Shown: in pieces, positions 1 to 64,000 of the stretch
How the letters are laid out: each line of letters begins with the position of its first letter
How positions within the stretch are numbered: position 1 is the stretch's first letter
Assembly: GCF_005145005.1 (NCBI RefSeq)
Contig: NZ_CP039712.1
Coordinates: 1,842,501-1,906,500, forward strand
From: Vagococcus zengguangii
GTDB lineage: Bacteria; Bacillota; Bacilli; Lactobacillales; Vagococcaceae
Length of the DNA: 64,000 nucleotides
Direction of reading: 5' to 3'
The notes under the pieces: generated by a model
What the model was told of the DNA's origin: nothing
What the model saw: the letters and a program-made list of their open reading frames with translations, nothing else
Database searches by the model: none
Position numbers and translations under genes: made by a program

Positions 1-2301
1 TCCTGCCACCTTAGCTTCTAATAAGAACATCCCTTGTCCTTCATATTTAGAGAACAAGACCGCACAATCACATTGACTCATCAAATAATGCGGATTAGCA
101 ATGTGACCATAAGAAAAAACGTGATCTTGTAAGCCTAATTCCAAAATAGTATGGTTAATCGCCTGCTCTAATGGTCCTTCACCTAATAAGTGCAATCTAA
201 CTTGAGGATGTTTCTTGACTACTTCTTTGAAAGCTGCCAACATTTCCAAGTGATTTTTTTCAGGTGAAAAGCGGGCTGCTGCAATAAAATGAGTCGCTTG
301 CTCATCAAGCGTTGGAATCAAGGTTAGCTGACTCGTTTGACGCTCACTTTTTTCGGAAATAATTAACCTTGATAATGAATAGTCATTGTTTAGTTGCTCA
401 CCCTTTTCAATCCCTGTCAAAATACCACGCCAATCAATTAAGTTTTCCAACGCTGCCATTTGGCCGCTCTTAACTTTCGGGGCAAACTTAGCTAATGTTT
501 GACGATTACTTTCTTTAGCTGATTCGGTCACTGAGATTATTTTGTCAAAATAATGATATAAACTGAAAATCACTTTCAAATTCCAACGGTGTTTATAACG
601 ATTGTTAATCACTTTGTTGTACTCTTCGAGCATCAAATTATGAAAAAATGCAAATTTACGTTCAACTTTTGAAAAAGCAATCAGTGAAGTCATTACTTTA
701 TTATAGCCACCAAAATCAATGATTACATCCGGCATTAAGTTCCCAAATATCCGTCTAAAATCTGTTTGATAATAACGCTCAACTTTGGCTATATCAACAT
801 TCTTAGCTCCTAGACCGCGTCTTAAAAACAAATCAACTGCCAAGCTATCTTGATAACTTTGGGGAATTCGACCAAATTTATATATAACTTTTGCATTTTT
901 ATTTAGTCGTTGATAATTTTGGCTCTTTTCTTGATGGTTCGCAATGTTATCAAATTCAAAAATAATTAATTCATATTTATCGTAGTCAATTTCATTCGTT
1001 AAGTTGATTAACGAGTTAGTAATGCCATTATTGAATAAGCCACCAGCATATAAAACAATCACTTGTTTTTCGTTTTTGTAACTTATTTCTTCAGCGGTAA
1101 TTTGATTATTAAAAACAATATCAACTACTCGTTGTGCTGCTTCACCGTTATCTTTAGAGCAAAAATTCCCCAAATATTGCTGACGACTATTCGCTGTTTG
1201 TAACATATAATCAGCTTCAGGAATTTGGACACCTTTGACTAATTCATTAAAGGTACGATAGACTTGTCCAGGTAATCCTTCAACTTCTAGATATAGACCA
1301 CGTGTATTCTGATAACTTTCAAGGTCTGGCATATAAAAATAAATTGGACGATTGTTTGGTAAATAGTCAAAAAAGATAGAGGAATAATCGGTAATTAATC
1401 CATCAACAGCTCCTAGTAATTCATTAGTATCCACCCAATCTGGAACTACTTTATCAGCTAAACCTAACGTCACGAACGATTGGTAAATGAAATAATGCGA
1501 CTTCAACAAGACCTGTGTCTTATCACCTAAAGCTACTTGTAGTTGCTCCACTTGATTAACTAAACTAGCGATATCAGCTTCTGAAGTGTCTTCTAAACTT
1601 TTCTTCCACGTCGGTGCGTATAAAAGAATTGCTTTATCAGACGGTAATTGATAGTTATTAATTACCTCTTCTCTTGGTAAGAAGTTACGATCCACACGTG
1701 CATTGCCAGTAATAAAAACTCGACCTGGGAAAATCCCATCACAATCATGTGAGGTAAGAAGCTTATCCGCCGTAAAACGATTGGGCATCATCAAATAATC
1801 GGTCGCCAATAAATTGCGCTGAATATTTTTATGATCCGTAATGCTTGCTGATAAAATATCTTTTCCTAGTGTTTTAAGCGGTGTCCCATGCCAAGTGTTA
1901 ACATATATTTGTTCTGCTCTTTTAACAAAATACGGCATAAAAGAGGTGTCATTAATTAAGTATTTAGCCGTCGCTAATAGTTTAAAGTATTGTTTGCTTT
2001 CGTATTTTACTAGCTGGGTTTGTTTATCTTTTTTCATTTGAGCTGTTAATGGACTCTCTTCTATATATACCCAGTATTTTTTTAAATTTGGATGTGTTTT
2101 AACTAATTGCTGATAAATCGCATAGACATTCCCAGTAGTTGTCACGGCATGATAACTTTCGAATAACACACTATCTTCTTGAATCTCAGATTGATGAAGG
2201 GCTGTATAGTAACTAGCCAACTCTCGAAAACGGTTATCACGCCATTTTTTTGTTTGAGTACCACCAAAATTGATGATTTCCTTTATTTTTTGTTGTCCCA
2301 T
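1..2301 (-). CDS. TagF-like glycerophosphotransferase / glycosyltransferase fusion (3' end outside window)
   Basis: An open frame of 767 codons runs from the ATG at 2301 to the window edge without a stop, so the C-terminus is missing. The N-terminal part has the CDP-glycerol glycerophosphotransferase signature WHGTPLK (W at residue 137). The last part seen has the GT4 motif RFSPEKNH (near position 270). It is therefore a fusion of a teichoic acid polymerase-type domain with a GT-B glycosyltransferase, acting at the inner membrane face in WTA synthesis. No GW-like insert is visible here, unlike its relatives at 10164 and 14720. The start is supported by AGGAG a few bases upstream and by a TTGTGC-N16-TATGAT promoter. 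Exact substrate is unknown. Confidence 0.85.
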   Translation of the reverse strand, partial: MGQQKIKEIINFGGTQTKKWRDNRFRELASYYTALHQSEIQEDSVLFESYHAVTTTGNVYAIYQQLVKTHPNLKKYWVYIEESPLTAQMKKDKQTQLVKYESKQYFKLLATAKYLINDTSFMPYFVKRAEQIYVNTWHGTPLKTLGKDILSASITDHKNIQRNLLATDYLMMPNRFTADKLLTSHDCDGIFPGRVFITGNARVDRNFLPREEVINNYQLPSDKAILLYAPTWKKSLEDTSEADIASLVNQVEQLQVALGDKTQVLLKSHYFIYQSFVTLGLADKVVPDWVDTNELLGAVDGLITDYSSIFFDYLPNNRPIYFYMPDLESYQNTRGLYLEVEGLPGQVYRTFNELVKGVQIPEADYMLQTANSRQQYLGNFCSKDNGEAAQRVVDIVFNNQITAEEISYKNEKQVIVLYAGGLFNNGITNSLINLTNEIDYDKYELIIFEFDNIANHQEKSQNYQRLNKNAKVIYKFGRIPQSYQDSLAVDLFLRRGLGAKNVDIAKVERYYQTDFRRIFGNLMPDVIIDFGGYNKVMTSLIAFSKVERKFAFFHNLMLEEYNKVINNRYKHRWNLKVIFSLYHYFDKIISVTESAKESNRQTLAKFAPKVKSGQMAALENLIDWRGILTGIEKGEQLNNDYSLSRLIISEKSERQTSQLTLIPTLDEQATHFIAAARFSPEKNHLEMLAAFKEVVKKHPQVRLHLLGEGPLEQAINHTILELGLQDHVFSYGHIANPHYLMSQCDCAVLFSKYEGQGMFLLEAKVAG

Positions 2302-2337
2302 ATTCTTTCTCCTATGCACATATCTCAATATTCATTC

Positions 2338-2365
2338 ATCATACTATATTTTATTATTAGCACAA
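2338..2365 (-). promoter_or_regulatory. sigma-A type promoter for the TagF-GT gene ending off-window
   Basis: On the minus strand TTGTGC (2360-2365), a 16-bp spacer and TATGAT (2338-2343) lie about 40 bp before the start codon at 2301. It gives this gene its own transcript after the autolysin terminator. Confidence 0.5.
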
Positions 2366-2463
2366 AATCGAAAGTGTTATTTAATGAACATTTTAGTTAA
2401 AAATCAGAGATATTCGAACAAAAAACCTAAATAAAATACAAACCATCCTAATTTGCACAAAAA

Positions 2464-2502
2464 GAACCTAACAATCAGAATATTGTGCTGACTGTCAGGC
2501 TC
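2464..2502 (-). terminator. terminator of the amidase gene
   Basis: On the minus strand an imperfect hairpin beginning GAGCCTGACAGTCAG and closing CTGATTGTTAGGTTC is followed by a T-run. It lies 45 bp after the amidase stop codon. Confidence 0.7.
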
Positions 2503-2547
2503 AAAATCTCTCTTATTCAATTAGTATAGGTTGTTTATACCTTTTAA

Positions 2548-5295
2548 TTAGTAAACCGCTCGGTAATCCACCCAGCCAACGTTCTCGATGTAATAAGTCT
2601 TAATTCCTTCACTTGTTTTACCATAACGAGTAGTGCGAACTGTGTCATTAACTTTATACTTGCTAGAAATTGATTTTATTACGGTAGCATCAGCATTGTT
2701 AAATGGTGCACTATAAATATTGTAGCCAATGTTTTTAATCTTCATATTTTTAGCTTTAAATGAGCTATCATCCGTAAATGTCGCCACCTCTTTAACCGCT
2801 CGATAATCTATCCAACCGACATTCTCAATATAATATGTTTTTATACCCTCACTAGTTGTACCATAATGCGTCGCACGTACTTGTGCATTCACTGCGTATT
2901 TGCTACTAATTGGTGACACTACTGTTGAATTTTCGTTATTATATGGCGCACTGTAAATATTGTAGCCATTATTTTTGATTCTCATCGTTTTGGCACTGAA
3001 CGACGCATCATCTGTAAATGTTGCCACCTCTTTAACCGCTCGATAATCTACCCAACCGACATTCTCAATATAATATGTTTTGATACCTTCGCTAGTTGTA
3101 CCATAACGCGTCACACGCACTTGTGCATTCACTGCGTATTTGCTACTAATTGGTGACACTACTGCTGAATTTTCGTTATTATATGGCGCACTGTAAATAT
3201 TGTAGCCATTATTTTTGATTCTCATCGTTTTGGCACTGAACGACACATCATCATTAAATGTCGCTAAACTACCTAACGCACGATGATCTACCCAGCCAAC
3301 ATTTTCAATATAATATGTTTTAACACCGGAACTAGTGATACCATAACGTGTTATTTGAACTTTATTACCATTTTTGAATTTTTCTTTCAATTGTGTCACG
3401 CGATTTGCATTATAATTTCCGTATGGATTCGAATAAATATAGTAGCCATCATCCACAACGCGCATCCCAATTGCTTTGAAGCTTGTGTCTTCATCAAACG
3501 TTTTATAATTTTCAAACGCACGATAATCAACCCATCCCAAATTATTAATATGATAGGTTTTAACACCTGTACTAGTCACTACTTCCGAAGTAATTTCAGC
3601 ATTAGCATTAATTGCTAATTTATCTTTCAATAGGCTCACACGTTTCATTCCTAACGTATTGTAAGGTTTACTGTAAATGTAATAGCCATTATTCACAACT
3701 TTCATATTATTAGCAGGAGAAAAATCGGTTTGCGTTTTGATTGTTGCCAATTCAGATAACGCGCGACGGTCAACATAATAACCGTTTTCTAATTTATACA
3801 GTTTAATATTTTGAGAAGTTAACGTTTCAGCTACTACTTTAACTTGTTGTAAGTTTTGATAAACTTCTGACATTTGTTTTTGTCTACTAGCCCCTAAGGT
3901 ATTATATGGCAAGTCATATAAATAATAGCCTGTATTCGTAACACTCATGATTTTATCTACCGCTTTTTCTTCTACAACTGTTGCTTTAGCTTTTAAGGCA
4001 CGTTGATCAACATATAGACCATTAGCCAATCCATAAATCTTTACACCCTCGCTTGTAACGATGGCTTCTTTGACTTGGATTGGATCTTCATTCTTAGCGA
4101 TAGCTTGTAATGATTTTAGCGGTGTTGCACCTGGTGTATTATAAGGATTCGTATACAAACGATAAGAATTATCAGCCACTAGTAATTCATGATTAAAGGC
4201 TGTTTTACTTTTAATCGTGGCAGTTCGGTTATCACTTGCTTTAATCGCATTGTATTTGCTAACGATTAGGGCATAGAATTGATTCATGTTGTAACCCCAT
4301 TTAGCAAAATAGGTCACCGGATCAACGTGAGTCGTTCCTCCTAAATATTTTGAAACGGCATTATGACTAATAACCGAGCCTTTCCCTCCATTATTATCAG
4401 CAAGTGATGGTGTTAACCCCCACTGATACAATTGTGACGCAATCCAGTAAGCATCGTTACTAACTGATTTAGCAAAATTATGGAAACTACTTTCACGAAC
4501 TAATTCAATGTGAATATAAAACGGATTCGCTTGTCCACCAGCTCCCCAAGCTTTGTACTCGGTTGGTGCGGTTTCAATAACTTTGCCATTATCAACATAG
4601 GCGTGCACAAAAGCGTTATTGTAATTGTCATACATAAAATTGACTTCAGTCGAAATTGACGAATAATCATTGGCTGTTTCATGAACAACTACCCCCGTTG
4701 GACGATTATATTTATAATCATTCTTTGGTAACATATCAAAACGACTATCTTTAGAAATACTTGGATTAGGGAATTTTTGTTGCGCAATATAGTTATTAAC
4801 ATCTTGATATTTTTCCAAGACATTCATTGTGCGGGCAATTACCGCGGCAGCTTCTTGCTTTTCAAGTTCCGTGTGCGCTTCAGCTCCGGTCCCATCTGCC
4901 CCAACTGAGGTTGCGATGTCTTCAGGTGTTAACGAATCAAGCATCGCCTGAACATCAGGATGACGTTGATATTGATCTGCTAATTCCGCGGTGTAAATTC
5001 CTGTAACTAAATCTGGTGTAGTCGAAACTTCTTGAGAAGTACGGGCTGTTGGCATTTCTGGTGAGGCACTAGCAGTTGTTGCTGATGTTGATATTTCTTC
5101 TGAAGTTTGAGTAACTTGGTTAGCCTCTCCTGAACTTACTTCTGTAATAGCTGTTGCTAAACTTCCTGATGTATCACTTGCTGTTTCTGTTTGAGCAGTT
5201 GCTGATGAAGCAGTTGTTTCAGCAATCGCTAACGTTGGTAAAATACTACTACTAAATAACATCGTGACAAGCATAAGACTTAGTGGTTTTTTCAT
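2548..5295 (-). CDS. secreted N-acetylmuramoyl-L-alanine amidase with seven GW repeats
   Basis: Peptidoglycan hydrolase of 915 aa. Residues 1-25 form a signal peptide (MKK, hydrophobic core, AIAE), followed by a Ser/Thr/Glu/Ala-rich linker to about residue 95. An Amidase_2-type domain covers about 190-350; VVVHETAN (H205) and the THVDP box (H322, D324) supply likely zinc and catalytic residues. The rest is seven tandem GW modules of about 75 aa, most ending in the pattern YYIENVGWVDYRA; the first two are degenerate (GLYVDQRA, GYYVDRRA). GW modules are known to hold autolysins at the surface by binding teichoic acids, which fits the adjacent WTA genes. There is no LPXTG motif. GAAGGAG 10 bp upstream supports the start. 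Confidence 0.92.
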   Translation of the reverse strand: MKKPLSLMLVTMLFSSSILPTLAIAETTASSATAQTETASDTSGSLATAITEVSSGEANQVTQTSEEISTSATTASASPEMPTARTSQEVSTTPDLVTGIYTAELADQYQRHPDVQAMLDSLTPEDIATSVGADGTGAEAHTELEKQEAAAVIARTMNVLEKYQDVNNYIAQQKFPNPSISKDSRFDMLPKNDYKYNRPTGVVVHETANDYSSISTEVNFMYDNYNNAFVHAYVDNGKVIETAPTEYKAWGAGGQANPFYIHIELVRESSFHNFAKSVSNDAYWIASQLYQWGLTPSLADNNGGKGSVISHNAVSKYLGGTTHVDPVTYFAKWGYNMNQFYALIVSKYNAIKASDNRTATIKSKTAFNHELLVADNSYRLYTNPYNTPGATPLKSLQAIAKNEDPIQVKEAIVTSEGVKIYGLANGLYVDQRALKAKATVVEEKAVDKIMSVTNTGYYLYDLPYNTLGASRQKQMSEVYQNLQQVKVVAETLTSQNIKLYKLENGYYVDRRALSELATIKTQTDFSPANNMKVVNNGYYIYSKPYNTLGMKRVSLLKDKLAINANAEITSEVVTSTGVKTYHINNLGWVDYRAFENYKTFDEDTSFKAIGMRVVDDGYYIYSNPYGNYNANRVTQLKEKFKNGNKVQITRYGITSSGVKTYYIENVGWVDHRALGSLATFNDDVSFSAKTMRIKNNGYNIYSAPYNNENSAVVSPISSKYAVNAQVRVTRYGTTSEGIKTYYIENVGWVDYRAVKEVATFTDDASFSAKTMRIKNNGYNIYSAPYNNENSTVVSPISSKYAVNAQVRATHYGTTSEGIKTYYIENVGWIDYRAVKEVATFTDDSSFKAKNMKIKNIGYNIYSAPFNNADATVIKSISSKYKVNDTVRTTRYGKTSEGIKTYYIENVGWVDYRAVY

Positions 5296-5317
5296 AAAAA
5301 TAATAGCTCCTTCAATA

Positions 5318-5354
5318 AATAATAGCGCGAAATATGAGCTTTCGCGCTATTATT
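5318..5354 (-). terminator. hairpin between the two autolysin genes
   Basis: A perfect 15-bp inverted repeat (AATAATAGCGCGAAA / TTTCGCGCTATTATT) with a 7-nt loop lies after the glucosaminidase stop and just before the amidase ribosome binding site. The T-run is better on the plus strand, so on the minus strand it may only partly terminate, or may protect the mRNA end. Confidence 0.6.
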
Positions 5355-5386
5355 ATTTTTTTCCAATTAACAATCCTAATAAAGCT

Positions 5387-8300
5387 CTATTTTAGAATAT
5401 CATAAATCTCTTTAGCCATGACAGAAATTGTCTCGTAGCTAGTATTACCACTTGTCATAACGGATAAAACAAATGGTGTATTAGCATAGACTATTGCTAC
5501 ATCATGACGATAATCGTAAACATCACCGATCTTATGACCAACTTTTACTGGTAAATATTTTGGAATTCGTTGATTGTCGTAGACCGTATTTTGTAAATAT
5601 TGAGTTGCTTGTCCACCTTGCTTATAGATAGCTTCCATCAATTTAGCGTTTTCTTTAGCAGTAATTGAGAAAGGGCTATCCCATGTACGACCAATGATAT
5701 TTGAAATCTCTTTTTTCATCGTTGCGTCATATTTACCACATGCATAATATGCTAAGAAGTTTGTCCCTTGGTTGTCGGAGTATTTAATCGTCCAATTCAA
5801 GATTTCATCGATGCTGTAGTATTTATTCTTAGGTTTCGACTGTAAAATACCTGCACCTCCACGCATATAAGCATTGGTCATATTATTAATAGCGTCAGTG
5901 TATAAATATTTCGCAGTGGGCTTAATTTTACCAGCATTGATCTGTTTTTGCGTGTAATAAATAGCTGGTAATTTACCGGTACTTGGCGCTGTATAGCGTT
6001 TATTTGCATTAATGCTAGCAGTTGAATGATCCCCCATACTTTCAACATAAATACCAAAACGACTTGAGTTGTATTTATTATTTAACAAGGTTTGGACTTT
6101 CTTCATTTTCTCAGCATGGATGCTTTCTGTTAATGCTCGATGATCGACCCAGCCGACATTTTTGATGTAGTAAACTTGAACGCCTTCACTAGTTGTTACT
6201 TGCTTCGTAACCGTCACTACACTACCATTACTATATTTTGATTTTAACGAACCAACTAATTTCATATCAGCTGTATTAAACGGTGCTGAGTAAATATTGT
6301 AGCCGTTGTTTTTGACAGCAAACGATTTATTCAATGTTTTTTCACTCTTAATCGTTGCAACTTCTTTTACAGCACGATAATCTACCCAGCCGACATTCTC
6401 GATGTAATATGTTTTGATCCCTTCGCTTGTTTTCCCGTAGCGTGTGACACGCACTAGATCGTTCACATTATACTTTTTGCTAAGTGCAGAAGTGACCACT
6501 GAATCAGTTGTATTGTACGGTGTTTTGTAAATGTTATAGCCATTGTTTTTGATACGCATATTTTTAGCTTTGAAATTAGCATCATCTGTGTACGTTGCCA
6601 TTTCTTTAATTGCACGATAGTCGACCCAACCAGCATTTTCGATATAGTAGGTTTTGATTCCTTCGCTTGTTTTTCCGTAGCGTGTAACACGTACTTGATC
6701 GTTCACTTTAAATTTTGTACTGATTGCTGCAGTTGCGACAGAGTTTTCGGTATTATAAGGCGTACGGTAAAACTTATAGCCATTATCTTTAATCCTTACA
6801 TTTTTCGAGACAAAATTGGTATCATCTGTGTACGTTGCAAACTCACTCAACGCACGATAATCGACCCAACCGACATTTTCAATATAGTAAGTCTTAACAC
6901 CAGTACTAGTCGTTCCATAACGAGTCACACGAACGGCATCACCTTTAGCATACTTTATTTTGACTTGTGTTCCTTGTTTAGAACCACTTGTGTTATATGG
7001 AGCGCTGTAGAAGTAATAGCCATTGTCTTTAACTTTCATGTTTTTAGCGACAAATGACGAATCTTCGGTAAATGTTGCGAATTCACCTAGTACACGATAA
7101 TCGACCCAGCCTATATTCTCGATATAGTAGGTTTTAACGCCCTCACTCGTTGTAGCATAACGAGTCACACGAACAGCATCACCTGCTTTATATTTATCTT
7201 TTACAAGCACATTTCTAAATGAATCCGCAGTATGATAAGGATTCGTATACACATAGTAGCTCGTGTTAATGACTTTCATGTCCCTAGCGACAAAACTTAG
7301 ATCTTCTAGATAAGTCGCCAAAGTCCCTAACGAGCGATGGTCAACCCAACCGACATTTTCAATATAGTAAGTTTTCACGCCTTTACTAGTTACGGCATAC
7401 TGAGTCACAGGTACTGCTTGACCGTTTTTATATAGAGCTGATAATTGTTTTAATTTAACACTGTCATAAGTCTTATACGGGGCGCGATAGACATAATAAC
7501 CTTCATCAGCGATTCGCATGTTAGTATTACGGGTTTCTAAGGTAGCTACTGCGGCTTCCACATTACCTAAAGCGCGGTAATCGACCCAACCTAAGTCTTG
7601 AATATAACATACTTTTACGCCAGTCGAGGTCGTTGCAGTCATCGTAACGATTATCCCACTATCAACCTCAAAATAATCAGCTAGCTTACCCGCTCGATAA
7701 GCACCTTTCGTGCCATATGGTGCAGTATATATATAGTAGCTATTACTTGCAATTCTTGAAGTCTTGTTTAGATTTTGACCCGTCAAGGTGTAAGTTGCTT
7801 CAGGTACATCATATTGGGTAAAACCATATGTTTCAATCACGTTATTTAACTTCGTACCATAGTTCGGATCAGTTGCATAACGGCCCGTCAAAGCCGCAGT
7901 AGCATCTTGATACGTTTTAGTATTTTCTTTCCAAACTCCTGCATAGTAATTGGCATCCCATGAGACACCTTTTCTGATTTTCTTTACATAATCTTGTAAA
8001 GACTCTTCATAAGAATTATATTTTTGGAATTTAGCGATAACAACATGCGCTACTTGATTGTCATCATATTCAATCGTTTCCATCTCAACATAATCACCAA
8101 CTCCACTATACTTAACCCCAAATAGGTTATAGTTTGGGGCACTTGCTAGCGTACTTGTTCCGTAAGCACTTTCTAGTGAAGCCTGTGCCATCATAACGGA
8201 GGCGTACAAATTATTAGCAATTGAAAGTTTTCTAACCGATGGTAATATTGCTTCAACAAATGACGTTACTCGCTCTGGAACTGTCGCTTTTTGTTGACTA

Positions 8301-8692
8301 CGGTAGTTACCAACCGTCTCCATAATCTTCAACGCTTCAGCTCTGACTGCTTCTTGAACCGAATCTGAAATTTCCAAGTCTTCTAATGGTTTAACTTCGC
8401 TTGATTCTTCAACTGATGAAACCGTTGATGTTTGCACAGTCGAACCTATCTGCTGTTCAGCACTATCTGACACTTCATCATCAGCCTCAACTTTTTCAAC
8501 TGGTTCAAAACTTGATGATGGTGTTACTTGATTATTTTCAACTGATGATTCTGTACCGCTAGTATTCTCTTTTATTGCAGCTTGGCTTTCTGAAGCAACC
8601 TCTGAAGTTGTTTCTGCTATCACTTCAGTGACTTGCAACATAGGTGATAAAACTAACGTACTAACCAACATGTTTGTTACGATTTTTTTCAC
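5387..8692 (-). CDS. secreted glucosaminidase, seven GW repeats, C-terminal class A beta-lactamase-like domain
   Basis: The reading frame is open further upstream, but the GTG at 8692 is the likely start: AGGAGG sits 6 bp before it, and a signal peptide (VKKIVTNML..., cut near VIAET) follows directly. The product is 1101 aa. A Ser/Glu-rich linker to about 130 precedes a GH73 glucosaminidase domain (about 140-295; ASLESAYGT, catalytic Glu about 174; RYATDPNYG). Seven GW modules follow (about 305-855; LGWVDYRA, VGWVDHRS and so on). Residues 859-1101 form a serine hydrolase domain with STGK (S904, K907), SDN (972-974) and HKIG in place of KTG. A class A deacylation Glu is not obvious, so a peptidase or esterase role is as likely as beta-lactam hydrolysis. 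Confidence 0.88.
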   Translation of the reverse strand: MKKIVTNMLVSTLVLSPMLQVTEVIAETTSEVASESQAAIKENTSGTESSVENNQVTPSSSFEPVEKVEADDEVSDSAEQQIGSTVQTSTVSSVEESSEVKPLEDLEISDSVQEAVRAEALKIMETVGNYRSQQKATVPERVTSFVEAILPSVRKLSIANNLYASVMMAQASLESAYGTSTLASAPNYNLFGVKYSGVGDYVEMETIEYDDNQVAHVVIAKFQKYNSYEESLQDYVKKIRKGVSWDANYYAGVWKENTKTYQDATAALTGRYATDPNYGTKLNNVIETYGFTQYDVPEATYTLTGQNLNKTSRIASNSYYIYTAPYGTKGAYRAGKLADYFEVDSGIIVTMTATTSTGVKVCYIQDLGWVDYRALGNVEAAVATLETRNTNMRIADEGYYVYRAPYKTYDSVKLKQLSALYKNGQAVPVTQYAVTSKGVKTYYIENVGWVDHRSLGTLATYLEDLSFVARDMKVINTSYYVYTNPYHTADSFRNVLVKDKYKAGDAVRVTRYATTSEGVKTYYIENIGWVDYRVLGEFATFTEDSSFVAKNMKVKDNGYYFYSAPYNTSGSKQGTQVKIKYAKGDAVRVTRYGTTSTGVKTYYIENVGWVDYRALSEFATYTDDTNFVSKNVRIKDNGYKFYRTPYNTENSVATAAISTKFKVNDQVRVTRYGKTSEGIKTYYIENAGWVDYRAIKEMATYTDDANFKAKNMRIKNNGYNIYKTPYNTTDSVVTSALSKKYNVNDLVRVTRYGKTSEGIKTYYIENVGWVDYRAVKEVATIKSEKTLNKSFAVKNNGYNIYSAPFNTADMKLVGSLKSKYSNGSVVTVTKQVTTSEGVQVYYIKNVGWVDHRALTESIHAEKMKKVQTLLNNKYNSSRFGIYVESMGDHSTASINANKRYTAPSTGKLPAIYYTQKQINAGKIKPTAKYLYTDAINNMTNAYMRGGAGILQSKPKNKYYSIDEILNWTIKYSDNQGTNFLAYYACGKYDATMKKEISNIIGRTWDSPFSITAKENAKLMEAIYKQGGQATQYLQNTVYDNQRIPKYLPVKVGHKIGDVYDYRHDVAIVYANTPFVLSVMTSGNTSYETISVMAKEIYDILK

Positions 8693-8813
8693 AAGATTCC
8701 TCCTAAAATGTTCATTATCTACCTCTACATTTTTAAATTTCCAACATTTTCTATTATACAGGATATTATCGTCAAAAAAATAATAACTTACGTTTATTAA
8801 AATCTTTTTATTT

Positions 8814-9944
8814 CTAATCAATCATAATTCTTAAGTGATACTTGTCTTTTAATTTTTCGATTTTATTATAAAAATAGTCAATGGCAATAGATGTTCCTAG
8901 TGATAACAATATTAAAACCAATAAATTAATAATCGGATTTCTAGAAATAAAAACCAACTTAACAAAAATTGAAAAACGGTAGCAAAAGAAACTATGGACG
9001 AGCCACATATTCGTGCTATGTTGACCTAAAAAAATAAAAACGGTAGTTAGTATTTTACTAGTATTAATGACGCTAACTAGTAAAGCGACTAAAACTGGTG
9101 TCAAAACAAAATAATAAAATTCAAAGCCACTAAAATTAAGTAAATAAATAGCCGATAATACTCCCCCAATACTTAATAACCATTTCCCCCAATTTTTAAT
9201 CTGCGCTAACTTACTCATTAATTGATCTAATACGTTATATTTAGCAAAAGTGATACCGCTAAATAACGTCATAATCCCTGTTTGATTAAAAAACTTTTCA
9301 TAATAGATTTCTCCCTTTAAGGATTCAAAAACAGGTAGCTGAACTAGTTCAGGTAGAAAATTAATGACGAATAAATTCAAAAGAAAGACTAAACCCATTT
9401 CAATTGTCAAATCATTAATGTTTTTCGTTAACACGATGTAAATGTAACCAACTAAACAAGCAATCACAAACGCCATCACAAACCACCATTCACCATTATA
9501 TGCAGTGACGTTAATTCCCCAAAAATTAAGAATAAACGTTTGTAAATCAAAGTGACGATATAAATCTGAATAACGTGTTAACGCTTCTTGATTACCAAAG
9601 AAAATAAAGGCAATCGGAATAAATAGTATAAATATTTTCCAATATGAAAAATAAATACTTGTAATTCTTTTTGCGAGATTTAAGCGTCCTGAAATATACT
9701 GTTTATAGAGACCATATCCCACAAAAAACATAAATATTGAGACACAAATTTTCCCAAATCGACCGAATGCGATTAATATCGGTACACCATTAATTGACAT
9801 AGTGGTGAGTGGTCCAGTCATTGCTAAGTTGCCATTTGGTAGTCTGTCAGGAAATGTCCACAAGTGATGAATTAACATTAAAACAATCGCCATTCCTTTA
9901 GCTACCTTCGTATCCTTTCTAGTAAAAAGGATTTTTCTTTCCAA
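8814..9944 (-). CDS. membrane acyltransferase family 3 protein
   Basis: An integral membrane protein of 376 aa with about ten hydrophobic segments and the family signature GMAIVLMLIHHLW near the N-terminus (the HH region is the conserved acyl-transfer motif). Family members move acetyl or other acyl groups onto extracytoplasmic glycans. No SGNH domain is attached, unlike OatA. Its place between WTA genes and autolysins suggests O-acylation of teichoic acid or peptidoglycan, which is inference. The frame is open to 10088. AAGGAG lies 9 bp before a TTG codon at 9944, but directly abuts an ATG at 9953, so TTG is preferred. Confidence 0.75.
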   Translation of the reverse strand: MERKILFTRKDTKVAKGMAIVLMLIHHLWTFPDRLPNGNLAMTGPLTTMSINGVPILIAFGRFGKICVSIFMFFVGYGLYKQYISGRLNLAKRITSIYFSYWKIFILFIPIAFIFFGNQEALTRYSDLYRHFDLQTFILNFWGINVTAYNGEWWFVMAFVIACLVGYIYIVLTKNINDLTIEMGLVFLLNLFVINFLPELVQLPVFESLKGEIYYEKFFNQTGIMTLFSGITFAKYNVLDQLMSKLAQIKNWGKWLLSIGGVLSAIYLLNFSGFEFYYFVLTPVLVALLVSVINTSKILTTVFIFLGQHSTNMWLVHSFFCYRFSIFVKLVFISRNPIINLLVLILLSLGTSIAIDYFYNKIEKLKDKYHLRIMID

Positions 9945-10059
9945 TTGATTCATCTCCTTATTAATCTTAATAATCACATATTTTAATTCTTTTAGAACGA
10001 TTATATTCCAAAACATCCGTTCGCATAAAGACTCTCTAACGAACATCATTTCAACTAGA

Positions 10060-10117
10060 AACAGTTCTTTGTCAGTCTTTACAAACAAAATGTTGGAACT
10101 AAAAACAAAGAACTGTT
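10060..10117 (-). other. inverted repeat between TagF-GW-GT and the acyltransferase gene
   Basis: A perfect 13-bp inverted repeat (AACAGTTCTTTGT / ACAAAGAACTGTT) is separated by 32 nt. No T-run follows on the minus strand, so it may be an mRNA structure, processing site or weak terminator. Confidence 0.4.
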
Positions 10118-10163
10118 GTCATACTAATAATACTATCTATCTGTTTCAACCATTTCTTTTCTA

Positions 10164-13100
10164 TTAAATTAAATGATGATAAAAATCATTTATGGCATCT
10201 TCATTATAACTTAAATAATCGAATCGCTTAAACTTACGATCACTTAGATAAATATATTCTAAACCTAATTCAATATCAGTTGGTTCAAAGCCGTTAATGT
10301 ACAACCCGTATGTTTCATCACCCACGACATTGCGATTCGCAGGGATATCCGAAACTAATAGTGGCAGACCCAACGTCAGAGATTCTAGCAACACCATCGG
10401 TTGTCCTTCATAAAATGAAGGTAGTACGAAAACATCGTTTTCTGATACAAATCGAAACGGATTATCTAAATGTCCCAAGACAAAAATATGCTCTGTCATC
10501 TTTGTCTCTTTAACCGCAGCAATTAATTCCTCTTCCAAAGGACCTTTACCTAAGATATAAAGTCTTGTCTTAGGATGTTTCTGATTAAACAAAGCAAATC
10601 CTTTAATTAAGGCAACCTGATTCTTTTCAGGCGATAAACGTCCCATATTAATAAAATTACAATAGTCTGGATCCAATGGTTCTACACGACTACCCGCTAG
10701 GTCGTATTTAGGTAATTGATACGCCTGCTTTTCCAATGCAACTTGTTGAGCAGCTTTTTCTTTTAAAGCTTGAAGAGATTGTTCTGCAGTCAATATATCT
10801 AAATGCTTTTCTTCAATATAAGCCATTGATGAATCCCTGAGTGTTACACCAATAAAGTTACCTTTTGATGTTTTTACTCGTTCAACTGTCTCTAAAACTT
10901 CTCCCAAATATTGATTAACAAGTGTTGACTCAAGCAGCTGACTGTTCGTCACACCATCTGGTAATTGCCAAATTGGTAATTCAGTTACACTCTCTTTATT
11001 TTTCACGTAGTATTGGAATGGTTCAACATGTTGACTCGCACTAATTTCCAGTTGTTTAGCCAAACGATTCGCTCGCGTGCGATAATACAACCATAATGGG
11101 CTAAATCTAGATAATTTATGAATACGTGTTAATGAACTATAAGCCAACCAACCTAATTCTTGCCCTAAATGACTAACCAGTACATAGTCACCTTTTGACG
11201 TTTTGGCTAGTTTTGAGAACATCAAATAGGTTCCTTTAAAATCCCTAGCATATGCTACTTTCGTATTTTCACTAGGTCCCTCTTGATTTCCTTTCCAAAT
11301 AGGATTATCTAGTTTTCTTGCTACGGTTCCTAAACCGACATAGTCACTAATGTTTTCTACAACTAGGGTTAATGACTCAGATAAATAATCACTCGCAATC
11401 CATCCTAAAGGCAAATCATTTAGCAGTACTTTATCATAAGATTGATTGTTTTCTTGTAACGTGGCGATACTAGTGATTTTATCAGTTGAATTAACAATGA
11501 TAGTTTGTCCCTGATGATTCTTTAGTTTTTCTAAATTATCAAAGAAAACTACTTCACCACTATTTTTCAACTCTTTTGGTTGCTCTTTGACTATTAGTTT
11601 TTCAACTTGCTTGCTATCTTCTACGATTTCTTGAGCATGCTCACCTAGAATAGCTTGAATATTAATCGTATTTACCGCATAAGTCATCTGTTCTGGTTTA
11701 ACAAACTCTGACAATTTCTCTTGATTAACTGCCATAGTCATTGGACTTACACTAATGATTTTGTCAAATTTATAGTAATTCTCAAAAAGACTTCTTAATC
11801 CACGATACATCGGCATTTCGCCATTCACTTCACGATGCGCATCAGCATATAAATCATTATGAGCAAAAACTAAATAACGATTAGCTTGTGCACCTAAAAT
11901 GTTTTTTGCCCAAAAAAGACTATAGCCACTGAAATCAATAGCCGCATCAAACGTTAAATTCCCCAATAAGCGGTTAACATCACGACGGTAAGCACGCTCT
12001 GGATAAATGACTGGTTCATCTGAATCAAAGTCACGATGGATTAAACGACGATTATCTTCGGCTTCTTCGACACTCCAAATCGAAGCCCCTGTTCGATATA
12101 GACAACGAACATTTGAATTAAGGCGATCAAAATTATAGCGAACCTCTTTCAATTTTGGTTCATCCGCCAAAACAGTCACATCATATTGCTCATAGTTAAT
12201 ATTATCCATCAAATTTAAGAAACTTGTTGTGATACCGTTTTTACGCATCCCGCCTGGATAAATCAAGAGTTTTTTCTTGTCTGTTTTTAGTGATAACTGT
12301 TTAACATCAGAACGTTCTTTGCCATTAAACATAATATCGAGATAATCTTCGGTCACTTGACCGTTATCATAGGCTACCATTCTTTCTTTCATTGAGCGAT
12401 AGTTAGCTTGGTATGGCGCAATGGCTTGCTCCACGTCACTCAATAAATCAATTAAATTGGTCATACTTTCAGCCGTAGGACCTGGTAAAGTATCAAGTTC
12501 CAAGTACATGCCACGTTCCGCTAAATATACTTCTTTATCCCAAACGTAGAAAATAATTGGCTTATCTGTCACTAGAAAATCAAAGAAAATACTTGAATAA
12601 TCTGTGACTAACACATCTACTAAGCTTAATAACTCATTCGCATCTAAGTAATCAGAGATTAAGTGTCCTGCTAAACGTTCATCATCTTTTAAATGTTTGT
12701 ACGCAAACGGATGGGCCTTGATTAAAATATTATACTCATTTGAGAATTTCACGGTTAATTGTTCTACTTCTTGAACCGTTTGTTCGATTGTATTTTGAGC
12801 ATTCCCCACTGCCTTACCACGCCAAGTTGGCGTATATAATAAAGTCTTCTTCGTTTCATCTAATACAATACCAAACGTCGATAACTTAGCTTGTAGTTCA
12901 GATTTAGGAGCGTTTAACGTTAAGTCGATTCGTGGATAACCATGTTCAATGATAGTCCCTTCATAGACATCATTTAACTTATACGCACGTTTAAAAATAT
13001 CCGTTGTATGGGCATTGGGTGATAACAGATAATCTGTCATCAAGAAATTACGCATGACATTTTGCGCTCCGTAAATAGCACCTGGCATATCAAAGCCCAT

Positions 13101-13526
13101 TAATTTTAGCGGCGTTCCATGCCATGTGTTGATATACACTTGATTTGGTCGTTTCACAAAAAACGTTTGGAACGTCGAGTTGGTGATAACATATTTTGAC
13201 GTTAACATCGCATCCACATACTCAAGCGTGTCACGTTCAACTACCGTTATACGTTGACGATAAGCTTCTGGGACATTTAATAATGCTTCTTCGTGATCTT
13301 TTTTCAACACCCAAATATGCTTCAAGTGTTGATAGTTCTCATCTGCCACTAATTTCAAGAAAATAGCGTATGGCGAATCAGTGATAGATGCTCCGTCACG
13401 GGTTTCATATAGTACCGCATTCTCATCAATTACAGCTGTTTCATAATATGTCCCATAATGTTCACGTATTAAGTGGTACATGCTCTTTTGTTTTTTCTTT
13501 TTCTTGCTGCTAAATAGTTGTATCAT
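10164..13526 (-). CDS. giant WTA enzyme: TagF domain, split GT-B glycosyltransferase with three internal GW-like modules
   Basis: 1120 aa with no signal peptide and a basic N-terminus (KKKKKQK) suited to membrane association. Residues about 15-400 form a glycerophosphotransferase domain (WHGTPLK at 135-141, KAHPF about 270, TDYSSIFFDF 308-317). Residues about 418-640 resemble the acceptor-side Rossmann half of a GT-B enzyme (GGMRKNGITTSF, FAHNDLYADAHRE). The donor half is at about 955-1115 (GRLSPEKNQ, FYEGQPMVLLE). Between the halves, about 640-915, lie three modules resembling GW/SH3b repeats, with LGWIASDYL (about 707) and LGWLAYSSL (about 791) and, in the third, PIWQLPDG. It probably extends and glycosylates poly(glycerol phosphate). 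Its N-terminal half is nearly duplicated in the gene at 14720. The start has AAGGAAG upstream. Confidence 0.85.
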   Translation of the reverse strand: MIQLFSSKKKKKQKSMYHLIREHYGTYYETAVIDENAVLYETRDGASITDSPYAIFLKLVADENYQHLKHIWVLKKDHEEALLNVPEAYRQRITVVERDTLEYVDAMLTSKYVITNSTFQTFFVKRPNQVYINTWHGTPLKLMGFDMPGAIYGAQNVMRNFLMTDYLLSPNAHTTDIFKRAYKLNDVYEGTIIEHGYPRIDLTLNAPKSELQAKLSTFGIVLDETKKTLLYTPTWRGKAVGNAQNTIEQTVQEVEQLTVKFSNEYNILIKAHPFAYKHLKDDERLAGHLISDYLDANELLSLVDVLVTDYSSIFFDFLVTDKPIIFYVWDKEVYLAERGMYLELDTLPGPTAESMTNLIDLLSDVEQAIAPYQANYRSMKERMVAYDNGQVTEDYLDIMFNGKERSDVKQLSLKTDKKKLLIYPGGMRKNGITTSFLNLMDNINYEQYDVTVLADEPKLKEVRYNFDRLNSNVRCLYRTGASIWSVEEAEDNRRLIHRDFDSDEPVIYPERAYRRDVNRLLGNLTFDAAIDFSGYSLFWAKNILGAQANRYLVFAHNDLYADAHREVNGEMPMYRGLRSLFENYYKFDKIISVSPMTMAVNQEKLSEFVKPEQMTYAVNTINIQAILGEHAQEIVEDSKQVEKLIVKEQPKELKNSGEVVFFDNLEKLKNHQGQTIIVNSTDKITSIATLQENNQSYDKVLLNDLPLGWIASDYLSESLTLVVENISDYVGLGTVARKLDNPIWKGNQEGPSENTKVAYARDFKGTYLMFSKLAKTSKGDYVLVSHLGQELGWLAYSSLTRIHKLSRFSPLWLYYRTRANRLAKQLEISASQHVEPFQYYVKNKESVTELPIWQLPDGVTNSQLLESTLVNQYLGEVLETVERVKTSKGNFIGVTLRDSSMAYIEEKHLDILTAEQSLQALKEKAAQQVALEKQAYQLPKYDLAGSRVEPLDPDYCNFINMGRLSPEKNQVALIKGFALFNQKHPKTRLYILGKGPLEEELIAAVKETKMTEHIFVLGHLDNPFRFVSENDVFVLPSFYEGQPMVLLESLTLGLPLLVSDIPANRNVVGDETYGLYINGFEPTDIELGLEYIYLSDRKFKRFDYLSYNEDAINDFYHHLI
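12150..13526 (-). repeat. long direct repeat, copy A (5' part of TagF-GW-GT gene)
   Basis: The first roughly 1.38 kb of this gene aligns without gaps to 16718-18094, with long identical DNA stretches (for example around 12185-12280 against 16753-16848). The 3' parts have diverged strongly. Limits are approximate. Confidence 0.8.
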
Positions 13527-13593
13527 GTTCTAACTTCCTTAATTCTATTTTTTAACATCACAATAGTCACACCAAAAATGGTATTAAAACTCT

Positions 13594-13625
13594 AAAAAAG
13601 TGAAGATTTTACTCTTCACTTTTTT
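13594..13625 (-). terminator. terminator after the epimerase gene
   Basis: A 13-bp stem (AAAAAAGTGAAGA / TCTTCACTTTTTT) with a 6-nt loop, A-tract on one side and T-tract on the other. It follows the epimerase stop by about 45 bp and could work in both directions. Confidence 0.85.
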
Positions 13626-13670
13626 ATTAAGTATGTCATTTTTTAAGTTGATCAGCAAACCAGTACCTAA

Positions 13671-14627
13671 TCAATGATTATTTTTCATTTCATGTGCTAC
13701 TAATTTTTCTAACCCTTGTTTAATATTAAATTTAGGTTCATACCCTAGTTGCTTCAATTTATCAATTGAAGCGTAAGAATCTTTAATGTCGCCTTTTCTA
13801 GCTTCTTGATAAATAACATCTAACTTTACATTTAAAATTTCATTTAATGTACTAATCACGGTATTCAAATTAGTATTAATTGCTGTTCCAACATTATAAA
13901 CTTCACCAATTGTTTCTTCAGACTCCGCGACTAATAGTAAAGCATCTAAGACATCTTCAACAAATACGAAATCTCTAGTTTGTTCCCCATCACCGAATAA
14001 CGTAAACATTACTTTTTCTCCATTTTTGGTTTTAATCACTCTGTCTAATAAAATAGAGATAACGCCTGAATAAGGTGAGCTAGGATTTTGATTAGGTCCA
14101 TATACATTAAAGAATCTAGTAGCCGATGTCTTAATACCAAATAATTTTTCAGCATTTAATAATGTACGTTCTGCTGCATATTTATCCACAGCATATGGTG
14201 TTAGTGGATTAATGATTGAATTTTCAGTTTTCGGTAAGACGGGATCATCACCATAAACTGCCGCTGATGAAGCAAATACAATTCTGTTAATAGTTGGTTG
14301 ATATACTCTAACTAATTCTAATAAATTTAGTGCACTACTATAATTCACTTCATGTGTTTCAACCGGACGTTCAACTGAATCAGCAACACTTGCTACTGCT
14401 GCCAAGTGAAAAATATAGTCAAATTTATTAGAAGAAATCAATCCTTTCATTAACGATTGATCCGTCACTGAACCTTCAATGAATGTCAAATTAGCTGATG
14501 CTACTAAATTTTCTTTTTTACCCATTGATAAGTCATCAATTACTGTGACTTCATGTCCCTTTTTCAGCAATTTATTGCTTAGGTTAGAGCCTATAAATCC
14601 TGCCCCTCCCGTGACTAAATAATGCAT
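13671..14627 (-). CDS. NAD-dependent sugar-nucleotide epimerase (extended SDR, GalE-like)
   Basis: 318 aa. The N-terminal GGAGFIGSN binds NAD, and YAVDKYAAE carries the Tyr-x-x-x-Lys catalytic pair; FASSAAVYGD and RFFNVYGPNQNPSSPYSGV are typical of UDP-glucose or UDP-GlcNAc 4-epimerases. It probably supplies UDP-Gal or UDP-GalNAc for decorating teichoic acid, since it lies between two TagF-glycosyltransferase genes. Substrate (UDP-Glc or UDP-GlcNAc) cannot be decided from sequence alone. GAGGCGG before the ATG supports the start. Confidence 0.88.
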   Translation of the reverse strand: MHYLVTGGAGFIGSNLSNKLLKKGHEVTVIDDLSMGKKENLVASANLTFIEGSVTDQSLMKGLISSNKFDYIFHLAAVASVADSVERPVETHEVNYSSALNLLELVRVYQPTINRIVFASSAAVYGDDPVLPKTENSIINPLTPYAVDKYAAERTLLNAEKLFGIKTSATRFFNVYGPNQNPSSPYSGVISILLDRVIKTKNGEKVMFTLFGDGEQTRDFVFVEDVLDALLLVAESEETIGEVYNVGTAINTNLNTVISTLNEILNVKLDVIYQEARKGDIKDSYASIDKLKQLGYEPKFNIKQGLEKLVAHEMKNNH

Positions 14628-14719
14628 TTTACCGCCTCAATTCTTTATTTTTTATAACTAAATTCCCTACACTTGTTTTTATATTTATCTAACTTTGAAC
14701 GTAAAAAATTGCTAGATAA

Positions 14720-17700
14720 TTAAGATAATAATTCATAAAAACTTGCAATTGCTTCTTGATTGTACTGTTCATAGTCAAATGTTTTAAATACTTTTTGATT
14801 TAAATAAATACGTTCTAATCCATTCTCAATATCTTCGGGTTCAAATCCGTTAATATATAAACCATACTCTTCCTCACCAACTATATTACGGTTGGCAGGA
14901 ATATCCGTTGTTATCAGTGGCACGCCTAACGTCATCGCTTCAAGCAACACCATTGGCTGGCCTTCATAAAACGATGTCAGAGTGAAGACATCATTTAGTT
15001 TTACAAACTCAAATGGTTTATCCAAGTGGCCTAGTAAAAAGACTTTTGACTCCATATTTAATTCTTTTACTAAATCAATTAGCTCTGAAGCTAATTGTCC
15101 TTGACCTAACAAATATAAACGTGATTTTGGATATTTTTCATTAAATAGGGCAAAACCTTTAATTAGCGATGCTTGGTTTTTTTCTGGAGATAAACGTCCC
15201 ATAGTCACGATATTATAATAATCTGAATCTATACCGTCAACCTCACTTCCAACTAAATCAACTTCTGGAAGACCAATAGTTTCATTCAGCTCTTCTTTTT
15301 CATTTAAAGATGTTTGCTGCTTGGCTTCTATTAGTTGTAGAGCTTTCTCTTCAGGCATGATGGTTAGGTAAGTTTCTTCAACATAACCTATTTTTTCTCC
15401 ATCAAGTTTTAACCCTACAAAACTGCCTTTATTCGTTGTAATGCGCTCATATGCTTCTAATACTTCACCCTCGTATTGAGCTACTGATTCTGTTATCAAC
15501 TTACTGTTTGTTACACCATTTGGTAAATTCCATAAGGTTAAGTTGGCATCAGACGTGTTCAACATAACATATATCTGTAAATCCTCGATTTTTTTACTAA
15601 AACCAATTCCTAAACGTTTGTCTAGCTCCTTACTTTTCTTATTGAAATAAGCCCATAACGGTGACCATCTAGAAAGTTCATGAATACGAGTTAACGGCCT
15701 AATCGAAGTCCAACCTATTTCTTGTCCTAAATAACTTGCTAAATAATAACGACCATTTGAAGTTTTAGCTACTTTGGAAAGTGTCAAGTAGGTCCCTTTA
15801 AAATCTCTTAAATAAGCAACTTTTTCATCTTGTCCTTTGTTTTGGCGAACGTTTTTCCAAAGTGAATAATTTAAATTGCGAGTAACTGTTCCGATAGCTC
15901 GGTAATCTTCAATGGATTCAATAAATATCGGTGTTTCATTAATCAACTCTTCGCTGGCTAACCAACCTAGAGCTAAACCGTCGACAATTACCTTATCATA
16001 CGTTATATCTTGATGCGTGAAGGTTGCTATACTAGTAACATTAGCATCAAGATCAAAATATCTTATTTCACCTTGTTGTTGTTTTAAGCATTCAAAATTT
16101 TTATAGAAAACCAATTCGCCGCCATTTTTTAGTGACTTTTGCTTATTTTTCACAATTATTTTTGCCGAATCTTCGCTCTCATAAACATCTGCTGTTTCTT
16201 CAGGTGTTTGACCTAAAATTGCTTGAATATTAATAGTATTCACTGCATAGGTCATTTGATCATTTCTGATATACTCGTTCAATTTCTCACGGTTAACTTC
16301 CATCGACATCGGGCTAACATTAATCATTTTATCAAATTTATAATAATAATCGAAAAGATTACGTAAACCACGATACATTGGCATCTTACCGTTCACTTCA
16401 CGGTGAGCATCTGCATAAATATCACTATGTAAGAAAATTAAATAACGATCAGCTTGAGCACCTAAAATATTTTTTGCCCAAAAAAGACTGTAACCACTGA
16501 AGTCTATGGCTGTATCAAACGTTAAGTTCCCCAACAAACGATTAACATCACGACGGTAAGCACGCTCTGGATAAACGACTTTTTCATCAGAATCAAATTC
16601 CCTATGAATTAAACGACGATTGTCTTCGGCTTCTTCCACACTCCAGATCGAAGACCCAGTTCGATAAAGACAACGTACGTGCTTGTTTAAACGACCATAG
16701 TTAAAACGAACTTCAGCCCCTTTTGGCTCATCTGCCAAGACGGTCACATCATATTGCTCATAGTTAATATTATCCATCAAATTTAAGAAACTTGTTGTGA
16801 TACCGTTTTTACGCATCCCGCCTGGATAAATCAAGAGTTTTTTCTTGTCTGTTTTTAATGATAACTGTTTAACATCCAAGCGCTCTTTGTCGTTGAACAT
16901 GATATCAAGATAGTCTTCAGTCACTTGTCCATTATCATAATTGACCATTTTTTCTTTCATCAAGCGGTAGTTAGCTTGGTATGGCGCAACTGACTGTTCA
17001 ACATCTACCAGTAATTCAAGAAGGTCTGTAAGACTTTCAGCCGTAGGTCCTGGTAGAGTTTCAAGTTCCAAGTACATGCCACGTTCCGCTGAATATACTT
17101 CTTTATCCCAGACATAGAAAATGATTGGCTTATCTGTCACTAGAAAATCAAAGAAAATACTTGAATAGTCTGTGACTAATACGTCAACTATGCTTAGTAA
17201 CTCATTCGCATCTAAGTAATCTGAAATCAAACGCCCCGCTAAACGTTCGTCATCTTTCAAATGTTTGTACGCAAACGGATGAGCCTTGATTAAAATATTA
17301 TACTCATTTGAGAATTTCACGGTTAATTGTTCTACTTCTTGAACCGTTTGTTCAATGGTATTTTGGGCATTTCCCACCGCCTTACCACGCCAAGTTGGCG
17401 TATATAGTAAGGTCTTTTTCGTTTCATCTAGTACAATACCAAACGTTGATAGCTTAGCTTGTAGTTCAGATTTAGGAGCGTTTAACGTTAAGTCGATTCG
17501 TGGATAACCGTGCTCAATGATCGTCCCTTCATAGACATCATTTAACTTGTACGCACGTTTAAAAATATCCGTTGTATGGGCATTAGGAGATAACAGATAA
17601 TCTGTCATCAAGAAATTACGCATGACATTTTGCGCATTATAAATAGCCCCCGGTATATCAAAGCCCATTAATTTAAGCGGTGTTCCATGCCACGTATTGA

Positions 17701-18094
17701 TATAAATTTGGTCCGGTCGTTTTACGAAAAAAGTTTGGAACGTCGAGTTGGTGATAACATATTTTGACGTTAACATCGCATCTACATACTCAAGCGTATC
17801 ACGTTGAACTACCGTTATACGTTGACGATATTCTTCCGGAACATTTAATAACGCTTCTTCGTGATCTTTTTTCAACACCCAAATATGCTTTAAATGATGA
17901 TAGTTATCGTCTGACACTAATTTCAAGAAAATAGCGTATGGAGAATCGGTGATAGATGCTCCGTCACGGGTTTCATATAACACCGCATTTTCGTCAATCA
18001 CAGCGGTGTCATAATGCGCCCCATAATGTTCACGCATTAAGTGGTACATGCTTTTTTGTTTTTTCTTTTTCCTACGGCTAAATAAATTTATCAT
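14720..18094 (-). CDS. second giant WTA enzyme: TagF domain, GT-B glycosyltransferase with internal GW-like modules
   Basis: 1124 aa and a paralogue of the 10164 gene with the same order: basic N-terminus, TagF domain (WHGTPLK about 135-141, TDYSSIFFDF about 308), GT-B acceptor half to about 640, three GW-like modules (LGWLASEEL about 709, IGWTSIRPL about 793, a third ending IGYVEETYL with GY for GW), and the GT-B donor half (GRLSPEKNQ, FYEGQPMVLLEAM). The N-terminal 450 residues are almost identical to the paralogue; the module and donor regions differ, pointing to a different sugar, acceptor or chain-length preference. The start at MINLF (ATG 18094, AAGGAA upstream) matches the paralogue; an upstream TTG at 18112 is less likely. 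Confidence 0.85.
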   Translation of the reverse strand: MINLFSRRKKKKQKSMYHLMREHYGAHYDTAVIDENAVLYETRDGASITDSPYAIFLKLVSDDNYHHLKHIWVLKKDHEEALLNVPEEYRQRITVVQRDTLEYVDAMLTSKYVITNSTFQTFFVKRPDQIYINTWHGTPLKLMGFDIPGAIYNAQNVMRNFLMTDYLLSPNAHTTDIFKRAYKLNDVYEGTIIEHGYPRIDLTLNAPKSELQAKLSTFGIVLDETKKTLLYTPTWRGKAVGNAQNTIEQTVQEVEQLTVKFSNEYNILIKAHPFAYKHLKDDERLAGRLISDYLDANELLSIVDVLVTDYSSIFFDFLVTDKPIIFYVWDKEVYSAERGMYLELETLPGPTAESLTDLLELLVDVEQSVAPYQANYRLMKEKMVNYDNGQVTEDYLDIMFNDKERLDVKQLSLKTDKKKLLIYPGGMRKNGITTSFLNLMDNINYEQYDVTVLADEPKGAEVRFNYGRLNKHVRCLYRTGSSIWSVEEAEDNRRLIHREFDSDEKVVYPERAYRRDVNRLLGNLTFDTAIDFSGYSLFWAKNILGAQADRYLIFLHSDIYADAHREVNGKMPMYRGLRNLFDYYYKFDKMINVSPMSMEVNREKLNEYIRNDQMTYAVNTINIQAILGQTPEETADVYESEDSAKIIVKNKQKSLKNGGELVFYKNFECLKQQQGEIRYFDLDANVTSIATFTHQDITYDKVIVDGLALGWLASEELINETPIFIESIEDYRAIGTVTRNLNYSLWKNVRQNKGQDEKVAYLRDFKGTYLTLSKVAKTSNGRYYLASYLGQEIGWTSIRPLTRIHELSRWSPLWAYFNKKSKELDKRLGIGFSKKIEDLQIYVMLNTSDANLTLWNLPNGVTNSKLITESVAQYEGEVLEAYERITTNKGSFVGLKLDGEKIGYVEETYLTIMPEEKALQLIEAKQQTSLNEKEELNETIGLPEVDLVGSEVDGIDSDYYNIVTMGRLSPEKNQASLIKGFALFNEKYPKSRLYLLGQGQLASELIDLVKELNMESKVFLLGHLDKPFEFVKLNDVFTLTSFYEGQPMVLLEAMTLGVPLITTDIPANRNIVGEEEYGLYINGFEPEDIENGLERIYLNQKVFKTFDYEQYNQEAIASFYELLS
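16718..18094 (-). repeat. long direct repeat, copy B (5' part of TagF-GW-GT gene)
   Basis: Partner of 12150-13526, in the same orientation and about 4.57 kb apart. Recombination between the copies would delete the epimerase gene and make a chimeric enzyme. Limits are approximate. Confidence 0.8.
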
Positions 18095-18144
18095 TATTTC
18101 CTTATACCTCAATCTAACTTATTTGAACTTATAAACTACCTAGT

Positions 18145-18546
18145 TTAATCTTCCTTCAACCCTAATCTTCTTTTAATATCGGTCGTCGAAACATTTTCTG
18201 TTCTTGGTAAATAAATCACTTCACATTGATTTTTCAAGAAGTCAAACTTACCTTCCCATGTATCACCCATCACAAATACATCGATATCATATTTTTCGAT
18301 ATCTGTCGCTTTTTGTTCCCAGTTTTCTTCTGGGTGAACCTCATCCACATATTTCAATGCTTCTAATACTAATTTACGATCTTCATACGTGTAGTAATTA
18401 TCTTTACCTTTAACATCTTGGTTGAATTCATCAGTCGATAACATCACGACTAATTCATCCCCTAAAGCTTTGGCTCTTTTTAATAAGTTGATATGACCTT
18501 TATGTAAAATATCATATGTTCCATATGTAATAACGCGTTTTGTCAT
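18145..18546 (-). CDS. tagD: glycerol-3-phosphate cytidylyltransferase, copy 1
   Basis: 133 aa, the usual TagD length. It makes CDP-glycerol from CTP and sn-glycerol 3-phosphate, the donor for the TagB/TagF enzymes nearby. The nucleotidyltransferase motif HKGH lies near residue 15 and the RTENVSTT signature near the C-terminus; VMGDTWEGKFD is also conserved. GGGGGAA lies before the ATG. A second tagD lies 14 bp upstream in the same direction. Confidence 0.93.
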   Translation of the reverse strand: MTKRVITYGTYDILHKGHINLLKRAKALGDELVVMLSTDEFNQDVKGKDNYYTYEDRKLVLEALKYVDEVHPEENWEQKATDIEKYDIDVFVMGDTWEGKFDFLKNQCEVIYLPRTENVSTTDIKRRLGLKED

Positions 18547-18560
18547 GTTAGTTCCCCCTA

Positions 18561-18956
18561 TTATTCTGCTTTTTCTTTAAAGTCAGTTTTAATTTTAGTG
18601 GTTGAAATACCTTCTGTACGTGGTAAATAAATTACTTCGCAGTAATCTTTTAAAAAATCAAATTTACCTTCCCAGTCGTGTCCCATGACAAAAATATCGA
18701 TTTCATTGTCTACTACATCTGCAATTTTTTGTTCCCAATCATTTTCAGGTAAGACAGCATCCACATATTTAACTGCTTCTAAAATATACTTACGATCTTC
18801 AAACGGCATGAAAGAAGTTTTACCTTTAATAGCATTGAACTCATCTGAAGAAATCACAACTGTTAAATGATCTCCCATTTCTTTTGCGCGACGTAAGATG
18901 TTGATGTGGCCCTTGTGTAATAAATCAAACGTTCCGTATGTAATGACTTTTTTCAT
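18561..18956 (-). CDS. tagD: glycerol-3-phosphate cytidylyltransferase, copy 2
   Basis: 131 aa with HKGH near residue 15, MGHDWEGKFDFLKDY and RTEGISTTKI. It is clearly homologous to the neighbouring copy but not a recent duplicate, since the two differ at many positions. Both keep the catalytic motifs, so both should make CDP-glycerol, though one could have shifted to another alditol phosphate. Start supported by GAGGGAAG. Confidence 0.92.
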   Translation of the reverse strand: MKKVITYGTFDLLHKGHINILRRAKEMGDHLTVVISSDEFNAIKGKTSFMPFEDRKYILEAVKYVDAVLPENDWEQKIADVVDNEIDIFVMGHDWEGKFDFLKDYCEVIYLPRTEGISTTKIKTDFKEKAE

Positions 18957-18971
18957 TTTCTTCCCTCTTTA

Positions 18972-20096
18972 TTATTTAATTATTTTATTGATTAATTTCT
19001 TAATCAACGAATCTTCTAGACTCATTATTATTTTAAGTTGTTTTTTCCTATTTAAAGATACCATATTTTTAGGCGCTTTTGGTAAATTATTAATTGTTTT
19101 AATCAGTTTTACTGCATATTCTGACACAATAAACTCATTAGATAACAATCGTTTATTTACATCATAGTTTAATTGAGATAAGGGGTCATTCAAAAATAAT
19201 TTTATCTTTTCAGAGTCGTCATCTTCATTAGACAACCAATAAATCCCCTCAAACGCTTTATAAATATTAAAGATTTCACCATCTAAGCCTTTAGTTAAAA
19301 TAACTTTTTTACCTTTAGCAATCGCTTCGGCTATTGAATAGCCTAATGTTTCATAATCAGCGGTTGACACGTATACATAGTCTTCTGGCATTTTTTCATT
19401 TACTAGAACATTGCTTAATTTGCTGTCCACTATCATATTACGGTACATTTTCTCATCTGGTCCATAACCGTTCAAATATAATGTATAATCTGGTCCTAAT
19501 ATTTCAGCCAGCTTAATAGCTTTTGAAAGTTTCTTTTGACGCTCATCGAATCTTGAATAGCTCAATAAATGGTTGGTAACTGGTGAAGGAGATTCCTCAA
19601 ATAAGTCAAAAACATGTCGCAAGCTAACATTAAAAACAAAGACATTGTTTAGTTGATAGGTTTCTTTAAATTTATCGGCAATAGTTTGGGTTGCTAATCG
19701 GTAACTATCAATATAGTCGGGACACAACGCGTCACGATCACTTGGTAAATACGCAAGAGGCGCATGAATTTCCCCGACAATAAAGGCTTGTGGATTTTGC
19801 TGTTTAATTACTTGAGCGACTTTAAAATAGCTCTCTCTAGTAATCACAAATATATCATAATCTTGCGTGTCTAATAATTTTTCAACTGCTTCTACTTCGA
19901 TTGCTTTATCAATCCAGCCATGTTCTGCCTTAAAGCTACTATCTTCGATTTTCTTACGATTAATGACATTAAAAAACGTAACCGAATGACCAGCTGTTAA
20001 GAATTCATTGGCTAAATTAATATTACTGCGGGTCGTTCCACCTGGCATATAGATATTGGAACTGATAATACCAATTTTCTTATTATTCAAAGACAT
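18972..20096 (-). CDS. GT4-like glycosyltransferase of the WTA cluster
   Basis: 374 aa. The N-terminal IGIISSNIYMPGGTTRSNINLANEF resembles the acceptor half of GT-B enzymes; the C-terminal half has SYSRFDERQKKL and STADYETLGYSIAEAIAKGK, corresponding to the E-x7-E donor site. It probably adds a sugar to the WTA chain. The frame is open to 20165. The ATG at 20096 overlaps the upstream gene by 14 bp and sits close to a GGGAG; a TTG six bases later would have better spacing, so the start is uncertain. The C-terminus is Lys/Ile-rich (SLIKKLINKIIK), perhaps amphipathic and membrane-binding. Confidence 0.75.
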   Translation of the reverse strand: MSLNNKKIGIISSNIYMPGGTTRSNINLANEFLTAGHSVTFFNVINRKKIEDSSFKAEHGWIDKAIEVEAVEKLLDTQDYDIFVITRESYFKVAQVIKQQNPQAFIVGEIHAPLAYLPSDRDALCPDYIDSYRLATQTIADKFKETYQLNNVFVFNVSLRHVFDLFEESPSPVTNHLLSYSRFDERQKKLSKAIKLAEILGPDYTLYLNGYGPDEKMYRNMIVDSKLSNVLVNEKMPEDYVYVSTADYETLGYSIAEAIAKGKKVILTKGLDGEIFNIYKAFEGIYWLSNEDDDSEKIKLFLNDPLSQLNYDVNKRLLSNEFIVSEYAVKLIKTINNLPKAPKNMVSLNRKKQLKIIMSLEDSLIKKLINKIIK

Positions 20097-22506
20097 TCTC
20101 CCACTCTCGTTTAGATTGCTCATCGCTACCATCGAAATTAAACGGCTCAAAATCTGGACGTGCATTCAGATATTGCGTAACCCCTGCATTAATTCCCTCT
20201 TGCGTATTTGGAACAATTATCGCATTTTGTTCAGTTAAGCGCTCAACTGTCGCCGGAATATCAACTGTAATAACATCCGTTTCTAAAGCCAACGCTTCGT
20301 ACAACACTAACCCTAAACCTTCATATAATGAGGTCAAGACAAAACAATCTGCTGCTTTTAACAATGGGTATGGGTTATCCATTCTACCCAAAATAGTAAT
20401 GGCATCTTTTGCAGGTGATGCTTCAACTTGTGTCATAATAGCTTCTTTTAGCGGACCGTGTGGGGCTACTAAAATTAAGCGAGTCATTGGATTTTGTTGA
20501 TAATTTTCTTCAAACGCTCTAATTAAGCGGTCCTGACTTTTTTCTTTAGCATAACGGCCAATATGAATGAAATGCGTCAGTTCTGGATTGGCTAAGTCGT
20601 CTAATAATTTAGCTTTAATTCTTTCTTCTGATAACTGTTGTTCTTCTTCCATTTGAACTAACGGATAATCAACCGAAACCTCAACTAAAGTCTCCGACAG
20701 ATTTGCTAGCGCAAGCTCTCGAATCTTCTTAACATTCAAGAAATTATTTACGACTTTAATTGCGTTAGCTCGTTCAGGTAGACGTTTCACTACTTCTTCC
20801 CCAATTTGACGGTTCACAGGAATAATCGCATCGACTGTCTGATAAACATCGGTCATAATTTTCATACTGAAACTTTGCTTCAATTTATACTCTTCATACA
20901 TATCCGTATGCATGAAACTTCCTGTTTTACAAGGTAAGTCTGATATAAGTAATTGCGCTATTTCACGTTCAAAACCAGTGTATGAAATCATCCAATCAAT
21001 CGGTAAATCACCAAATAAACGGCGATATTCACGATGATAGATTTTTTTCATTACTTGCTGTTTCTTAGGCTTATCAACGTCTTCTTTTTTCAGATATAGT
21101 AGACGCAACATCTTTTCTCTTGTATTGCCTTGAGGTATTCCTGAAATTGGATAATACTGAACTGACTCAGGAAACAGACTTAATTTAGGCAAATGTTCTG
21201 CCTTCATTAAATTTTTGTAGAAATACAATACGTAGTTACGTTTGTCCGCATCAATATTATCAAACATATTAAGTAGCGCCGTCGTAATCCCATTGTCCCA
21301 TAAACCACCTACCATCAAGAAAACTGTTTCTTTGCCGTTGTGGCAACTTGAGACGGTAATCGAATCACTACTTTTATCTTCAAACATATGTTGAACAATT
21401 TGTTTAGTCCCATTGGCTTGATCGACTGGGCAGAATTCTGCCAAAAACTCACTATAATCATTAGCTGATAGTGGTTGATTGATGACTAAGTTAGTTAATT
21501 CTTCAATAGTGCTCGCTTCTTCAAATGGAAATTCATCCACTTGACGATAAACACCTCGAGTTGAAAAATACTCTTCTTTATCATAGGTGTATAACAGTAT
21601 TCTTTTTTGCGTATTGGCAAAGTCAAACATAATAGATGAATAGTCGGTAATTAAGATATCGACTTGGCTAAGAAAATCATAAAGTTCCCAAGTTTTATCA
21701 TAGAAAGTAATATTAGGAAAATCCTCTTCCTTAATGAATTGCATCTGGAATGGATGGAATTTAACCACTAATTCTTGATTAGCTCTTAAATGCGCACTTA
21801 AGTACTCTAAATCACTCACCATTTTGTCAAGTTCATCGGTTTGATTCCCTAGAGTTCCACGCCATGTTGGCATATAAAAAATTAATTCTTTGTCATTACT
21901 TTGCTTACCCGCAGCAAACAACAAACTGTTACGTGGTGAAGGCCCTACTACTAACTGACCTCCGTAAATATTAGTTAGGCCATAAGCACGTATCATGATT
22001 TCTTTCGTATAATCATTTGAAAAATAAAGACGGTCCGCTTGATAAAAATTACGTTGGACATTAGAAACATCTAGTGGACTATCGGTTTCATTTCCCATTT
22101 TCTTCAAAGGTGTGCCATGCCAAATAATATAGTATTGTTGTCCAGGGCGTTTGTTAAAGAAATCCCAGAAAGTTGTATCATTAACAATATATTTAGCTGT
22201 CGCCAAGTAACGCATATATTGTTTCGATCTAAATTTGACAACTGTCACATTAGGTAATTGGTATTTTTCATTCAGTTTTTCGAATTTACTAGGCTCTCTT
22301 AATGACAAAACTACCCGTAAATTTTGATGATTGTTCGATAGTTCTTGAACAATAGCAAAAATATGTCCTGTAAATTCGCTCCCTTGCGTACTCTCAACAA
22401 AAACGAGATTTTCTTCTATCGGTAACTTTTCGCTATAATTGATATAATGAATCGCTTCCCTATCTAATATATTTTGTTTAAAGGCACGCGCTACTTTTTT
22501 TATCAT
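20083..22506 (-). CDS. TagF-like glycerophosphotransferase / glycosyltransferase fusion without GW insert
   Basis: 807 aa from the ATG at 22506, which has GAAGGAG six bases upstream (an ATG further upstream lacks this). The N-terminal TagF domain has IWHGTPLKKMG, KFHPF and TDYSSIMFDF. The C-terminal GT-B domain has MVGGLWDNGITTAL, HIGRYAKEKSQDRLIRAF and SLYEGLGLVLYEAL. The two catalytic units are joined directly with no GW-like modules. It is the first gene after the tagG terminator and has its own promoter. Likely role: poly(glycerol phosphate) elongation coupled to glycosylation. Confidence 0.87.
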   Translation of the reverse strand: MIKKVARAFKQNILDREAIHYINYSEKLPIEENLVFVESTQGSEFTGHIFAIVQELSNNHQNLRVVLSLREPSKFEKLNEKYQLPNVTVVKFRSKQYMRYLATAKYIVNDTTFWDFFNKRPGQQYYIIWHGTPLKKMGNETDSPLDVSNVQRNFYQADRLYFSNDYTKEIMIRAYGLTNIYGGQLVVGPSPRNSLLFAAGKQSNDKELIFYMPTWRGTLGNQTDELDKMVSDLEYLSAHLRANQELVVKFHPFQMQFIKEEDFPNITFYDKTWELYDFLSQVDILITDYSSIMFDFANTQKRILLYTYDKEEYFSTRGVYRQVDEFPFEEASTIEELTNLVINQPLSANDYSEFLAEFCPVDQANGTKQIVQHMFEDKSSDSITVSSCHNGKETVFLMVGGLWDNGITTALLNMFDNIDADKRNYVLYFYKNLMKAEHLPKLSLFPESVQYYPISGIPQGNTREKMLRLLYLKKEDVDKPKKQQVMKKIYHREYRRLFGDLPIDWMISYTGFEREIAQLLISDLPCKTGSFMHTDMYEEYKLKQSFSMKIMTDVYQTVDAIIPVNRQIGEEVVKRLPERANAIKVVNNFLNVKKIRELALANLSETLVEVSVDYPLVQMEEEQQLSEERIKAKLLDDLANPELTHFIHIGRYAKEKSQDRLIRAFEENYQQNPMTRLILVAPHGPLKEAIMTQVEASPAKDAITILGRMDNPYPLLKAADCFVLTSLYEGLGLVLYEALALETDVITVDIPATVERLTEQNAIIVPNTQEGINAGVTQYLNARPDFEPFNFDGSDEQSKREWENVFE

Positions 22507-22563
22507 ACAGTACTCCTTCAATTCATCCTTATCTTTTTCCAATTTGGTCAAGTTTTACCTTTA

Positions 22564-22572
22564 ATTATAGCA
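22564..22572 (-). promoter_or_regulatory. extended -10 promoter for the TagF-GT operon
   Basis: TGCTATAAT on the minus strand (TATAAT at 22564-22569), just after the tagG terminator and about 55 bp before the start at 22506. No good -35 is visible, as is usual for extended -10 promoters. Confidence 0.55.
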
Positions 22573-22596
22573 TATTTTTAACTTTTTATAAAAAAA

Positions 22597-22648
22597 GGTC
22601 TCAAGTCTTTCTCTTCACCCACTTGGTGAAAAGAAATCACTTGAAACC
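22597..22648 (-). terminator. terminator after tagG
   Basis: A long hairpin (GGTTTCAAGT..CACC / GGTG..ACTTGAGACC on the minus strand) is followed directly by seven T. It separates the tagH-B-A-G unit from the downstream polymerase genes. Confidence 0.9.
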
Positions 22649-22660
22649 AAACTAACTATT

Positions 22661-23479
22661 TTAAATAAAATCAACAAATCTTGCGCGGAATTTCATATGT
22701 AAATGAGAACCTAACGCTAATAAAATTAAAACAATCGTCCAGAAAAAGGCAGTCTGTGTGCCAATTTCCCAAAACCATTGACGTGATAAGAACGAATCAC
22801 GGAAACCGTTAATAATATAATACAGTGGATTCAATTCTAATAGTCTAACTAAACTATCGCGTCCTTTAAATTGTCCCATAGTGTGTAGATTCCAAATTGG
22901 TCCTGATAGGTAAAATAGTAATCTTAAAATCGACTGTAACATGATGTGATAATCTCTCACCAACACCGTAATCGTCGCATTTAAAATACCAAATGCGAAT
23001 AGAAAGGCAATCATACAGATGAAATAATAGAAATACTGTAACCAATAAATCGTTATCGGAACTTTTGCGATAAACATCGCCACTACTAACAATAGCATCA
23101 TCCAACGATAGCTGACAAAATTACTTGCCATGTTAACAGATGGCAAGACACTCACTGGGAATTTCATTTTTGAAACCATGCCTACTTGTTTAAAGATGCT
23201 ATTGGACATTCCTAAGATAGAGCTATTTAAGAAGAACCAGGTAATAATCCCCATTAACATCCACACAATAAACGGCACACCGTCGACTTGACGACCGCCA
23301 TTAACCCCTAAACCAAACACCAAGTAATAAATTCCTACTTGAATGGCTGGGTTTAAAAACTGCCACATTAAACCTAAATAATGACTTTGATACGTTGCTT
23401 TTTCTTCATAAGTTGAAATTCTTTTAATTATTCCTAAATTCTGGAATTGTTCTTTTAACACTAAAATAATATCATTCAC
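22661..23479 (-). CDS. tagG: WTA ABC transporter permease
   Basis: 272 aa with six predicted membrane spans of the ABC-2 type; the YQSHYLGLMWQFLNPAIQ region is typical of TagG/Wzm polysaccharide exporters. With TagH it flips undecaprenyl-linked WTA to the outer face. It is last in the tagH-tagB-tagA-tagG unit and is closed by a strong terminator. GGAGC lies before the ATG. Confidence 0.92.
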   Translation of the reverse strand: MNDIILVLKEQFQNLGIIKRISTYEEKATYQSHYLGLMWQFLNPAIQVGIYYLVFGLGVNGGRQVDGVPFIVWMLMGIITWFFLNSSILGMSNSIFKQVGMVSKMKFPVSVLPSVNMASNFVSYRWMMLLLVVAMFIAKVPITIYWLQYFYYFICMIAFLFAFGILNATITVLVRDYHIMLQSILRLLFYLSGPIWNLHTMGQFKGRDSLVRLLELNPLYYIINGFRDSFLSRQWFWEIGTQTAFFWTIVLILLALGSHLHMKFRARFVDFI

Positions 23480-23495
23480 TCTCGTTGCTCCTTTG

Positions 23496-24230
23496 TTATT
23501 TGCCCTTATTCGCTCGGTACCATTTTTTGGCTTTCATCACAAAAAGTGGTAATTCAACAATGCGATATAGACGTTTTGGGTTACTCAATGAGCGGTATAA
23601 CCATTCTAAATTTAATTTAATAAAAATCTCAGGTGAACGTTTGACCGAACCACTAATCACATCAAATGCACCACCCACATCTTGGAAATACTTGGCTTCG
23701 ACTGCTTGATAGTGTTTAGCTAACCATCGTTCTTGTCTTGGGAAACCTAACGCCACAAAAACCATATCAGGTTGGGAAGCATTCATCTCCGCTACAATTT
23801 CATCTTCACTCAGCTTGGTATAGCCATCAATACTACCGGCAACCGTTAATCCTGGATAAGTTTTTTCAATATTGGTAACCGCTGCTTCTAAGACTTCAGG
23901 CTTCGCACCATATAAAAAGATGCGTTTATGATGTGTATGAGCAAATGTAAGCAGTTCATACATCAGTTCAATACCTGCGACACGCTCATTGATTTTCTTT
24001 TCTTGCTGTTGCGAGACTTTTACGATGCCAATCCCATCTGGAATGCGGTGAGTTGCTTGATTAATAAAGTCCACAATTTCCGGATATTCATCCGCATGTA
24101 ACCCAATTTGTGGGTTCACACTAATAAAAGTAAAAGGACCGGGTTGTTTATCCAATTCTGGTAAACTCTGGACAATGTCAGAAAGCGTAATGGCATCTAC
24201 TTCTAAACCATTAATATATTCGATTGTCAT
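23496..24230 (-). CDS. tagA: WecG/TagA family N-acetylmannosaminyltransferase
   Basis: 244 aa. It transfers ManNAc from UDP-ManNAc to undecaprenyl-PP-GlcNAc, the second step of linkage-unit synthesis. Family features are FISVNPQIGLHADEYPEI, RIPDGIGIVKVSQ, FLYGAKPEV and VALGFPRQERWLAKH. The frame is open to 24299, but the ATG at 24230 has AGGAG seven bases upstream and fits the family length. It starts ten bases after the preceding stop codon, so translation is probably coupled. Confidence 0.92.
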   Translation of the reverse strand: MTIEYINGLEVDAITLSDIVQSLPELDKQPGPFTFISVNPQIGLHADEYPEIVDFINQATHRIPDGIGIVKVSQQQEKKINERVAGIELMYELLTFAHTHHKRIFLYGAKPEVLEAAVTNIEKTYPGLTVAGSIDGYTKLSEDEIVAEMNASQPDMVFVALGFPRQERWLAKHYQAVEAKYFQDVGGAFDVISGSVKRSPEIFIKLNLEWLYRSLSNPKRLYRIVELPLFVMKAKKWYRANKGK

Positions 24231-24240
24231 AACGTTTCTC

Positions 24241-25401
24241 CTATTTCTTAAGTTGTTGTTCAATATGCTGAACCAGACGTTTCGTTGCCGCCCCATCATT
24301 CGCTTGATTCCAACTTTTTAAACGACCGTTTTGGTTCGCGGTTAATTGGTTGAACGCTTGATTTAATGTCTTTTTACTCAGCACTGGTCTAATCCCAAAA
24401 CGCTGATAAAAATCACTTTGGACCCCAACCGTTTGCTGATAATCGTCTAAATCAAAAGTGTAATAAATCGTGATGCCTTTTGGATTAGCTAACTCATACT
24501 CAAACGGTATTGAGGAATAATCGGTTATTAAGACATCAATTGAATATAATAATTCTCTAAGCGACAACCCGCGTAAATCCATCTGCAAGTTAGTTAGCGT
24601 CTCGCTTGATAGTTGGCTCATCATATGCGGATGAACTTTTCCTAAGACAAAATAATCATCTGATAGTTCTGGTAACTGTTCTTGCCATTTTTTGACAGAT
24701 AGTTCGCTCTCACGATACGTCGGTGCGTAGAGAACCACTTGCTTGTGTTGTGCTTCAGGAAAAAGCTGCTTAAACTTTAACTGCGCTTGTTCCTTATTTT
24801 TTAAATCAAAAAAGTAATCAGTTCTAGGCACACCCGTCACTAGCATCTTAGTCCTTGGTTGATGATAGCTTGATTCAAAAACATCCGCCATTTCTTGTGA
24901 CCCAACGACATAATAATCGGTGGCATCATAGACTGCTTGAAATCTTTTCTGATCAGCCGTTGTTCGTTGCTTAGTTTTAGGATCTTCCCACCCAAAACAT
25001 TTAATCGCACCTGATGCATGCCAAATTTGGTAAACTTTGGTTGTTTTATCAAACGTAATGGCTCCTAAAAAGGCGATATAATTATCAATGACAACGACTT
25101 TTGCTTGTTTAAGCATTGCAAGTCCTTTTGCGAAAAATTGACCTGAGTTAATCGCGATACATTCAATTCCAAGTGACTGATACTGCACCACTTCCTGTAC
25201 AAGTTTTTTGTCATATAAGATTACTAACTGTTTCACCTCAACTGATTGCTTAAGTTGCTGAATCAGTTGATCGTTATTATCAGGAAATGTCAAAATGTAA
25301 ACGACTCGTTGCTGGCTACTACCCGAATTCCCGAGTTGACTAGCTAGCTTCACAGTTGTCATATACGTACGTTTAAGTAATTGGGTTACTAATCGACGCA
25401 T
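24241..25401 (-). CDS. tagB: CDP-glycerol glycerophosphotransferase, TagB-like primase
   Basis: 386 aa, a single glycerophosphotransferase domain without a glycosyltransferase. IWHASGAIKCFGW replaces the HGTPLK motif of the polymerases, as in TagB-type primases, and KVHPHMM plus TDYSSIPFEYE complete the active site. It probably adds the first glycerol phosphate to the ManNAc-GlcNAc linkage unit, in keeping with its place next to tagA. The GTG at 25410 is an alternative start; GGGGTG precedes the ATG at 25401. Confidence 0.85.
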   Translation of the reverse strand: MRRLVTQLLKRTYMTTVKLASQLGNSGSSQQRVVYILTFPDNNDQLIQQLKQSVEVKQLVILYDKKLVQEVVQYQSLGIECIAINSGQFFAKGLAMLKQAKVVVIDNYIAFLGAITFDKTTKVYQIWHASGAIKCFGWEDPKTKQRTTADQKRFQAVYDATDYYVVGSQEMADVFESSYHQPRTKMLVTGVPRTDYFFDLKNKEQAQLKFKQLFPEAQHKQVVLYAPTYRESELSVKKWQEQLPELSDDYFVLGKVHPHMMSQLSSETLTNLQMDLRGLSLRELLYSIDVLITDYSSIPFEYELANPKGITIYYTFDLDDYQQTVGVQSDFYQRFGIRPVLSKKTLNQAFNQLTANQNGRLKSWNQANDGAATKRLVQHIEQQLKK

Positions 25402-25416
25402 TGTCTTCACCCCAAA

Positions 25417-26475
25417 CTATTTATGTTCAATAAATTTTTCTAATGTTTCGGCTTCTTGAACGGGAGCCATACTTGACTGGAATAGTGAAGCCGGATTTTT
25501 GATAACCGACGTTAATGAGCGACCACTTAAATGTGTGCCTCCAAATAATAGCAAGGCGAAAAGCCCTAAAACTAACATTACTTTGGTTAAATTACTCATT
25601 TTGCCAATAGCTGGTTCAGCTAGTGCTTCTTTACCTAAGCCTTGCTCTTTAGCAATTGCTGGTAGTTTTTCTTTTGAAAATTCTTTTTGTTGTTTTTTAT
25701 AATCGTTTTGATAGTCTTTCTTTTCTTTCGCAGATAGACCTTTAAACCATTTAGTGAATTCTTTATAGTTTTTTACGACTTCTTTTGTTTCTCCGTACTC
25801 ACGTAATTCACCGTAATGCATCCACACGACTTTGTCACAAATCTTTTCAATCTGACCTAGTGAGTGACTGACAAATAAAATTGTTTTACCTTGATCTTTA
25901 AATAGTTGAATGCGGTCGATACATTTTTGATAGAAGGTGTCATCTCCAACTGACAATGCTTCATCGATAATTAATATATCGGGATTTTGATGAACCGCGA
26001 CAGCAAAACCTAAACGAGACTTCATCCCACTTGAATAGTTTTTTACTGGTTGGTCGATAAAATCGCCTAAATCGGCAAATTCGATAATTTCAGGCATTAA
26101 CTCATCAATTTGTTTGTTAGTCATTCCGGTCATTAAGCATTTCAAACGAATGTTTTCCATGCCTGTTAATTGCCCTTTAAGCCCTGCACCGATTGCGATA
26201 ATCGAAGTTTCACCATTAATTTCCATCACACCTGAAGTATGGGGGATAATCCCCGCGATGATATTGGATAAAGTTGATTTCCCCGAACCGTTAATCCCTA
26301 CTAATCCAACTGTTTCGCCAGCTGGTACTTCTAATGTTATCCCTTTTAACGCCCAAAAGTGTGGCACTTTTTTTTGAGAAAGCCTAAATAGTGCCTTAAT
26401 TTTATCTGACTTTTGTTTATAAAGATCATATTCTTTTGTGACCAATTGTAACCTAATCTTAATTTCTTTACTCAT
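25417..26475 (-). CDS. tagH: WTA ABC transporter ATPase with C-terminal membrane anchor
   Basis: 352 aa. GINGSGKST (Walker A), NYSSGMKSRLGFAVAV (signature) and ILIIDEAL (Walker B) define a TagH/Wzt-type ATPase powering WTA export with TagG. After the ATPase domain come a charged linker and one membrane span (VMLVLGLFALLLFGG), then a short extracytoplasmic tail. TagH proteins often carry longer C-terminal domains after this span; here there is almost none. AAGGTGG lies five bases before the ATG at 26475. Confidence 0.93.
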   Translation of the reverse strand: MSKEIKIRLQLVTKEYDLYKQKSDKIKALFRLSQKKVPHFWALKGITLEVPAGETVGLVGINGSGKSTLSNIIAGIIPHTSGVMEINGETSIIAIGAGLKGQLTGMENIRLKCLMTGMTNKQIDELMPEIIEFADLGDFIDQPVKNYSSGMKSRLGFAVAVHQNPDILIIDEALSVGDDTFYQKCIDRIQLFKDQGKTILFVSHSLGQIEKICDKVVWMHYGELREYGETKEVVKNYKEFTKWFKGLSAKEKKDYQNDYKKQQKEFSKEKLPAIAKEQGLGKEALAEPAIGKMSNLTKVMLVLGLFALLLFGGTHLSGRSLTSVIKNPASLFQSSMAPVQEAETLEKFIEHK

Positions 26476-26527
26476 ATTTACCACCTTGGTTAATTATTCT
26501 TCCTGTTTCTTACGAATATCGTTTCCT

Positions 26528-26536
26528 ATTATAGCA
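26528..26536 (-). promoter_or_regulatory. extended -10 promoter for the tagH operon
   Basis: TGCTATAAT on the minus strand, about 53 bp before the tagH start. It is the same nine-base motif as before the gene at 22506, suggesting matched expression of the two WTA units. Confidence 0.5.
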
Positions 26537-26575
26537 AAAAACAGAACAATTATCTTCTTTTACGATAAAATGACA

Positions 26576-26606
26576 AAGGAGCTTGACATAGATTGTCACG
26601 CTCCTT
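26576..26606 (-). terminator. terminator after the LCP gene
   Basis: Stem AAGGAGC / GCTCCTT continuing through TGACA / TGTCA around a 5-nt loop, followed by a T-rich stretch on the minus strand. Confidence 0.75.
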
Positions 26607-26642
26607 ATGTCTTTTTAGTTATTTAATACTCAATATTTTAGT

Positions 26643-27815
26643 CTAATCAGGTATCCCCATACCATCTTGTGGGAAAGTACTTGGCGAAACGATGCCATTT
26701 GAAACAAATTCATAATCGGCTGCATCACGCTCATCCTCTGGTTCTTTTCCTAATAAGACGTTAATTTTATGACTAACGTAGTCAATACTATCTTGGTGTA
26801 ACCCAACATAACTTGCACCATAGTAGCTAAAACTCATCCATGACAGTTTGTTCTGATTAATTGTATAGTTAGTTGATAAGCCTGATTCACCAATTTTCAT
26901 GATAGTCGAGCGATCAATATTTGTCCAAAAATGACCATCCATCGCTTTTAATACTGATTCTAACTTAGAAATAGAACCCACATTCATGGCTTGATTAATC
27001 AATGACATTAAAACTTCTTGTTGGCGATTACCACGTTCGATGTCGTTATCTTTCTTACGCGTACGAGCAAAGGCCAATGCTTGCTCACCGTTTAGGCGTC
27101 GCTTACCTTCTTTCAGATCAACGACTACTTCTCCTTTAGCGTTTTGTTCAACAATATCGTAAGGCACATCGACTTCAACCCCACCAAATGCATCAACAAC
27201 ACTTTCAAATGCGTTAAAGTCCACTGTAATATAATAATTAATCGTAGTATTGAATAAGTTTTCTACTGCATCAATCGCAGCTTCAGCTGATTCAGATTCA
27301 ACATTTTCCCCTTCAGATTTTGCATAAGATTCACCTTGTGCATAAGCCGAATTGATTTTTTCATAACCTGAATAATAATTTGGCACTTCGATGTAAGTAT
27401 AAGTATCACGAGGAATACTTACCATGTTAATGACTTCTTTTTCAGGACTCATTGTTAACAAAATCATTGAATCGGTACGTGTACTTTGTAAGTCGCGATC
27501 TTCATCATTATCGACCCCCATTAATAAAATTGAAATGGGGTCATTGATAGGATCAATATGTAAGTTCAAATCAGAACGTGTTGAAATTGGTGAGTATGAA
27601 TTATCAATCACACGAGTTGTTTGACCTACTAGTTTAGCTGCATAGGCTAGTCCGCCTAAGATTACTAATAAAAATAGTAAAAGTAGTGTTTTTAACACTG
27701 CCTTACCTTTTCCTCTTTTATTATTTTCTTTTCTTTTACGCCTCGCCTTATAGCCACCTAACTTCTTCTGACTTCGACGGTATTCAGATCTACTTGCTAT
27801 TTGAGATTGTGTCAT
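26643..27815 (-). CDS. LytR-CpsA-Psr family wall polymer ligase
   Basis: 390 aa from the ATG at 27815 (AAAGGATG upstream). A basic cytoplasmic N-terminus and one membrane span (VLKTLLLLFLLVILGGLAYAA) precede the extracellular LCP domain: ILLMGVDN, RTDSMILLT, VSIPRDTYTYI and FARTRKKDNDIERGNRQQE, with the Asp and Arg residues that bind the polyprenyl pyrophosphate head group. LCP enzymes attach WTA to peptidoglycan. It lies divergently beside tagO. Confidence 0.93.
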   Translation of the reverse strand: MTQSQIASRSEYRRSQKKLGGYKARRKRKENNKRGKGKAVLKTLLLLFLLVILGGLAYAAKLVGQTTRVIDNSYSPISTRSDLNLHIDPINDPISILLMGVDNDEDRDLQSTRTDSMILLTMSPEKEVINMVSIPRDTYTYIEVPNYYSGYEKINSAYAQGESYAKSEGENVESESAEAAIDAVENLFNTTINYYITVDFNAFESVVDAFGGVEVDVPYDIVEQNAKGEVVVDLKEGKRRLNGEQALAFARTRKKDNDIERGNRQQEVLMSLINQAMNVGSISKLESVLKAMDGHFWTNIDRSTIMKIGESGLSTNYTINQNKLSWMSFSYYGASYVGLHQDSIDYVSHKINVLLGKEPEDERDAADYEFVSNGIVSPSTFPQDGMGIPD

Positions 27816-27881
27816 TTTATTTACATCCTTTTTAATCTTTCTAATTCTTAATTCCATCTCTACTTCAAAAATAATCGGTTA

Positions 27882-27890
27882 ATTATATCA
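27882..27890 (-). promoter_or_regulatory. extended -10 promoter of the LCP gene
   Basis: TGATATAAT on the minus strand, 67 bp before the start at 27815. It lies opposite the tagO promoter in the divergent intergenic region. Confidence 0.55.
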
Positions 27891-27950
27891 TAAATAATTA
27901 AACAATTGTAGATTGTTTAAGCAAACTTAATATTTGAACATTTTTAACAG

Positions 27951-27979
27951 TTGGAACAAGCGTTTTTTTGAGGTATAAT
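27951..27979 (+). promoter_or_regulatory. sigma-A promoter of tagO
   Basis: TTGGAA (27951-27956), a 17-bp spacer and a perfect TATAAT (27974-27979), about 35 bp before the tagO start. Confidence 0.75.
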
Positions 27980-28013
27980 AGTAGCGTGTGACTATATGAA
28001 AGTAGGTAACTTT

Positions 28014-29153
28014 ATGAGTTTTATTCTAAGTTTAATCGTAAGGCTAATTATCACCTTTTTCTTAGCTTTAGGATTGACCCCCATCATCCAGCGCTTTTCA
28101 TGTTTAATTGGCGCAGTAGATGTTCCTAACAAACGACGTATTAATAAAAAAATCATGCCCTCAGCTGGTGGGCTTGCCATATATTTAGCCTTTTCGATTG
28201 CGATTACTTGTTTATTTAGAGATATTTTCCCTCTTGGCTATTCGCTAAAATTAATTTTAGGAGCCGCTATTATTATCGCTACGGGATTAATTGACGATAT
28301 TAAGGAAATATCGCCACGAGCTAAAACAATAGGCATGCTGTTAGCCGCTTTTTATGCCTATTTCGTGCTAAACATTCGCATGGATATTGTCAATGTCTTT
28401 TCTTTTGAAAACATCGATTTGGGTTGGCTTAGCTTTCCGTTGACCGTGTTATGGATTTTAGGATTTGTCAATGCGATTAATTTAATCGATGGTTTAGATG
28501 GTCTGGCTTCTGGTGTTTCAATCATTGCCTTAACAACTATTGGCTTTATCGGTTATATCGCTTCAACCTCAGGTGCCATTATCGTACAAGTTCCGATTAT
28601 GATATTTATTTTAGTCGCAAGTATCGGTGGTTTCCTACCGTTTAATTTTTTCCCAGCAAAAATTTATTTAGGTGATACTGGCGCACTGTTCTTAGGCTAT
28701 ATGATTGCTATTCTTTCCTTACAAGGATTGAAAAATGCGACACTTGTTTCTTTAATTACTCCGTTGATTATTTTAGGCGTGCCAATAACAGATACTTTTT
28801 ATGCCATTATTCGTCGTAAATTAAAAAAACAATCTATTTCAAAACCCGATAGTATGCATTTGCATCACCGTCTCTTATCATTGGGCTTCACTCATCGTGG
28901 AGCAGTGTTAATGATTTATGTGTTAGCCTTAACTTTCTCACTAATTGCGTTATTATATTCAGCCTCAAGTTCTATTGCGAACGTCGTAATGATTGTGGCC
29001 GTAGTCTTTGGCTTAGAACTATTTGTCGAACAAATCGGCTTAGTAGGAGAAGAGCAACGACCGCTTCTCAATGCGATGCGCTATATTGGTAACAAAGCTT
29101 ATCGTAATAAAGTCAAAGCTGAACGTTATAATAGAAAAAAAGAAAAAAAATAA
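28014..29153 (+). CDS. tagO: undecaprenyl-phosphate GlcNAc-1-phosphate transferase
   Basis: 379 aa, a polytopic membrane protein of the MraY/WecA family that starts WTA linkage-unit synthesis. DVPNKRRINKKIMPSAGG, LIDDIKE, NAINLIDGLDGLASG, YLGDTGALFLGY and DSMHLHHRL are the conserved cytoplasmic loops with Asp and His residues. AGTAGGT lies six bases before the ATG at 28014; the ATG at 27996 has no ribosome binding site. The basic tail (NRKKEKK) leads directly into the terminator. Confidence 0.93.
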   Translation: MSFILSLIVRLIITFFLALGLTPIIQRFSCLIGAVDVPNKRRINKKIMPSAGGLAIYLAFSIAITCLFRDIFPLGYSLKLILGAAIIIATGLIDDIKEISPRAKTIGMLLAAFYAYFVLNIRMDIVNVFSFENIDLGWLSFPLTVLWILGFVNAINLIDGLDGLASGVSIIALTTIGFIGYIASTSGAIIVQVPIMIFILVASIGGFLPFNFFPAKIYLGDTGALFLGYMIAILSLQGLKNATLVSLITPLIILGVPITDTFYAIIRRKLKKQSISKPDSMHLHHRLLSLGFTHRGAVLMIYVLALTFSLIALLYSASSSIANVVMIVAVVFGLELFVEQIGLVGEEQRPLLNAMRYIGNKAYRNKVKAERYNRKKEKK

Positions 29154-29183
29154 ACTGCCTGGAACTTAAGAGGTTCCGGCAGT
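29153..29183 (+). terminator. bidirectional terminator between tagO and the YihY gene
   Basis: AACTGCC-GGAAC pairs with GGTTCCGGCAGTT, followed by seven T. The stem includes the 3' end of the convergent gene at 29166. Confidence 0.85.
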
Positions 29184-30083
29184 TTTTTTATTGTTCAATA
29201 ATTTCTTTTTAACTTTTGATAAGCTCATGCGTTTCTCTTTAATATTACCTTCGATAAATTCTTGCGTAGCCGCATTCAACACACCACCCAAAATAATCAC
29301 AATAGCAGCAAAGTTCAACCATAATAAGACGACAATCAAACTTCCAACAATTCCGTAACTATTGTAAGTACTGGCAAAATATTTAACGTAGTAACCAAAT
29401 ATTTGCGTTAGAGACATCCAGCCAGCCGTTGCCACAATCGCCCCGGGAAAAATATAACGAATTTTCGACTTCACGTTAGGCAAAACAAAATATATTAAGC
29501 ACATCGTCACAAAAATCCCTGTCATCGTCGTTGGTAATTTCCAAGAAGACAAATTTTTATAAATTTCACCGACAATCGGAAAATCCGGGGTGATATGTTC
29601 AATAACCCCTTGACCGAATGTAAAGACTGTTGTCAGTAAAATAATCAGTAACATAAAGGAAAATATTATCAATACCGAGAGCACACGACGCACAATAAAA
29701 TTTTGATTTTTTCCTACACCGTAGACTTTATTAAGTGACACTTGTAGGGCATTAATACTTCGACTAGCCGCCCAAATAGTAGTTAAAGCCGAAATTGATA
29801 ATAGTCCACCATCTGTTGTTCGCAATAATGACGTAATGGTTCCTTCTATTAAATTATAAATATCAAGTGGGATTAACACTTTAATATAATTTAATACTTC
29901 CACGCTGTTAAGTGACGTGTAAGGAAGTAAGTTTCCCACCAAAATAATCAAAGGAAAAATCGAGAAAAGAAGGTAATAAGCAATCGCTGATGAGGATGTA
30001 CCAATCTCACCGCGACCAAAACTTTGCCAAAGCAACTGACAAAAATGTTGAAACGATTTAGGCTTCACATGTTTATCTACCAT
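29166..30083 (-). CDS. YihY/BrkB-family membrane protein
   Basis: 305 aa with about six membrane spans. GEIGTSSSAIAYYLLFSIFPLIILV and ASRSINALQVSLNKVYG are typical of the YihY/virulence factor BrkB family. The function of the family is not settled (it was once wrongly called RNase BN). A clear AGGAGG precedes the ATG. It is probably cotranscribed with the methionine aminopeptidase gene 42 bp upstream. Confidence 0.88.
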   Translation of the reverse strand: MVDKHVKPKSFQHFCQLLWQSFGRGEIGTSSSAIAYYLLFSIFPLIILVGNLLPYTSLNSVEVLNYIKVLIPLDIYNLIEGTITSLLRTTDGGLLSISALTTIWAASRSINALQVSLNKVYGVGKNQNFIVRRVLSVLIIFSFMLLIILLTTVFTFGQGVIEHITPDFPIVGEIYKNLSSWKLPTTMTGIFVTMCLIYFVLPNVKSKIRYIFPGAIVATAGWMSLTQIFGYYVKYFASTYNSYGIVGSLIVVLLWLNFAAIVIILGGVLNAATQEFIEGNIKEKRMSLSKVKKKLLNNKKTAGTS

Positions 30084-30125
30084 CTTCTCCCTCCTCCTTA
30101 TATGATGATAACGAAAACTTTCAGA

Positions 30126-30881
30126 TTATTCTGGTGATTGTTCTGTTAATAAAATAGGGCCTTCTTTAGTAATTGCTAACGTATGTTCATATTGGCAACT
30201 TAATCCACCGTCTTGTGTATAAGCTGTCCAACCATTGTCATCCATTTTCATTTTCCAAGTTCCTGTATTAATCATTGGCTCGATGGTAATCACCATGCCT
30301 TCTTTCAAACGTAACCCTTTACCTGCTTCACCGTAGTGAGGAATCGCTGGCGCTTCGTGAATAGTTGGTCCGATTCCATGTCCCACAAAATCACGGACTA
30401 CGCCATACCCTTGAGCTTCTGCATAAGTTTGAATCGCATGTCCGATATCACCAATACGGTTACCCACTTGCGCTTGCTCGATACCTAAGTATAAGGATTT
30501 TTTTGTCACTTCCATTAAACGGTCGATTTCAGGGGTTGATTCACCCACTACATATGACCAACATGAGTCAGACATCGCACCATTTAAATCAATACACATG
30601 TCTACTTTAATTAAATCCCCGTCTTTTAAGACTTTACGACGAGGGAAACCATGACAAATTTCATCGTTAATACTGCAGCAAGTTGCATATTCATAGCCTT
30701 CATAACCAATTTGAGCAGGAATCCCACCATTATCAACGATAAATTTGTGAACAAACTCTTCAATATCCCAGCTTGTAATACCTGGCTTGATAAACGTACG
30801 TAAGTTTTCATGGACTTTCGCTAATAACTCACCAGATTTTTTCATATTTTCAATTTCTCTTGTAGATTTTAATGTAATCAT
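30126..30881 (-). CDS. map: type I methionine aminopeptidase
   Basis: 251 aa. It removes the initiator Met from nascent proteins. The metal-binding residues of the family lie in KVDMCIDLNGAMSDSCW (Asp pair), GHGIGPTIHEAP (His) and ITIEPMIN (Glu), with a C-terminal Glu in YEHTLAIT. GAAGGAG precedes the ATG. Confidence 0.95.
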   Translation of the reverse strand: MITLKSTREIENMKKSGELLAKVHENLRTFIKPGITSWDIEEFVHKFIVDNGGIPAQIGYEGYEYATCCSINDEICHGFPRRKVLKDGDLIKVDMCIDLNGAMSDSCWSYVVGESTPEIDRLMEVTKKSLYLGIEQAQVGNRIGDIGHAIQTYAEAQGYGVVRDFVGHGIGPTIHEAPAIPHYGEAGKGLRLKEGMVITIEPMINTGTWKMKMDDNGWTAYTQDGGLSCQYEHTLAITKEGPILLTEQSPE

Positions 30882-30963
30882 TTTATTCGCTCCTTCATTT
30901 ACTTAGCACACCTATTCTAGCATATTGTATTTTTTTTACCAAATTCAATCCATCACATAATGA

Positions 30964-30991
30964 TTTTCAAACGTCGATTTTCTGTTATAAT
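30964..30991 (+). promoter_or_regulatory. probable promoter of the flavodoxin gene
   Basis: A perfect TATAAT (30986-30991) with a weak -35 (TTTTCA, 16-bp spacer), about 38 bp before the start at 31029. Confidence 0.45.
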
Positions 30992-31028
30992 AAATCATGA
31001 TGATAAACAGATTGAGAGGATGAATAAC

Positions 31029-31472
31029 ATGGCACTAGCTAAAATCGTATATGCCAGCTTAACTGGTAATACTGAAGAGATTGCAGATATTGTAGCCGAA
31101 GCGTTAGAAAACGAAGGCTTAGAAGTAGAAATTAACGAATGTACACAAGTCGATGCCGATGACTTTTTAGAAGCGGATATTTGTGTAATTGGTACCTATA
31201 CTTATGATGAAGGTTCATTACCAGACGATATCGTTGATTTATACGAAGAATTAAAAGAATTAGACTTATCAGGCAAAATATATGGCGTTGTGGGTTCAGG
31301 CGACACCTTCTATGAAATGTTCTGTTCAGCCGTTGATGATTTTGACAAAGCTTTCGCCCAAGCCGGTGCAACAAAAGGGGCTGAATCGGTGAAAGTCGAC
31401 TTAGCAGCTGAAGAAGAAGACATCGAAAACCTAGAAAAATTCGCCAAAGAACTAGCCAGCAAAGTGAAGTAA
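31029..31472 (+). CDS. flavodoxin
   Basis: 147 aa, short-chain flavodoxin size. SLTGNTEEIAD is the FMN phosphate-binding loop; GTYTYDEGSLPDD and GSGDTFYEMFC are the loops flanking the isoalloxazine ring. It is a soluble single-electron carrier. GAGAGGA lies eight bases before the ATG at 31029. The last codons run into an intergenic repeat: the TAA stop overlaps the repeat boundary AAAGTGCTTG. Confidence 0.93.
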   Translation: MALAKIVYASLTGNTEEIADIVAEALENEGLEVEINECTQVDADDFLEADICVIGTYTYDEGSLPDDIVDLYEELKELDLSGKIYGVVGSGDTFYEMFCSAVDDFDKAFAQAGATKGAESVKVDLAAEEEDIENLEKFAKELASKVK

Positions 31473-31634
31473 AGTGCTTGAAGGAGTGTTGAGCTCTGAA
31501 AAATAAGTCAAATCGCGTAGAAAATTGTCTTTTCAAATTTTCGTAGCAATTTGACTTATTTTGGCAAGAGCTACTCACGAAAGCCGGATTATGCAAAGTG
31601 CTTGAGGCATCGTTTAGCTCCGATAAATAGCAGC
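31471..31634 (+). repeat. stop-abutting palindromic repeat, copy R1
   Basis: Starts with AAAGTGCTTGAAGG overlapping the flavodoxin stop codon, contains a long hairpin (ATAAGTCAAAT ... TTGACTTAT), then GAAAGCCGGATTA (31579-31591) and a second boundary AAAGTGCTTGAGG (31595-31607). It is followed by a terminator. Same family as R2-R5. Confidence 0.85.
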
Positions 31635-31668
31635 AAAAAAGGTGTGACTAAGAAGTCACACCTTTTTT
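31635..31668 (-). terminator. terminator shared by flavodoxin and TetR genes
   Basis: A 15-bp perfect stem (AAAAAAGGTGTGACT / AGTCACACCTTTTTT) with a 4-nt loop between convergent genes; functional in both directions. Confidence 0.92.
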
Positions 31669-31685
31669 ACATTTTTTTCATAAAT

Positions 31686-32255
31686 TTATTTAGTATCTAA
31701 TTTTTTTTCATATTCAAATGACATATTTTTCACTTCATCAATTAAAGACATGATTTGTTCTCTTGATGGACGATATAATCCTGATGAATTTAGCGTCGCA
31801 ATGCCAGTTGCTAAAATCCATGTACTGATAAATAAATTGTTTTTCTTTTCATCAGATAGTTTAGCGAACTCTTCATCTTGATTCATGTGTTTCATAAAAA
31901 CATCCAAATTAAATTCATTTAATGCCTCAGGATCAAGGTTCTCTTCAACATAGATTGCACGGTACATTACACGTTCATTACGTGCGAATTCAATGTAATT
32001 TAATATGATATCATACAAGCAATTCCCTGTAATTTCTCTTGAAAAAACATCGTTAACTAAATGTTTTTTTATCATTTCTAAAACCTGTGTTCTCAAATCT
32101 TCCATATTCTCAAATTCTAAATAAATAGGTTGGGTTGAGCACTTCATTCTTTGTGCAATATTTCGTGCTGTAAACTTATCAAACCCCTCTGTTGACACTA
32201 ATGAGTATGCTGCGTTTAATACTTGATCTTTAGTAATCGTCTTTCTTCTGGCCAT
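31686..32255 (-). CDS. TetR/AcrR family transcriptional regulator
   Basis: 189 aa. The N-terminal helix-turn-helix (KDQVLNAAYSLVSTEGFDKFTARNIAQRM) is typical of TetR regulators; the C-terminal ligand domain is not assignable. It is divergent from pepS, with 258 bp between them, so it may control itself or that gene. Its target is unknown. Confidence 0.88.
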   Translation of the reverse strand: MARRKTITKDQVLNAAYSLVSTEGFDKFTARNIAQRMKCSTQPIYLEFENMEDLRTQVLEMIKKHLVNDVFSREITGNCLYDIILNYIEFARNERVMYRAIYVEENLDPEALNEFNLDVFMKHMNQDEEFAKLSDEKKNNLFISTWILATGIATLNSSGLYRPSREQIMSLIDEVKNMSFEYEKKLDTK

Positions 32256-32453
32256 AAATGGTCACCTCACTGCTTTTAGTATATTTATAATCCAACTATT
32301 TAATTCCCTTTTTAACTCGTTATAATTATAACATAAAAGGATAGGTAAAAAAACAAATAATAATTATTTCATTTTTTCTTTAAAACTATTTCACACATTA
32401 TTTTGTAGCATATATTTTCTTATCACTTTTGTCCACCTTTTTCATACAAAAAA

Positions 32454-32482
32454 TTGTTAAATTTAATAAAAAATGATAAAAT
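32454..32482 (+). promoter_or_regulatory. promoter of pepS
   Basis: TTGTTA (32454-32459), a 17-bp spacer and TAAAAT (32477-32482), 31 bp before the start codon. Confidence 0.6.
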
Positions 32483-32513
32483 TAAAAGATAATGAGATTA
32501 GGGGGAACTATCC

Positions 32514-33746
32514 ATGGAAAATTTTAATACTTATTTACAAAAATATGCTGAATTAATCGTTAAAACTGGCGTTAATGTTCAAAAAGGTCAAACTGTGGTC
32601 GTTAACATTGATGTTGAACAAGCTGAATTAGCTCGTTTAATCGTTAAAGAAGCCTACAAATTAGGTGCAAGTAACGTGTCAGTTCAATGGTCTGACGATA
32701 TCGTGTCTCGCGAATTTTTCGCTAACACAACAGAAGAAAACTTAACAACTATTCCACAACACAAAATCGATGAAATGCAATCTTGGGTCGATGAAGGCGC
32801 TAGCCGCATTAGTGTGGTGTCTAAAAACCCTGATGCATTCGCAGGCATCGACTCAGATCGCATTGCTAAATACCAATTAGCTGCTGGTAAAGCAATGTTC
32901 CCATTACGTGAAGCCACTCAAGCTAACAAATTAAGTTGGACAGTTGTTGCGGCAGCTGGTAAAGACTGGGCGGCTAAAGTCTTCCCTGACTTAGCAACTA
33001 ATGAAGAACAAGTGGATGCATTGTGGGATCAAATCTTCAAAACAACTCGTATCTACTCTGAAGACCCAATTGCTGCTTGGGATGCACATGACAAAACATT
33101 ATGGGCAAAAGCTGATGAATTAAACGCTGAACAGTTTGATGCGTTACATTACACAGCTCCTGGAACTGATTTAATCATTGGTTTACCAAAAAATCATCGT
33201 TGGGAAGGTGCTGGTAGCGACAACGTTCGTGGTGAGCACTTCATGGCAAACATGCCAACTGAAGAAGTCTTCACTGCTGCTGATAACCGTCGTATTGATG
33301 GTGTCGTTTCAAGTACTAAACCATTAAGCTACGCGGGGACAACTATCGAAGGCATGGTCTTCAAATTCGAAAACGGCCGTGTCGTTGAAGCTTCTGCTGA
33401 AAAAGGCGAAGACGTATTATTAAAACTTTTAGATACTGATGAAGGTGCTCGTAGTATTGGTGAAGTAGCATTAGTTCCTAACCAATCACCAATTTCTCAA
33501 TCAGGTATTGTTTTCTACAACACATTATTTGATGAAAATGCTTCTAACCACTTAGCCTTAGGTTCAGCTTACGCATTCAACGTTGAAGGTGGAACTGAAA
33601 TGACGCAAGAAGAGTTAGCAGCCGCTGGTTTAAACCGTAGTAACACACACGTTGACTTCATGATTGGCTCTGCTGAAATGAACATCGACGGTATCCGTGC
33701 TGACGGCACACGCCAACCAATTTTCCGTAACGGTGAATGGGCATAA
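32514..33746 (+). CDS. pepS: M29-family metallo-aminopeptidase (PepS/AmpS)
   Basis: 410 aa. Cuts N-terminal residues from peptides in the cytoplasm. VNIDVEQAELARLIVKEAYKLGA, TDLIIGLPKNHRWEG, EEVFTAAD and NTHVDFMIGS carry the Glu, His and Asp metal ligands of the M29 family. Codon use favours highly expressed codons. AGGGGGAA lies before the ATG, and a strong terminator follows. Confidence 0.93.
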   Translation: MENFNTYLQKYAELIVKTGVNVQKGQTVVVNIDVEQAELARLIVKEAYKLGASNVSVQWSDDIVSREFFANTTEENLTTIPQHKIDEMQSWVDEGASRISVVSKNPDAFAGIDSDRIAKYQLAAGKAMFPLREATQANKLSWTVVAAAGKDWAAKVFPDLATNEEQVDALWDQIFKTTRIYSEDPIAAWDAHDKTLWAKADELNAEQFDALHYTAPGTDLIIGLPKNHRWEGAGSDNVRGEHFMANMPTEEVFTAADNRRIDGVVSSTKPLSYAGTTIEGMVFKFENGRVVEASAEKGEDVLLKLLDTDEGARSIGEVALVPNQSPISQSGIVFYNTLFDENASNHLALGSAYAFNVEGGTEMTQEELAAAGLNRSNTHVDFMIGSAEMNIDGIRADGTRQPIFRNGEWA

Positions 33747-33765
33747 TTAATTATTATGGAATCGA

Positions 33766-33797
33766 AACAAGCAAACGACGAAAATCGTTTGCTTGTT
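33766..33797 (+). terminator. terminator of pepS
   Basis: A perfect 13-bp stem (AACAAGCAAACGA / TCGTTTGCTTGTT) with a 6-nt loop and a T-rich tail, 20 bp after the stop. Confidence 0.93.
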
Positions 33798-33818
33798 TTA
33801 TTTTATAAGCGCCTCATT

Positions 33819-33852
33819 AAAGGAGGATAGTACGATGCAAAAAAAAATTTAA
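33819..33852 (+). pseudogene. orphan ribosome binding site with a five-codon ORF, possible gene remnant
   Basis: A consensus AAAGGAGG (33819-33826) is followed eight bases later by ATG, then four codons and TAA (MQKKI). The frame passes through a run of nine A. Two extra A would open it to 13 codons (MQKKKFNLTNNEW). Either a decayed gene start or chance; there is no evidence of function. Confidence 0.3.
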
Positions 33853-33918
33853 CCTGACCAATAATGAGTGGTAGCTTCTCAAATGTAAAATTATTTTAGG
33901 GAGAAAAACAACAGACCG

Positions 33919-33951
33919 AAAGAGGCCAAACTAAATTAGTCTGGCCTCTTT
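33919..33951 (-). terminator. terminator of the glycerophosphodiesterase gene
   Basis: Stem AAAGAGGCCA / TGGCCTCTTT with a 13-nt loop, 20 bp after the stop codon on the minus strand. Confidence 0.85.
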
Positions 33952-33970
33952 TCAAGTATAAACCCAATAA

Positions 33971-34765
33971 TTATTTACGATATTTTTTTTCTAACAATAA
34001 TGCTTTACCTGTATAATTTGTAAAGTAATTGTCTGCTCCTAGTTCAATAGCTTTTTTTATTTCTGCTGTTGAATCTAATGTCCAAGCATTATATATTTTT
34101 TTCGCTTGATGAACTTTCTCAACATTGCTTGGCGTCATCAATTCTTTATTTGTAGATACTATATCTACCTGTTCAAGTGTGATTGCTTCGTCTAATTTTT
34201 CTTGATTAGTTACCAATAATAGACGTGGCATCTCAGGTATTTTTTCAGCCATTTTATTTATCGCATTAATATCAAATGACTGTACAATCACATTCTTTAC
34301 TAATTTATTTTGATTAATAATATCTACAAAGGCTTCAACTTGTTTTCCACCTTCTTTTAGTTCGATTACATAATTAATATCATCTTGATATTTATCAAAA
34401 ACCTCTTGTAATGTTAGGATAGAAGTCCCATCTTCTGTAGCTAATTGTTTAATTTCTTTATCTGTCAAGTCACTATATTGCTTATCAACCCCTGTGATTT
34501 TCTTCGCTGATAAATCATGTGAAACAAATAAAGTTCCTTCCTTAGATGTTACTAAATCTTGTTCTATATATTTAGAGCCATACGCAATAGCCAAATCATA
34601 AGCTGCAAAAGTATGTTCTATTTCTTCCCCAGATGCACCTCTATGAGAAAAAACATGACCTGTTAGTTTTTCTTCTCTTAATGTTTTCTGAACAGTTTTA
34701 GCATTAAATGCAACTGATACCAACAATAATATCGTTACACATAAAATAATAAACTTTTTATTCAA
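33971..34765 (-). CDS. membrane-anchored glycerophosphodiester phosphodiesterase
   Basis: 264 aa. An N-terminal hydrophobic segment (FIILCVTILLLVSVAF) acts as signal or anchor, placing the enzyme outside. The GDPD domain has FSHRGASGEEIEHTF, YIEQDLVTSKEGTLFVSHDL and VIELKEGG, with the HRGA, E-x-D and second His residues. It would release glycerol phosphate from phosphodiesters, possibly teichoic acid fragments or deacylated lipids. Confidence 0.9.
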   Translation of the reverse strand: MNKKFIILCVTILLLVSVAFNAKTVQKTLREEKLTGHVFSHRGASGEEIEHTFAAYDLAIAYGSKYIEQDLVTSKEGTLFVSHDLSAKKITGVDKQYSDLTDKEIKQLATEDGTSILTLQEVFDKYQDDINYVIELKEGGKQVEAFVDIINQNKLVKNVIVQSFDINAINKMAEKIPEMPRLLLVTNQEKLDEAITLEQVDIVSTNKELMTPSNVEKVHQAKKIYNAWTLDSTAEIKKAIELGADNYFTNYTGKALLLEKKYRK

Positions 34766-34798
34766 CCCACTAACTCTCTTCCTATATTTAATATTTGA

Positions 34799-34870
34799 CG
34801 TCCCCTGTAGGAATCGAACCTACAACTAAACCTTAGGAGGGTTTTGTTATATCCATTTAACTAAGAGGAC
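34799..34870 (-). tRNA. tRNA-Arg (anticodon CCU)
   Basis: The minus strand folds as a 72-nt cloverleaf: acceptor GTCCTCT / AGGGGAC, D-arm around TTAGTTAAATGGATATAAC, anticodon stem AAACC / GGTTT with loop CTCCTAA (anticodon CCT at 34835-34837), and T-arm TGTAGGTTCGATTCCTACA. The discriminator is G, and CCA is not encoded. Confidence 0.93.
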
Positions 34871-34921
34871 TGAACTCTTTTATTTTCCCACTTTTGAGTA
34901 ATTCTGTCTAGGCAGATAAGC

Positions 34922-34969
34922 AAAAAATCTATCCTAACACCCGGTAACACGTGTTAAGATAGATTTTTT
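34922..34969 (-). terminator. terminator of PTS operon C
   Basis: Stem AAAAAATCTATC-TAACAC / GTGTTA-GATAGATTTTTT just after the DUF3284 stop codon, ending in a T-run on the minus strand. Confidence 0.92.
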
Positions 34970-34975
34970 TATTAG

Positions 34976-35389
34976 TTAATAAGAGGCTTCCATCGACTCT
35001 AGCATTTTCACTAATTGTTTTTTCTTAAATGGCACTAGGAATAGGCCGAATAGTGTGTCATTAGCTTTCTGTAAAACGCCATGTGACGTCATCTCTTCCG
35101 TATAAGTCACTTCACATTGACTATCTGACACTGCTTTAATGTCGTAGGTCACGTTAAATTCATTACGGACAGTTGACGTATTAAAACGATAACGCTGATT
35201 TTTTTGTGCCTCTTCAATCGTAATTTTTGCACGACTGCTTTTTGAAAATTCTTTAACATAAGAGTAGTTAGTTAATTGATGCTCTTTTACGGTTTCACCG
35301 GTACTTTTACGAATATCAAAAATAACTGAATTGATGATTTGTTGATAAAAAAATTCAGCTGGCACATTTAGTGTTTTAACGATTTTCAT
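34976..35389 (-). CDS. DUF3284-type protein, PTS-associated (operon C)
   Basis: 137 aa, soluble, no signal peptide. It resembles the DUF3284 family, often found beside cellobiose-type PTS genes in Lactobacillales; the sequence (MKIVKTLNVPAEFFYQQI ... YTEEMTSHG ... PFKKKQLVKMLESM) suggests a START/polyketide-cyclase-like fold. No function is established. It overlaps the small membrane protein gene by 14 bp. A close paralogue lies at 41155 in the same relative position. Confidence 0.75.
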   Translation of the reverse strand: MKIVKTLNVPAEFFYQQIINSVIFDIRKSTGETVKEHQLTNYSYVKEFSKSSRAKITIEEAQKNQRYRFNTSTVRNEFNVTYDIKAVSDSQCEVTYTEEMTSHGVLQKANDTLFGLFLVPFKKKQLVKMLESMEASY

Positions 35390-35570
35390 CTTGGTTCACC
35401 TCAGCTTGCTTTGCTTTTTTATTAGCTTTAAAAGAGATTACACTTCCCACAATGATAGACGTCACGGCCGTTGTCATCAGTAAAAAATCATACTCCAACG
35501 TTGTGCGATTGACACAGAACATAAACATTATTAACCCGATACTAATTAAAAACAAACCATTTTTCATCAT
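35376..35570 (-). CDS. small two-span membrane protein (operon C)
   Basis: 64 aa with two hydrophobic segments (FLISIGLIMFMFCV and FLLMTTAVTSIIVGSVISF) and a Lys-rich tail. AAGGAG lies nine bases before the ATG at 35570. A paralogue is found at 41555. Its conserved position between the 72-aa gene and the DUF3284 gene suggests a shared but unknown role in sugar uptake. Confidence 0.7.
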   Translation of the reverse strand: MMKNGLFLISIGLIMFMFCVNRTTLEYDFLLMTTAVTSIIVGSVISFKANKKAKQAEVNQDENR

Positions 35571-35601
35571 GATGCTTCTCTCCTTCAAATCTAACTGTTA
35601 A

Positions 35602-35820
35602 TTAAGCTGGTGTACATTGGAAAAATAATACGCCGCCCCAAGGTTGTGCTTTGATGCTTTCTTTTGCTAGTTTAGCAGCTGTTTCTGCGTCAGCTCCGTC
35701 TACTTCAAAAAACAATTTAATGCCTTTTTTCTCTTTATAAGTGAAGGTAACTCCTTCATTTAGACTTTCTAATAATTCAATAACTTTATCTTGTTGCATT
35801 GCAACGTTCACTGCGATCAT
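35602..35820 (-). CDS. conserved 72-aa protein of the PTS cassette (operon C)
   Basis: 72 aa, soluble, start MIAVNVAMQQDKVIELLE, end PWGGVLFFQCTPA. I do not recognise a family. The paralogue at 41789 keeps VAMQQD, EKKGIKL.FEV, AAK.AKE.IK and PWG.VL.FQC, so a folded protein with a conserved Cys is likely. GGAGGGAAC precedes the ATG. The 388 bp upstream holds repeat R2. Confidence 0.7.
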   Translation of the reverse strand: MIAVNVAMQQDKVIELLESLNEGVTFTYKEKKGIKLFFEVDGADAETAAKLAKESIKAQPWGGVLFFQCTPA

Positions 35821-35928
35821 CGTTGTTCCCTCCTATAATAATAACAGGGGTAGCGGTAAAAAGCACCGCTTCCCCTTGATTTTTTATTAACCAATTCTTT
35901 TATTTTTCAATGACCTTTTAAAACAAAG

Positions 35929-36211
35929 CGCTTATTAGTCGGAAGCTGAACGTGTCCTCAAGCACTTTTCTTAATCCGGCTTTCGGACGCAACTTCCTCG
36001 GTAATATGTCAGAACTCTCAAAAATTATTACACAATTTTCGTCCTTCTTCGCATATTACTCGGAAGCTAAACGTGTCCTCAAGCACTTTTTCTAATCCGG
36101 CTTTCGTGAGCATCCCCTCGAAAATAATGCCTCCCATTCAAAAAATATGAGAAACTATTTTTGAATGGTTTTCATTATTTTTTGGGGATAATCGCTCACT
36201 TAAGCACTTTA
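35929..36211 (-). repeat. stop-abutting palindromic repeat array, R2 (two hairpin units)
   Basis: Inside PTS operon C, between the EIIC gene and the 72-aa gene. Minus-strand order: boundary AAAGTGCTTAAG touching the EIIC stop codon (36199-36210); a large hairpin (GTGAGC, CCCC, CCATTCAAAAA arms); CGAAAGCCGGATTA (36093-36106); boundary AAAGTGCTTGAG (36078-36089); a second hairpin built on TAATATG / CATATTA; CGAAAGCCGGATTA (35972-35985); boundary (35957-35968). No coding region is seen in this 388-bp gap. Confidence 0.88.
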
Positions 36212-37642
36212 TTGTTCTTCCATTTTGTTTGCTGCGATAACGAATGGTGCATAGATGATGAATGAGACAATCATACAGATTAATGTTACGATTGGTGCTC
36301 TCCAGTCTGCTCCTGTTGCTAAGAATGATAATAGTAATGGTGGTGTTACCCATACTACTTGTTGAGAAACAGGGTTTACTAAGTCCATTGTTGTTGCAAA
36401 GTAACCAATTGCTGTTGTTACTAATGGTGCTAATAAGAATGGTACGAACATAATTGGGTTTAACACGATTGGTAAACCAAACATAACAGGTTCGTTAATG
36501 TTGAAGATACCAGGTCCTAATGATAATTTACCGATAGTCTTGTAATCAGCACGCTTAGAGAACATTAAAATCGCGATAATTAAGACAATCGTACCACCTG
36601 ATCCACCGAACATTGTGTATGCATCGAATGAACCACGTACCCATTTATAACCTTCAGCTTTAACTAATTCAACGCCACCTTCGTTAAACAAGTTAACGTT
36701 TTTAATTTGAGCAACTCCCCAAATTCCTTCTAAAACTGGCGCTAAAACGTTCATACCGTGAATTCCGAAGAACCAGAATAATTGGATGAAAATAGTTACT
36801 AAGATAACTGCTCCGAAACCTTGAGATAAACCTAATAATGGTTCAGCGATTGTTTTTTGTACCCAATCGATGAATAACATACCAGTTCCTTTAGTAAAGA
36901 AGTAGTTGAAGATACCTACAACGTACAATGCTACTAAAGCTGGAATAATCGCTGCGAAAGCTTTACTTACAGCTGGTGGCACTTGTTCTGGCATTTTAAT
37001 CGTAATGTTTTTGTTCATTAATTTAGAGAAAATAACAACAGAAACGAAACCTAAAATCATTGCTGTGAAGAACGCATTACCATTTAAATGATCAAGTTTT
37101 AACCAACCCCAAGCACTATTTGTTACTTGGTCAAATACTGTGACAGCACCTGTTGCTGCGTCTTTTACTTCGACTGTATCAACTGCTGCTCCTACTGCTT
37201 TTAATGCATCGACTGCTTTAGTACCTAACTCCCCTTGAGGAACTTGAACTGAAGCTGGTGCTGAGAAAGCAATCCCTTGAATTAAAGCTCCTACTGAAAC
37301 TAATCCACCGGCTAAATCATTCACGCCATAAGCACGTGCAATGTTGTAACCTAATGAGAAAGCAAACATCAAACCGGCAATCGCTAACGTCCCATTCCAT
37401 ACATAACCATTAATTCCAATAATTTCTCTAAAAACTGGAATAGTATTAGCGTCATAACCGTCAATAAACTGTGTTGGTAAATCACGAATAATTGCGTTAA
37501 TTAACACCGCCATAGACCCTGCCATTGTTACTGGCATGGTACCAATGAAGGCATCTCTTAGTGCAACCAAATGTTTTTGATTACCAATTTTACCTGCGAC
37601 TGGAAGAATATATCTTTCCAACCATGTTGTTAAAGCATTCAT
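36209..37642 (-). CDS. PTS EIIC, lactose/cellobiose family (operon C)
   Basis: 477 aa polytopic membrane permease. NALTTWLERYILPVAGKIGNQKHLVALRDAFIGTMP and FNINEPVMFGLPIVLNP are hallmarks of cellobiose/lactose EIIC proteins. It moves a beta-glucoside or related sugar using phosphate from the EIIB and EIIA encoded upstream. GGGAGGG supports the ATG at 37642. The stop codon is part of repeat R2. The sugar is not known. Confidence 0.92.
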   Translation of the reverse strand: MNALTTWLERYILPVAGKIGNQKHLVALRDAFIGTMPVTMAGSMAVLINAIIRDLPTQFIDGYDANTIPVFREIIGINGYVWNGTLAIAGLMFAFSLGYNIARAYGVNDLAGGLVSVGALIQGIAFSAPASVQVPQGELGTKAVDALKAVGAAVDTVEVKDAATGAVTVFDQVTNSAWGWLKLDHLNGNAFFTAMILGFVSVVIFSKLMNKNITIKMPEQVPPAVSKAFAAIIPALVALYVVGIFNYFFTKGTGMLFIDWVQKTIAEPLLGLSQGFGAVILVTIFIQLFWFFGIHGMNVLAPVLEGIWGVAQIKNVNLFNEGGVELVKAEGYKWVRGSFDAYTMFGGSGGTIVLIIAILMFSKRADYKTIGKLSLGPGIFNINEPVMFGLPIVLNPIMFVPFLLAPLVTTAIGYFATTMDLVNPVSQQVVWVTPPLLLSFLATGADWRAPIVTLICMIVSFIIYAPFVIAANKMEEQ

Positions 37643-37738
37643 GCTTTTCCCTCCCAAAACTTTTCTATTTTTTAATAATCTTTCGATTGATTATTAACCT
37701 AATTAAAACCTACCAACAAACCTATCATTCCTTTTTAA

Positions 37739-38053
37739 TTACGCTGAAATTTTGCGATGAACATCAATAATCTCTTTAGCTAAATCAGTAAAAGCAATTG
37801 ACGTCATTAGATGATCTTGACTATGTATGGTCAACAATGTGATATCTAATTTTTCACCTTGTGCTTCTTTTGTTAATAAACCTGTTTGAGCATGATGCGC
37901 TTGAACTAACGCTTCTTCAGCTGATTTGATTTTTGCATCTGCCTCTTCAAAGTTACTTGCTTTAGCGGCATAAATTGCTTCCATTGCATCACTTTTGGCA
38001 TTTCCAGAGTTAATAATTAACCCCATCACTGCTTCCAAATATTCTTGATCCAT
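37739..38053 (-). CDS. PTS EIIA, lactose/cellobiose family (operon C)
   Basis: 104 aa. Trimeric helical EIIA; the phosphorylated His is H77 in TIHSQDHLMTS, matching the LacA-type motif. It passes phosphate from HPr to the EIIB at 38109. The other two EIIA proteins here are highly similar, so cross-talk between the three systems is plausible. Confidence 0.93.
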   Translation of the reverse strand: MDQEYLEAVMGLIINSGNAKSDAMEAIYAAKASNFEEADAKIKSAEEALVQAHHAQTGLLTKEAQGEKLDITLLTIHSQDHLMTSIAFTDLAKEIIDVHRKISA

Positions 38054-38108
38054 AAATTTTGATCCACCTTTTTATCTCTATAGTTCTAATAATTAATCAG
38101 CTGATGGA

Positions 38109-38432
38109 TTACGCACCTTCGATTAATTTTAACGCTTGTGCTAGAACATTTTCGCCGTTCATCATGCCATAGTCTTTCATATCGATAATATCTAATGGAA
38201 TACCTTTGTCTGCTAACTTAGCTTCGAATTGACCTTTCATGAAACGTACTTGAGGTCCTAATAATAAAACATCAACATTTTTTGCAGCTAAGCTATTGTC
38301 AGCATCTGAAGCTGAGACTGCGAAGATATCTGTTTCTAATCCTTGAGCATCTGCTGCTTTTTGCATTTTTGTTACTAACATAGACGTACTCATTCCTGCT
38401 GAACATACTAACATAATTGTTTTTGTTGCCAT
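38109..38432 (-). CDS. PTS EIIB, lactose/cellobiose family (operon C)
   Basis: 107 aa. Phosphocysteine C10 in TIMLVCSAGMSTSML. First gene of operon C, 55-70 bp behind a sigma-54 promoter. AGGAGG lies before the start. The sequence is nearly the same as the EIIB at 40640. Confidence 0.93.
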   Translation of the reverse strand: MATKTIMLVCSAGMSTSMLVTKMQKAADAQGLETDIFAVSASDADNSLAAKNVDVLLLGPQVRFMKGQFEAKLADKGIPLDIIDMKDYGMMNGENVLAQALKLIEGA

Positions 38433-38486
38433 TTTAAAATCCTCCTAAGATATGATTAATTTTTTATTATTCTCACTCTTATATAA

Positions 38487-38502
38487 GCAAGAGCCGTGCC
38501 AA
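38487..38502 (-). promoter_or_regulatory. sigma-54 promoter of PTS operon C
   Basis: On the minus strand TTGGCACGGCTCTTGC matches the -24 (TGGCAC) and -12 (TTGC) consensus with correct spacing. A LevR-type activator gene lies in the same locus. Confidence 0.93.
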
Positions 38503-38507
38503 CTTTC

Positions 38508-38551
38508 ATTTTTATTGAAAACGTTATTATAACAACGTTTTCAATAAAAAT
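38508..38551 (-). promoter_or_regulatory. 18-bp perfect palindrome beside the operon C promoter (activator site or cre)
   Basis: Arms ATTTTTATTGAAAACGTT and its exact complement around 8 nt, only 5 bp upstream of the -24 element. The core TTGAAAACGTTATTA differs by one base from the CcpA cre consensus, and GAAAACGT also recurs upstream of operons A and B. It may be a CcpA site, a LevR-type activator site, or both. Confidence 0.6.
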
Positions 38552-38571
38552 CCGCTTACACAAATATACTA

Positions 38572-38611
38572 AACAAAAAGTACACACAATAATTTGTGTG
38601 TACTTTTTGTT
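38572..38611 (-). terminator. strong hairpin upstream of operon C
   Basis: An 18-bp perfect stem (AACAAAAAGTACACACAA and complement) with a 4-nt loop and T-rich end. It insulates operon C from operon B transcripts. Confidence 0.88.
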
Positions 38612-38784
38612 ATTTAACGATAGTTTCTCGAAACAAAACGCTATATTTAAAAGCTTTGTCAGAAAAATAAGATATCCATTAAGTTATTTATTGATATTTA
38701 CAATGTGTTTCGTCAATTTATTTTCATTAAATTAACCTTTTATATAATAACAAAAAAATACAACTTTAAAAAAATATCATTAAA

Positions 38785-38817
38785 AATAAGACATAGGATT
38801 CAGGCCTATGTCTTATT
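38785..38817 (-). terminator. terminator of PTS operon B
   Basis: A 13-bp stem (AATAAGACATAGG / CCTATGTCTTATT) with a 7-nt loop, 40 bp after the stop of the TIM-barrel gene. The 426-bp gap 38433-38858 holds this, the 38572 hairpin, the palindrome and the sigma-54 promoter, and no gene. Confidence 0.85.
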
Positions 38818-38858
38818 TCAACTATTTTTATTCATTTTCTTCTATATAATACTTCTTT

Positions 38859-39782
38859 TTAACGATTTACTGAGCGAGCAAAACGTGAAACAGTATGACG
38901 TTCACCGCGGATTGCATCTGATAGTTCCTTAATATTTTTTATGCCGACTAATCCCATATTCGCATCACCAATATGTTGAATATCAACCCCTAATATTTTA
39001 TTACGTAACGCAATGTCTCGAATAGTATCTGGATGAGAACTTTCTTGAGACGTTCCAATCGCACTCATCACTAATTTATCTTGACTATGGCAGTATTCGA
39101 CCACTTCAGCTACCATTTTTTCAGTAATTCCCCAAACGCTACCTACAGCTGGCACTAACACAATATCCGCCCCCGCTTCGACGAACTGTTTGGCCGATTC
39201 AGCACTTGCGACTGGCTCATCTACGCCAGCACTATGCATTTTACCAGCAATTATCACACCATCAAAATGCTCTTTAGCGATTTTGATATTTTCAGCAATT
39301 CGTTGGTTGGTGACACCTGTTCCCGGATTACCTGTTAATAAGATAAAATCTAACCCAATTTCATTGGCACGTTTGAATGTTTCAGCTGAAGCCGTACGTC
39401 CTTTAGAAATTTCAATGACATCCGATGTCATATTAGCGTTTGGATCAACAGGTTCTAAGTTAGCACCAATTGGCAGTCCCACTAATTTTTTCAAATCACG
39501 AATTGCGTTGTCATTAGGTTTAGCATTCCATGCCGCATATTGTCCTTCATATAAACTTAATATAATCGGTTCAAAAACATCGAAACCATTTAATAAAATC
39601 ATATCCGCACCATAAGCTCGTGCTAACTCACTTGATGTAATATCACCAACGATTGGTTCATGCATGACGACATTTTCACTTAGAATAACGCGTCCTTCAC
39701 TAGCTTTAATACTTTGTACTAAGTCTTCCTTTGTAAATTTGCTAATGTCACTTGCATTAGCACTAATTAATCGTTTGACCAT
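38859..39782 (-). CDS. TIM-barrel-like protein of PTS operon B (PEP mutase-like, DUF7916-type)
   Basis: 307 aa from the ATG at 39782 (AAGGTGGG upstream). Repeated beta-alpha units such as ADMILLNGFDV, DFILLTGNPGTGVT, DGVIIAGKMHSAGVDEP and ADIVLVPAVGSVWGI suggest a TIM barrel akin to the PEP mutase/isocitrate lyase superfamily. I believe it belongs to a family of unknown function (DUF7916) often found with lactose/cellobiose PTS genes; that name is from memory. It may act on an imported phosphosugar. Confidence 0.65.
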   Translation of the reverse strand: MVKRLISANASDISKFTKEDLVQSIKASEGRVILSENVVMHEPIVGDITSSELARAYGADMILLNGFDVFEPIILSLYEGQYAAWNAKPNDNAIRDLKKLVGLPIGANLEPVDPNANMTSDVIEISKGRTASAETFKRANEIGLDFILLTGNPGTGVTNQRIAENIKIAKEHFDGVIIAGKMHSAGVDEPVASAESAKQFVEAGADIVLVPAVGSVWGITEKMVAEVVEYCHSQDKLVMSAIGTSQESSHPDTIRDIALRNKILGVDIQHIGDANMGLVGIKNIKELSDAIRGERHTVSRFARSVNR

Positions 39783-39867
39783 TATTTTCCCACCTTTACT
39801 TATTTTTATTTCAATGTTTATGAAGAAATCCCTACACCAACCTTTTAGCTGAAGTGCAGGGATTGTA

Positions 39868-40182
39868 TTATTCGCTAATTTTGCGGTGTAAGTCAATGAT
39901 TTCTTTCGCTAAATCAGTAAAAGCGATTGATGTCATTAAATGATCTTGGCTATGAACCGTTAATAAAGTGATTTCTAACTTCTCGCCTTGTGCCTCTTTC
40001 GTTAATAAGCCTGTTTGAGAATGATGCGCTTGAACTAATGCTTCTTCCGCGCCTTTAATTTTCGCGTCTGCTTCTTCAAAGTTTCCTGCTTTCGCAGCAT
40101 AGATAGCTTCCATTGCATCGCTTTTAGCATTTCCTGAGTTAATGATTAATCCCATGACTGCTTCTAAATATTCTTGATCCAT
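39868..40182 (-). CDS. PTS EIIA, lactose/cellobiose family (operon B)
   Basis: 104 aa, with the active His in TVHSQDHLMTS. Nearly identical to the EIIA at 37739. It lies between repeat array R3 upstream and the TIM-barrel gene downstream. Operon B has no EIIC, so this protein probably works with the EIIC of operon A or C. Confidence 0.92.
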   Translation of the reverse strand: MDQEYLEAVMGLIINSGNAKSDAMEAIYAAKAGNFEEADAKIKGAEEALVQAHHSQTGLLTKEAQGEKLEITLLTVHSQDHLMTSIAFTDLAKEIIDLHRKISE

Positions 40183-40256
40183 TATTTTTCCACCTTTTTA
40201 TTTTTAATAATATTTTAAAAAGAATGAGGGTGTCTCTATAACTGAAACACTAATGA

Positions 40257-40639
40257 ACACCCTCAAGGAATCTTCTTAATCCGGCTTTTAGGTGCTGCTT
40301 TTTAGACAATATGTTGTGACTCTCAAAAATTGTTGTACAATTTTCGTCATCCCACGCATATTGCTCAAAAGCAACCCGCACCCTCAAGTACTTTTCTCAA
40401 TCCGGCTTTTGGTCGCAACTTCCTCGGTAATATGTCACGATTCTCAAAAATCGCTTCGCAATTTTCGTCATCGTGCGCATATTACTCAAAAGTTAAACGC
40501 GACCGTGAGCACTTTATCTAATCCGGCTTTCCTGAGCATCCCCTCGAAAATAATACCTCCCATTCCAAAAATATAAGAAGCTATTTTTGAATGGTTTTCA
40601 TTATTTTCCGGGGATAAGCGCTCACTCAAGCACTTTTCT
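40257..40639 (-). repeat. stop-abutting palindromic repeat array, R3 (three hairpin units)
   Basis: Fills the gap between EIIB and EIIA in operon B. On the minus strand, boundary AAAAGTGCTTGAG lies 3 nt after the EIIB stop. A CCCC / GGGG hairpin with CCATT arms (close to R2 unit 1) follows, then a TAATATG-based unit and an AATATG/CATATT-based unit, separated by AAAGCCGGATT and AAAGT-C-TGAG boundaries. The 457-bp gap holds no credible gene. Confidence 0.88.
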
Positions 40640-40960
40640 TTACTCTCCGATTAATTTTAAGGCTTGGGCTAGGACGTTTGGTCCGTTCATCATACCGTAG
40701 TCTTTCATGTCGATTACATCTAAAGGAATCCCTTTATCCGCTAACTTCTCTTCGAATTGACCTTTCATGAAACGAACTTGAGGTCCTAATAATAAGACGT
40801 CAACATTTTTAGCTGCTAAGTTGTTATCTGCATCTGATGCTGATACTGCGAAGATATCTGTTTCTAAGCCTTGCTCATCCGCTGCTTTTTGCATTTTTGT
40901 TACTAACATAGACGTACTCATTCCTGCTGAACATACTAACATAATTGTTTTTTTAGACAT
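40640..40960 (-). CDS. PTS EIIB, lactose/cellobiose family (operon B)
   Basis: 106 aa from the ATG at 40960 (GGGGGAA six bases upstream). C10 in TIMLVCSAGMSTSML is the phosphorylation site. First gene of operon B behind its own sigma-54 promoter. Almost identical to the EIIB at 38109. Confidence 0.92.
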   Translation of the reverse strand: MSKKTIMLVCSAGMSTSMLVTKMQKAADEQGLETDIFAVSASDADNNLAAKNVDVLLLGPQVRFMKGQFEEKLADKGIPLDVIDMKDYGMMNGPNVLAQALKLIGE

Positions 40961-41006
40961 TTGTAATTCCCCCAAAATCTTTATTTTTTATTCATACTTT
41001 ATATAT

Positions 41007-41022
41007 GCAAGTTGTGTGCCAA
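41007..41022 (-). promoter_or_regulatory. sigma-54 promoter of PTS operon B
   Basis: On the minus strand TTGGCACACAACTTGC gives -24 TGGCAC and -12 TTGC, 47 bp before the EIIB start. Confidence 0.92.
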
Positions 41023-41030
41023 CTATTATC

Positions 41031-41060
41031 GAAAAGAAATGCCGGAATAATAACGTTTTC
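41031..41060 (-). promoter_or_regulatory. degenerate activator/cre-like site upstream of operon B
   Basis: AACGTTTTC (41052-41060) matches the right half of the operon C palindrome; the left half (41031 on) is degenerate. Position upstream of -24 is similar. Confidence 0.35.
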
Positions 41061-41092
41061 TAGCGAAATAAAATTACACTCTGTTCAAAAAG

Positions 41093-41128
41093 AAAAAACA
41101 CACAAAGATTTGTGTGTATATTCTTTCA
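41093..41128 (-). terminator. terminator of PTS operon A
   Basis: ACACACAAA / TTTGTGTGT core within a longer A-rich / T-rich hairpin, about 30 bp after the DUF3284 stop at 41155. Confidence 0.7.
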
Positions 41129-41154
41129 CAATATCAAATTTTCACTCTAGATTT

Positions 41155-41568
41155 CTAATACGAAGCTTCCATTGCTTCTAACATTTTAACTAGTTGTTTC
41201 TTCTTAAAAGGCGTCATCACAACACCAAATAAACTATCATTAAGTTTTTGTAGAAGTCCATGTGAAGTCATCTCTTCTGTATAAGTCACCTCACACTGTT
41301 GATCAGATGTGGGCTTGATTTGGTAAACGACATTAAACTCATTACGAATAGTTGAAGTATTAAATCGATAACATTCATTCGTTTTGGCTTCTTCAATGGT
41401 GATACGCGCCCGACTATTTTTAGAGAACTCTTTAACATAGCTATAATTGGCTAATTGATGAGGTTTGATTGTTTCACCTGTACTCTTACGAATGTCAAAC
41501 ACTACTGAATTAATCACTTGTTGGTAAAAAAAATCGGCGGGTATATTTAAGGTTTTAACGATTTTCAT
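41155..41568 (-). CDS. DUF3284-type protein, PTS-associated (operon A)
   Basis: 137 aa, paralogue of the 34976 product with the same length and ends (MKIVKTLNIPADFFYQQ ... KMLEAMEASY). Soluble, function unknown. Overlaps the small membrane protein gene by 14 bp, exactly as in operon C, which indicates block duplication and translational coupling. Confidence 0.75.
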   Translation of the reverse strand: MKIVKTLNIPADFFYQQVINSVVFDIRKSTGETIKPHQLANYSYVKEFSKNSRARITIEEAKTNECYRFNTSTIRNEFNVVYQIKPTSDQQCEVTYTEEMTSHGLLQKLNDSLFGVVMTPFKKKQLVKMLEAMEASY

Positions 41569-41752
41569 GTTGCTTCACCTCAGCCTTTTTCGCATTTTTG
41601 TTGCCTTTATACGCCAAAACAGCACCTAAAACGATTAGAGAAACAGCCGTTGCCATTAATAAAAAATCGTATTTCAAGGTTTTTGGATTCACACTAAACA
41701 TAAATAATAAACAACCTAAACTAATTAAGGCTAAACCGTTTTTCATCATCAT
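41555..41752 (-). CDS. small two-span membrane protein (operon A)
   Basis: 65 aa with two hydrophobic stretches (LALISLGCLLFMFSV and FLLMATAVSLIVLGAVLAY) and a Lys-rich end. Paralogue of the gene at 35376. AAGGAG precedes a run of three ATG codons. Confidence 0.7.
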   Translation of the reverse strand: MMMKNGLALISLGCLLFMFSVNPKTLKYDFLLMATAVSLIVLGAVLAYKGNKNAKKAEVKQHENR

Positions 41753-41788
41753 CTATCATCTGCTCCTTCATTTTTTAATAATTAGTTA

Positions 41789-42007
41789 TTACATAGCATT
41801 GCATTGAAAGTAAAGTACTTTTCCCCAAGGTTCTGATTTAATCGCTTCTTTCGCTGCTTTTGCCGCTGCTTCTGGTTCTGCCCCAGCCACTTCAAACGTT
41901 AATTTAATTCCTTTTTTCTCAATAAACTTGTACGTAATCCCTTCAGATAGACCTTCTAATAAGGCAATCACGTTATCTTGTTGCATTGCTACGTCAATTG
42001 CAATCAT
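41789..42007 (-). CDS. conserved 72-aa protein of the PTS cassette (operon A)
   Basis: 72 aa, MIAIDVAMQQDNVIALLE to PWGKVLYFQCNAM. Paralogue of the gene at 35602, with the same unknown family and a conserved C-terminal Cys. GAAGGAG precedes the ATG. No predicted signal or membrane span. Confidence 0.7.
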   Translation of the reverse strand: MIAIDVAMQQDNVIALLEGLSEGITYKFIEKKGIKLTFEVAGAEPEAAAKAAKEAIKSEPWGKVLYFQCNAM

Positions 42008-42128
42008 CTTAATCGCTCCTTCTTGTTTATCAATTTAACTAGCACACACCACGCCACTTCCTGCAAGTTTTGTGGTGTAACTAGTTAGTTTCTTCTATTA
42101 TAATAATGTTTAAATTAAATTAATTTAA

Positions 42129-43538
42129 TTATTCTTCAGCCATTTTGTTAGCAGCAATGATAAATGGCGCCCAAATTGCAAGTGCTACGACTAAGTTAAC
42201 AATAGTTAACACAATCGCTTTCCAATCGCCACCTGTTGCTAAGAAACCACTTAAAACGGTAGGCATTACCCAAATAACATTTACAACAACCGGTTTTACT
42301 AAGCCCGCAATCGTTGCAAAGTAAGCAATTGTAGCTGTTGCTAATGGTGCTAAAATGAATGGAATAATCATGATTGGGTTTAATACTACTGGTAAACCAA
42401 ACATCACTGGTTCGTTAATATTAAATAATCCAGGTCCAATCGCTAATTTACCAATTGTTCGATAATCTGAACGTTTAGAGAACAATAGCACAGCAATTAA
42501 CAGCACTAGCGTAACCCCTGCGCCCCCCGGCCATACGAACGCTTCAAATGAACCGGCCACCCATTTATAAGGAATTGCTTCCCCTTGTTGGAAGGCATTA
42601 GTATTATCAACCATCGCTGTTCCATAGACTGATTGTAACACAGGTGACATGATATTCGTACCGTGTAAACCAAAGAACCATAAAATATGAATAAGTAATA
42701 CAATAACTACTACCGCACCGTAACCTTGAGAAAGTTGTAATAATGGTTTTTGAATAGATTCTGAGATCCAGTCAATAATCGGCATACCGACAAATCTTTG
42801 GAATAAATCATAGACTAAACTTGATGCATATAAAGCCACTACCCCAGGAACAATTGCTGCGAAAGCTTTTGATACTGCCGGTGGTACTGAATCGGGCATT
42901 TTAATTGTAATCTTTTTATTCATTAATTTAGAGAAAATAATAACAGAGATAAAACCAAATAACATGGCTGTAAATAATCCTGTACCACCCATATATTGAC
43001 TGAATGGGAAGTATCCCCAAGCACCTGTTGAGACATTTAATCCATCAATCGTAGCGCCTGCTGCTGTTAATAATTCAGCTGCTTTATCTGGTAAAGCTTC
43101 TGTTAGAGTTAACGTCGCTGTTGCTGATTGAGGAATCCCCATTAAGAACGCTGCTAATGACACAATAGAGCCTGATAATGGGTCAACATCGTACGCTTTA
43201 GCAATTTGATAACCTAATGTAACTGCAAACAACACCGCCATAATCGCTAATGTACCGCCCCAAACAATCCCGTTCATCGAAATAATTGCTGATGTATATT
43301 TGGTAATAACGTTGGTGTAACCACCAGGATCATTTTCTAAAAATAATGGACCCTTTGTAATATAAGTATTTGGGAAATCACGTAAAAATGCGTTTAGTAA
43401 CGTCGCTACTGAACCTGCCATTGTTGCCGGCATCATACTAATAAACGCATCACGCAGTGCCACTAAGTGTTTTTGCGAACCGATTTTTGCAGCTACCGGT
43501 AAAATATACCTTTCCATCCAACTAACTAATGCATTCAT
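42129..43538 (-). CDS. PTS EIIC, lactose/cellobiose family (operon A)
   Basis: 469 aa polytopic permease, paralogue of the 36209 product: NALVSWMERYILPVAAKIGSQKHL, LWFFGLHGTNIMSPVLQ, FNINEPVMFGLPVVLNPIM. Differences in the central loops suggest another sugar preference. AGGAGG precedes the ATG. Confidence 0.92.
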   Translation of the reverse strand: MNALVSWMERYILPVAAKIGSQKHLVALRDAFISMMPATMAGSVATLLNAFLRDFPNTYITKGPLFLENDPGGYTNVITKYTSAIISMNGIVWGGTLAIMAVLFAVTLGYQIAKAYDVDPLSGSIVSLAAFLMGIPQSATATLTLTEALPDKAAELLTAAGATIDGLNVSTGAWGYFPFSQYMGGTGLFTAMLFGFISVIIFSKLMNKKITIKMPDSVPPAVSKAFAAIVPGVVALYASSLVYDLFQRFVGMPIIDWISESIQKPLLQLSQGYGAVVVIVLLIHILWFFGLHGTNIMSPVLQSVYGTAMVDNTNAFQQGEAIPYKWVAGSFEAFVWPGGAGVTLVLLIAVLLFSKRSDYRTIGKLAIGPGLFNINEPVMFGLPVVLNPIMIIPFILAPLATATIAYFATIAGLVKPVVVNVIWVMPTVLSGFLATGGDWKAIVLTIVNLVVALAIWAPFIIAANKMAEE

Positions 43539-43571
43539 AAAAAATCCTCCTATTATTTAATTTAGTTGTGT

Positions 43572-43889
43572 CTAACCGTTGTATAGTTTACGATACACAT
43601 CAACCAGTTCTTTTGCCAAATCTGTAAATGTTATAGACGTCATTAAATGATCTTGGCTATGAACCGTTAATAACGTAATCTCCAATTTCTCCCCTTGTGC
43701 TTCTTTTGTTAATAAACCTGTTTGAGAATGATGCGCCTCAACTAAGGCTGCTTCTGCCGCTTTAATTTTTTCATCAGCTTCTTCAAACTTACCCTCTTTT
43801 GCTGCATAGATAGCTTCCATTGCATCACTCTTAGCATTGCCCGAGTTGACAATCAAGCCCATCACCGCTTCTAAATATTCTTGATCCAT
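43572..43889 (-). CDS. PTS EIIA, lactose/cellobiose family (operon A)
   Basis: 105 aa with the active His in TVHSQDHLMTS. Very similar to the other two EIIA proteins, differing mostly at the C-terminus. TTTAGGAGG precedes the ATG. Lies between EIIB and EIIC of operon A. Confidence 0.92.
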   Translation of the reverse strand: MDQEYLEAVMGLIVNSGNAKSDAMEAIYAAKEGKFEEADEKIKAAEAALVEAHHSQTGLLTKEAQGEKLEITLLTVHSQDHLMTSITFTDLAKELVDVYRKLYNG

Positions 43890-43971
43890 TGTGTAAAACC
43901 TCCTAAACCTCTCTTGACCAAAATCAATCTTTTTTAATCATTTAAAAGATTGATTCTTGTTACCAATAACG

Positions 43972-44292
43972 CTACCCTTCAATTAGCCCTAACGCTTGGT
44001 TCAAAACATTTTTACCATTCATTGTACCGTAATCTTTCATGTCGATAACATCTAGCGGAATACCTTTGTCGGCTAATTTGGCTTCAAATTGACCTTTCAT
44101 AAAGCGAACTTGAGGTCCTAACAATAAAACATCCACATCTTTTGTCGCTAAATTATTATCCGCATCTGAGGCCCCTACAGCAAAAATTTCAGCATCAATA
44201 CCTTGATCATCTGCTGCTTGTTGCATCTTTGTTACTAGCATGGACGTGCTCATCCCTGCTGAACACACTAGCATAATCGTTTTCTTTGACAT
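43972..44292 (-). CDS. PTS EIIB, lactose/cellobiose family (operon A)
   Basis: 106 aa with C10 in TIMLVCSAGMSTSML. First gene of operon A, 61 bp behind a sigma-54 promoter. Slightly more diverged than the other two EIIB proteins. AGGAGG supports the start. Confidence 0.92.
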   Translation of the reverse strand: MSKKTIMLVCSAGMSTSMLVTKMQQAADDQGIDAEIFAVGASDADNNLATKDVDVLLLGPQVRFMKGQFEAKLADKGIPLDVIDMKDYGTMNGKNVLNQALGLIEG

Positions 44293-44353
44293 CTTTCACC
44301 CTCCTTAAAATTCATAAGTTTATAACATTATAACGTTTCACACTTTAATAAAT

Positions 44354-44369
44354 GCAATTCTTGTGCCAA
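44354..44369 (-). promoter_or_regulatory. sigma-54 promoter of PTS operon A
   Basis: On the minus strand TTGGCACAAGAATTGC fits the -24/-12 consensus. Confidence 0.93.
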
Positions 44370-44380
44370 CTATCCGTTCA

Positions 44381-44408
44381 TTGAAAACGTCTACATGTCA
44401 ACGTTTTG
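44381..44408 (-). promoter_or_regulatory. activator/cre-like inverted repeat upstream of operon A
   Basis: TTGAAAACGT (44381-44390) and AACGTTTTG (44400-44408) form an inverted repeat like that before operon C, 11 bp upstream of the -24 element. TTGAAAACGTCTACA is one base off the cre consensus. Confidence 0.5.
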
Positions 44409-44439
44409 TCTCAATCTATCCATTACACAAAAAAAGAAC

Positions 44440-44474
44440 GTAAATTACACAGTGTTTAATAGCGTGTAATTTAC
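44440..44474 (-). terminator. terminator of the LevR-type gene
   Basis: Stem GTAAATTACAC / GTGTAATTTAC with flanking A- and T-tracts, just after the activator stop codon. Confidence 0.85.
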
Positions 44475-44490
44475 ATCCCTTTTTTAGTTG

Positions 44491-47154
44491 TTACAATGCA
44501 TTATCAAGAAACATTTCCGTGATATAGGCTATTTCATCTTCAGAAATTGCTATTTCATAACGTTTTTCTAATTGCATCATCTTAGTTTTAACACCATTGA
44601 ACTCAATGCGGTGTTGCGTCTTATAATGTTCTAAATCTTTAAACACTCTTAGACGTTCTTCTGACTTCAAGCCATCAATTAAGAAAGCAATATGAATCAT
44701 AATCGCTGATTCAATACCGGGTTCTAAAATAATCTTTAAATCACGTTGAATGTGTTCAACGATACTTTGCAATAGATGGAGTAAATCAGATACGGAATCA
44801 ACGTGCGTTAAGCTACCTTTTAACGAATAAATCATTTGGTCGATTTCAACTTCATCAGCTGCTATACGCTTCAAATCTGTTAGCCCATGATTATTAAATA
44901 TGTCAAAAGCTGAGAAGAATGGAATATTCTGATACTCCACGTCTACTGTTCCGACAATTCCTTTAATATCATAGTTTTCTAACAGTTCATCTATTCGAGA
45001 GCGAAACGATTCTTTTTCCAAATACTGTAATTGGAACACTTCAATCTCTTCGTTCAAAATAGGTTTGATACGTTCTGATAATTTCGCAGCAACCCCTTCA
45101 CCCGTAAAACAAGTCACGACAATCGCTTTAGGAAGTTCTTTAGCTGGCTTGAATTGATTACGCACAATCGATTGGAATGACACTTGAATATTTTGATAAA
45201 TATCTTCTAGACTTCGACCCGTACTTACCATTCGGACGGCTTCTAAAACAATCATCGTACTTACCATCGAAATCGCACGTGTTTTAACACCTGTTTCTTC
45301 ATAAATCATATTGCCAAAGGTATTCAAAGAACCCATATCCGTTAATAACAACATGCCACTACGCATCTCTTCTTTATGATTCAAGACATAATCTTTCACT
45401 TGTTCATACATCGTTTGAACTTCCATCGTCAATGGCATATTGAAGGCAACACCCGTTTTTGTTCCTAGCAATTCTTGCACTGCTTCCAACATACTTGAAG
45501 CAGTCGATTGGCCGTGCATCAGTAAAATGACTTGTACATCATTCGTTTGAGTCTTAGCTGCTTCGGTTAAATCAACCGATAAAAACATGGTAATAAAGCC
45601 AATTTCATCAAATGGAATTTGTAACGCAAGTTCATGCTCAATCATTGCAGATAAATCAAGCGCTACTTGAAACTCTTCACGATAGTTAATACGAACATCA
45701 TTTAGACTAGGATGAACAATGAGACGCTTCTCACGAATACGTTCAAGTGTGCCTTGCAAATGAAGGGCAAACGCAAAACGCGCTTTTTCATTGTAAACTC
45801 GGTCTAACTTTTCTTCAGCAATATCATATAATCGATTCGTTAAGTTCCAAATATTGTCAGGAATTAAATCACGATGAATCGTCGAACTGGCTAATTCATC
45901 CATATAAGCTTCAAAAAATTGATTAACATCCGCTTCAATTAATTTTTCTAAATCGATTTCTTCAATTTCTTGATGTTTTAAATCACTCACACGGTCTTCA
46001 ATGGTTTGATAAACTCCCATATCACGAGCAGGATCTTGTTGCCAAACGACTTCTTTAGCACCTGGCTCGAAGGTTAGATGTTGTTTATTCTTATCAATGG
46101 CACGCTCAAAGTGATCTGGTAAATCTTTGACACGTAACAAACCTTTTTGAACGTTTAGCGGTAAATCATTTTGTTTAATAGTCAAATAGGCTTCACCATG
46201 TGTACGATAATGTAGAAACGCTTTAGCACAAACCAACTTCAAATCACGCTTGACTTGTCCAATATTTCCTTCAGCATCATACAACATGAATCCTAGCAAC
46301 ACATCACGTTCAATCACAATTTTTTGATTCAAACGATCTGCTTCTTGTTTGATAAACAATGTTACGATTTCATAACGCTCATCTAACGAACGTTCACGAA
46401 GTGCTGGTAACGTAATCGACATCGGAATACGACGATTAAAGGTTGTTAAAAAGACTTCAGAACTTTCAGTGGTTGCCCCTATAATTTGAACAGAGGCGTG
46501 ATGCACTTCAGTACTTTCCCCCAACGGACGAAACTCACCTTTGTCAATAAAGGTAAACAACATCTCTTGTCCTTCTGGTGGTAGACGATGAATCTCATCT
46601 AGGAACAAAATCCCACCATCTGCTTGAGATAGCAAACCAGGACGGTCACTATCTGCCCCCGTATAGGCTCCTTTTTTCACCCCAAAAATATGTGAGAAAA
46701 GCAATTGGGGATTTTGAGCGTAGTCCGCACAGTTAAATGAAATAAACGGTGCTTCCTCAGATAACGTTTGAGAACTAATCGCAAATTGATACATACATTC
46801 GGCAAATAATGATTTCCCTGTCCCTGTTTCTCCAAAAATAATCGTGTGTAATCCTCTTGGAGGATATAGAATCGCCGCTTTAGCTTGCTGGATGCTGATT
46901 TTTAACGAATCACTCGACCCTACTAAATCATCAAACGAAACCGTGTATTTTTCAGGCTCTTGTTTGGCAATATTCACGCTGTAAACAACGGGACGACCAG
47001 AGCTTTTAAACACGCGTTTTTCTTTATATAGTTCCGTTAAGTAGCGGCTCACATTGCTACGTTCCAATTCCATTTGGCTCGCAATTTCATTCGCAGTTAA
47101 CCCACTAACATGCAGACTTAAAAATTGATAAATTTGTTCTTTTCGGCTTCTCAT
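44491..47154 (-). CDS. sigma-54-dependent PTS activator (LevR/CelR type)
   Basis: 887 aa. An N-terminal winged helix (ANEIASQMELERSNVSRYLTEL) precedes an AAA+ domain: GETGTGKS (108-115), the sigma-54 contact loop GAYTGA (162-167) and FLDEIHR. Then come PRD and EIIA-Man-like (VILLMHGQSTASSMLEAV) and EIIB-like parts, through which the PTS controls activity by His phosphorylation. It should drive the three -24/-12 promoters at 38487, 41007 and 44354. Sigma-54 itself (rpoN) is not in this window. Confidence 0.93.
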   Translation of the reverse strand: MRSRKEQIYQFLSLHVSGLTANEIASQMELERSNVSRYLTELYKEKRVFKSSGRPVVYSVNIAKQEPEKYTVSFDDLVGSSDSLKISIQQAKAAILYPPRGLHTIIFGETGTGKSLFAECMYQFAISSQTLSEEAPFISFNCADYAQNPQLLFSHIFGVKKGAYTGADSDRPGLLSQADGGILFLDEIHRLPPEGQEMLFTFIDKGEFRPLGESTEVHHASVQIIGATTESSEVFLTTFNRRIPMSITLPALRERSLDERYEIVTLFIKQEADRLNQKIVIERDVLLGFMLYDAEGNIGQVKRDLKLVCAKAFLHYRTHGEAYLTIKQNDLPLNVQKGLLRVKDLPDHFERAIDKNKQHLTFEPGAKEVVWQQDPARDMGVYQTIEDRVSDLKHQEIEEIDLEKLIEADVNQFFEAYMDELASSTIHRDLIPDNIWNLTNRLYDIAEEKLDRVYNEKARFAFALHLQGTLERIREKRLIVHPSLNDVRINYREEFQVALDLSAMIEHELALQIPFDEIGFITMFLSVDLTEAAKTQTNDVQVILLMHGQSTASSMLEAVQELLGTKTGVAFNMPLTMEVQTMYEQVKDYVLNHKEEMRSGMLLLTDMGSLNTFGNMIYEETGVKTRAISMVSTMIVLEAVRMVSTGRSLEDIYQNIQVSFQSIVRNQFKPAKELPKAIVVTCFTGEGVAAKLSERIKPILNEEIEVFQLQYLEKESFRSRIDELLENYDIKGIVGTVDVEYQNIPFFSAFDIFNNHGLTDLKRIAADEVEIDQMIYSLKGSLTHVDSVSDLLHLLQSIVEHIQRDLKIILEPGIESAIMIHIAFLIDGLKSEERLRVFKDLEHYKTQHRIEFNGVKTKMMQLEKRYEIAISEDEIAYITEMFLDNAL

Positions 47155-47192
47155 TTGATTCCTCCAATTACGACAAAACGTTCACTACCTAT

Positions 47193-48422
47193 TTATTTCT
47201 TTTTCGCTTTTTTCTTTTTATTTTTAGCCGGAGTTTTTTTCGCTTTGCTATCTTTTTTATCTTTTTTTGGTTTTATTTTTGCTGAATCAGTTAATTTCGT
47301 TGGCTCAGTTAGTGATAACTTCCCACCATATAAGAACACTTCGTGCAGATCAGCACTTGGTCGTTGACTAACATTTTTCAAGTCTTTCATTTGGTGGTCA
47401 CTTAATAAGGTCAAGACATTCCCTTCACGATTCATCCGCCCTGTACGTCCACTACGGTGTACATAACTTTCAACGCCATAAGGGACATCATAGTGAATCA
47501 CGTAATCAACTTCTTGGAAGTCCAAACCACGTGCCCCTAGATCGGTTGTTAATAAAAACGGCACTTTTTTCTCATGAAATGCTTGGATAGCACGTTGACG
47601 TTCGAATTTATTTTGATCAGATGCAAGCGACACGTTGGCTACGCCATCATACGTTAATTTGTCTGAAACAGATCCCATATCTTGGACTTCGTTAAAGAAG
47701 ACAATCGCACGCATCCCGTCAACATGAGCTAAACTCTTCAACACGCTGCCGCGTTTACGAAGTGGTGTGCGAATGTAACCGTGTAGGACATCGGCTGCTT
47801 GTTCTGCTTGCTCGTTCGTCACATCAATCAACCTGAAGTCACGACGGACTAATTCCTTAAAACCAGCCTCAACGGTTTGACCTGTCGCTGAAATCCCAAC
47901 TAATTGAGTCTGTTGTTGCAGACGTTTCAAAATATTTTGAGCCGCATTCAATTCCGAATGGGCAATTAATTGATCAACTTCATCCAACACGACTGTCTTT
48001 AATAGATGAGCTTTTATTTTTTTCTGTTGGACTAATTCGTAAACTCGTCCCGGTGTTCCCACTAATACTTCTGGTTTATCTTTTAATTTTTCAATTTGAC
48101 GTTTGATGTTGGCCTGACCAATCAGTGGTTGAACACTACAATCCACCGCACCAATCCACTCACGGATCACGTCAGTTACTTGAATCGCTAATTCTTGTGT
48201 TGGTAATAATACGAGTAATTGATTACCCTCTTTGGGTTCTAAACGTTCTAATAACGGTAAAACATAAGCAATCGTTTTACCTGTTCCGGTTGGTGAAACC
48301 CCTAAAATATGTTCGCCTTGTTTTAATGGTTCATAGGCTTGTTGCTGAATAGCTGTTGGTTCCTGAAATTTTTTGGCTTGCCATTGTTCTTGCCAAGCTT
48401 GTGTTAATTGCGTTAACTTCAT
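47193..48422 (-). CDS. DEAD-box RNA helicase
   Basis: 409 aa. Q motif EPTAIQQQAY, SPTGTGKT (Walker A), PTQELAIQV, TPGRVYELV, LDEVDQLI (DEVD rather than DEAD), ISATG and HRSGRTGRMNREGN. The Lys-rich tail (KNKKKKAKKK) probably binds RNA. A small helicase of the CshB/YfmL type; substrate RNA unknown. Fourteen bases from the oxidoreductase gene upstream, so probably cotranscribed. Confidence 0.88.
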   Translation of the reverse strand: MKLTQLTQAWQEQWQAKKFQEPTAIQQQAYEPLKQGEHILGVSPTGTGKTIAYVLPLLERLEPKEGNQLLVLLPTQELAIQVTDVIREWIGAVDCSVQPLIGQANIKRQIEKLKDKPEVLVGTPGRVYELVQQKKIKAHLLKTVVLDEVDQLIAHSELNAAQNILKRLQQQTQLVGISATGQTVEAGFKELVRRDFRLIDVTNEQAEQAADVLHGYIRTPLRKRGSVLKSLAHVDGMRAIVFFNEVQDMGSVSDKLTYDGVANVSLASDQNKFERQRAIQAFHEKKVPFLLTTDLGARGLDFQEVDYVIHYDVPYGVESYVHRSGRTGRMNREGNVLTLLSDHQMKDLKNVSQRPSADLHEVFLYGGKLSLTEPTKLTDSAKIKPKKDKKDSKAKKTPAKNKKKKAKKK

Positions 48423-48435
48423 TTTTTATTTTCCT

Positions 48436-49434
48436 TTATTCTTTAATGTCTGCTGCAAAGGTAATGCCTTCTTGCAGTCTTAAGTCTTCCATCACTTCAT
48501 GGACCGTATGCATAACGTCCAGTAATTCACGATAAGTCGCATCTTGTAAGTCATCACGATTAATCAACTGAGCAAACGTACGCGCCTCTTCAACCATTGG
48601 ATTGTCTTCTTTTACGACTGGTATCGCAGTCATTTCACCCGTTGTATGATCGTATAACGAAATTTCTTCGATACTATTGGTCGCGTTCATACTAATAGTT
48701 TGCGTATGACCAATAATTTCTGAAGGTAAGAAACTTGTACTTGATTTCCCTGTCATCATGTTGACGTCAAAGTCTTGATAACGGAAAATCATATGACCGA
48801 CCCCGTCAACACCCGTTGGTAATTTACGCGCAAAATAATGCACTTCTTCTGGCTTACCAAACCAAGCAACCGCTGAATAGACAAGGTAAATGCCTAAGTC
48901 CATCAACGCACCACCGGAGAATTTTGGTGAAAAAATATTTGGCTCTTCGCCTGCCACTACTTGGTCATAACGTGATGAATATTTCATATAACTAAAGTTC
49001 GCTGTCACGATTGGCCCTAATGCCGGAATCATCTCTGCGACTTGTTTAAAATTTTCTTCATGAATATTACGCGCTGCTTCAAAATAGAAAACGCCTTGCG
49101 TATCTGCTAACTGATGTAATTCTTCTAATTCAACTAAACGTGAAACGGCCGGTTTTTCACTAATCACATGCTTACCTGCTAATAAGGCTTGTTTGGCTTG
49201 TTCATAATGCATGCTGTTAGGGGATGCAAGATACACCACCTCCAACGCTTCATCTGCAAAAAAAGCGGATAAATCAGTGTACACATTTGTTTGTTGATAC
49301 GTTTCACCAAATTTAAGCCCCGATTCAACCGAACGAGAATAAATACTATGTAATTCAAATTGCTGCGTTTCAATCGCCGCACCTACAAATTGATGGGTAA
49401 TCCAGTTCGTACCGATAATTCCTAGTTTTAACAT
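48436..49434 (-). CDS. Gfo/Idh/MocA family oxidoreductase
   Basis: 332 aa from the ATG at 49434 (GAGGAG upstream). LGIIGTNWI binds NAD(P), VISEKPAV is the conserved EKP motif, and GGALMDLGIYLVY matches the C-terminal domain. It probably oxidises a sugar, inositol or dihydrodiol-type substrate; the exact one cannot be told. Confidence 0.87.
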   Translation of the reverse strand: MLKLGIIGTNWITHQFVGAAIETQQFELHSIYSRSVESGLKFGETYQQTNVYTDLSAFFADEALEVVYLASPNSMHYEQAKQALLAGKHVISEKPAVSRLVELEELHQLADTQGVFYFEAARNIHEENFKQVAEMIPALGPIVTANFSYMKYSSRYDQVVAGEEPNIFSPKFSGGALMDLGIYLVYSAVAWFGKPEEVHYFARKLPTGVDGVGHMIFRYQDFDVNMMTGKSSTSFLPSEIIGHTQTISMNATNSIEEISLYDHTTGEMTAIPVVKEDNPMVEEARTFAQLINRDDLQDATYRELLDVMHTVHEVMEDLRLQEGITFAADIKE

Positions 49435-49590
49435 AAGGCACACTCCTCTAATTGTTATTCTCTTTATTATACACTAATTTACGAGTGAATAAAAAAGATA
49501 ATCAAATCAAGCCCTTCCACGAATTATGGAGAGAATATGTTATGATAGGAAGATAGTTTTATAAACAAGAAACGGAGTGTATAAAAGTTG

Positions 49591-50163
49591 ATGAATAAGG
49601 AAGACCTTGCTAAATTATTGTGGAAACAGCCTACGTTACGTGAAATTTTGACAATAGTTGATAGATTAGAATTACCTGATTGTTGGTTATGTGCAGGGAC
49701 AATTAGAAATGGTGTGTGGGATTACTTAAGCGGGCATTTGACCCCTGATTTAACAATGCGTGATGTCGATGTGGTCTTCTATGATCCAGCTATTTCATAT
49801 GAACAAACACTATTGATCGAAGCCAATCTAAAACAACAACATCCCACGTATCAATGGGAGTTAAAAAATCAAGTTTATATGCACCAACACAATCCAAATA
49901 CGCCGATGTATCAAAATGCACGTGATGCGATTGCTAAGTTTCCTGAAACATGTACAGCAATTGGCGCGCGCCTACACCCTGAAACCAAACAATTAGAACT
50001 CTACACACCACATGGTATCGAAGATTTAGTAAGTTTTATCGTGCGACCAACACCATACTTTGCTGAGGATGCCGAGCGGATGTCGGTTTATCACGCGCGA
50101 GTCAAAAATAAGGGCTGGCACGACCTATGGACAAACATACAATATAAAAAAGCCCCCAATTAG
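49591..50163 (+). CDS. nucleotidyltransferase-like family protein
   Basis: 190 aa. WLCAGTIRNGVWDYLSG and RDVDVVFYDP carry a GG/GT-x9-DxD-like nucleotidyltransferase core, and the overall pattern fits the NTP_transf_6 family of uncertain function. A TTG at 49588 is an alternative start with slightly better spacing to GGAGTG. The terminator hairpin begins within the last codons. Confidence 0.72.
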   Translation: MNKEDLAKLLWKQPTLREILTIVDRLELPDCWLCAGTIRNGVWDYLSGHLTPDLTMRDVDVVFYDPAISYEQTLLIEANLKQQHPTYQWELKNQVYMHQHNPNTPMYQNARDAIAKFPETCTAIGARLHPETKQLELYTPHGIEDLVSFIVRPTPYFAEDAERMSVYHARVKNKGWHDLWTNIQYKKAPN

Positions 50164-50200
50164 AAATAAGTGAGATAGCATACTTATTTCTAATTGGGGG
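50153..50200 (+). terminator. terminator overlapping the 3' end of the nucleotidyltransferase gene
   Basis: A 19-bp stem starting CCCCCAATTAG (including the stop codon) and closing CTAATTGGGGG, with a 10-nt loop. No long T-run follows on the plus strand; it lies between convergent genes. Confidence 0.8.
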
Positions 50201-50220
50201 TCTACTTATCGATATTTTTC

Positions 50221-50952
50221 TTATAATACTTTATCCAAGAAGTTCTTCGTTCTTTCGTTTTGTGGATTATTGAAGATTTCTTCTGGGGTTGTGTCTTCTA
50301 AAATTTGACCTTCATCGATAAAAATCACACGGTCAGCTACTTCTCTTGCAAATCCCATCTCGTGCGTTACAATCACCATCGTCATCCCTTTATGGGCTAA
50401 TTTTTTCATAACATTTAATACGTCGCCAACCATTTCTGGGTCAAGCGCCGAAGTCGGTTCATCAAATAACATAATATCAGGATTCATCGCTAAGGCACGT
50501 GCGATCGCCACACGTTGTTTTTGTCCGCCTGATAATGACTTAGGATACGCGTCACATTTATCCGATAAGCCCACAGTGTCTAGTAGTTTCATCGCTTTAG
50601 CTTCAGCATCTGCTTTGGACATTTTGCCTAGATCAACTGGTGCTAAGGTAATGTTATCCATCACTGATAAGTGTGGGAATAAATTAAAATGCTGGAATAC
50701 CATGCCAATATGTTGACGAACCAAGTTAATATCCGTATTATCGTCAGCAATATTCACACCATCGATGATAACTTCTCCTTGATCAATCTGTTCTAAGCGA
50801 TTCATACAACGTAAGAAAGTTGATTTACCAGAACCTGATGGCCCGATAATACAAACTACTTCCCCTTCATTTATTGACAAATCAATCCCTTTTAAGACTT
50901 CATTATCATTGAATTTTTTTCGTAAGTTTTCGACTAAAATTTTCTCTGCCAT
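50221..50952 (-). CDS. glnQ: polar amino acid ABC transporter ATPase
   Basis: 243 aa. GPSGSGKST (Walker A), [17 protein letters not shown] (signature), [12 protein letters not shown] (Walker B). Pairs with the fused binding-protein/permease encoded directly upstream; the ATG follows the TAA of that gene with no gap, implying translational coupling. Probably glutamine/glutamate uptake. Confidence 0.92.
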
Positions 50953-53124
50953 TTAGTTCACCTTCTTTTCTAAACGTTTAGCAAATTTAGTTAATGCTGT
51001 AATCACGATAAAGTATAGTAACGCGATTAAGAAATATACCGTTGTCGCTTGTAAATTACGTGCCACAATGATTTTACCAGCTTGTAATAATTCAATTAAA
51101 CCAATAGCTGAAAGAATCGTTGTATCTTTCAATGAAATAACAAATTGGTTAACAAATGATGGAATCATCACTTTAACAGCCTGTGGTAAAATAACACGTT
51201 TCATCGTCTTACCATAAGATAAACCTAAACTACGGGCAGCTTCCATTTGCCCCTTGTCAACAGCATTGATCCCACCACGAACAATTTCAGAAATATAGGC
51301 ACTCGCATTTAAAGTCAACGTCACAATCCCAGCGATAAAGACAGGAATCTTCATTCCTAATACACCTGGTAAACCAAAATAAATGAAGAATGCTAATACC
51401 ATTAATGGAATACCACGAATTAAATCAACAAATACTGTCGAAATCCCTCTTAAAATCGCACTTGGTGACACGCTAAATAGTCCTAAAATAACCCCTAAAA
51501 TCATCGCTAATACAAATGAGATAGCAGTCAGTAACAAGGTCATGCCTAAACCTTTTAATAGACGTTGCCAGTTGTTTTTGACAACTCCCATAAAGGTACT
51601 TTCATCGGCTTTGTCGGCAACTTGTTCCTCGTCCTCTTTGCCAAGGTATGCTCCTACGATTTCATCGTATTCACCGGTACGTTTTAGTTCAGCTAAGCCT
51701 TCGTTAAACATAGCTACTAATTCAGGGTTTTGACCTTTTTTAACAGCAAAACCGTATGAACCGCCTTCTTCACGAGCGATTGGTGTTTTAATTTTTTTCC
51801 CTTGGTTTATGCCATAATCAGTAATCGGATAGTCATCCATAAAGGCATCGACTGCACCTACTTCTAAAGCTGAATGCATCGCATCCGTTGTGTCTAAATA
51901 TTTAATTTTGTAGCCATATGTTGCTTCATTTGTTTCTAAGAAGTCAGCACTTTCAGTTCCGATTTTAGCGGCAACTGTTTTGCCTTTTAAATCTTCGTAC
52001 GATGTAATATCATTATTGTCTTCAGCCACTGCGATTTGAATGCCGCTTTGGAAATAAGGTTCTGAAAAATCAAATTTCTTTTGACGATCATCCGTAATCG
52101 TCATTCCTGCAATCACGCCATCCACTTGATCTGACTCTACTGCTTGGATAGCTGAACTGAAACCAATATAGTTCATTTCAATGTTGAAACCTTGCATTTC
52201 AGCGATACGATTAATTAAATCAACATCAATCCCAACATATTCGCCATCAGTATTTTGGAATTCAAATGGTGCAAACGTTGAATCACTTGCGATAACATAT
52301 TTATCTTTTTTCGGTGTGATTTTCTTCATTTCAGTCGTATCTGTCGTTGCATCTGCTTCACTGCCAGTTGCAATATATTGGGTTAAAATTTTATCATAGC
52401 CACCATTTTCTTTTAGTTCTTTTAATCCTTCATTGAATAATTTTAATAATTCTTGATTTTCACCTTTTTTAACAGCAAAACCATAAGAACTACCCGTAAT
52501 TTTGTCACCAACAAATTGTAACGCTTGACCTTGACTAATTGCGTAACCTAGAACTGGATAGTCATCATAAATTGCATCTGCTTCACCATTTTTTAACGCT
52601 TGATAAAGACCTGTTGCATCGTCAAAGTTTTTAACTTTGTATCCATATTTCTTCTGATTGTCCTCTAAAAATGTAGCACTTTCAGTTCCGACTTTAGCGG
52701 CAACTATTTTGCCTTTTAAATCTTCAAGTTTCGTAATGCTATCATTACCTTTTTTGACCGCCATTTGAATACCACTATCAAAATATGGTTCTGAGAAATC
52801 AAATGATTTTTTACGTTCGTCGGTAATACTCATCCCAGCGATCATTGCATCGATTTGTTTAGATTGCACGGCTTGAATTGAACTATCAAAGCCTAAAGGT
52901 TTCAAATTAACTTTAAAGCCTTTATTTTTTGCAATAGTATTTAATAAATCAATATCAATTCCCTCATACTCACCCTTGTCATTTTCGAATTCGAATGGTG
53001 CGAAAGTTATATCTGTGCCAATATCATACGTCTTTGCTTGAGCCTGAGAGGGATACCCCACTACAATTGCTATAAACGTGATGATTAAGCTGTAAATTGT
53101 GAGAAATTTCTTGTTGAACGTCAT
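50953..53124 (-). CDS. glnP: amino acid transporter with two fused substrate-binding domains and permease
   Basis: 723 aa. A signal segment (FLTIYSLIITFIAIVVG) is followed by two homologous substrate-binding domains (about 30-255 and 265-500; both with FAPFEFEN or FAPFEFQN, KIGTESA/KVGTESA, DDYP) and a permease domain (about 510-723; EAARSLGLSYGKTMKRVILPQA, the EAA loop). This layout is known from GlnPQ of lactic acid bacteria, where each domain has its own affinity range. Confidence 0.93.
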   Translation of the reverse strand: MTFNKKFLTIYSLIITFIAIVVGYPSQAQAKTYDIGTDITFAPFEFENDKGEYEGIDIDLLNTIAKNKGFKVNLKPLGFDSSIQAVQSKQIDAMIAGMSITDERKKSFDFSEPYFDSGIQMAVKKGNDSITKLEDLKGKIVAAKVGTESATFLEDNQKKYGYKVKNFDDATGLYQALKNGEADAIYDDYPVLGYAISQGQALQFVGDKITGSSYGFAVKKGENQELLKLFNEGLKELKENGGYDKILTQYIATGSEADATTDTTEMKKITPKKDKYVIASDSTFAPFEFQNTDGEYVGIDVDLINRIAEMQGFNIEMNYIGFSSAIQAVESDQVDGVIAGMTITDDRQKKFDFSEPYFQSGIQIAVAEDNNDITSYEDLKGKTVAAKIGTESADFLETNEATYGYKIKYLDTTDAMHSALEVGAVDAFMDDYPITDYGINQGKKIKTPIAREEGGSYGFAVKKGQNPELVAMFNEGLAELKRTGEYDEIVGAYLGKEDEEQVADKADESTFMGVVKNNWQRLLKGLGMTLLLTAISFVLAMILGVILGLFSVSPSAILRGISTVFVDLIRGIPLMVLAFFIYFGLPGVLGMKIPVFIAGIVTLTLNASAYISEIVRGGINAVDKGQMEAARSLGLSYGKTMKRVILPQAVKVMIPSFVNQFVISLKDTTILSAIGLIELLQAGKIIVARNLQATTVYFLIALLYFIVITALTKFAKRLEKKVN

Positions 53125-53168
53125 AAACGTTTCCCCCTATATCTTTGTTTTTTTCTAATCAATGTCTA

Positions 53169-53198
53169 ATTATATAATAAACAATTTAACGATAGCAA
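53169..53198 (-). promoter_or_regulatory. promoter of glnPQ
   Basis: TTGCTA (53193-53198), 18-bp spacer, TATAAT (53169-53174) on the minus strand, about 45 bp before the start. Confidence 0.6.
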
Positions 53199-53212
53199 GT
53201 CATATATACCAT

Positions 53213-53243
53213 CACTTTCATTTTTTTTCAAAAAATGAAAGTG
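53213..53243 (-). other. 14-bp perfect inverted repeat upstream of the glnP -35
   Basis: CACTTTCATTTTTT and its complement around a 3-nt loop, 15 bp upstream of the -35 box. It may be an operator or a terminator for transcripts entering from upstream. The rest of the gap 53125-53584 is AT-rich with no gene apart from the terminator at 53456 and repeat R4. Confidence 0.45.
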
Positions 53244-53455
53244 AATGAACTGTATTTTTTCCTCTTTATTTTCTAATAAAATAACAAATTAATAAACTAA
53301 CGAACCTTACCTTTATCAATAAGTAAACGATTGCTAACTAACGTTTGAAAAATAAAAATAATATTCATACAAACTGTATAAACAATCAAAAAAATCAACT
53401 ATACCATTTCTTTTTTTTATTAATTTAAGCTTAAAAAACTGGTAAATGCATGGAA

Positions 53456-53494
53456 AAAAGCGCTAATAACCAACAAATGATTATTAGCGCTTTT
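53456..53494 (-). terminator. terminator downstream of the ABC exporter pair
   Basis: A 14-bp perfect stem (AAAAGCGCTAATAA / TTATTAGCGCTTTT) with an 11-nt loop, after repeat R4 in the direction of transcription. Confidence 0.9.
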
Positions 53495-53526
53495 CATTCT
53501 GAATTGGACAGTATAATAAAATGATA

Positions 53527-53596
53527 CTTCAATCACTTTACTTAATCCTGATTTTTAGCACAGATTACTCGGTAATATGCGCCTTCAATCACTTTG
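53527..53596 (-). repeat. stop-abutting palindromic repeat, diverged copy R4
   Basis: On the minus strand AAAGTGATTGAAGG (53583-53596), then a short hairpin around GCATATTACCGAGTAATC, AATCAGGATTAAG and a second AAAGTGATTGAAG. The last two sense codons and the TGA stop of the upstream ABC gene lie in the first boundary. Confidence 0.75.
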
Positions 53597-55351
53597 TTCT
53601 GCTTCTCCAAATTGGCTATTATACAACTTCTCATAAAACCCACCTCGAGCTAGTAATTGTTCATGCGTCCCCTGCTCGATGATTTGACCTTGATCCATCA
53701 CCAAAATTAAATCGGCCTCTCTTATAGTCGACAAGCGGTGAGCAATGACAAAACTCGTCCGACCTTCCATCACTTTTTGCATGGCTTTTTGAATTAATAA
53801 CTCAAGTCTCGTATCAACCGAACTAGTGGCTTCATCTAAAATCAAAATTTTAGGATCTGATAATAACGTACGAGCAATGGTTAATAATTGTTTTTGGCCT
53901 AACGAGACATTATCCGCTTCTTCATCAATCATCATTTTATAACCTTCAGGCATCGTTCGAATAAAATGGTCGACATTGGCAGCTTTGGCAGCATCAACGA
54001 CTTCATAATCAGTCGCATCTAGTTTACCAAAACGAATATTTTCCATAATCGTATCATGATAGAGCCATGCATCTTGCAAGACCATTCCAAACAATGAACG
54101 GACTTCTTCGCGTTTCAGTTGTTTAGTATCTAATCCGTCAATCTTAATTGCTCCACCTGTCACATCGTAAAAACGCATCAGTAAGTTAATCAGAGTGGTT
54201 TTACCCGCTCCAGTCGGGCCGACAATCGCCACCATTTGACCTGGTTTCACTTCAAAGTTCAAATCTTCAATTAATGGTTTGGCCGGATCATAACTAAATG
54301 ACACGTGTTCAAACGTCACGGCACCTTGAATAGTAGCTGGTAACGAGGCTAAGTTCGCTGCGTCTGGTTCTTCTTGCTCATCTAACACCGTAAAAATCCG
54401 CTTAGTCGAAGCACTCGCTCCTTGAATAACGGCAGATAGCTGTGTAACTTGTCCCATCGGTTGATTCAACTGCCATACATATTGGATAAAAGCTTGTAAG
54501 TTTCCAAGGGTAATCGTTTTATTGATAACAAGTAAGCCTCCCAAAACCGCAACTATGATGTAAACTAAATAAGAGGTCAATTGCACTAGCGGCATCATTA
54601 AACCAGAAATAAACGATGACTTGAAACCATACTCAGATAATTTATGACTCGTTGTTTTAAAATTCTCGTAATTTTCTTTTTCACGTCCAAATAGTTTCAA
54701 GACCGCAAATCCTGTCATATTTTCTTGCACGTAACTGTTTAAATCACCTAAGGCATCTTGTTGTGCTTTAAAGTATTTTTGCGATTTGCTCACTATCACT
54801 TTTGAAATAATGACGGAAGCTGGTATCATCAACATCGACAACAAGGCTAATTTCGTGTTGATTTTAAACATCATAAAAATCGCTGAGGTCATACCGATAG
54901 TTGCTGAAATAATTCTCAATAAACTTTGCTGCAACGCATTCGTTAATGAGTCCACATCATTGGTCATACGCGATAAAATATCGCCGCGTTGATGACTATC
55001 GAAATACGAGACTGGCAATCGATTAATCTTGTGGGAAATATCACGACGTAAATCACGCATTGAGCGTTGTACAACCCTAGACATTAAAGCGTTTGAACCA
55101 AAATAGCCTAAGTTACAAATCACGGACATAATGGTAATTAATATCAATATTTTCACGATATAATCAAAATCAATCGTTTCTTTATTCGCAATATTTTGGG
55201 CAATACGTGTGGTTGGTAAGCCCACTAAGACCGGAAAGAGTGCGTTAACAATGGTAGCCGTGACTTCACATAAGATAGCCAAGAAAAAGCCAACTTTATA
55301 TAAACGTAAGTACGACCAAAGTCTTTTTAGAGAACCAAATGTTTTAACCAT
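53585..55351 (-). CDS. ABC exporter, second half-transporter (EfrB/LmrD-like)
   Basis: 588 aa. Six membrane spans then an ATPase domain: GPTGAGKTTL (Walker A), VSLGQKQLLTIARTLL (signature), ILILDEATSSVD (Walker B) and AHRLSTI. The signature begins SLGQK and the catalytic Glu is present. It overlaps the partner gene by 8 bp and should form a heterodimeric multidrug or lipid exporter. The C-terminal Ser-Asp codons come from repeat R4. Confidence 0.9.
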   Translation of the reverse strand: MVKTFGSLKRLWSYLRLYKVGFFLAILCEVTATIVNALFPVLVGLPTTRIAQNIANKETIDFDYIVKILILITIMSVICNLGYFGSNALMSRVVQRSMRDLRRDISHKINRLPVSYFDSHQRGDILSRMTNDVDSLTNALQQSLLRIISATIGMTSAIFMMFKINTKLALLSMLMIPASVIISKVIVSKSQKYFKAQQDALGDLNSYVQENMTGFAVLKLFGREKENYENFKTTSHKLSEYGFKSSFISGLMMPLVQLTSYLVYIIVAVLGGLLVINKTITLGNLQAFIQYVWQLNQPMGQVTQLSAVIQGASASTKRIFTVLDEQEEPDAANLASLPATIQGAVTFEHVSFSYDPAKPLIEDLNFEVKPGQMVAIVGPTGAGKTTLINLLMRFYDVTGGAIKIDGLDTKQLKREEVRSLFGMVLQDAWLYHDTIMENIRFGKLDATDYEVVDAAKAANVDHFIRTMPEGYKMMIDEEADNVSLGQKQLLTIARTLLSDPKILILDEATSSVDTRLELLIQKAMQKVMEGRTSFVIAHRLSTIREADLILVMDQGQIIEQGTHEQLLARGGFYEKLYNSQFGEAEQSD

Positions 55352-57077
55352 TTTGCAACTCCTCCTTTGTTAATTGGGATGAGGCAATGTCATAATAAAT
55401 TTGATTGCTCGCTAGTAATTCTTGGTGCGTGCCTTGTCCAACCACTTCCCCTTCATTTAGCACAATTATTTTATCTGCCTCCATAATAGTACTGACTCGT
55501 TGTGCCACAATAAAGACGGTACTGTTCGTCACTTCACGCTTCAATCGTTGGCGTAACTTAGCATCAGTTGCATAGTCTAATGCTGAAAAACTATCATCAA
55601 AAACATAAATAGCTGGCTTACGAATTAAGGCACGTGCAATTGCCAAACGTTGCTTTTGACCACCTGAAAAATTACTGCCGCCTTCTGAGACTTCTTCTTC
55701 CAGTCCTTTAGGTTTTTGCGCCACAAATTCACTCGCTTGTGCAATTTCTAACGCTTCGGCAATTTCTGTTTCTGTCGCATCGGGTTTCCCAAATAATAAG
55801 TTGTCACGAATTGTCCCGCTAAATAGCAACGCTTTTTGTGTAATATAGCCGATTTTTTGACGTAAACTTGGTAAATAATAATCTTTTACATTGACCCCGT
55901 CAATTAGGATTTCACCTTTAGTCACATCATAAAAACGTGGCAACAATTGAATTAACGTGGACTTCCCGCTACCAGTACTACCGATAAAAGCGACCGTTTC
56001 ACCTGGCTTCGCTTCAAAACTGACATTACGAATGACTGGACTTTCTGTTTCAGCGTAAGCAAAGCTAACATTTTTAAACGTCACCACGCCTTGAGTTGCC
56101 GTTTCTCTAACGCCAGTTTCATTGATTAAAATCGTTGACCTAGCATCTAATACTTCTTGAATACGTTTAGCTGACACTTCAGCACGTGGAAACATCATGA
56201 AGACTGACGCAAACATCATAAATGAGAACAATGCGTGAAAAATGTACTCAATAAAAGCAACAAGTGAGCCAACTTGCAACGTCCCCGCTTCGATTTGTTT
56301 CGATCCTACCCATATTAAAACAACTAATACCAGATTAAACACTAAGAAAAACGCTGGCTGTGAAGCAGACATTAATGTGTATAAATTAATCGAGTTCTTC
56401 GTATAACGTTCATTAACTTTTTTGAAACGTGATTCTTGGAATTTCTCATTCACAAATGCACGCACTACTCGCAAGCCAGTCAAGTTTTCACGCACAATAC
56501 GATTGATTTTATCTAAACTACTTTGTTGACGACGTGATAGTGGTTCTGAGAATTTCGCAATTAAATACACGCCTATCACTAACAATGGCAAACATAAAAA
56601 GACATACTTCGCCAGTGAAGCATTTTGACTGAGAATCATAACCATACTACCTGTAAACATCATCGGTGTCATAAAACCCGTTCGTAAGACCATCCCTAAA
56701 AATAACATCACTTGAAAGGCGTCATTCGTAATTCTGGTAATTAATGACGATACGCCAATTTGTTCGTATTCATGATGACTAAAGGTTTGAATGTTTTCAT
56801 ACATATCATCACGAATATCCATAATAATTAAGGTCGTCAAACGCGAACCCATATAGGTTAATCCTAGATGAAGCGCCATTCCGATGGCTGTCACTAATAG
56901 CATCATCAACCCGATTTTTTTGACGTAGGCGGTGTCTTGCTCTAAAATTCCTTGATCAATCATCTTAGCCAAAAGTGTTGGTAAACCTAGCTCAATCATG
57001 ATAAATCCAAAGACACAAATAAAGTTTAAAAATAACAATTTTTTGTGTTTTAATGTATAGCGCAACATTAATTTCAT
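55344..57077 (-). CDS. ABC exporter, first half-transporter (EfrA/LmrC-like)
   Basis: 577 aa. Six membrane spans, GSTGSGKSTLI (Walker A), NFSGGQKQRLAIARAL (signature) and IYVFDDSFSALD, where Asp replaces the catalytic Glu after Walker B; AQRVSTI replaces the usual HR switch. So this subunit forms the degenerate ATP site typical of heterodimeric exporters such as LmrCD and EfrAB. AAAGGAG precedes the ATG. Confidence 0.9.
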   Translation of the reverse strand: MKLMLRYTLKHKKLLFLNFICVFGFIMIELGLPTLLAKMIDQGILEQDTAYVKKIGLMMLLVTAIGMALHLGLTYMGSRLTTLIIMDIRDDMYENIQTFSHHEYEQIGVSSLITRITNDAFQVMLFLGMVLRTGFMTPMMFTGSMVMILSQNASLAKYVFLCLPLLVIGVYLIAKFSEPLSRRQQSSLDKINRIVRENLTGLRVVRAFVNEKFQESRFKKVNERYTKNSINLYTLMSASQPAFFLVFNLVLVVLIWVGSKQIEAGTLQVGSLVAFIEYIFHALFSFMMFASVFMMFPRAEVSAKRIQEVLDARSTILINETGVRETATQGVVTFKNVSFAYAETESPVIRNVSFEAKPGETVAFIGSTGSGKSTLIQLLPRFYDVTKGEILIDGVNVKDYYLPSLRQKIGYITQKALLFSGTIRDNLLFGKPDATETEIAEALEIAQASEFVAQKPKGLEEEVSEGGSNFSGGQKQRLAIARALIRKPAIYVFDDSFSALDYATDAKLRQRLKREVTNSTVFIVAQRVSTIMEADKIIVLNEGEVVGQGTHQELLASNQIYYDIASSQLTKEELQNG

Positions 57078-57341
57078 CCTGTCACTCCTTTTCTTGTTTC
57101 TCTACTCTTCCATCTTATCACACTCGGAAGGGCTTTCTCACCTTTTTTCCATGTATAAGAAGTAACGGACTTAACGTCCTTTCTATACTTATTTGGTCAA
57201 ATATGATAAAATGACAATGACTTTCGTGAACAAGAATCGTCAAAATTGATGGAAGCATCAACGACTGACAAGGTTAATTTTTACAATTTAATAGGAATAA
57301 GACCTATTTTTTAATATTTAAGAAGGAGTGTGGACATTAAA

Positions 57342-57557
57342 ATGATCTACAAAGTTTATTATCAAGAATTAAAAACACAAAACCCTAAAAGAGAGCAAAC
57401 AAAATCTCTTTATCTAGAGGCAGAAAGCGTACGTCAAGCACGCCAATTGGTAGAAGACAATACTGCGTTTAACATTGAATTCGTTCAATTATTAGACGAC
57501 AATCATTTGGCATACGAAAAGGAAAACGCTGAGTTTACATTAATGGAGTTTAACTAA
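57342..57557 (+). CDS. rpoY: RNA polymerase epsilon subunit
   Basis: 71 aa starting [11 protein letters not shown], the family start; an in-frame GTG at 57330 lies too near the GAAGGAG site. RpoY is a small Firmicutes RNA polymerase subunit, and its gene is usually followed by rnjA as here (stop and next start one base apart). The 265-bp gap upstream to 57077 holds the divergent promoters and no gene. Confidence 0.93.
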
Positions 57558-57558
57558 T

Positions 57559-59235
57559 ATGAAAGTTAACTTAAAAAACAATGAAACTGGGGTCTTCGGT
57601 ATTGGTGGCCTTGGGGAAATTGGAAAAAATACTTATGGGATTCAGTTTCAAGACGAAATCATCATTGTCGACGCTGGGATCAAGTTCCCTGAAGATGATT
57701 TGTTAGGTATTGACTATGTCATTCCTGATTACAGCTATATCGTACAAAACTTAAGTAAAGTCAAAGCGTTAGTAATTACTCACGGACATGAAGACCATAT
57801 TGGGGGCATTCCTTTCTTACTTAAGCAAGCGAATATTCCTATCTATGCGGGACCTTTAGCACTAGCTTTAATCCGCAACAAACTGGACGAACATGGCTTA
57901 CTACGTGATGCTACGTTGCATGAAATCAATGAAGATACCATTATCAAATTTAGAAAGACGACAATTTCTTTCTTTAGAACAACTCACAGTATTCCTGATG
58001 CTTTAGGTGTCGTTGTTAAAACGCCATCTGGGAATATCGTGTGTACAGGTGACTTCAAGTTTGACTTTACGCCAGTTGGTGAACCGCCTAACTTACAAAA
58101 AATGGCAAAAATTGGTAGTGAAGGTGTCTTATGTATGCTTTCAGATAGTACCAATGCTGAAGTACCTGGTTTTACAAAATCAGAAAAAGTTATCGGTGAA
58201 TCGATTGAACGTATTTTTGAAAAAATTGAAGGACGTATCATTTTTGCGACGTTCGCTTCTAATATTTTCCGTCTACAACAAACGGCTGAAGCGGCAGTTG
58301 CAACTGGTCGTAAGATTGCTGTTTTCGGACGTAGTATGGAAAACGCAATTGTTAATGGTCAAGAATTAGGTTACATCAACGTGCCGAAAGATACGTTTGT
58401 TGATGCTAATTCAATCAATGAGTACCCTGCTGGAGAAATGTTGATTTTATGTACAGGTTCGCAAGGTGAACCGATGGCGGCACTTAGTCGTATCGCTAAC
58501 GGTACCCACCGTCATATTTCTATTCAACCAGGTGATACCGTTATTTTCTCAAGTTCACCTATTCCAGGGAACACGACAAGCGTTAACCGCGTCATTAACT
58601 TATTATCTGAAGCGGGAGCAGAAGTGATTCACGGTAAAGTGAACAATATCCACACATCTGGTCATGGAGGTCAAGAAGAACAAAAATTAATGTTAAGCTT
58701 GATGAAACCTAAATATTTCATGCCAGTTCATGGTGAATACCGCATGTTAAAAATTCATACTGAATTAGCACAGTCAGTTGGCGTTGAAGCCGATAATTGC
58801 TTCATTATGGAAAACGGTGACGTCTTAGCTTTAACAGCTGACAGCGCGCGTCGTGCAGGTAGTTTCCAAGCCGGCGATGTTTATGTTGACGGTAATGGGA
58901 TTGGGGATATCGGTAATATCGTATTACGCGATCGCCGCATTCTTTCAGAAGAAGGTCTAGTGTTAGCAGTTGTCACTGTTAACTACGAGAAGAAAACGAT
59001 TATGGCGGGTCCTGATATTTTATCACGTGGCTTTATCTACATGCGTGAATCAGGCGATTTAATTGTTCACTGTCAAAAATTATTGAACCGTGCGATTGAA
59101 CAAGCCTTGAAAGAAGAAAATTGTAGCGAAAACATGATTCGTCAAAGAATCTTAGAAACCCTACAACCTTACTTAGCTGAAAAAACACACCGTAACCCAA
59201 TGATTCTATCGATGATTTTGGAAGCTAGTGAGTAA
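57559..59235 (+). CDS. rnjA: ribonuclease J
   Basis: 558 aa. The metallo-beta-lactamase motif HGHEDHIGG (H75-H80), [29 protein letters not shown] and the beta-CASP region [12 protein letters not shown] are all present. It acts as a 5'-3' exonuclease and endonuclease in mRNA decay. Translationally coupled to rpoY. Confidence 0.95.
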
Positions 59236-59251
59236 TACTTATTTTAATAAT

Positions 59252-59291
59252 AAAATCACCTCAAGCCTAACGCTAAGCTTGAGGTGATTTT
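59252..59291 (+). terminator. terminator of rpoY-rnjA
   Basis: A 15-bp perfect stem (AAAATCACCTCAAGC / GCTTGAGGTGATTTT) with a 10-nt loop and T-run. Confidence 0.93.
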
Positions 59292-59476
59292 TTATAAATG
59301 AACATAGAACAACTAAAAAAATAACGACTACCTTTTAGAAATAGACTGACTTATTTTCAAATTTTTTAATAGAACACTATCTTTTAAGTATCTTTTACTC
59401 TCTTTTCCTAAGGTTCCTTGCAAAAATAGCAATAACTGGCAAAATAAATTTATAAAAAGAATAAGGAGTATTAAGA

Positions 59477-59875
59477 ATGAAGGAAACTATTTTATCCATT
59501 AAATTAAAAGAATACAGAATAAATAATAATTTAACTCAAAGTGACTTATCCGAAAAATTAGGTGTTAGTGACAAAACAATTTCAAAGTGGGAACTTTGCA
59601 GAACGTATCCAAGTAAAAAAAATATGCTGAAGCTATCTGAAATATTAGATATTTCTTTAGAAACCCTATTATTGGAAGAAAAGTCAGATGATACTAAAGC
59701 AATTGATTGGGAAAAATTTTTAAATAAATTAATACGATATATTTTTTCGATGGTCATTATTGTCTACACTATCTTTAATCGGGATAAATTTTTAATCATT
59801 ATTGCTATAATAACCAGCCTATTACTTATTATTGCTGAATATCTAGAATTTAAAAATAAACAGAAAGAATCATAA
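59477..59875 (+). CDS. XRE-family DNA-binding membrane protein
   Basis: 132 aa. An N-terminal helix-turn-helix (LKEYRINNNLTQSDLSEKLGVSDKTISKWE) is followed by a linker and two hydrophobic segments (YIFSMVIIVYTIF and FLIIIAIITSLLLIIAEYL). Such membrane-tethered Xre proteins are seen as accessory regulators in Firmicutes. AAGGAG precedes the ATG. It is more AT-rich than its neighbours, so transfer is possible. Target unknown. Confidence 0.78.
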   Translation: MKETILSIKLKEYRINNNLTQSDLSEKLGVSDKTISKWELCRTYPSKKNMLKLSEILDISLETLLLEEKSDDTKAIDWEKFLNKLIRYIFSMVIIVYTIFNRDKFLIIIAIITSLLLIIAEYLEFKNKQKES

Positions 59876-59879
59876 AAAA

Positions 59880-59946
59880 CTCCCTCTAAAGTAGATTTGG
59901 AATTTTTGTTTTTTTCCGTGTCTGCTTTAGAGAGAGCCTATCAAAC
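59880..59946 (+). terminator. hairpin after the XRE gene
   Basis: CTCCCTCTAAAGTAGA pairs with TCTGCTTTAGAGAGAG (two imperfect positions) around a T-rich 35-nt loop, starting 5 bp after the stop. Confidence 0.55.
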
Positions 59947-59984
59947 TCTTTTCAGCCTGAACTGAAATAGATATTACTAAGGAT

Positions 59985-60050
59985 TATCACATGAAGCTAA
60001 ACGATACCTCAAGCACTTTTTTAATCCGGCTCTTTCGGGTGCTGCTTTTT
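59985..60050 (-). repeat. stop-abutting palindromic repeat, copy R5
   Basis: On the minus strand AAAGCAGCACCCGAAAGAGCC directly follows the ynbB stop codon, then GGATTAAAA, boundary AAAGTGCTTGAGG and GTTTAGCTTCATG. Here the element meets the stop codon with its internal arm rather than with the AAAGTGC boundary. Confidence 0.75.
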
Positions 60051-61302
60051 AATTATAAAACACTTCTTGTACCGCATGGCTTACGGCGATTTTGACGTGT
60101 TCATACGTTAAGCCACCTTGGACATATAGTCTATATGGTGGGCGGATAGGTCCATCAGATGTTAATTCTAGGCTTGCACCTTGAATGAATGTTCCAGCAG
60201 CCATAATCACGTCATCTTCATAACCTGGCATGTACGCTGGTACTGGTGAGACGTGCGCATCAACTGGTGAGAATTTTTGAATGGCTTGCGCGAATTTCAC
60301 CATTTTCTCCTGTTCTTCTAATTCAACCATTTGAATTAAGTCGGTGCGTGGTTCATCCCATTTTGGTGTTGACACAACGTTGAATTCTTCAAGTAAGGCC
60401 GCCGTGAAGACTGCCCCTTGAATCGCTTGGCTAACAACATGTGGTGCCAAGAAGAAACCTTGGAACATTTCATGAACCGTATCTAACATAGCCCCCGCTT
60501 CTTTTCCGATACCTGGTGTTGTTAAGCGATAAGCACATTTTTCAATTAAGTCTTTGCGCCCTACAATATAACCACCAATTTTGGCTAAGCCACCACCAGG
60601 GTTTTTAATTAATGAACCTGCCATTAAATCCGCGCCTACTTGGGTTGGTTCGATTGTTTCAGCAAATTCACCATAACAATTATCGACAAAAACAATCGCT
60701 TCTGGATAATTTTCTTTAACAAAACGAATCATCTCTTCTATTTTTTCAATCGTGAAAGAAGGACGTTGGTCATAACCACGTGAACGTTGAATCGCGAAGA
60801 CTTTTGTTTTAGCGGTTGCTTTTGCTTTCACGGCTTCAAAATCGACGCTCCCATCCGCTAATAAATCAACATGGTCATAGCCAATGTTATACTCTTTGAA
60901 TGAGCCAATGCCGTTCCCTGTCACACCGACAACTTCTAACAACGTATCATAAGGCGTTCCCGTAATATACAACAAGTCGTCACCAGGACGTAACACGCCA
61001 AACAAAGCGGTTGAAATCGCATGCGTTCCTGAAATCAACTGTGGGCGCACAATACAATCATCCGCGCCAAAAACTTCAGCGTAAACCGCTTCTAATGCTT
61101 CCCTTCCAATATCATCATAACCATAACCATTCGATTTATTGAAATGACTTTCTGATACTTTATGTTTTCTAAACGCGTCTAATACTTTCGCTTGATTCGT
61201 TAGTGCGACTTCTTGAATGTCTAAGCGACGCTCACTAATTTTGGCATCGACTTGTTTAATTTTTTCGATTAATTCTGGTGATAACCCTGTATTCCAACTC
61301 AT
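60049..61302 (-). CDS. ynbB: PLP-dependent enzyme, methionine gamma-lyase-like (YnbB family)
   Basis: 417 aa from the ATG at 61302 (GAGGAA upstream). RSRGYDQRPSF, VFVDNCYGEFAE (PLP pocket Asp) and SLIKNPGGGLAKIGGY (Schiff-base Lys) define the family once called aluminium resistance protein. The reaction in vivo is not established. The start lies one base after the hflX stop codon, as in other Firmicutes where ynbB follows hflX. Confidence 0.88.
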   Translation of the reverse strand: MSWNTGLSPELIEKIKQVDAKISERRLDIQEVALTNQAKVLDAFRKHKVSESHFNKSNGYGYDDIGREALEAVYAEVFGADDCIVRPQLISGTHAISTALFGVLRPGDDLLYITGTPYDTLLEVVGVTGNGIGSFKEYNIGYDHVDLLADGSVDFEAVKAKATAKTKVFAIQRSRGYDQRPSFTIEKIEEMIRFVKENYPEAIVFVDNCYGEFAETIEPTQVGADLMAGSLIKNPGGGLAKIGGYIVGRKDLIEKCAYRLTTPGIGKEAGAMLDTVHEMFQGFFLAPHVVSQAIQGAVFTAALLEEFNVVSTPKWDEPRTDLIQMVELEEQEKMVKFAQAIQKFSPVDAHVSPVPAYMPGYEDDVIMAAGTFIQGASLELTSDGPIRPPYRLYVQGGLTYEHVKIAVSHAVQEVFYN

Positions 61303-61303
61303 A

Positions 61304-62536
61304 CTACTCTTCCTCTTTCTTGCCCCATTTTGAGTCTTTTGACGCGTAACCTGACACCAAATAGTTGCCAGTTGTTTCATCATATTCTTGTGATAACAAC
61401 AAGGTTTGCTGGGCTAATTCGACTAATTCTTTGCCTTGAGCAGGCGTTAATTCTAATTGATACGGCGTAAAAATCACTTTTAATTGCTCGATAATCGCTT
61501 GTTCAATGATGGCGATACTGTTTGGTTCATTGGCTGAAATTTGACAGCTTGGGAATAAGGTTGGCGCAAATAAATGATCTTCAACCAAATCCATTTTGTT
61601 ATAAACCGTTAAAACAGGAATACTGTCCATCTCTAAGTCTTTCATTAATTCCATCACCGTTTGTTCTTGCAAGTGACGGTCTTCTGAACTTGCATCGACT
61701 ACGTGTAAGAGTAAATCCATGCCACGACTTTCTTCTAAGGTCGATTGGAAAGCTTCGATTAATTGGGTCGGTAAATCTTGGATAAATCCTACTGTATCCG
61801 TCACTGTCACGCCCATAGAATCATTCAATTTCCATTTTTTGGTTAATGGATCTAGTGTCGCGAACAATTCATCTTTAGAGTACGTGCCAGCATTCGTTAA
61901 TAAATTCAGCAACGTTGATTTACCGGCATTAGTATAGCCAATCAAACCGATTTGAAAGACGTTTGAATTTTTACGTTTTTGACGATTGCGTTCACGATGA
62001 GCTGCCACTTCTTTTAGCTCACGACGAATATTGGCAATCGTATCACGAATGTGACGGCGATCGGTTTCTAATTTGGTTTCCCCTGGTCCACGCGTCCCAA
62101 TACCACCACCTAAACGTGACAAGGCATCGTTACTACCAACCAAACGTGGTAACATATAACTCATTTGAGCCAGCTCCACTTGTAATTGCCCCTCTTTCGA
62201 ACGAGCACGCAATGCAAAAATATCTAAAATCAATTGCACGCGGTCTAAAACGCGGACGCCGACTTCTGCTTCGATATTACGGCCTTGGCGTGGCGTTAAC
62301 TCATGGTTAAAAATCACCAAATCAATTTCGTGGGCATCGACTAATTGTTGAATTTCTTCTAATTTTCCTTTTCCAACAATTGTTTGACGATTTATCGCCG
62401 GTAATTTTTGCGTCACTTCCATTACCACTTCACCGTGGGCGGTTTTAACTAAATTTTTCAATTCAATCATTGATTCTTCGAAATGTTTAAAATTTTCTGG
62501 GCTTTCAACCCCTACTAGTAGAACGCGTTCAGTCAT
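61304..62536 (-). CDS. hflX: ribosome-splitting GTPase HflX
   Basis: 410 aa. An N-terminal domain with FNHELTPRQGRNIE and a Gly-rich linker GGGIGTRGPGETKLETDRR is followed by a G domain: GYTNAGKSTL (G1), DTVGFIQDLP (G3) and NKMD (G4). It rescues stalled or stressed ribosomes. Overlaps miaA by 8 bp; AAGGAGG precedes the ATG. Confidence 0.95.
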   Translation of the reverse strand: MTERVLLVGVESPENFKHFEESMIELKNLVKTAHGEVVMEVTQKLPAINRQTIVGKGKLEEIQQLVDAHEIDLVIFNHELTPRQGRNIEAEVGVRVLDRVQLILDIFALRARSKEGQLQVELAQMSYMLPRLVGSNDALSRLGGGIGTRGPGETKLETDRRHIRDTIANIRRELKEVAAHRERNRQKRKNSNVFQIGLIGYTNAGKSTLLNLLTNAGTYSKDELFATLDPLTKKWKLNDSMGVTVTDTVGFIQDLPTQLIEAFQSTLEESRGMDLLLHVVDASSEDRHLQEQTVMELMKDLEMDSIPVLTVYNKMDLVEDHLFAPTLFPSCQISANEPNSIAIIEQAIIEQLKVIFTPYQLELTPAQGKELVELAQQTLLLSQEYDETTGNYLVSGYASKDSKWGKKEEE

Positions 62537-63494
62537 GCGGTCCTCCTTCCGAAGCCAACCAATTGGCTATTACGGCTTCTAATTCAATTTGTTGGTCAGG
62601 TGTTTGGACTAAATCCCACCATTCGACCGGCATCCTATTTCTAAACCACGTCAATTGACGTTTCGCATAACGACGTGAATTTTGTTTCACTTGTTCAACC
62701 GCTTCTTCTAAAGTCATTCGGCCATCTAAATATGGGAAAAATTCTTTGTAACCAATTCCTTGAGCTCCTTGAACATGACGCTTATCAGCTAATAACGCCA
62801 CCTCATCCATTAGCCCTTGTGTCATCATCAAGTCGACACGTTGATTGATACGGTCATATAACAATTCACGTTCGGTCGTTAAACCGATAATTTTGACATC
62901 ATACAGCGCATTTTCCAAGTTAGTAAAATCAACTTGCTGTTCAGTAATACTGCGGCCGAACAATTCTTTTAACTCTAGCGCACGAATGACACGGCGAGTA
63001 TTATTTTCATGAATCGTTGCCGCGGCTTCAGGATCGATTTGTTTCAAATATTGCCATGGTTTATCACGACCTTCAGTCAACATAATCGTTTCCCATTTCT
63101 CACGAAAAGCTTGTTTTTCTGCTTCTGTTACCTGACCCTCATCTGCGCCTAATTCAAAATCAAATAATAAAGATTGAATATAAAGACCCGTACCACCCAC
63201 AACAATCGGTGTTTTACCACGTGAGACAATATCAGCTATATGCTGACGGGCTGCTTGTTGGAAATGACTGGCTGAATAACTGCCTTCTAAAGGAATAACA
63301 TCTAATAAATAATGTGGCACTCCGGCTTGTTCTTCTTTCGTTGCTTTGGCGGTACCGATATCAAGCTGTTGATACACTTGTAACGAGTCACCACTAATAA
63401 TCTCGCCATTAAACTTTTGTGCTAACGCAACACTAAGGGACGTCTTACCTACAGCCGTCGGCCCAACAATGACGATTAGTTTTGGTTTGTTCAT
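62529..63494 (-). CDS. miaA: tRNA dimethylallyltransferase
   Basis: 321 aa from the ATG at 63494, one base after the preceding stop; an in-frame ATG at 63512 is an alternative. GPTAVGKTSLS (P-loop), SGDSLQVYQQLDIGTAK, GGTGLYIQSLL and GIGYKEFFPYL are family motifs. Adds dimethylallyl to A37 of tRNAs reading UNN codons. Confidence 0.95.
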   Translation of the reverse strand: MNKPKLIVIVGPTAVGKTSLSVALAQKFNGEIISGDSLQVYQQLDIGTAKATKEEQAGVPHYLLDVIPLEGSYSASHFQQAARQHIADIVSRGKTPIVVGGTGLYIQSLLFDFELGADEGQVTEAEKQAFREKWETIMLTEGRDKPWQYLKQIDPEAAATIHENNTRRVIRALELKELFGRSITEQQVDFTNLENALYDVKIIGLTTERELLYDRINQRVDLMMTQGLMDEVALLADKRHVQGAQGIGYKEFFPYLDGRMTLEEAVEQVKQNSRRYAKRQLTWFRNRMPVEWWDLVQTPDQQIELEAVIANWLASEGGPHD

Positions 63495-63495
63495 A

Positions 63496-64000
63496 CTATT
63501 TTTGACACTCATTTCTTAACGTAACTGCTTTGCGCGGATAGTCGGTCATAATACCGGCTATTTGATGTTTAAAACAAAACAGCATCTGTGATTTTTTATT
63601 AACTGTCCATGGACGTAGCGCTTTAGCAAAACCAGCTAACTGCTCTGGGTGCTCCTCTAACCAATTAATTTTAGGATGGATGCCACCAATATTACGTGTC
63701 ATCAAACCATAGTCAATCATCTCTTGGTCAGCAAATGTAATTAACGCGTTAGGTGTTTCAGGTGCCGTCTGTTCTAAAATCGCCAATGATTTCGGATTGA
63801 ATGTTGAATACATAAAATCAAATGGCCACTCTTCTGACGTCATCCATTCATGGATTTTCACTTCAATCCCTTCATAATGAATTTTGTCGGTTTTTACTTC
63901 AATATTAAGCATCCCTTTAAAATTCAACTGTTTCAAAAAGTAAGTTACTTCTTCAAGTGTTGGTACAACAATTTCATCATACACTTCTGAAAACCAACTC
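63496..64000 (-). CDS. glycerophosphodiester phosphodiesterase, C-terminal part (5' end outside window)
   Basis: The frame stays open to the window edge, and the residues before the GTG at 63984 (SWFSEVYDE) continue the GDPD pattern before IVVPTLEEV, so the true start lies outside. LNIEVKTD gives the metal-binding Glu and Lys, and the C-terminal WTVNKKSQM and GIMTDYPRKA match cytoplasmic UgpQ/GlpQ-type enzymes. It hydrolyses glycerophosphodiesters to glycerol 3-phosphate. Cotranscribed with miaA. Confidence 0.87.
   Translation of the reverse strand, partial: SWFSEVYDEIVVPTLEEVTYFLKQLNFKGMLNIEVKTDKIHYEGIEVKIHEWMTSEEWPFDFMYSTFNPKSLAILEQTAPETPNALITFADQEMIDYGLMTRNIGGIHPKINWLEEHPEQLAGFAKALRPWTVNKKSQMLFCFKHQIAGIMTDYPRKAVTLRNECQK

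Follow-up and report, generated by a model that had tools for sequence, protein, structure and literature searches.

Two cytoplasmic enzymes encoded in the window (the whole stretch of 64,000 nucleotides analysed here) carry a glycosyltransferase domain into which three GW-family SH3-like barrels are inserted, an identity of the insert that is confirmed by profile searches and by the predicted fold. Both enzymes, called polymerases A and B below, are candidate polymerases of a complex (type II-like) poly(glycosylglycerol phosphate) wall teichoic acid (WTA). We consider it fairly probable that they act as cytoplasmic bifunctional polymerases of such a complex WTA, and that the array keeps hold of the growing chain, making elongation processive.

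The polymerases and their locus

The ORFs of A and B are both intact on the minus strand (Table 1) and encode, as a first sequence-only reading had stated, two TagF-glycosyltransferase fusions of about 1120 residues, which proved to be TagF-GT4 fusions with intact active sites. In each of them a TagF-like domain (Pfam Glyphos_transf, E < 1e-90) is followed by a GT4 domain, the two Rossmann halves of which are separated by about 330 residues (the insert lies at residues ~628-957 in B and 628-953 in A). Residues H136, P139, H272 and D309 of the TagF-like domain, that is, the catalytic His, the HGTP proline, the second His and the Asp of DYSS, are invariant in 22 homologues, and so are R967, K972 and the EX7E residues E1044 and E1052 of GT4. 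Proline in the HGTP motif is characteristic of glycerol-phosphate transferases, and glycine at this position of ribitol-phosphate ones, according to a rule set out in the paper on Bcs3 (PMC10299916); by this rule the HGTP proline of A and B points to glycerol rather than ribitol. For polymerase B, the ORF finder also offered the TTG at 18112 as a possible alternative start.

Neither fusion has a signal peptide, in agreement with the sequence-only reading: over 19 residues, the longest hydrophobic stretch within the first 80 residues of A and B reaches a mean hydropathy of only 0.34-0.47, which is weak. CDP-glycerol and the nucleotide sugar, the substrates of the two domains, are cytosolic.

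The locus comprises a complete CDP-glycerol WTA pathway and two secreted GW hydrolases. The genes for two TagD proteins, TagA, TagB, TagG/TagH (TagH scoring above its equivalog cut-off), TagO and an LCP ligase identify it as a WTA locus fed by CDP-glycerol. Two further TagF-GT fusions had been described as lacking the insert, which is the case both for the one at 20083-22551 and for another TagF-GT4 fusion at the left edge of the window.

Table 1. Features of the polymerases and of the surrounding locus (positions in the window; residue numbers refer to the respective protein)
Feature	Position	Strand	Remarks
Secreted amidase, 6-7 GW modules	2548..5295	(-)	
Secreted glucosaminidase, 7 GW modules	5387..8821	(-)	beta-lactamase-like C-terminus
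Polymerase A, GW-containing TagF-GT4, 1120 aa	10164..13526	(-)	Glyphos_transf E 3.2e-92, GT4 E 4e-26, GW 45 bits
A, C-terminal half of GT4	10167..10667	(-)	
A, GW module 3, 831-913	10788..11036	(-)	degenerate, MAYIEEKHL
A, GW module 2, 724-810	11097..11357	(-)	LGWLAYSSL
A, GW module 1, 642-720	11367..11603	(-)	LGWIASDYL
A, TagF-like domain	12312..13526	(-)	92% identical to that of B
NAD-dependent sugar epimerase/dehydratase, between A and B	13671..14627	(-)	best model GalE, below cut-off (191 vs 262 bits)
Polymerase B, GW-containing TagF-GT4, 1124 aa from ATG	14720..18094	(-)	Glyphos_transf E 4.7e-91, GT4 E 1.3e-28, GW 56 bits
B, C-terminal (donor-side) half of GT4	14723..15223	(-)	EX7E motif
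B, GW module 3, 833-914	15353..15598	(-)	downstream of helix 813-828
B, GW module 2, 726-812	15659..15919	(-)	IGWTSIRPL; strongest module, basic
B, GW module 1, 644-722	15929..16165	(-)	LGWLASEEL; clear in model, weak by sequence
B, N-terminal (acceptor-side) half of GT-B, 411-627	16214..16864	(-)	
B, TagF-like glycerol-phosphate transferase domain, 1-405	16880..18094	(-)	HGTP and other active-site residues intact
Two TagD glycerol-3-phosphate cytidylyltransferases	18145..18956	(-)	CDP-glycerol supply; both above equivalog cut-off
TagF-GT4 fusion without GW insert, 822 aa	20083..22551	(-)	
TagG permease, TagA, TagB primase, TagH ATPase, LCP ligase	within 22661..29153	(-)	
TagO	27996-29153	(+)	

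A GW array between the GT-B halves

That cytoplasmic enzymes have GW-type modules between their GT-B halves was the central claim of the sequence-only reading, and profiles as well as predicted fold bear it out. The Pfam GW family (PF13457, cut-off 21 bits) is matched well above the cut-off by A, in three stretches (45.1 bits, E 1.7e-11), and by B (56.2 bits, E 5.8e-15), and with the NCBIfam GW model B scores above the cut-off of 50 (55.2) and A below it (30.6). An HMM built from exported GW modules alone assigns 31.7 and 42.0 bits to the inserts of A and B, against a best score of 9.0 bits for 500 shuffled inserts; the remainder of the two proteins and the two insert-free paralogues give 0.9 bits or less, or no match.

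The motifs quoted earlier were recovered in A (LGWIASDYL at 707, NPIWKG at 741, LGWLAYSSL at 791, LPIWQLP at 850), and B contains LGWLASEEL at 709, IGWTSIRPL at 793 and a degenerate IGYVEETYL at 902. The Gly-Trp dipeptide is found in modules 1 and 2 of both enzymes, and module 3 is degenerate (IGYVEETYL in B, MAYIEEKHL in A). From module to module the closing motifs are spaced by 84 and then by about 109 residues; a helix between modules 2 and 3 accounts for the greater length of the second step. Module 1 is weak as a GW module by its sequence alone and is predicted to be one mainly from the fold model.

The AlphaFold2 model of B, computed with 22 relatives (mean pLDDT 80), shows the GT-B halves separated by three units of all-beta structure, in agreement with the SH3-like barrels expected there, and the insert folded on its own reaches a mean pLDDT of 81.5, with values of about 90 across much of the barrels. 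At E <= 0.001 this insert-only model matches three PDB entries only, all of them GW proteins: 5jqc, Listeria Lmo1076 (E 4.7e-12, Z 12.9), 1m9s, InlB (E 3.2e-8, Z 12.0) and 4epc, the AtlE autolysin repeats of S. epidermidis (E 5.0e-5, Z 8.7). The Z scores were obtained with VIA-align, which covers all three barrels (insert residues 17-95, 99-195 and 208-288); the large rmsd across whole arrays (9-21 A) arises because the angles between modules differ. A profile of 12 inserts likewise finds 5jqc (2.7e-14) and InlB (5.4e-7), and its third module aligns separately to a module of Lmo1076. The whole model of B matches Cps3D (E 3.3e-57, Z 41.2, 757 residues) and TagF, with Lmo1076 and InlB among its lower-ranked matches, most likely via the insert.

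Lack of an SH3-like fold, or a TarM-type beta domain in its place, had been named as what would speak against GW modules; profiles and fold are those of GW. The TarM-type beta domain gives no profile match in A or B at E <= 10 and TarM is absent among the listed fold matches of the insert, an absence that by itself does not exclude it; on the matches listed, we set this domain aside as the identity of the insert.

The net charge varies along the array. In both enzymes the outer modules, 1 and 3, are acidic (-2 to -5) and module 2 is the only basic one (+4/+6, pI 9.5-9.8), unlike the GW arrays of the autolysins with their pI of 9.3-9.4. The charge of the insert differs in other genera, and that of Heyndrickxia is strongly basic. 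Simple charge attraction has been proposed for exported GW arrays; since only module 2 is basic here, it has little force for modules 1 and 3, the acidity of which counts against chain holding by the array.

Distribution and origin of the insert

Strong relatives of A and B were found in 21 of the 29 genomes of the source organism's family, most of the ORFs being 1120-1196 aa long, and Pfam GW is matched in all 22 aligned homologues. A scan of named genomes gave relatives in Enterococcus, Vagococcus, Tetragenococcus, Lacticaseibacillus, Weissella, Leuconostoc and Lactococcus, as well as in Sporolactobacillus, Heyndrickxia, Peribacillus, Neobacillus, Lederbergia and others. The relatives analysed are the best 80 of 503 from the scan, ranked by their match to an insert-bearing query, and the share of insert-bearing enzymes among them is therefore biased upward. 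An even sample of 300 Bacilli contained 13 genomes with a close relative, six of which have insert-length ORFs matching the TagF-GT4 core.

The length of the insert rises in steps corresponding to about 0, 2, 3, 4, 6 and 8 module equivalents, the larger module counts being derived from insert length, as the GW profile resolves at most five modules. The polymerase of Heyndrickxia coagulans contains four GW modules (207 bits, E 4.8e-62), and we presume that the poly(galactosylglycerol phosphate) of this species is possibly linked to it. Tandem pairs of polymerases with four and two GW modules were found in Neobacillus/Bacillus.

A tree of the catalytic core, from which the insert-free row L045 was left out, accommodates the insert with two changes, one inferred gain and one loss (Weizmannia acidilactici). 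Staphylococcal relatives have no insert either, and the insert is thus not needed for every polymerase of this kind. In a tree of the modules themselves, limited in resolution by its 77 columns, the polymerase modules of different genera cluster according to where in the enzyme they stand, and separately from exported modules; 4 label changes are required, versus 33 in shuffles. This grouping marks the GW modules as a long-standing component of the enzyme, and the sequences compared indicate that the GW-bearing architecture as a whole is old and widespread in Bacilli. Recent borrowing from the neighbouring autolysins was rejected as the simplest reading on the same grounds. The polymerase modules form lineages of their own.

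Six genomes of the family (G002, G013, G016, G017, G020, G027) have GW matches confined to polymerase ORFs, which suggests, within the sensitivity of the search, that the modules are kept for an intracellular task and that an exported GW partner is not required. Of 74 loci, 51 have one or more WTA genes no further than about 5 kb away, and non-polymerase GW ORFs were seen in the flanks of only six of the 74; given these six loci and the six genomes just mentioned, we find no support for a general coupling of GW polymerase and GW autolysin genes. No GW module was found in the GT2-TagF enzymes (L022 7280-10789).

Comparison with characterised polymerases

Among the enzymes with a solved structure, the TagF-like capsule polymerase Cps3D of Actinobacillus pleuropneumoniae serotype 3 (PDB 8QOY) is the closest relative of A and B. 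All three fuse a TagF-like domain to a retaining GT4-type GT-B domain, in equal order and with equal catalytic motifs; Cps3D, however, carries a TPR domain at its N-terminus, and its GT-B halves are not separated by an insert, whereas A and B have no TPR domain and three GW barrels. Accordingly, the model of B starts at the TagF domain, its residue 11 aligning with Cps3D 358, past the TPR. Such a TPR domain is found in most Gram-negative members of the Cps3D type. Cps3D is a poly(galactosylglycerol phosphate) polymerase in which the transfers of galactose and glycerol phosphate alternate; its TPR domain is required for processivity and for the use of poly(GroP) as acceptor, and the enzyme dimerises through it (PMC11666461). 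The polymer made by A and B had earlier been taken for poly(glycerol phosphate). Their TagF+GT4 architecture, most like that of Cps3D, predicts poly(glycosylglycerol phosphate) instead, and we regard the latter as the probable product.

A cytoplasmic polymer-binding module has a precedent in Bcs3, the capsule polymerase of Haemophilus influenzae type b (Hib; PDB 8A0C/8A0M), like A and B a multi-enzyme polyol-phosphate polymerase, whose SH3-like domain (SH3b) works in the cytoplasm: in the crystal it had two repeats of the nascent polymer bound, and truncations disrupting it abolished activity (PMC10299916). Unlike A and B, Bcs3 has a single SH3b on the C-terminal side of its ribofuranosyltransferase and makes a ribitol-phosphate polymer. 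The entries 8a0c and 8a0m match B through the TagF domain only; neither is listed among the matches of the insert by sequence or by fold, and Bcs3 is therefore a precedent by analogy.

The GW modules of Lmo1076 (5JQC), InlB (1M9S) and the AtlE repeats (4EPC) share the SH3-like fold and the profile with the insert of A and B, yet these exported arrays are secreted, tandem and mostly basic and serve attachment to (lipo)teichoic acids, whereas the insert is an internal part of a cytoplasmic enzyme. TarM, GtfA and SdgB resemble A and B as GT4 enzymes of the GT-B fold with an additional beta-containing domain, and TarM also modifies WTA, but their beta oligomerisation domain belongs to a family other than GW.

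The individual parts are known already, and Bcs3 provides a known case of a cytoplasmic polymerase that binds its chain through an SH3b domain. New, as far as the literature searched extends (openly licensed papers only), are GW modules in cytoplasmic polymerases, in the form of an array in the hinge of the GT-B domain of TagF-GT4 polymerases from Gram-positive bacteria, with a modular number and one inferred origin. Plasmid records give the relatives no more specific annotation than CDP-glycerol glycerophosphotransferase or glycosyltransferase. The literature names the polymerases of complex WTA, which have not been identified, as a gap, and the widespread family of GW-bearing TagF-GT4 enzymes is a strong candidate for them.

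Proposed mechanism and alternatives

From these comparisons we infer the repeat unit, an alternating transfer, chain binding by the GW barrels and an effect on processivity or length. The TagF domain would transfer glycerol phosphate, with CDP-glycerol as donor, the GT4 domain would add a hexose, and alternation of the two transfers at the chain end would yield poly(glycosylglycerol phosphate). The three barrels may hold the nascent lipid-linked chain near both active sites and let it slide through, so that elongation would be processive until the chain arrives at the TagGH exporter. Chain holding by the array is plausible by analogy, with Bcs3 as a direct precedent (PMC10299916). A type of module that binds teichoic acids is thereby placed on the synthetic side of the membrane, and the processivity of chain elongation becomes a directly testable question through deletion or swaps of modules, the GW insert being a testable handle on the synthesis of complex teichoic acids. 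A more tentative extension, to which we give rather little weight, is that the cytoplasmic array reads the polymer which the exported GW autolysins later bind, and that the number of modules (0 to ~8) tunes processivity or chain length, as TPR and SH3b domains do in Gram-negative capsule polymerases.

A different role of the barrels should also be considered, namely oligomerisation or scaffolding, in which they would form a dimer or dock the enzyme on TagGH, TagB or the membrane and leave the polymer untouched. SH3-like barrels can bind proteins too, GT4 enzymes of the TarM and GtfA type possess an oligomerising beta domain, and Cps3D, as mentioned above, dimerises through its TPR; modules 1 and 3 are acidic, and the insert has changed more rapidly than the catalytic parts of the enzyme (43-54% identity between the GW modules of A and B, as against 92% for the TagF domain and 67% for the donor half of GT4). 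We nevertheless hold this role to be unlikely: profile and fold of the insert are GW and the TarM beta domain was not found, characterised GW modules are known as binders of cell-wall polymers, and the wide variation in module number would be unusual for a fixed interface. This variation leads to another, comparably doubtful possibility, a molecular ruler in which the number of modules sets the chain length or the spacing between the sites of glycerol-phosphate and sugar transfer. It would agree with the clustering of insert lengths at module equivalents and with the tandem 4-GW and 2-GW polymerases of Neobacillus/Bacillus, but the module number may track phylogeny instead of product length.

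The modules could finally be inert spacers left by one domain-fusion event, the removal of which would unfold the GT-B hinge. The poor conservation of the insert sequence and the apparent loss of the insert in the Weizmannia acidilactici relative are in line with this explanation, yet fold, GW/T-G positions and position-specific lineages have been maintained in many genera, and we consider it very improbable. The apparent loss in Weizmannia acidilactici itself implies that the GT-B hinge tolerates removal of the insert, so that its retention elsewhere suggests that it is used. We accordingly prefer the holding of the growing chain by the array as the probable role.

Divergence of A and B

The two polymerases have not diverged evenly along their length. 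Third codon positions are 77% identical between A and B in the TagF domain and 42-50% identical in the GW modules and the donor half of GT4. As judged from these identities, homogenisation seems to have affected the front halves, while the GW array and the sugar-donor half remained distinct; such a pattern would fit two polymerases making related but different repeats, each with an array of its own.

Mosaic structure of the paralogues and module number

The two TagF-GT4 fusions, A and B, which are candidate wall teichoic acid (WTA) polymerases, share 92% identity in the TagF domain, but the GW insert reaches only 43-54% and the GT4 donor half 67%, and their third-position identity falls from 77% to 42-50%. 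Both genes are mosaic in this sense, and the uneven conservation suggests that gene conversion has acted on their front half alone.

Coordinates of the features discussed
Feature	Location	Position	Strand	Length (aa)
Polymerase A	window	10164-13526	minus	1120
Polymerase B	window	14720-18094	minus	1124
Glucosaminidase	window	5387-8821
TagH	window	25417-26484		355
Polymerase relatives with large inserts	L111	879-5495		1538-1539
	L118	891-5504		1538-1539
GW protein of G025	L141	448-3843
GT2-TagF fusion of a genus-mate	L022	7280-10789

Tandem polymerases, one with four GW modules and one with two, are encoded at Neobacillus/Bacillus loci (L087, L089, L094, L096, L097). The inserts of the two relatives at L111 and L118 would by length accommodate about eight modules, only one to five of which are recognised by the profile. 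Several hundred residues separate the domains of the genus-mate's GT2-TagF fusion, a stretch giving neither a GW nor a Pfam match.

SH3-like matches and possible mobility

SH3-like matches of the GW insert include the C-terminal domains of TagH (5bnd, 9a4o), at Z values of 6.2-7.6, which is below kinship level. It is possible that WTA export possesses a second SH3-like part, in TagH; the TagH of the window is shorter than the 527 aa TagH chain of 9a4o.

Since near full-length polymerase relatives are borne by large Enterococcus plasmids and one Peribacillus plasmid (NZ_CP116511.1, NZ_CP078095.1, NZ_CP123608.1, NZ_CP133767.1), the polymerase may move between strains. The secreted glucosaminidase of the window carries seven GW modules and has a class A beta-lactamase-like domain (PF13354) at its C-terminus, and a GW protein with the same kind of C-terminal domain is found in G025, another genome of the family.
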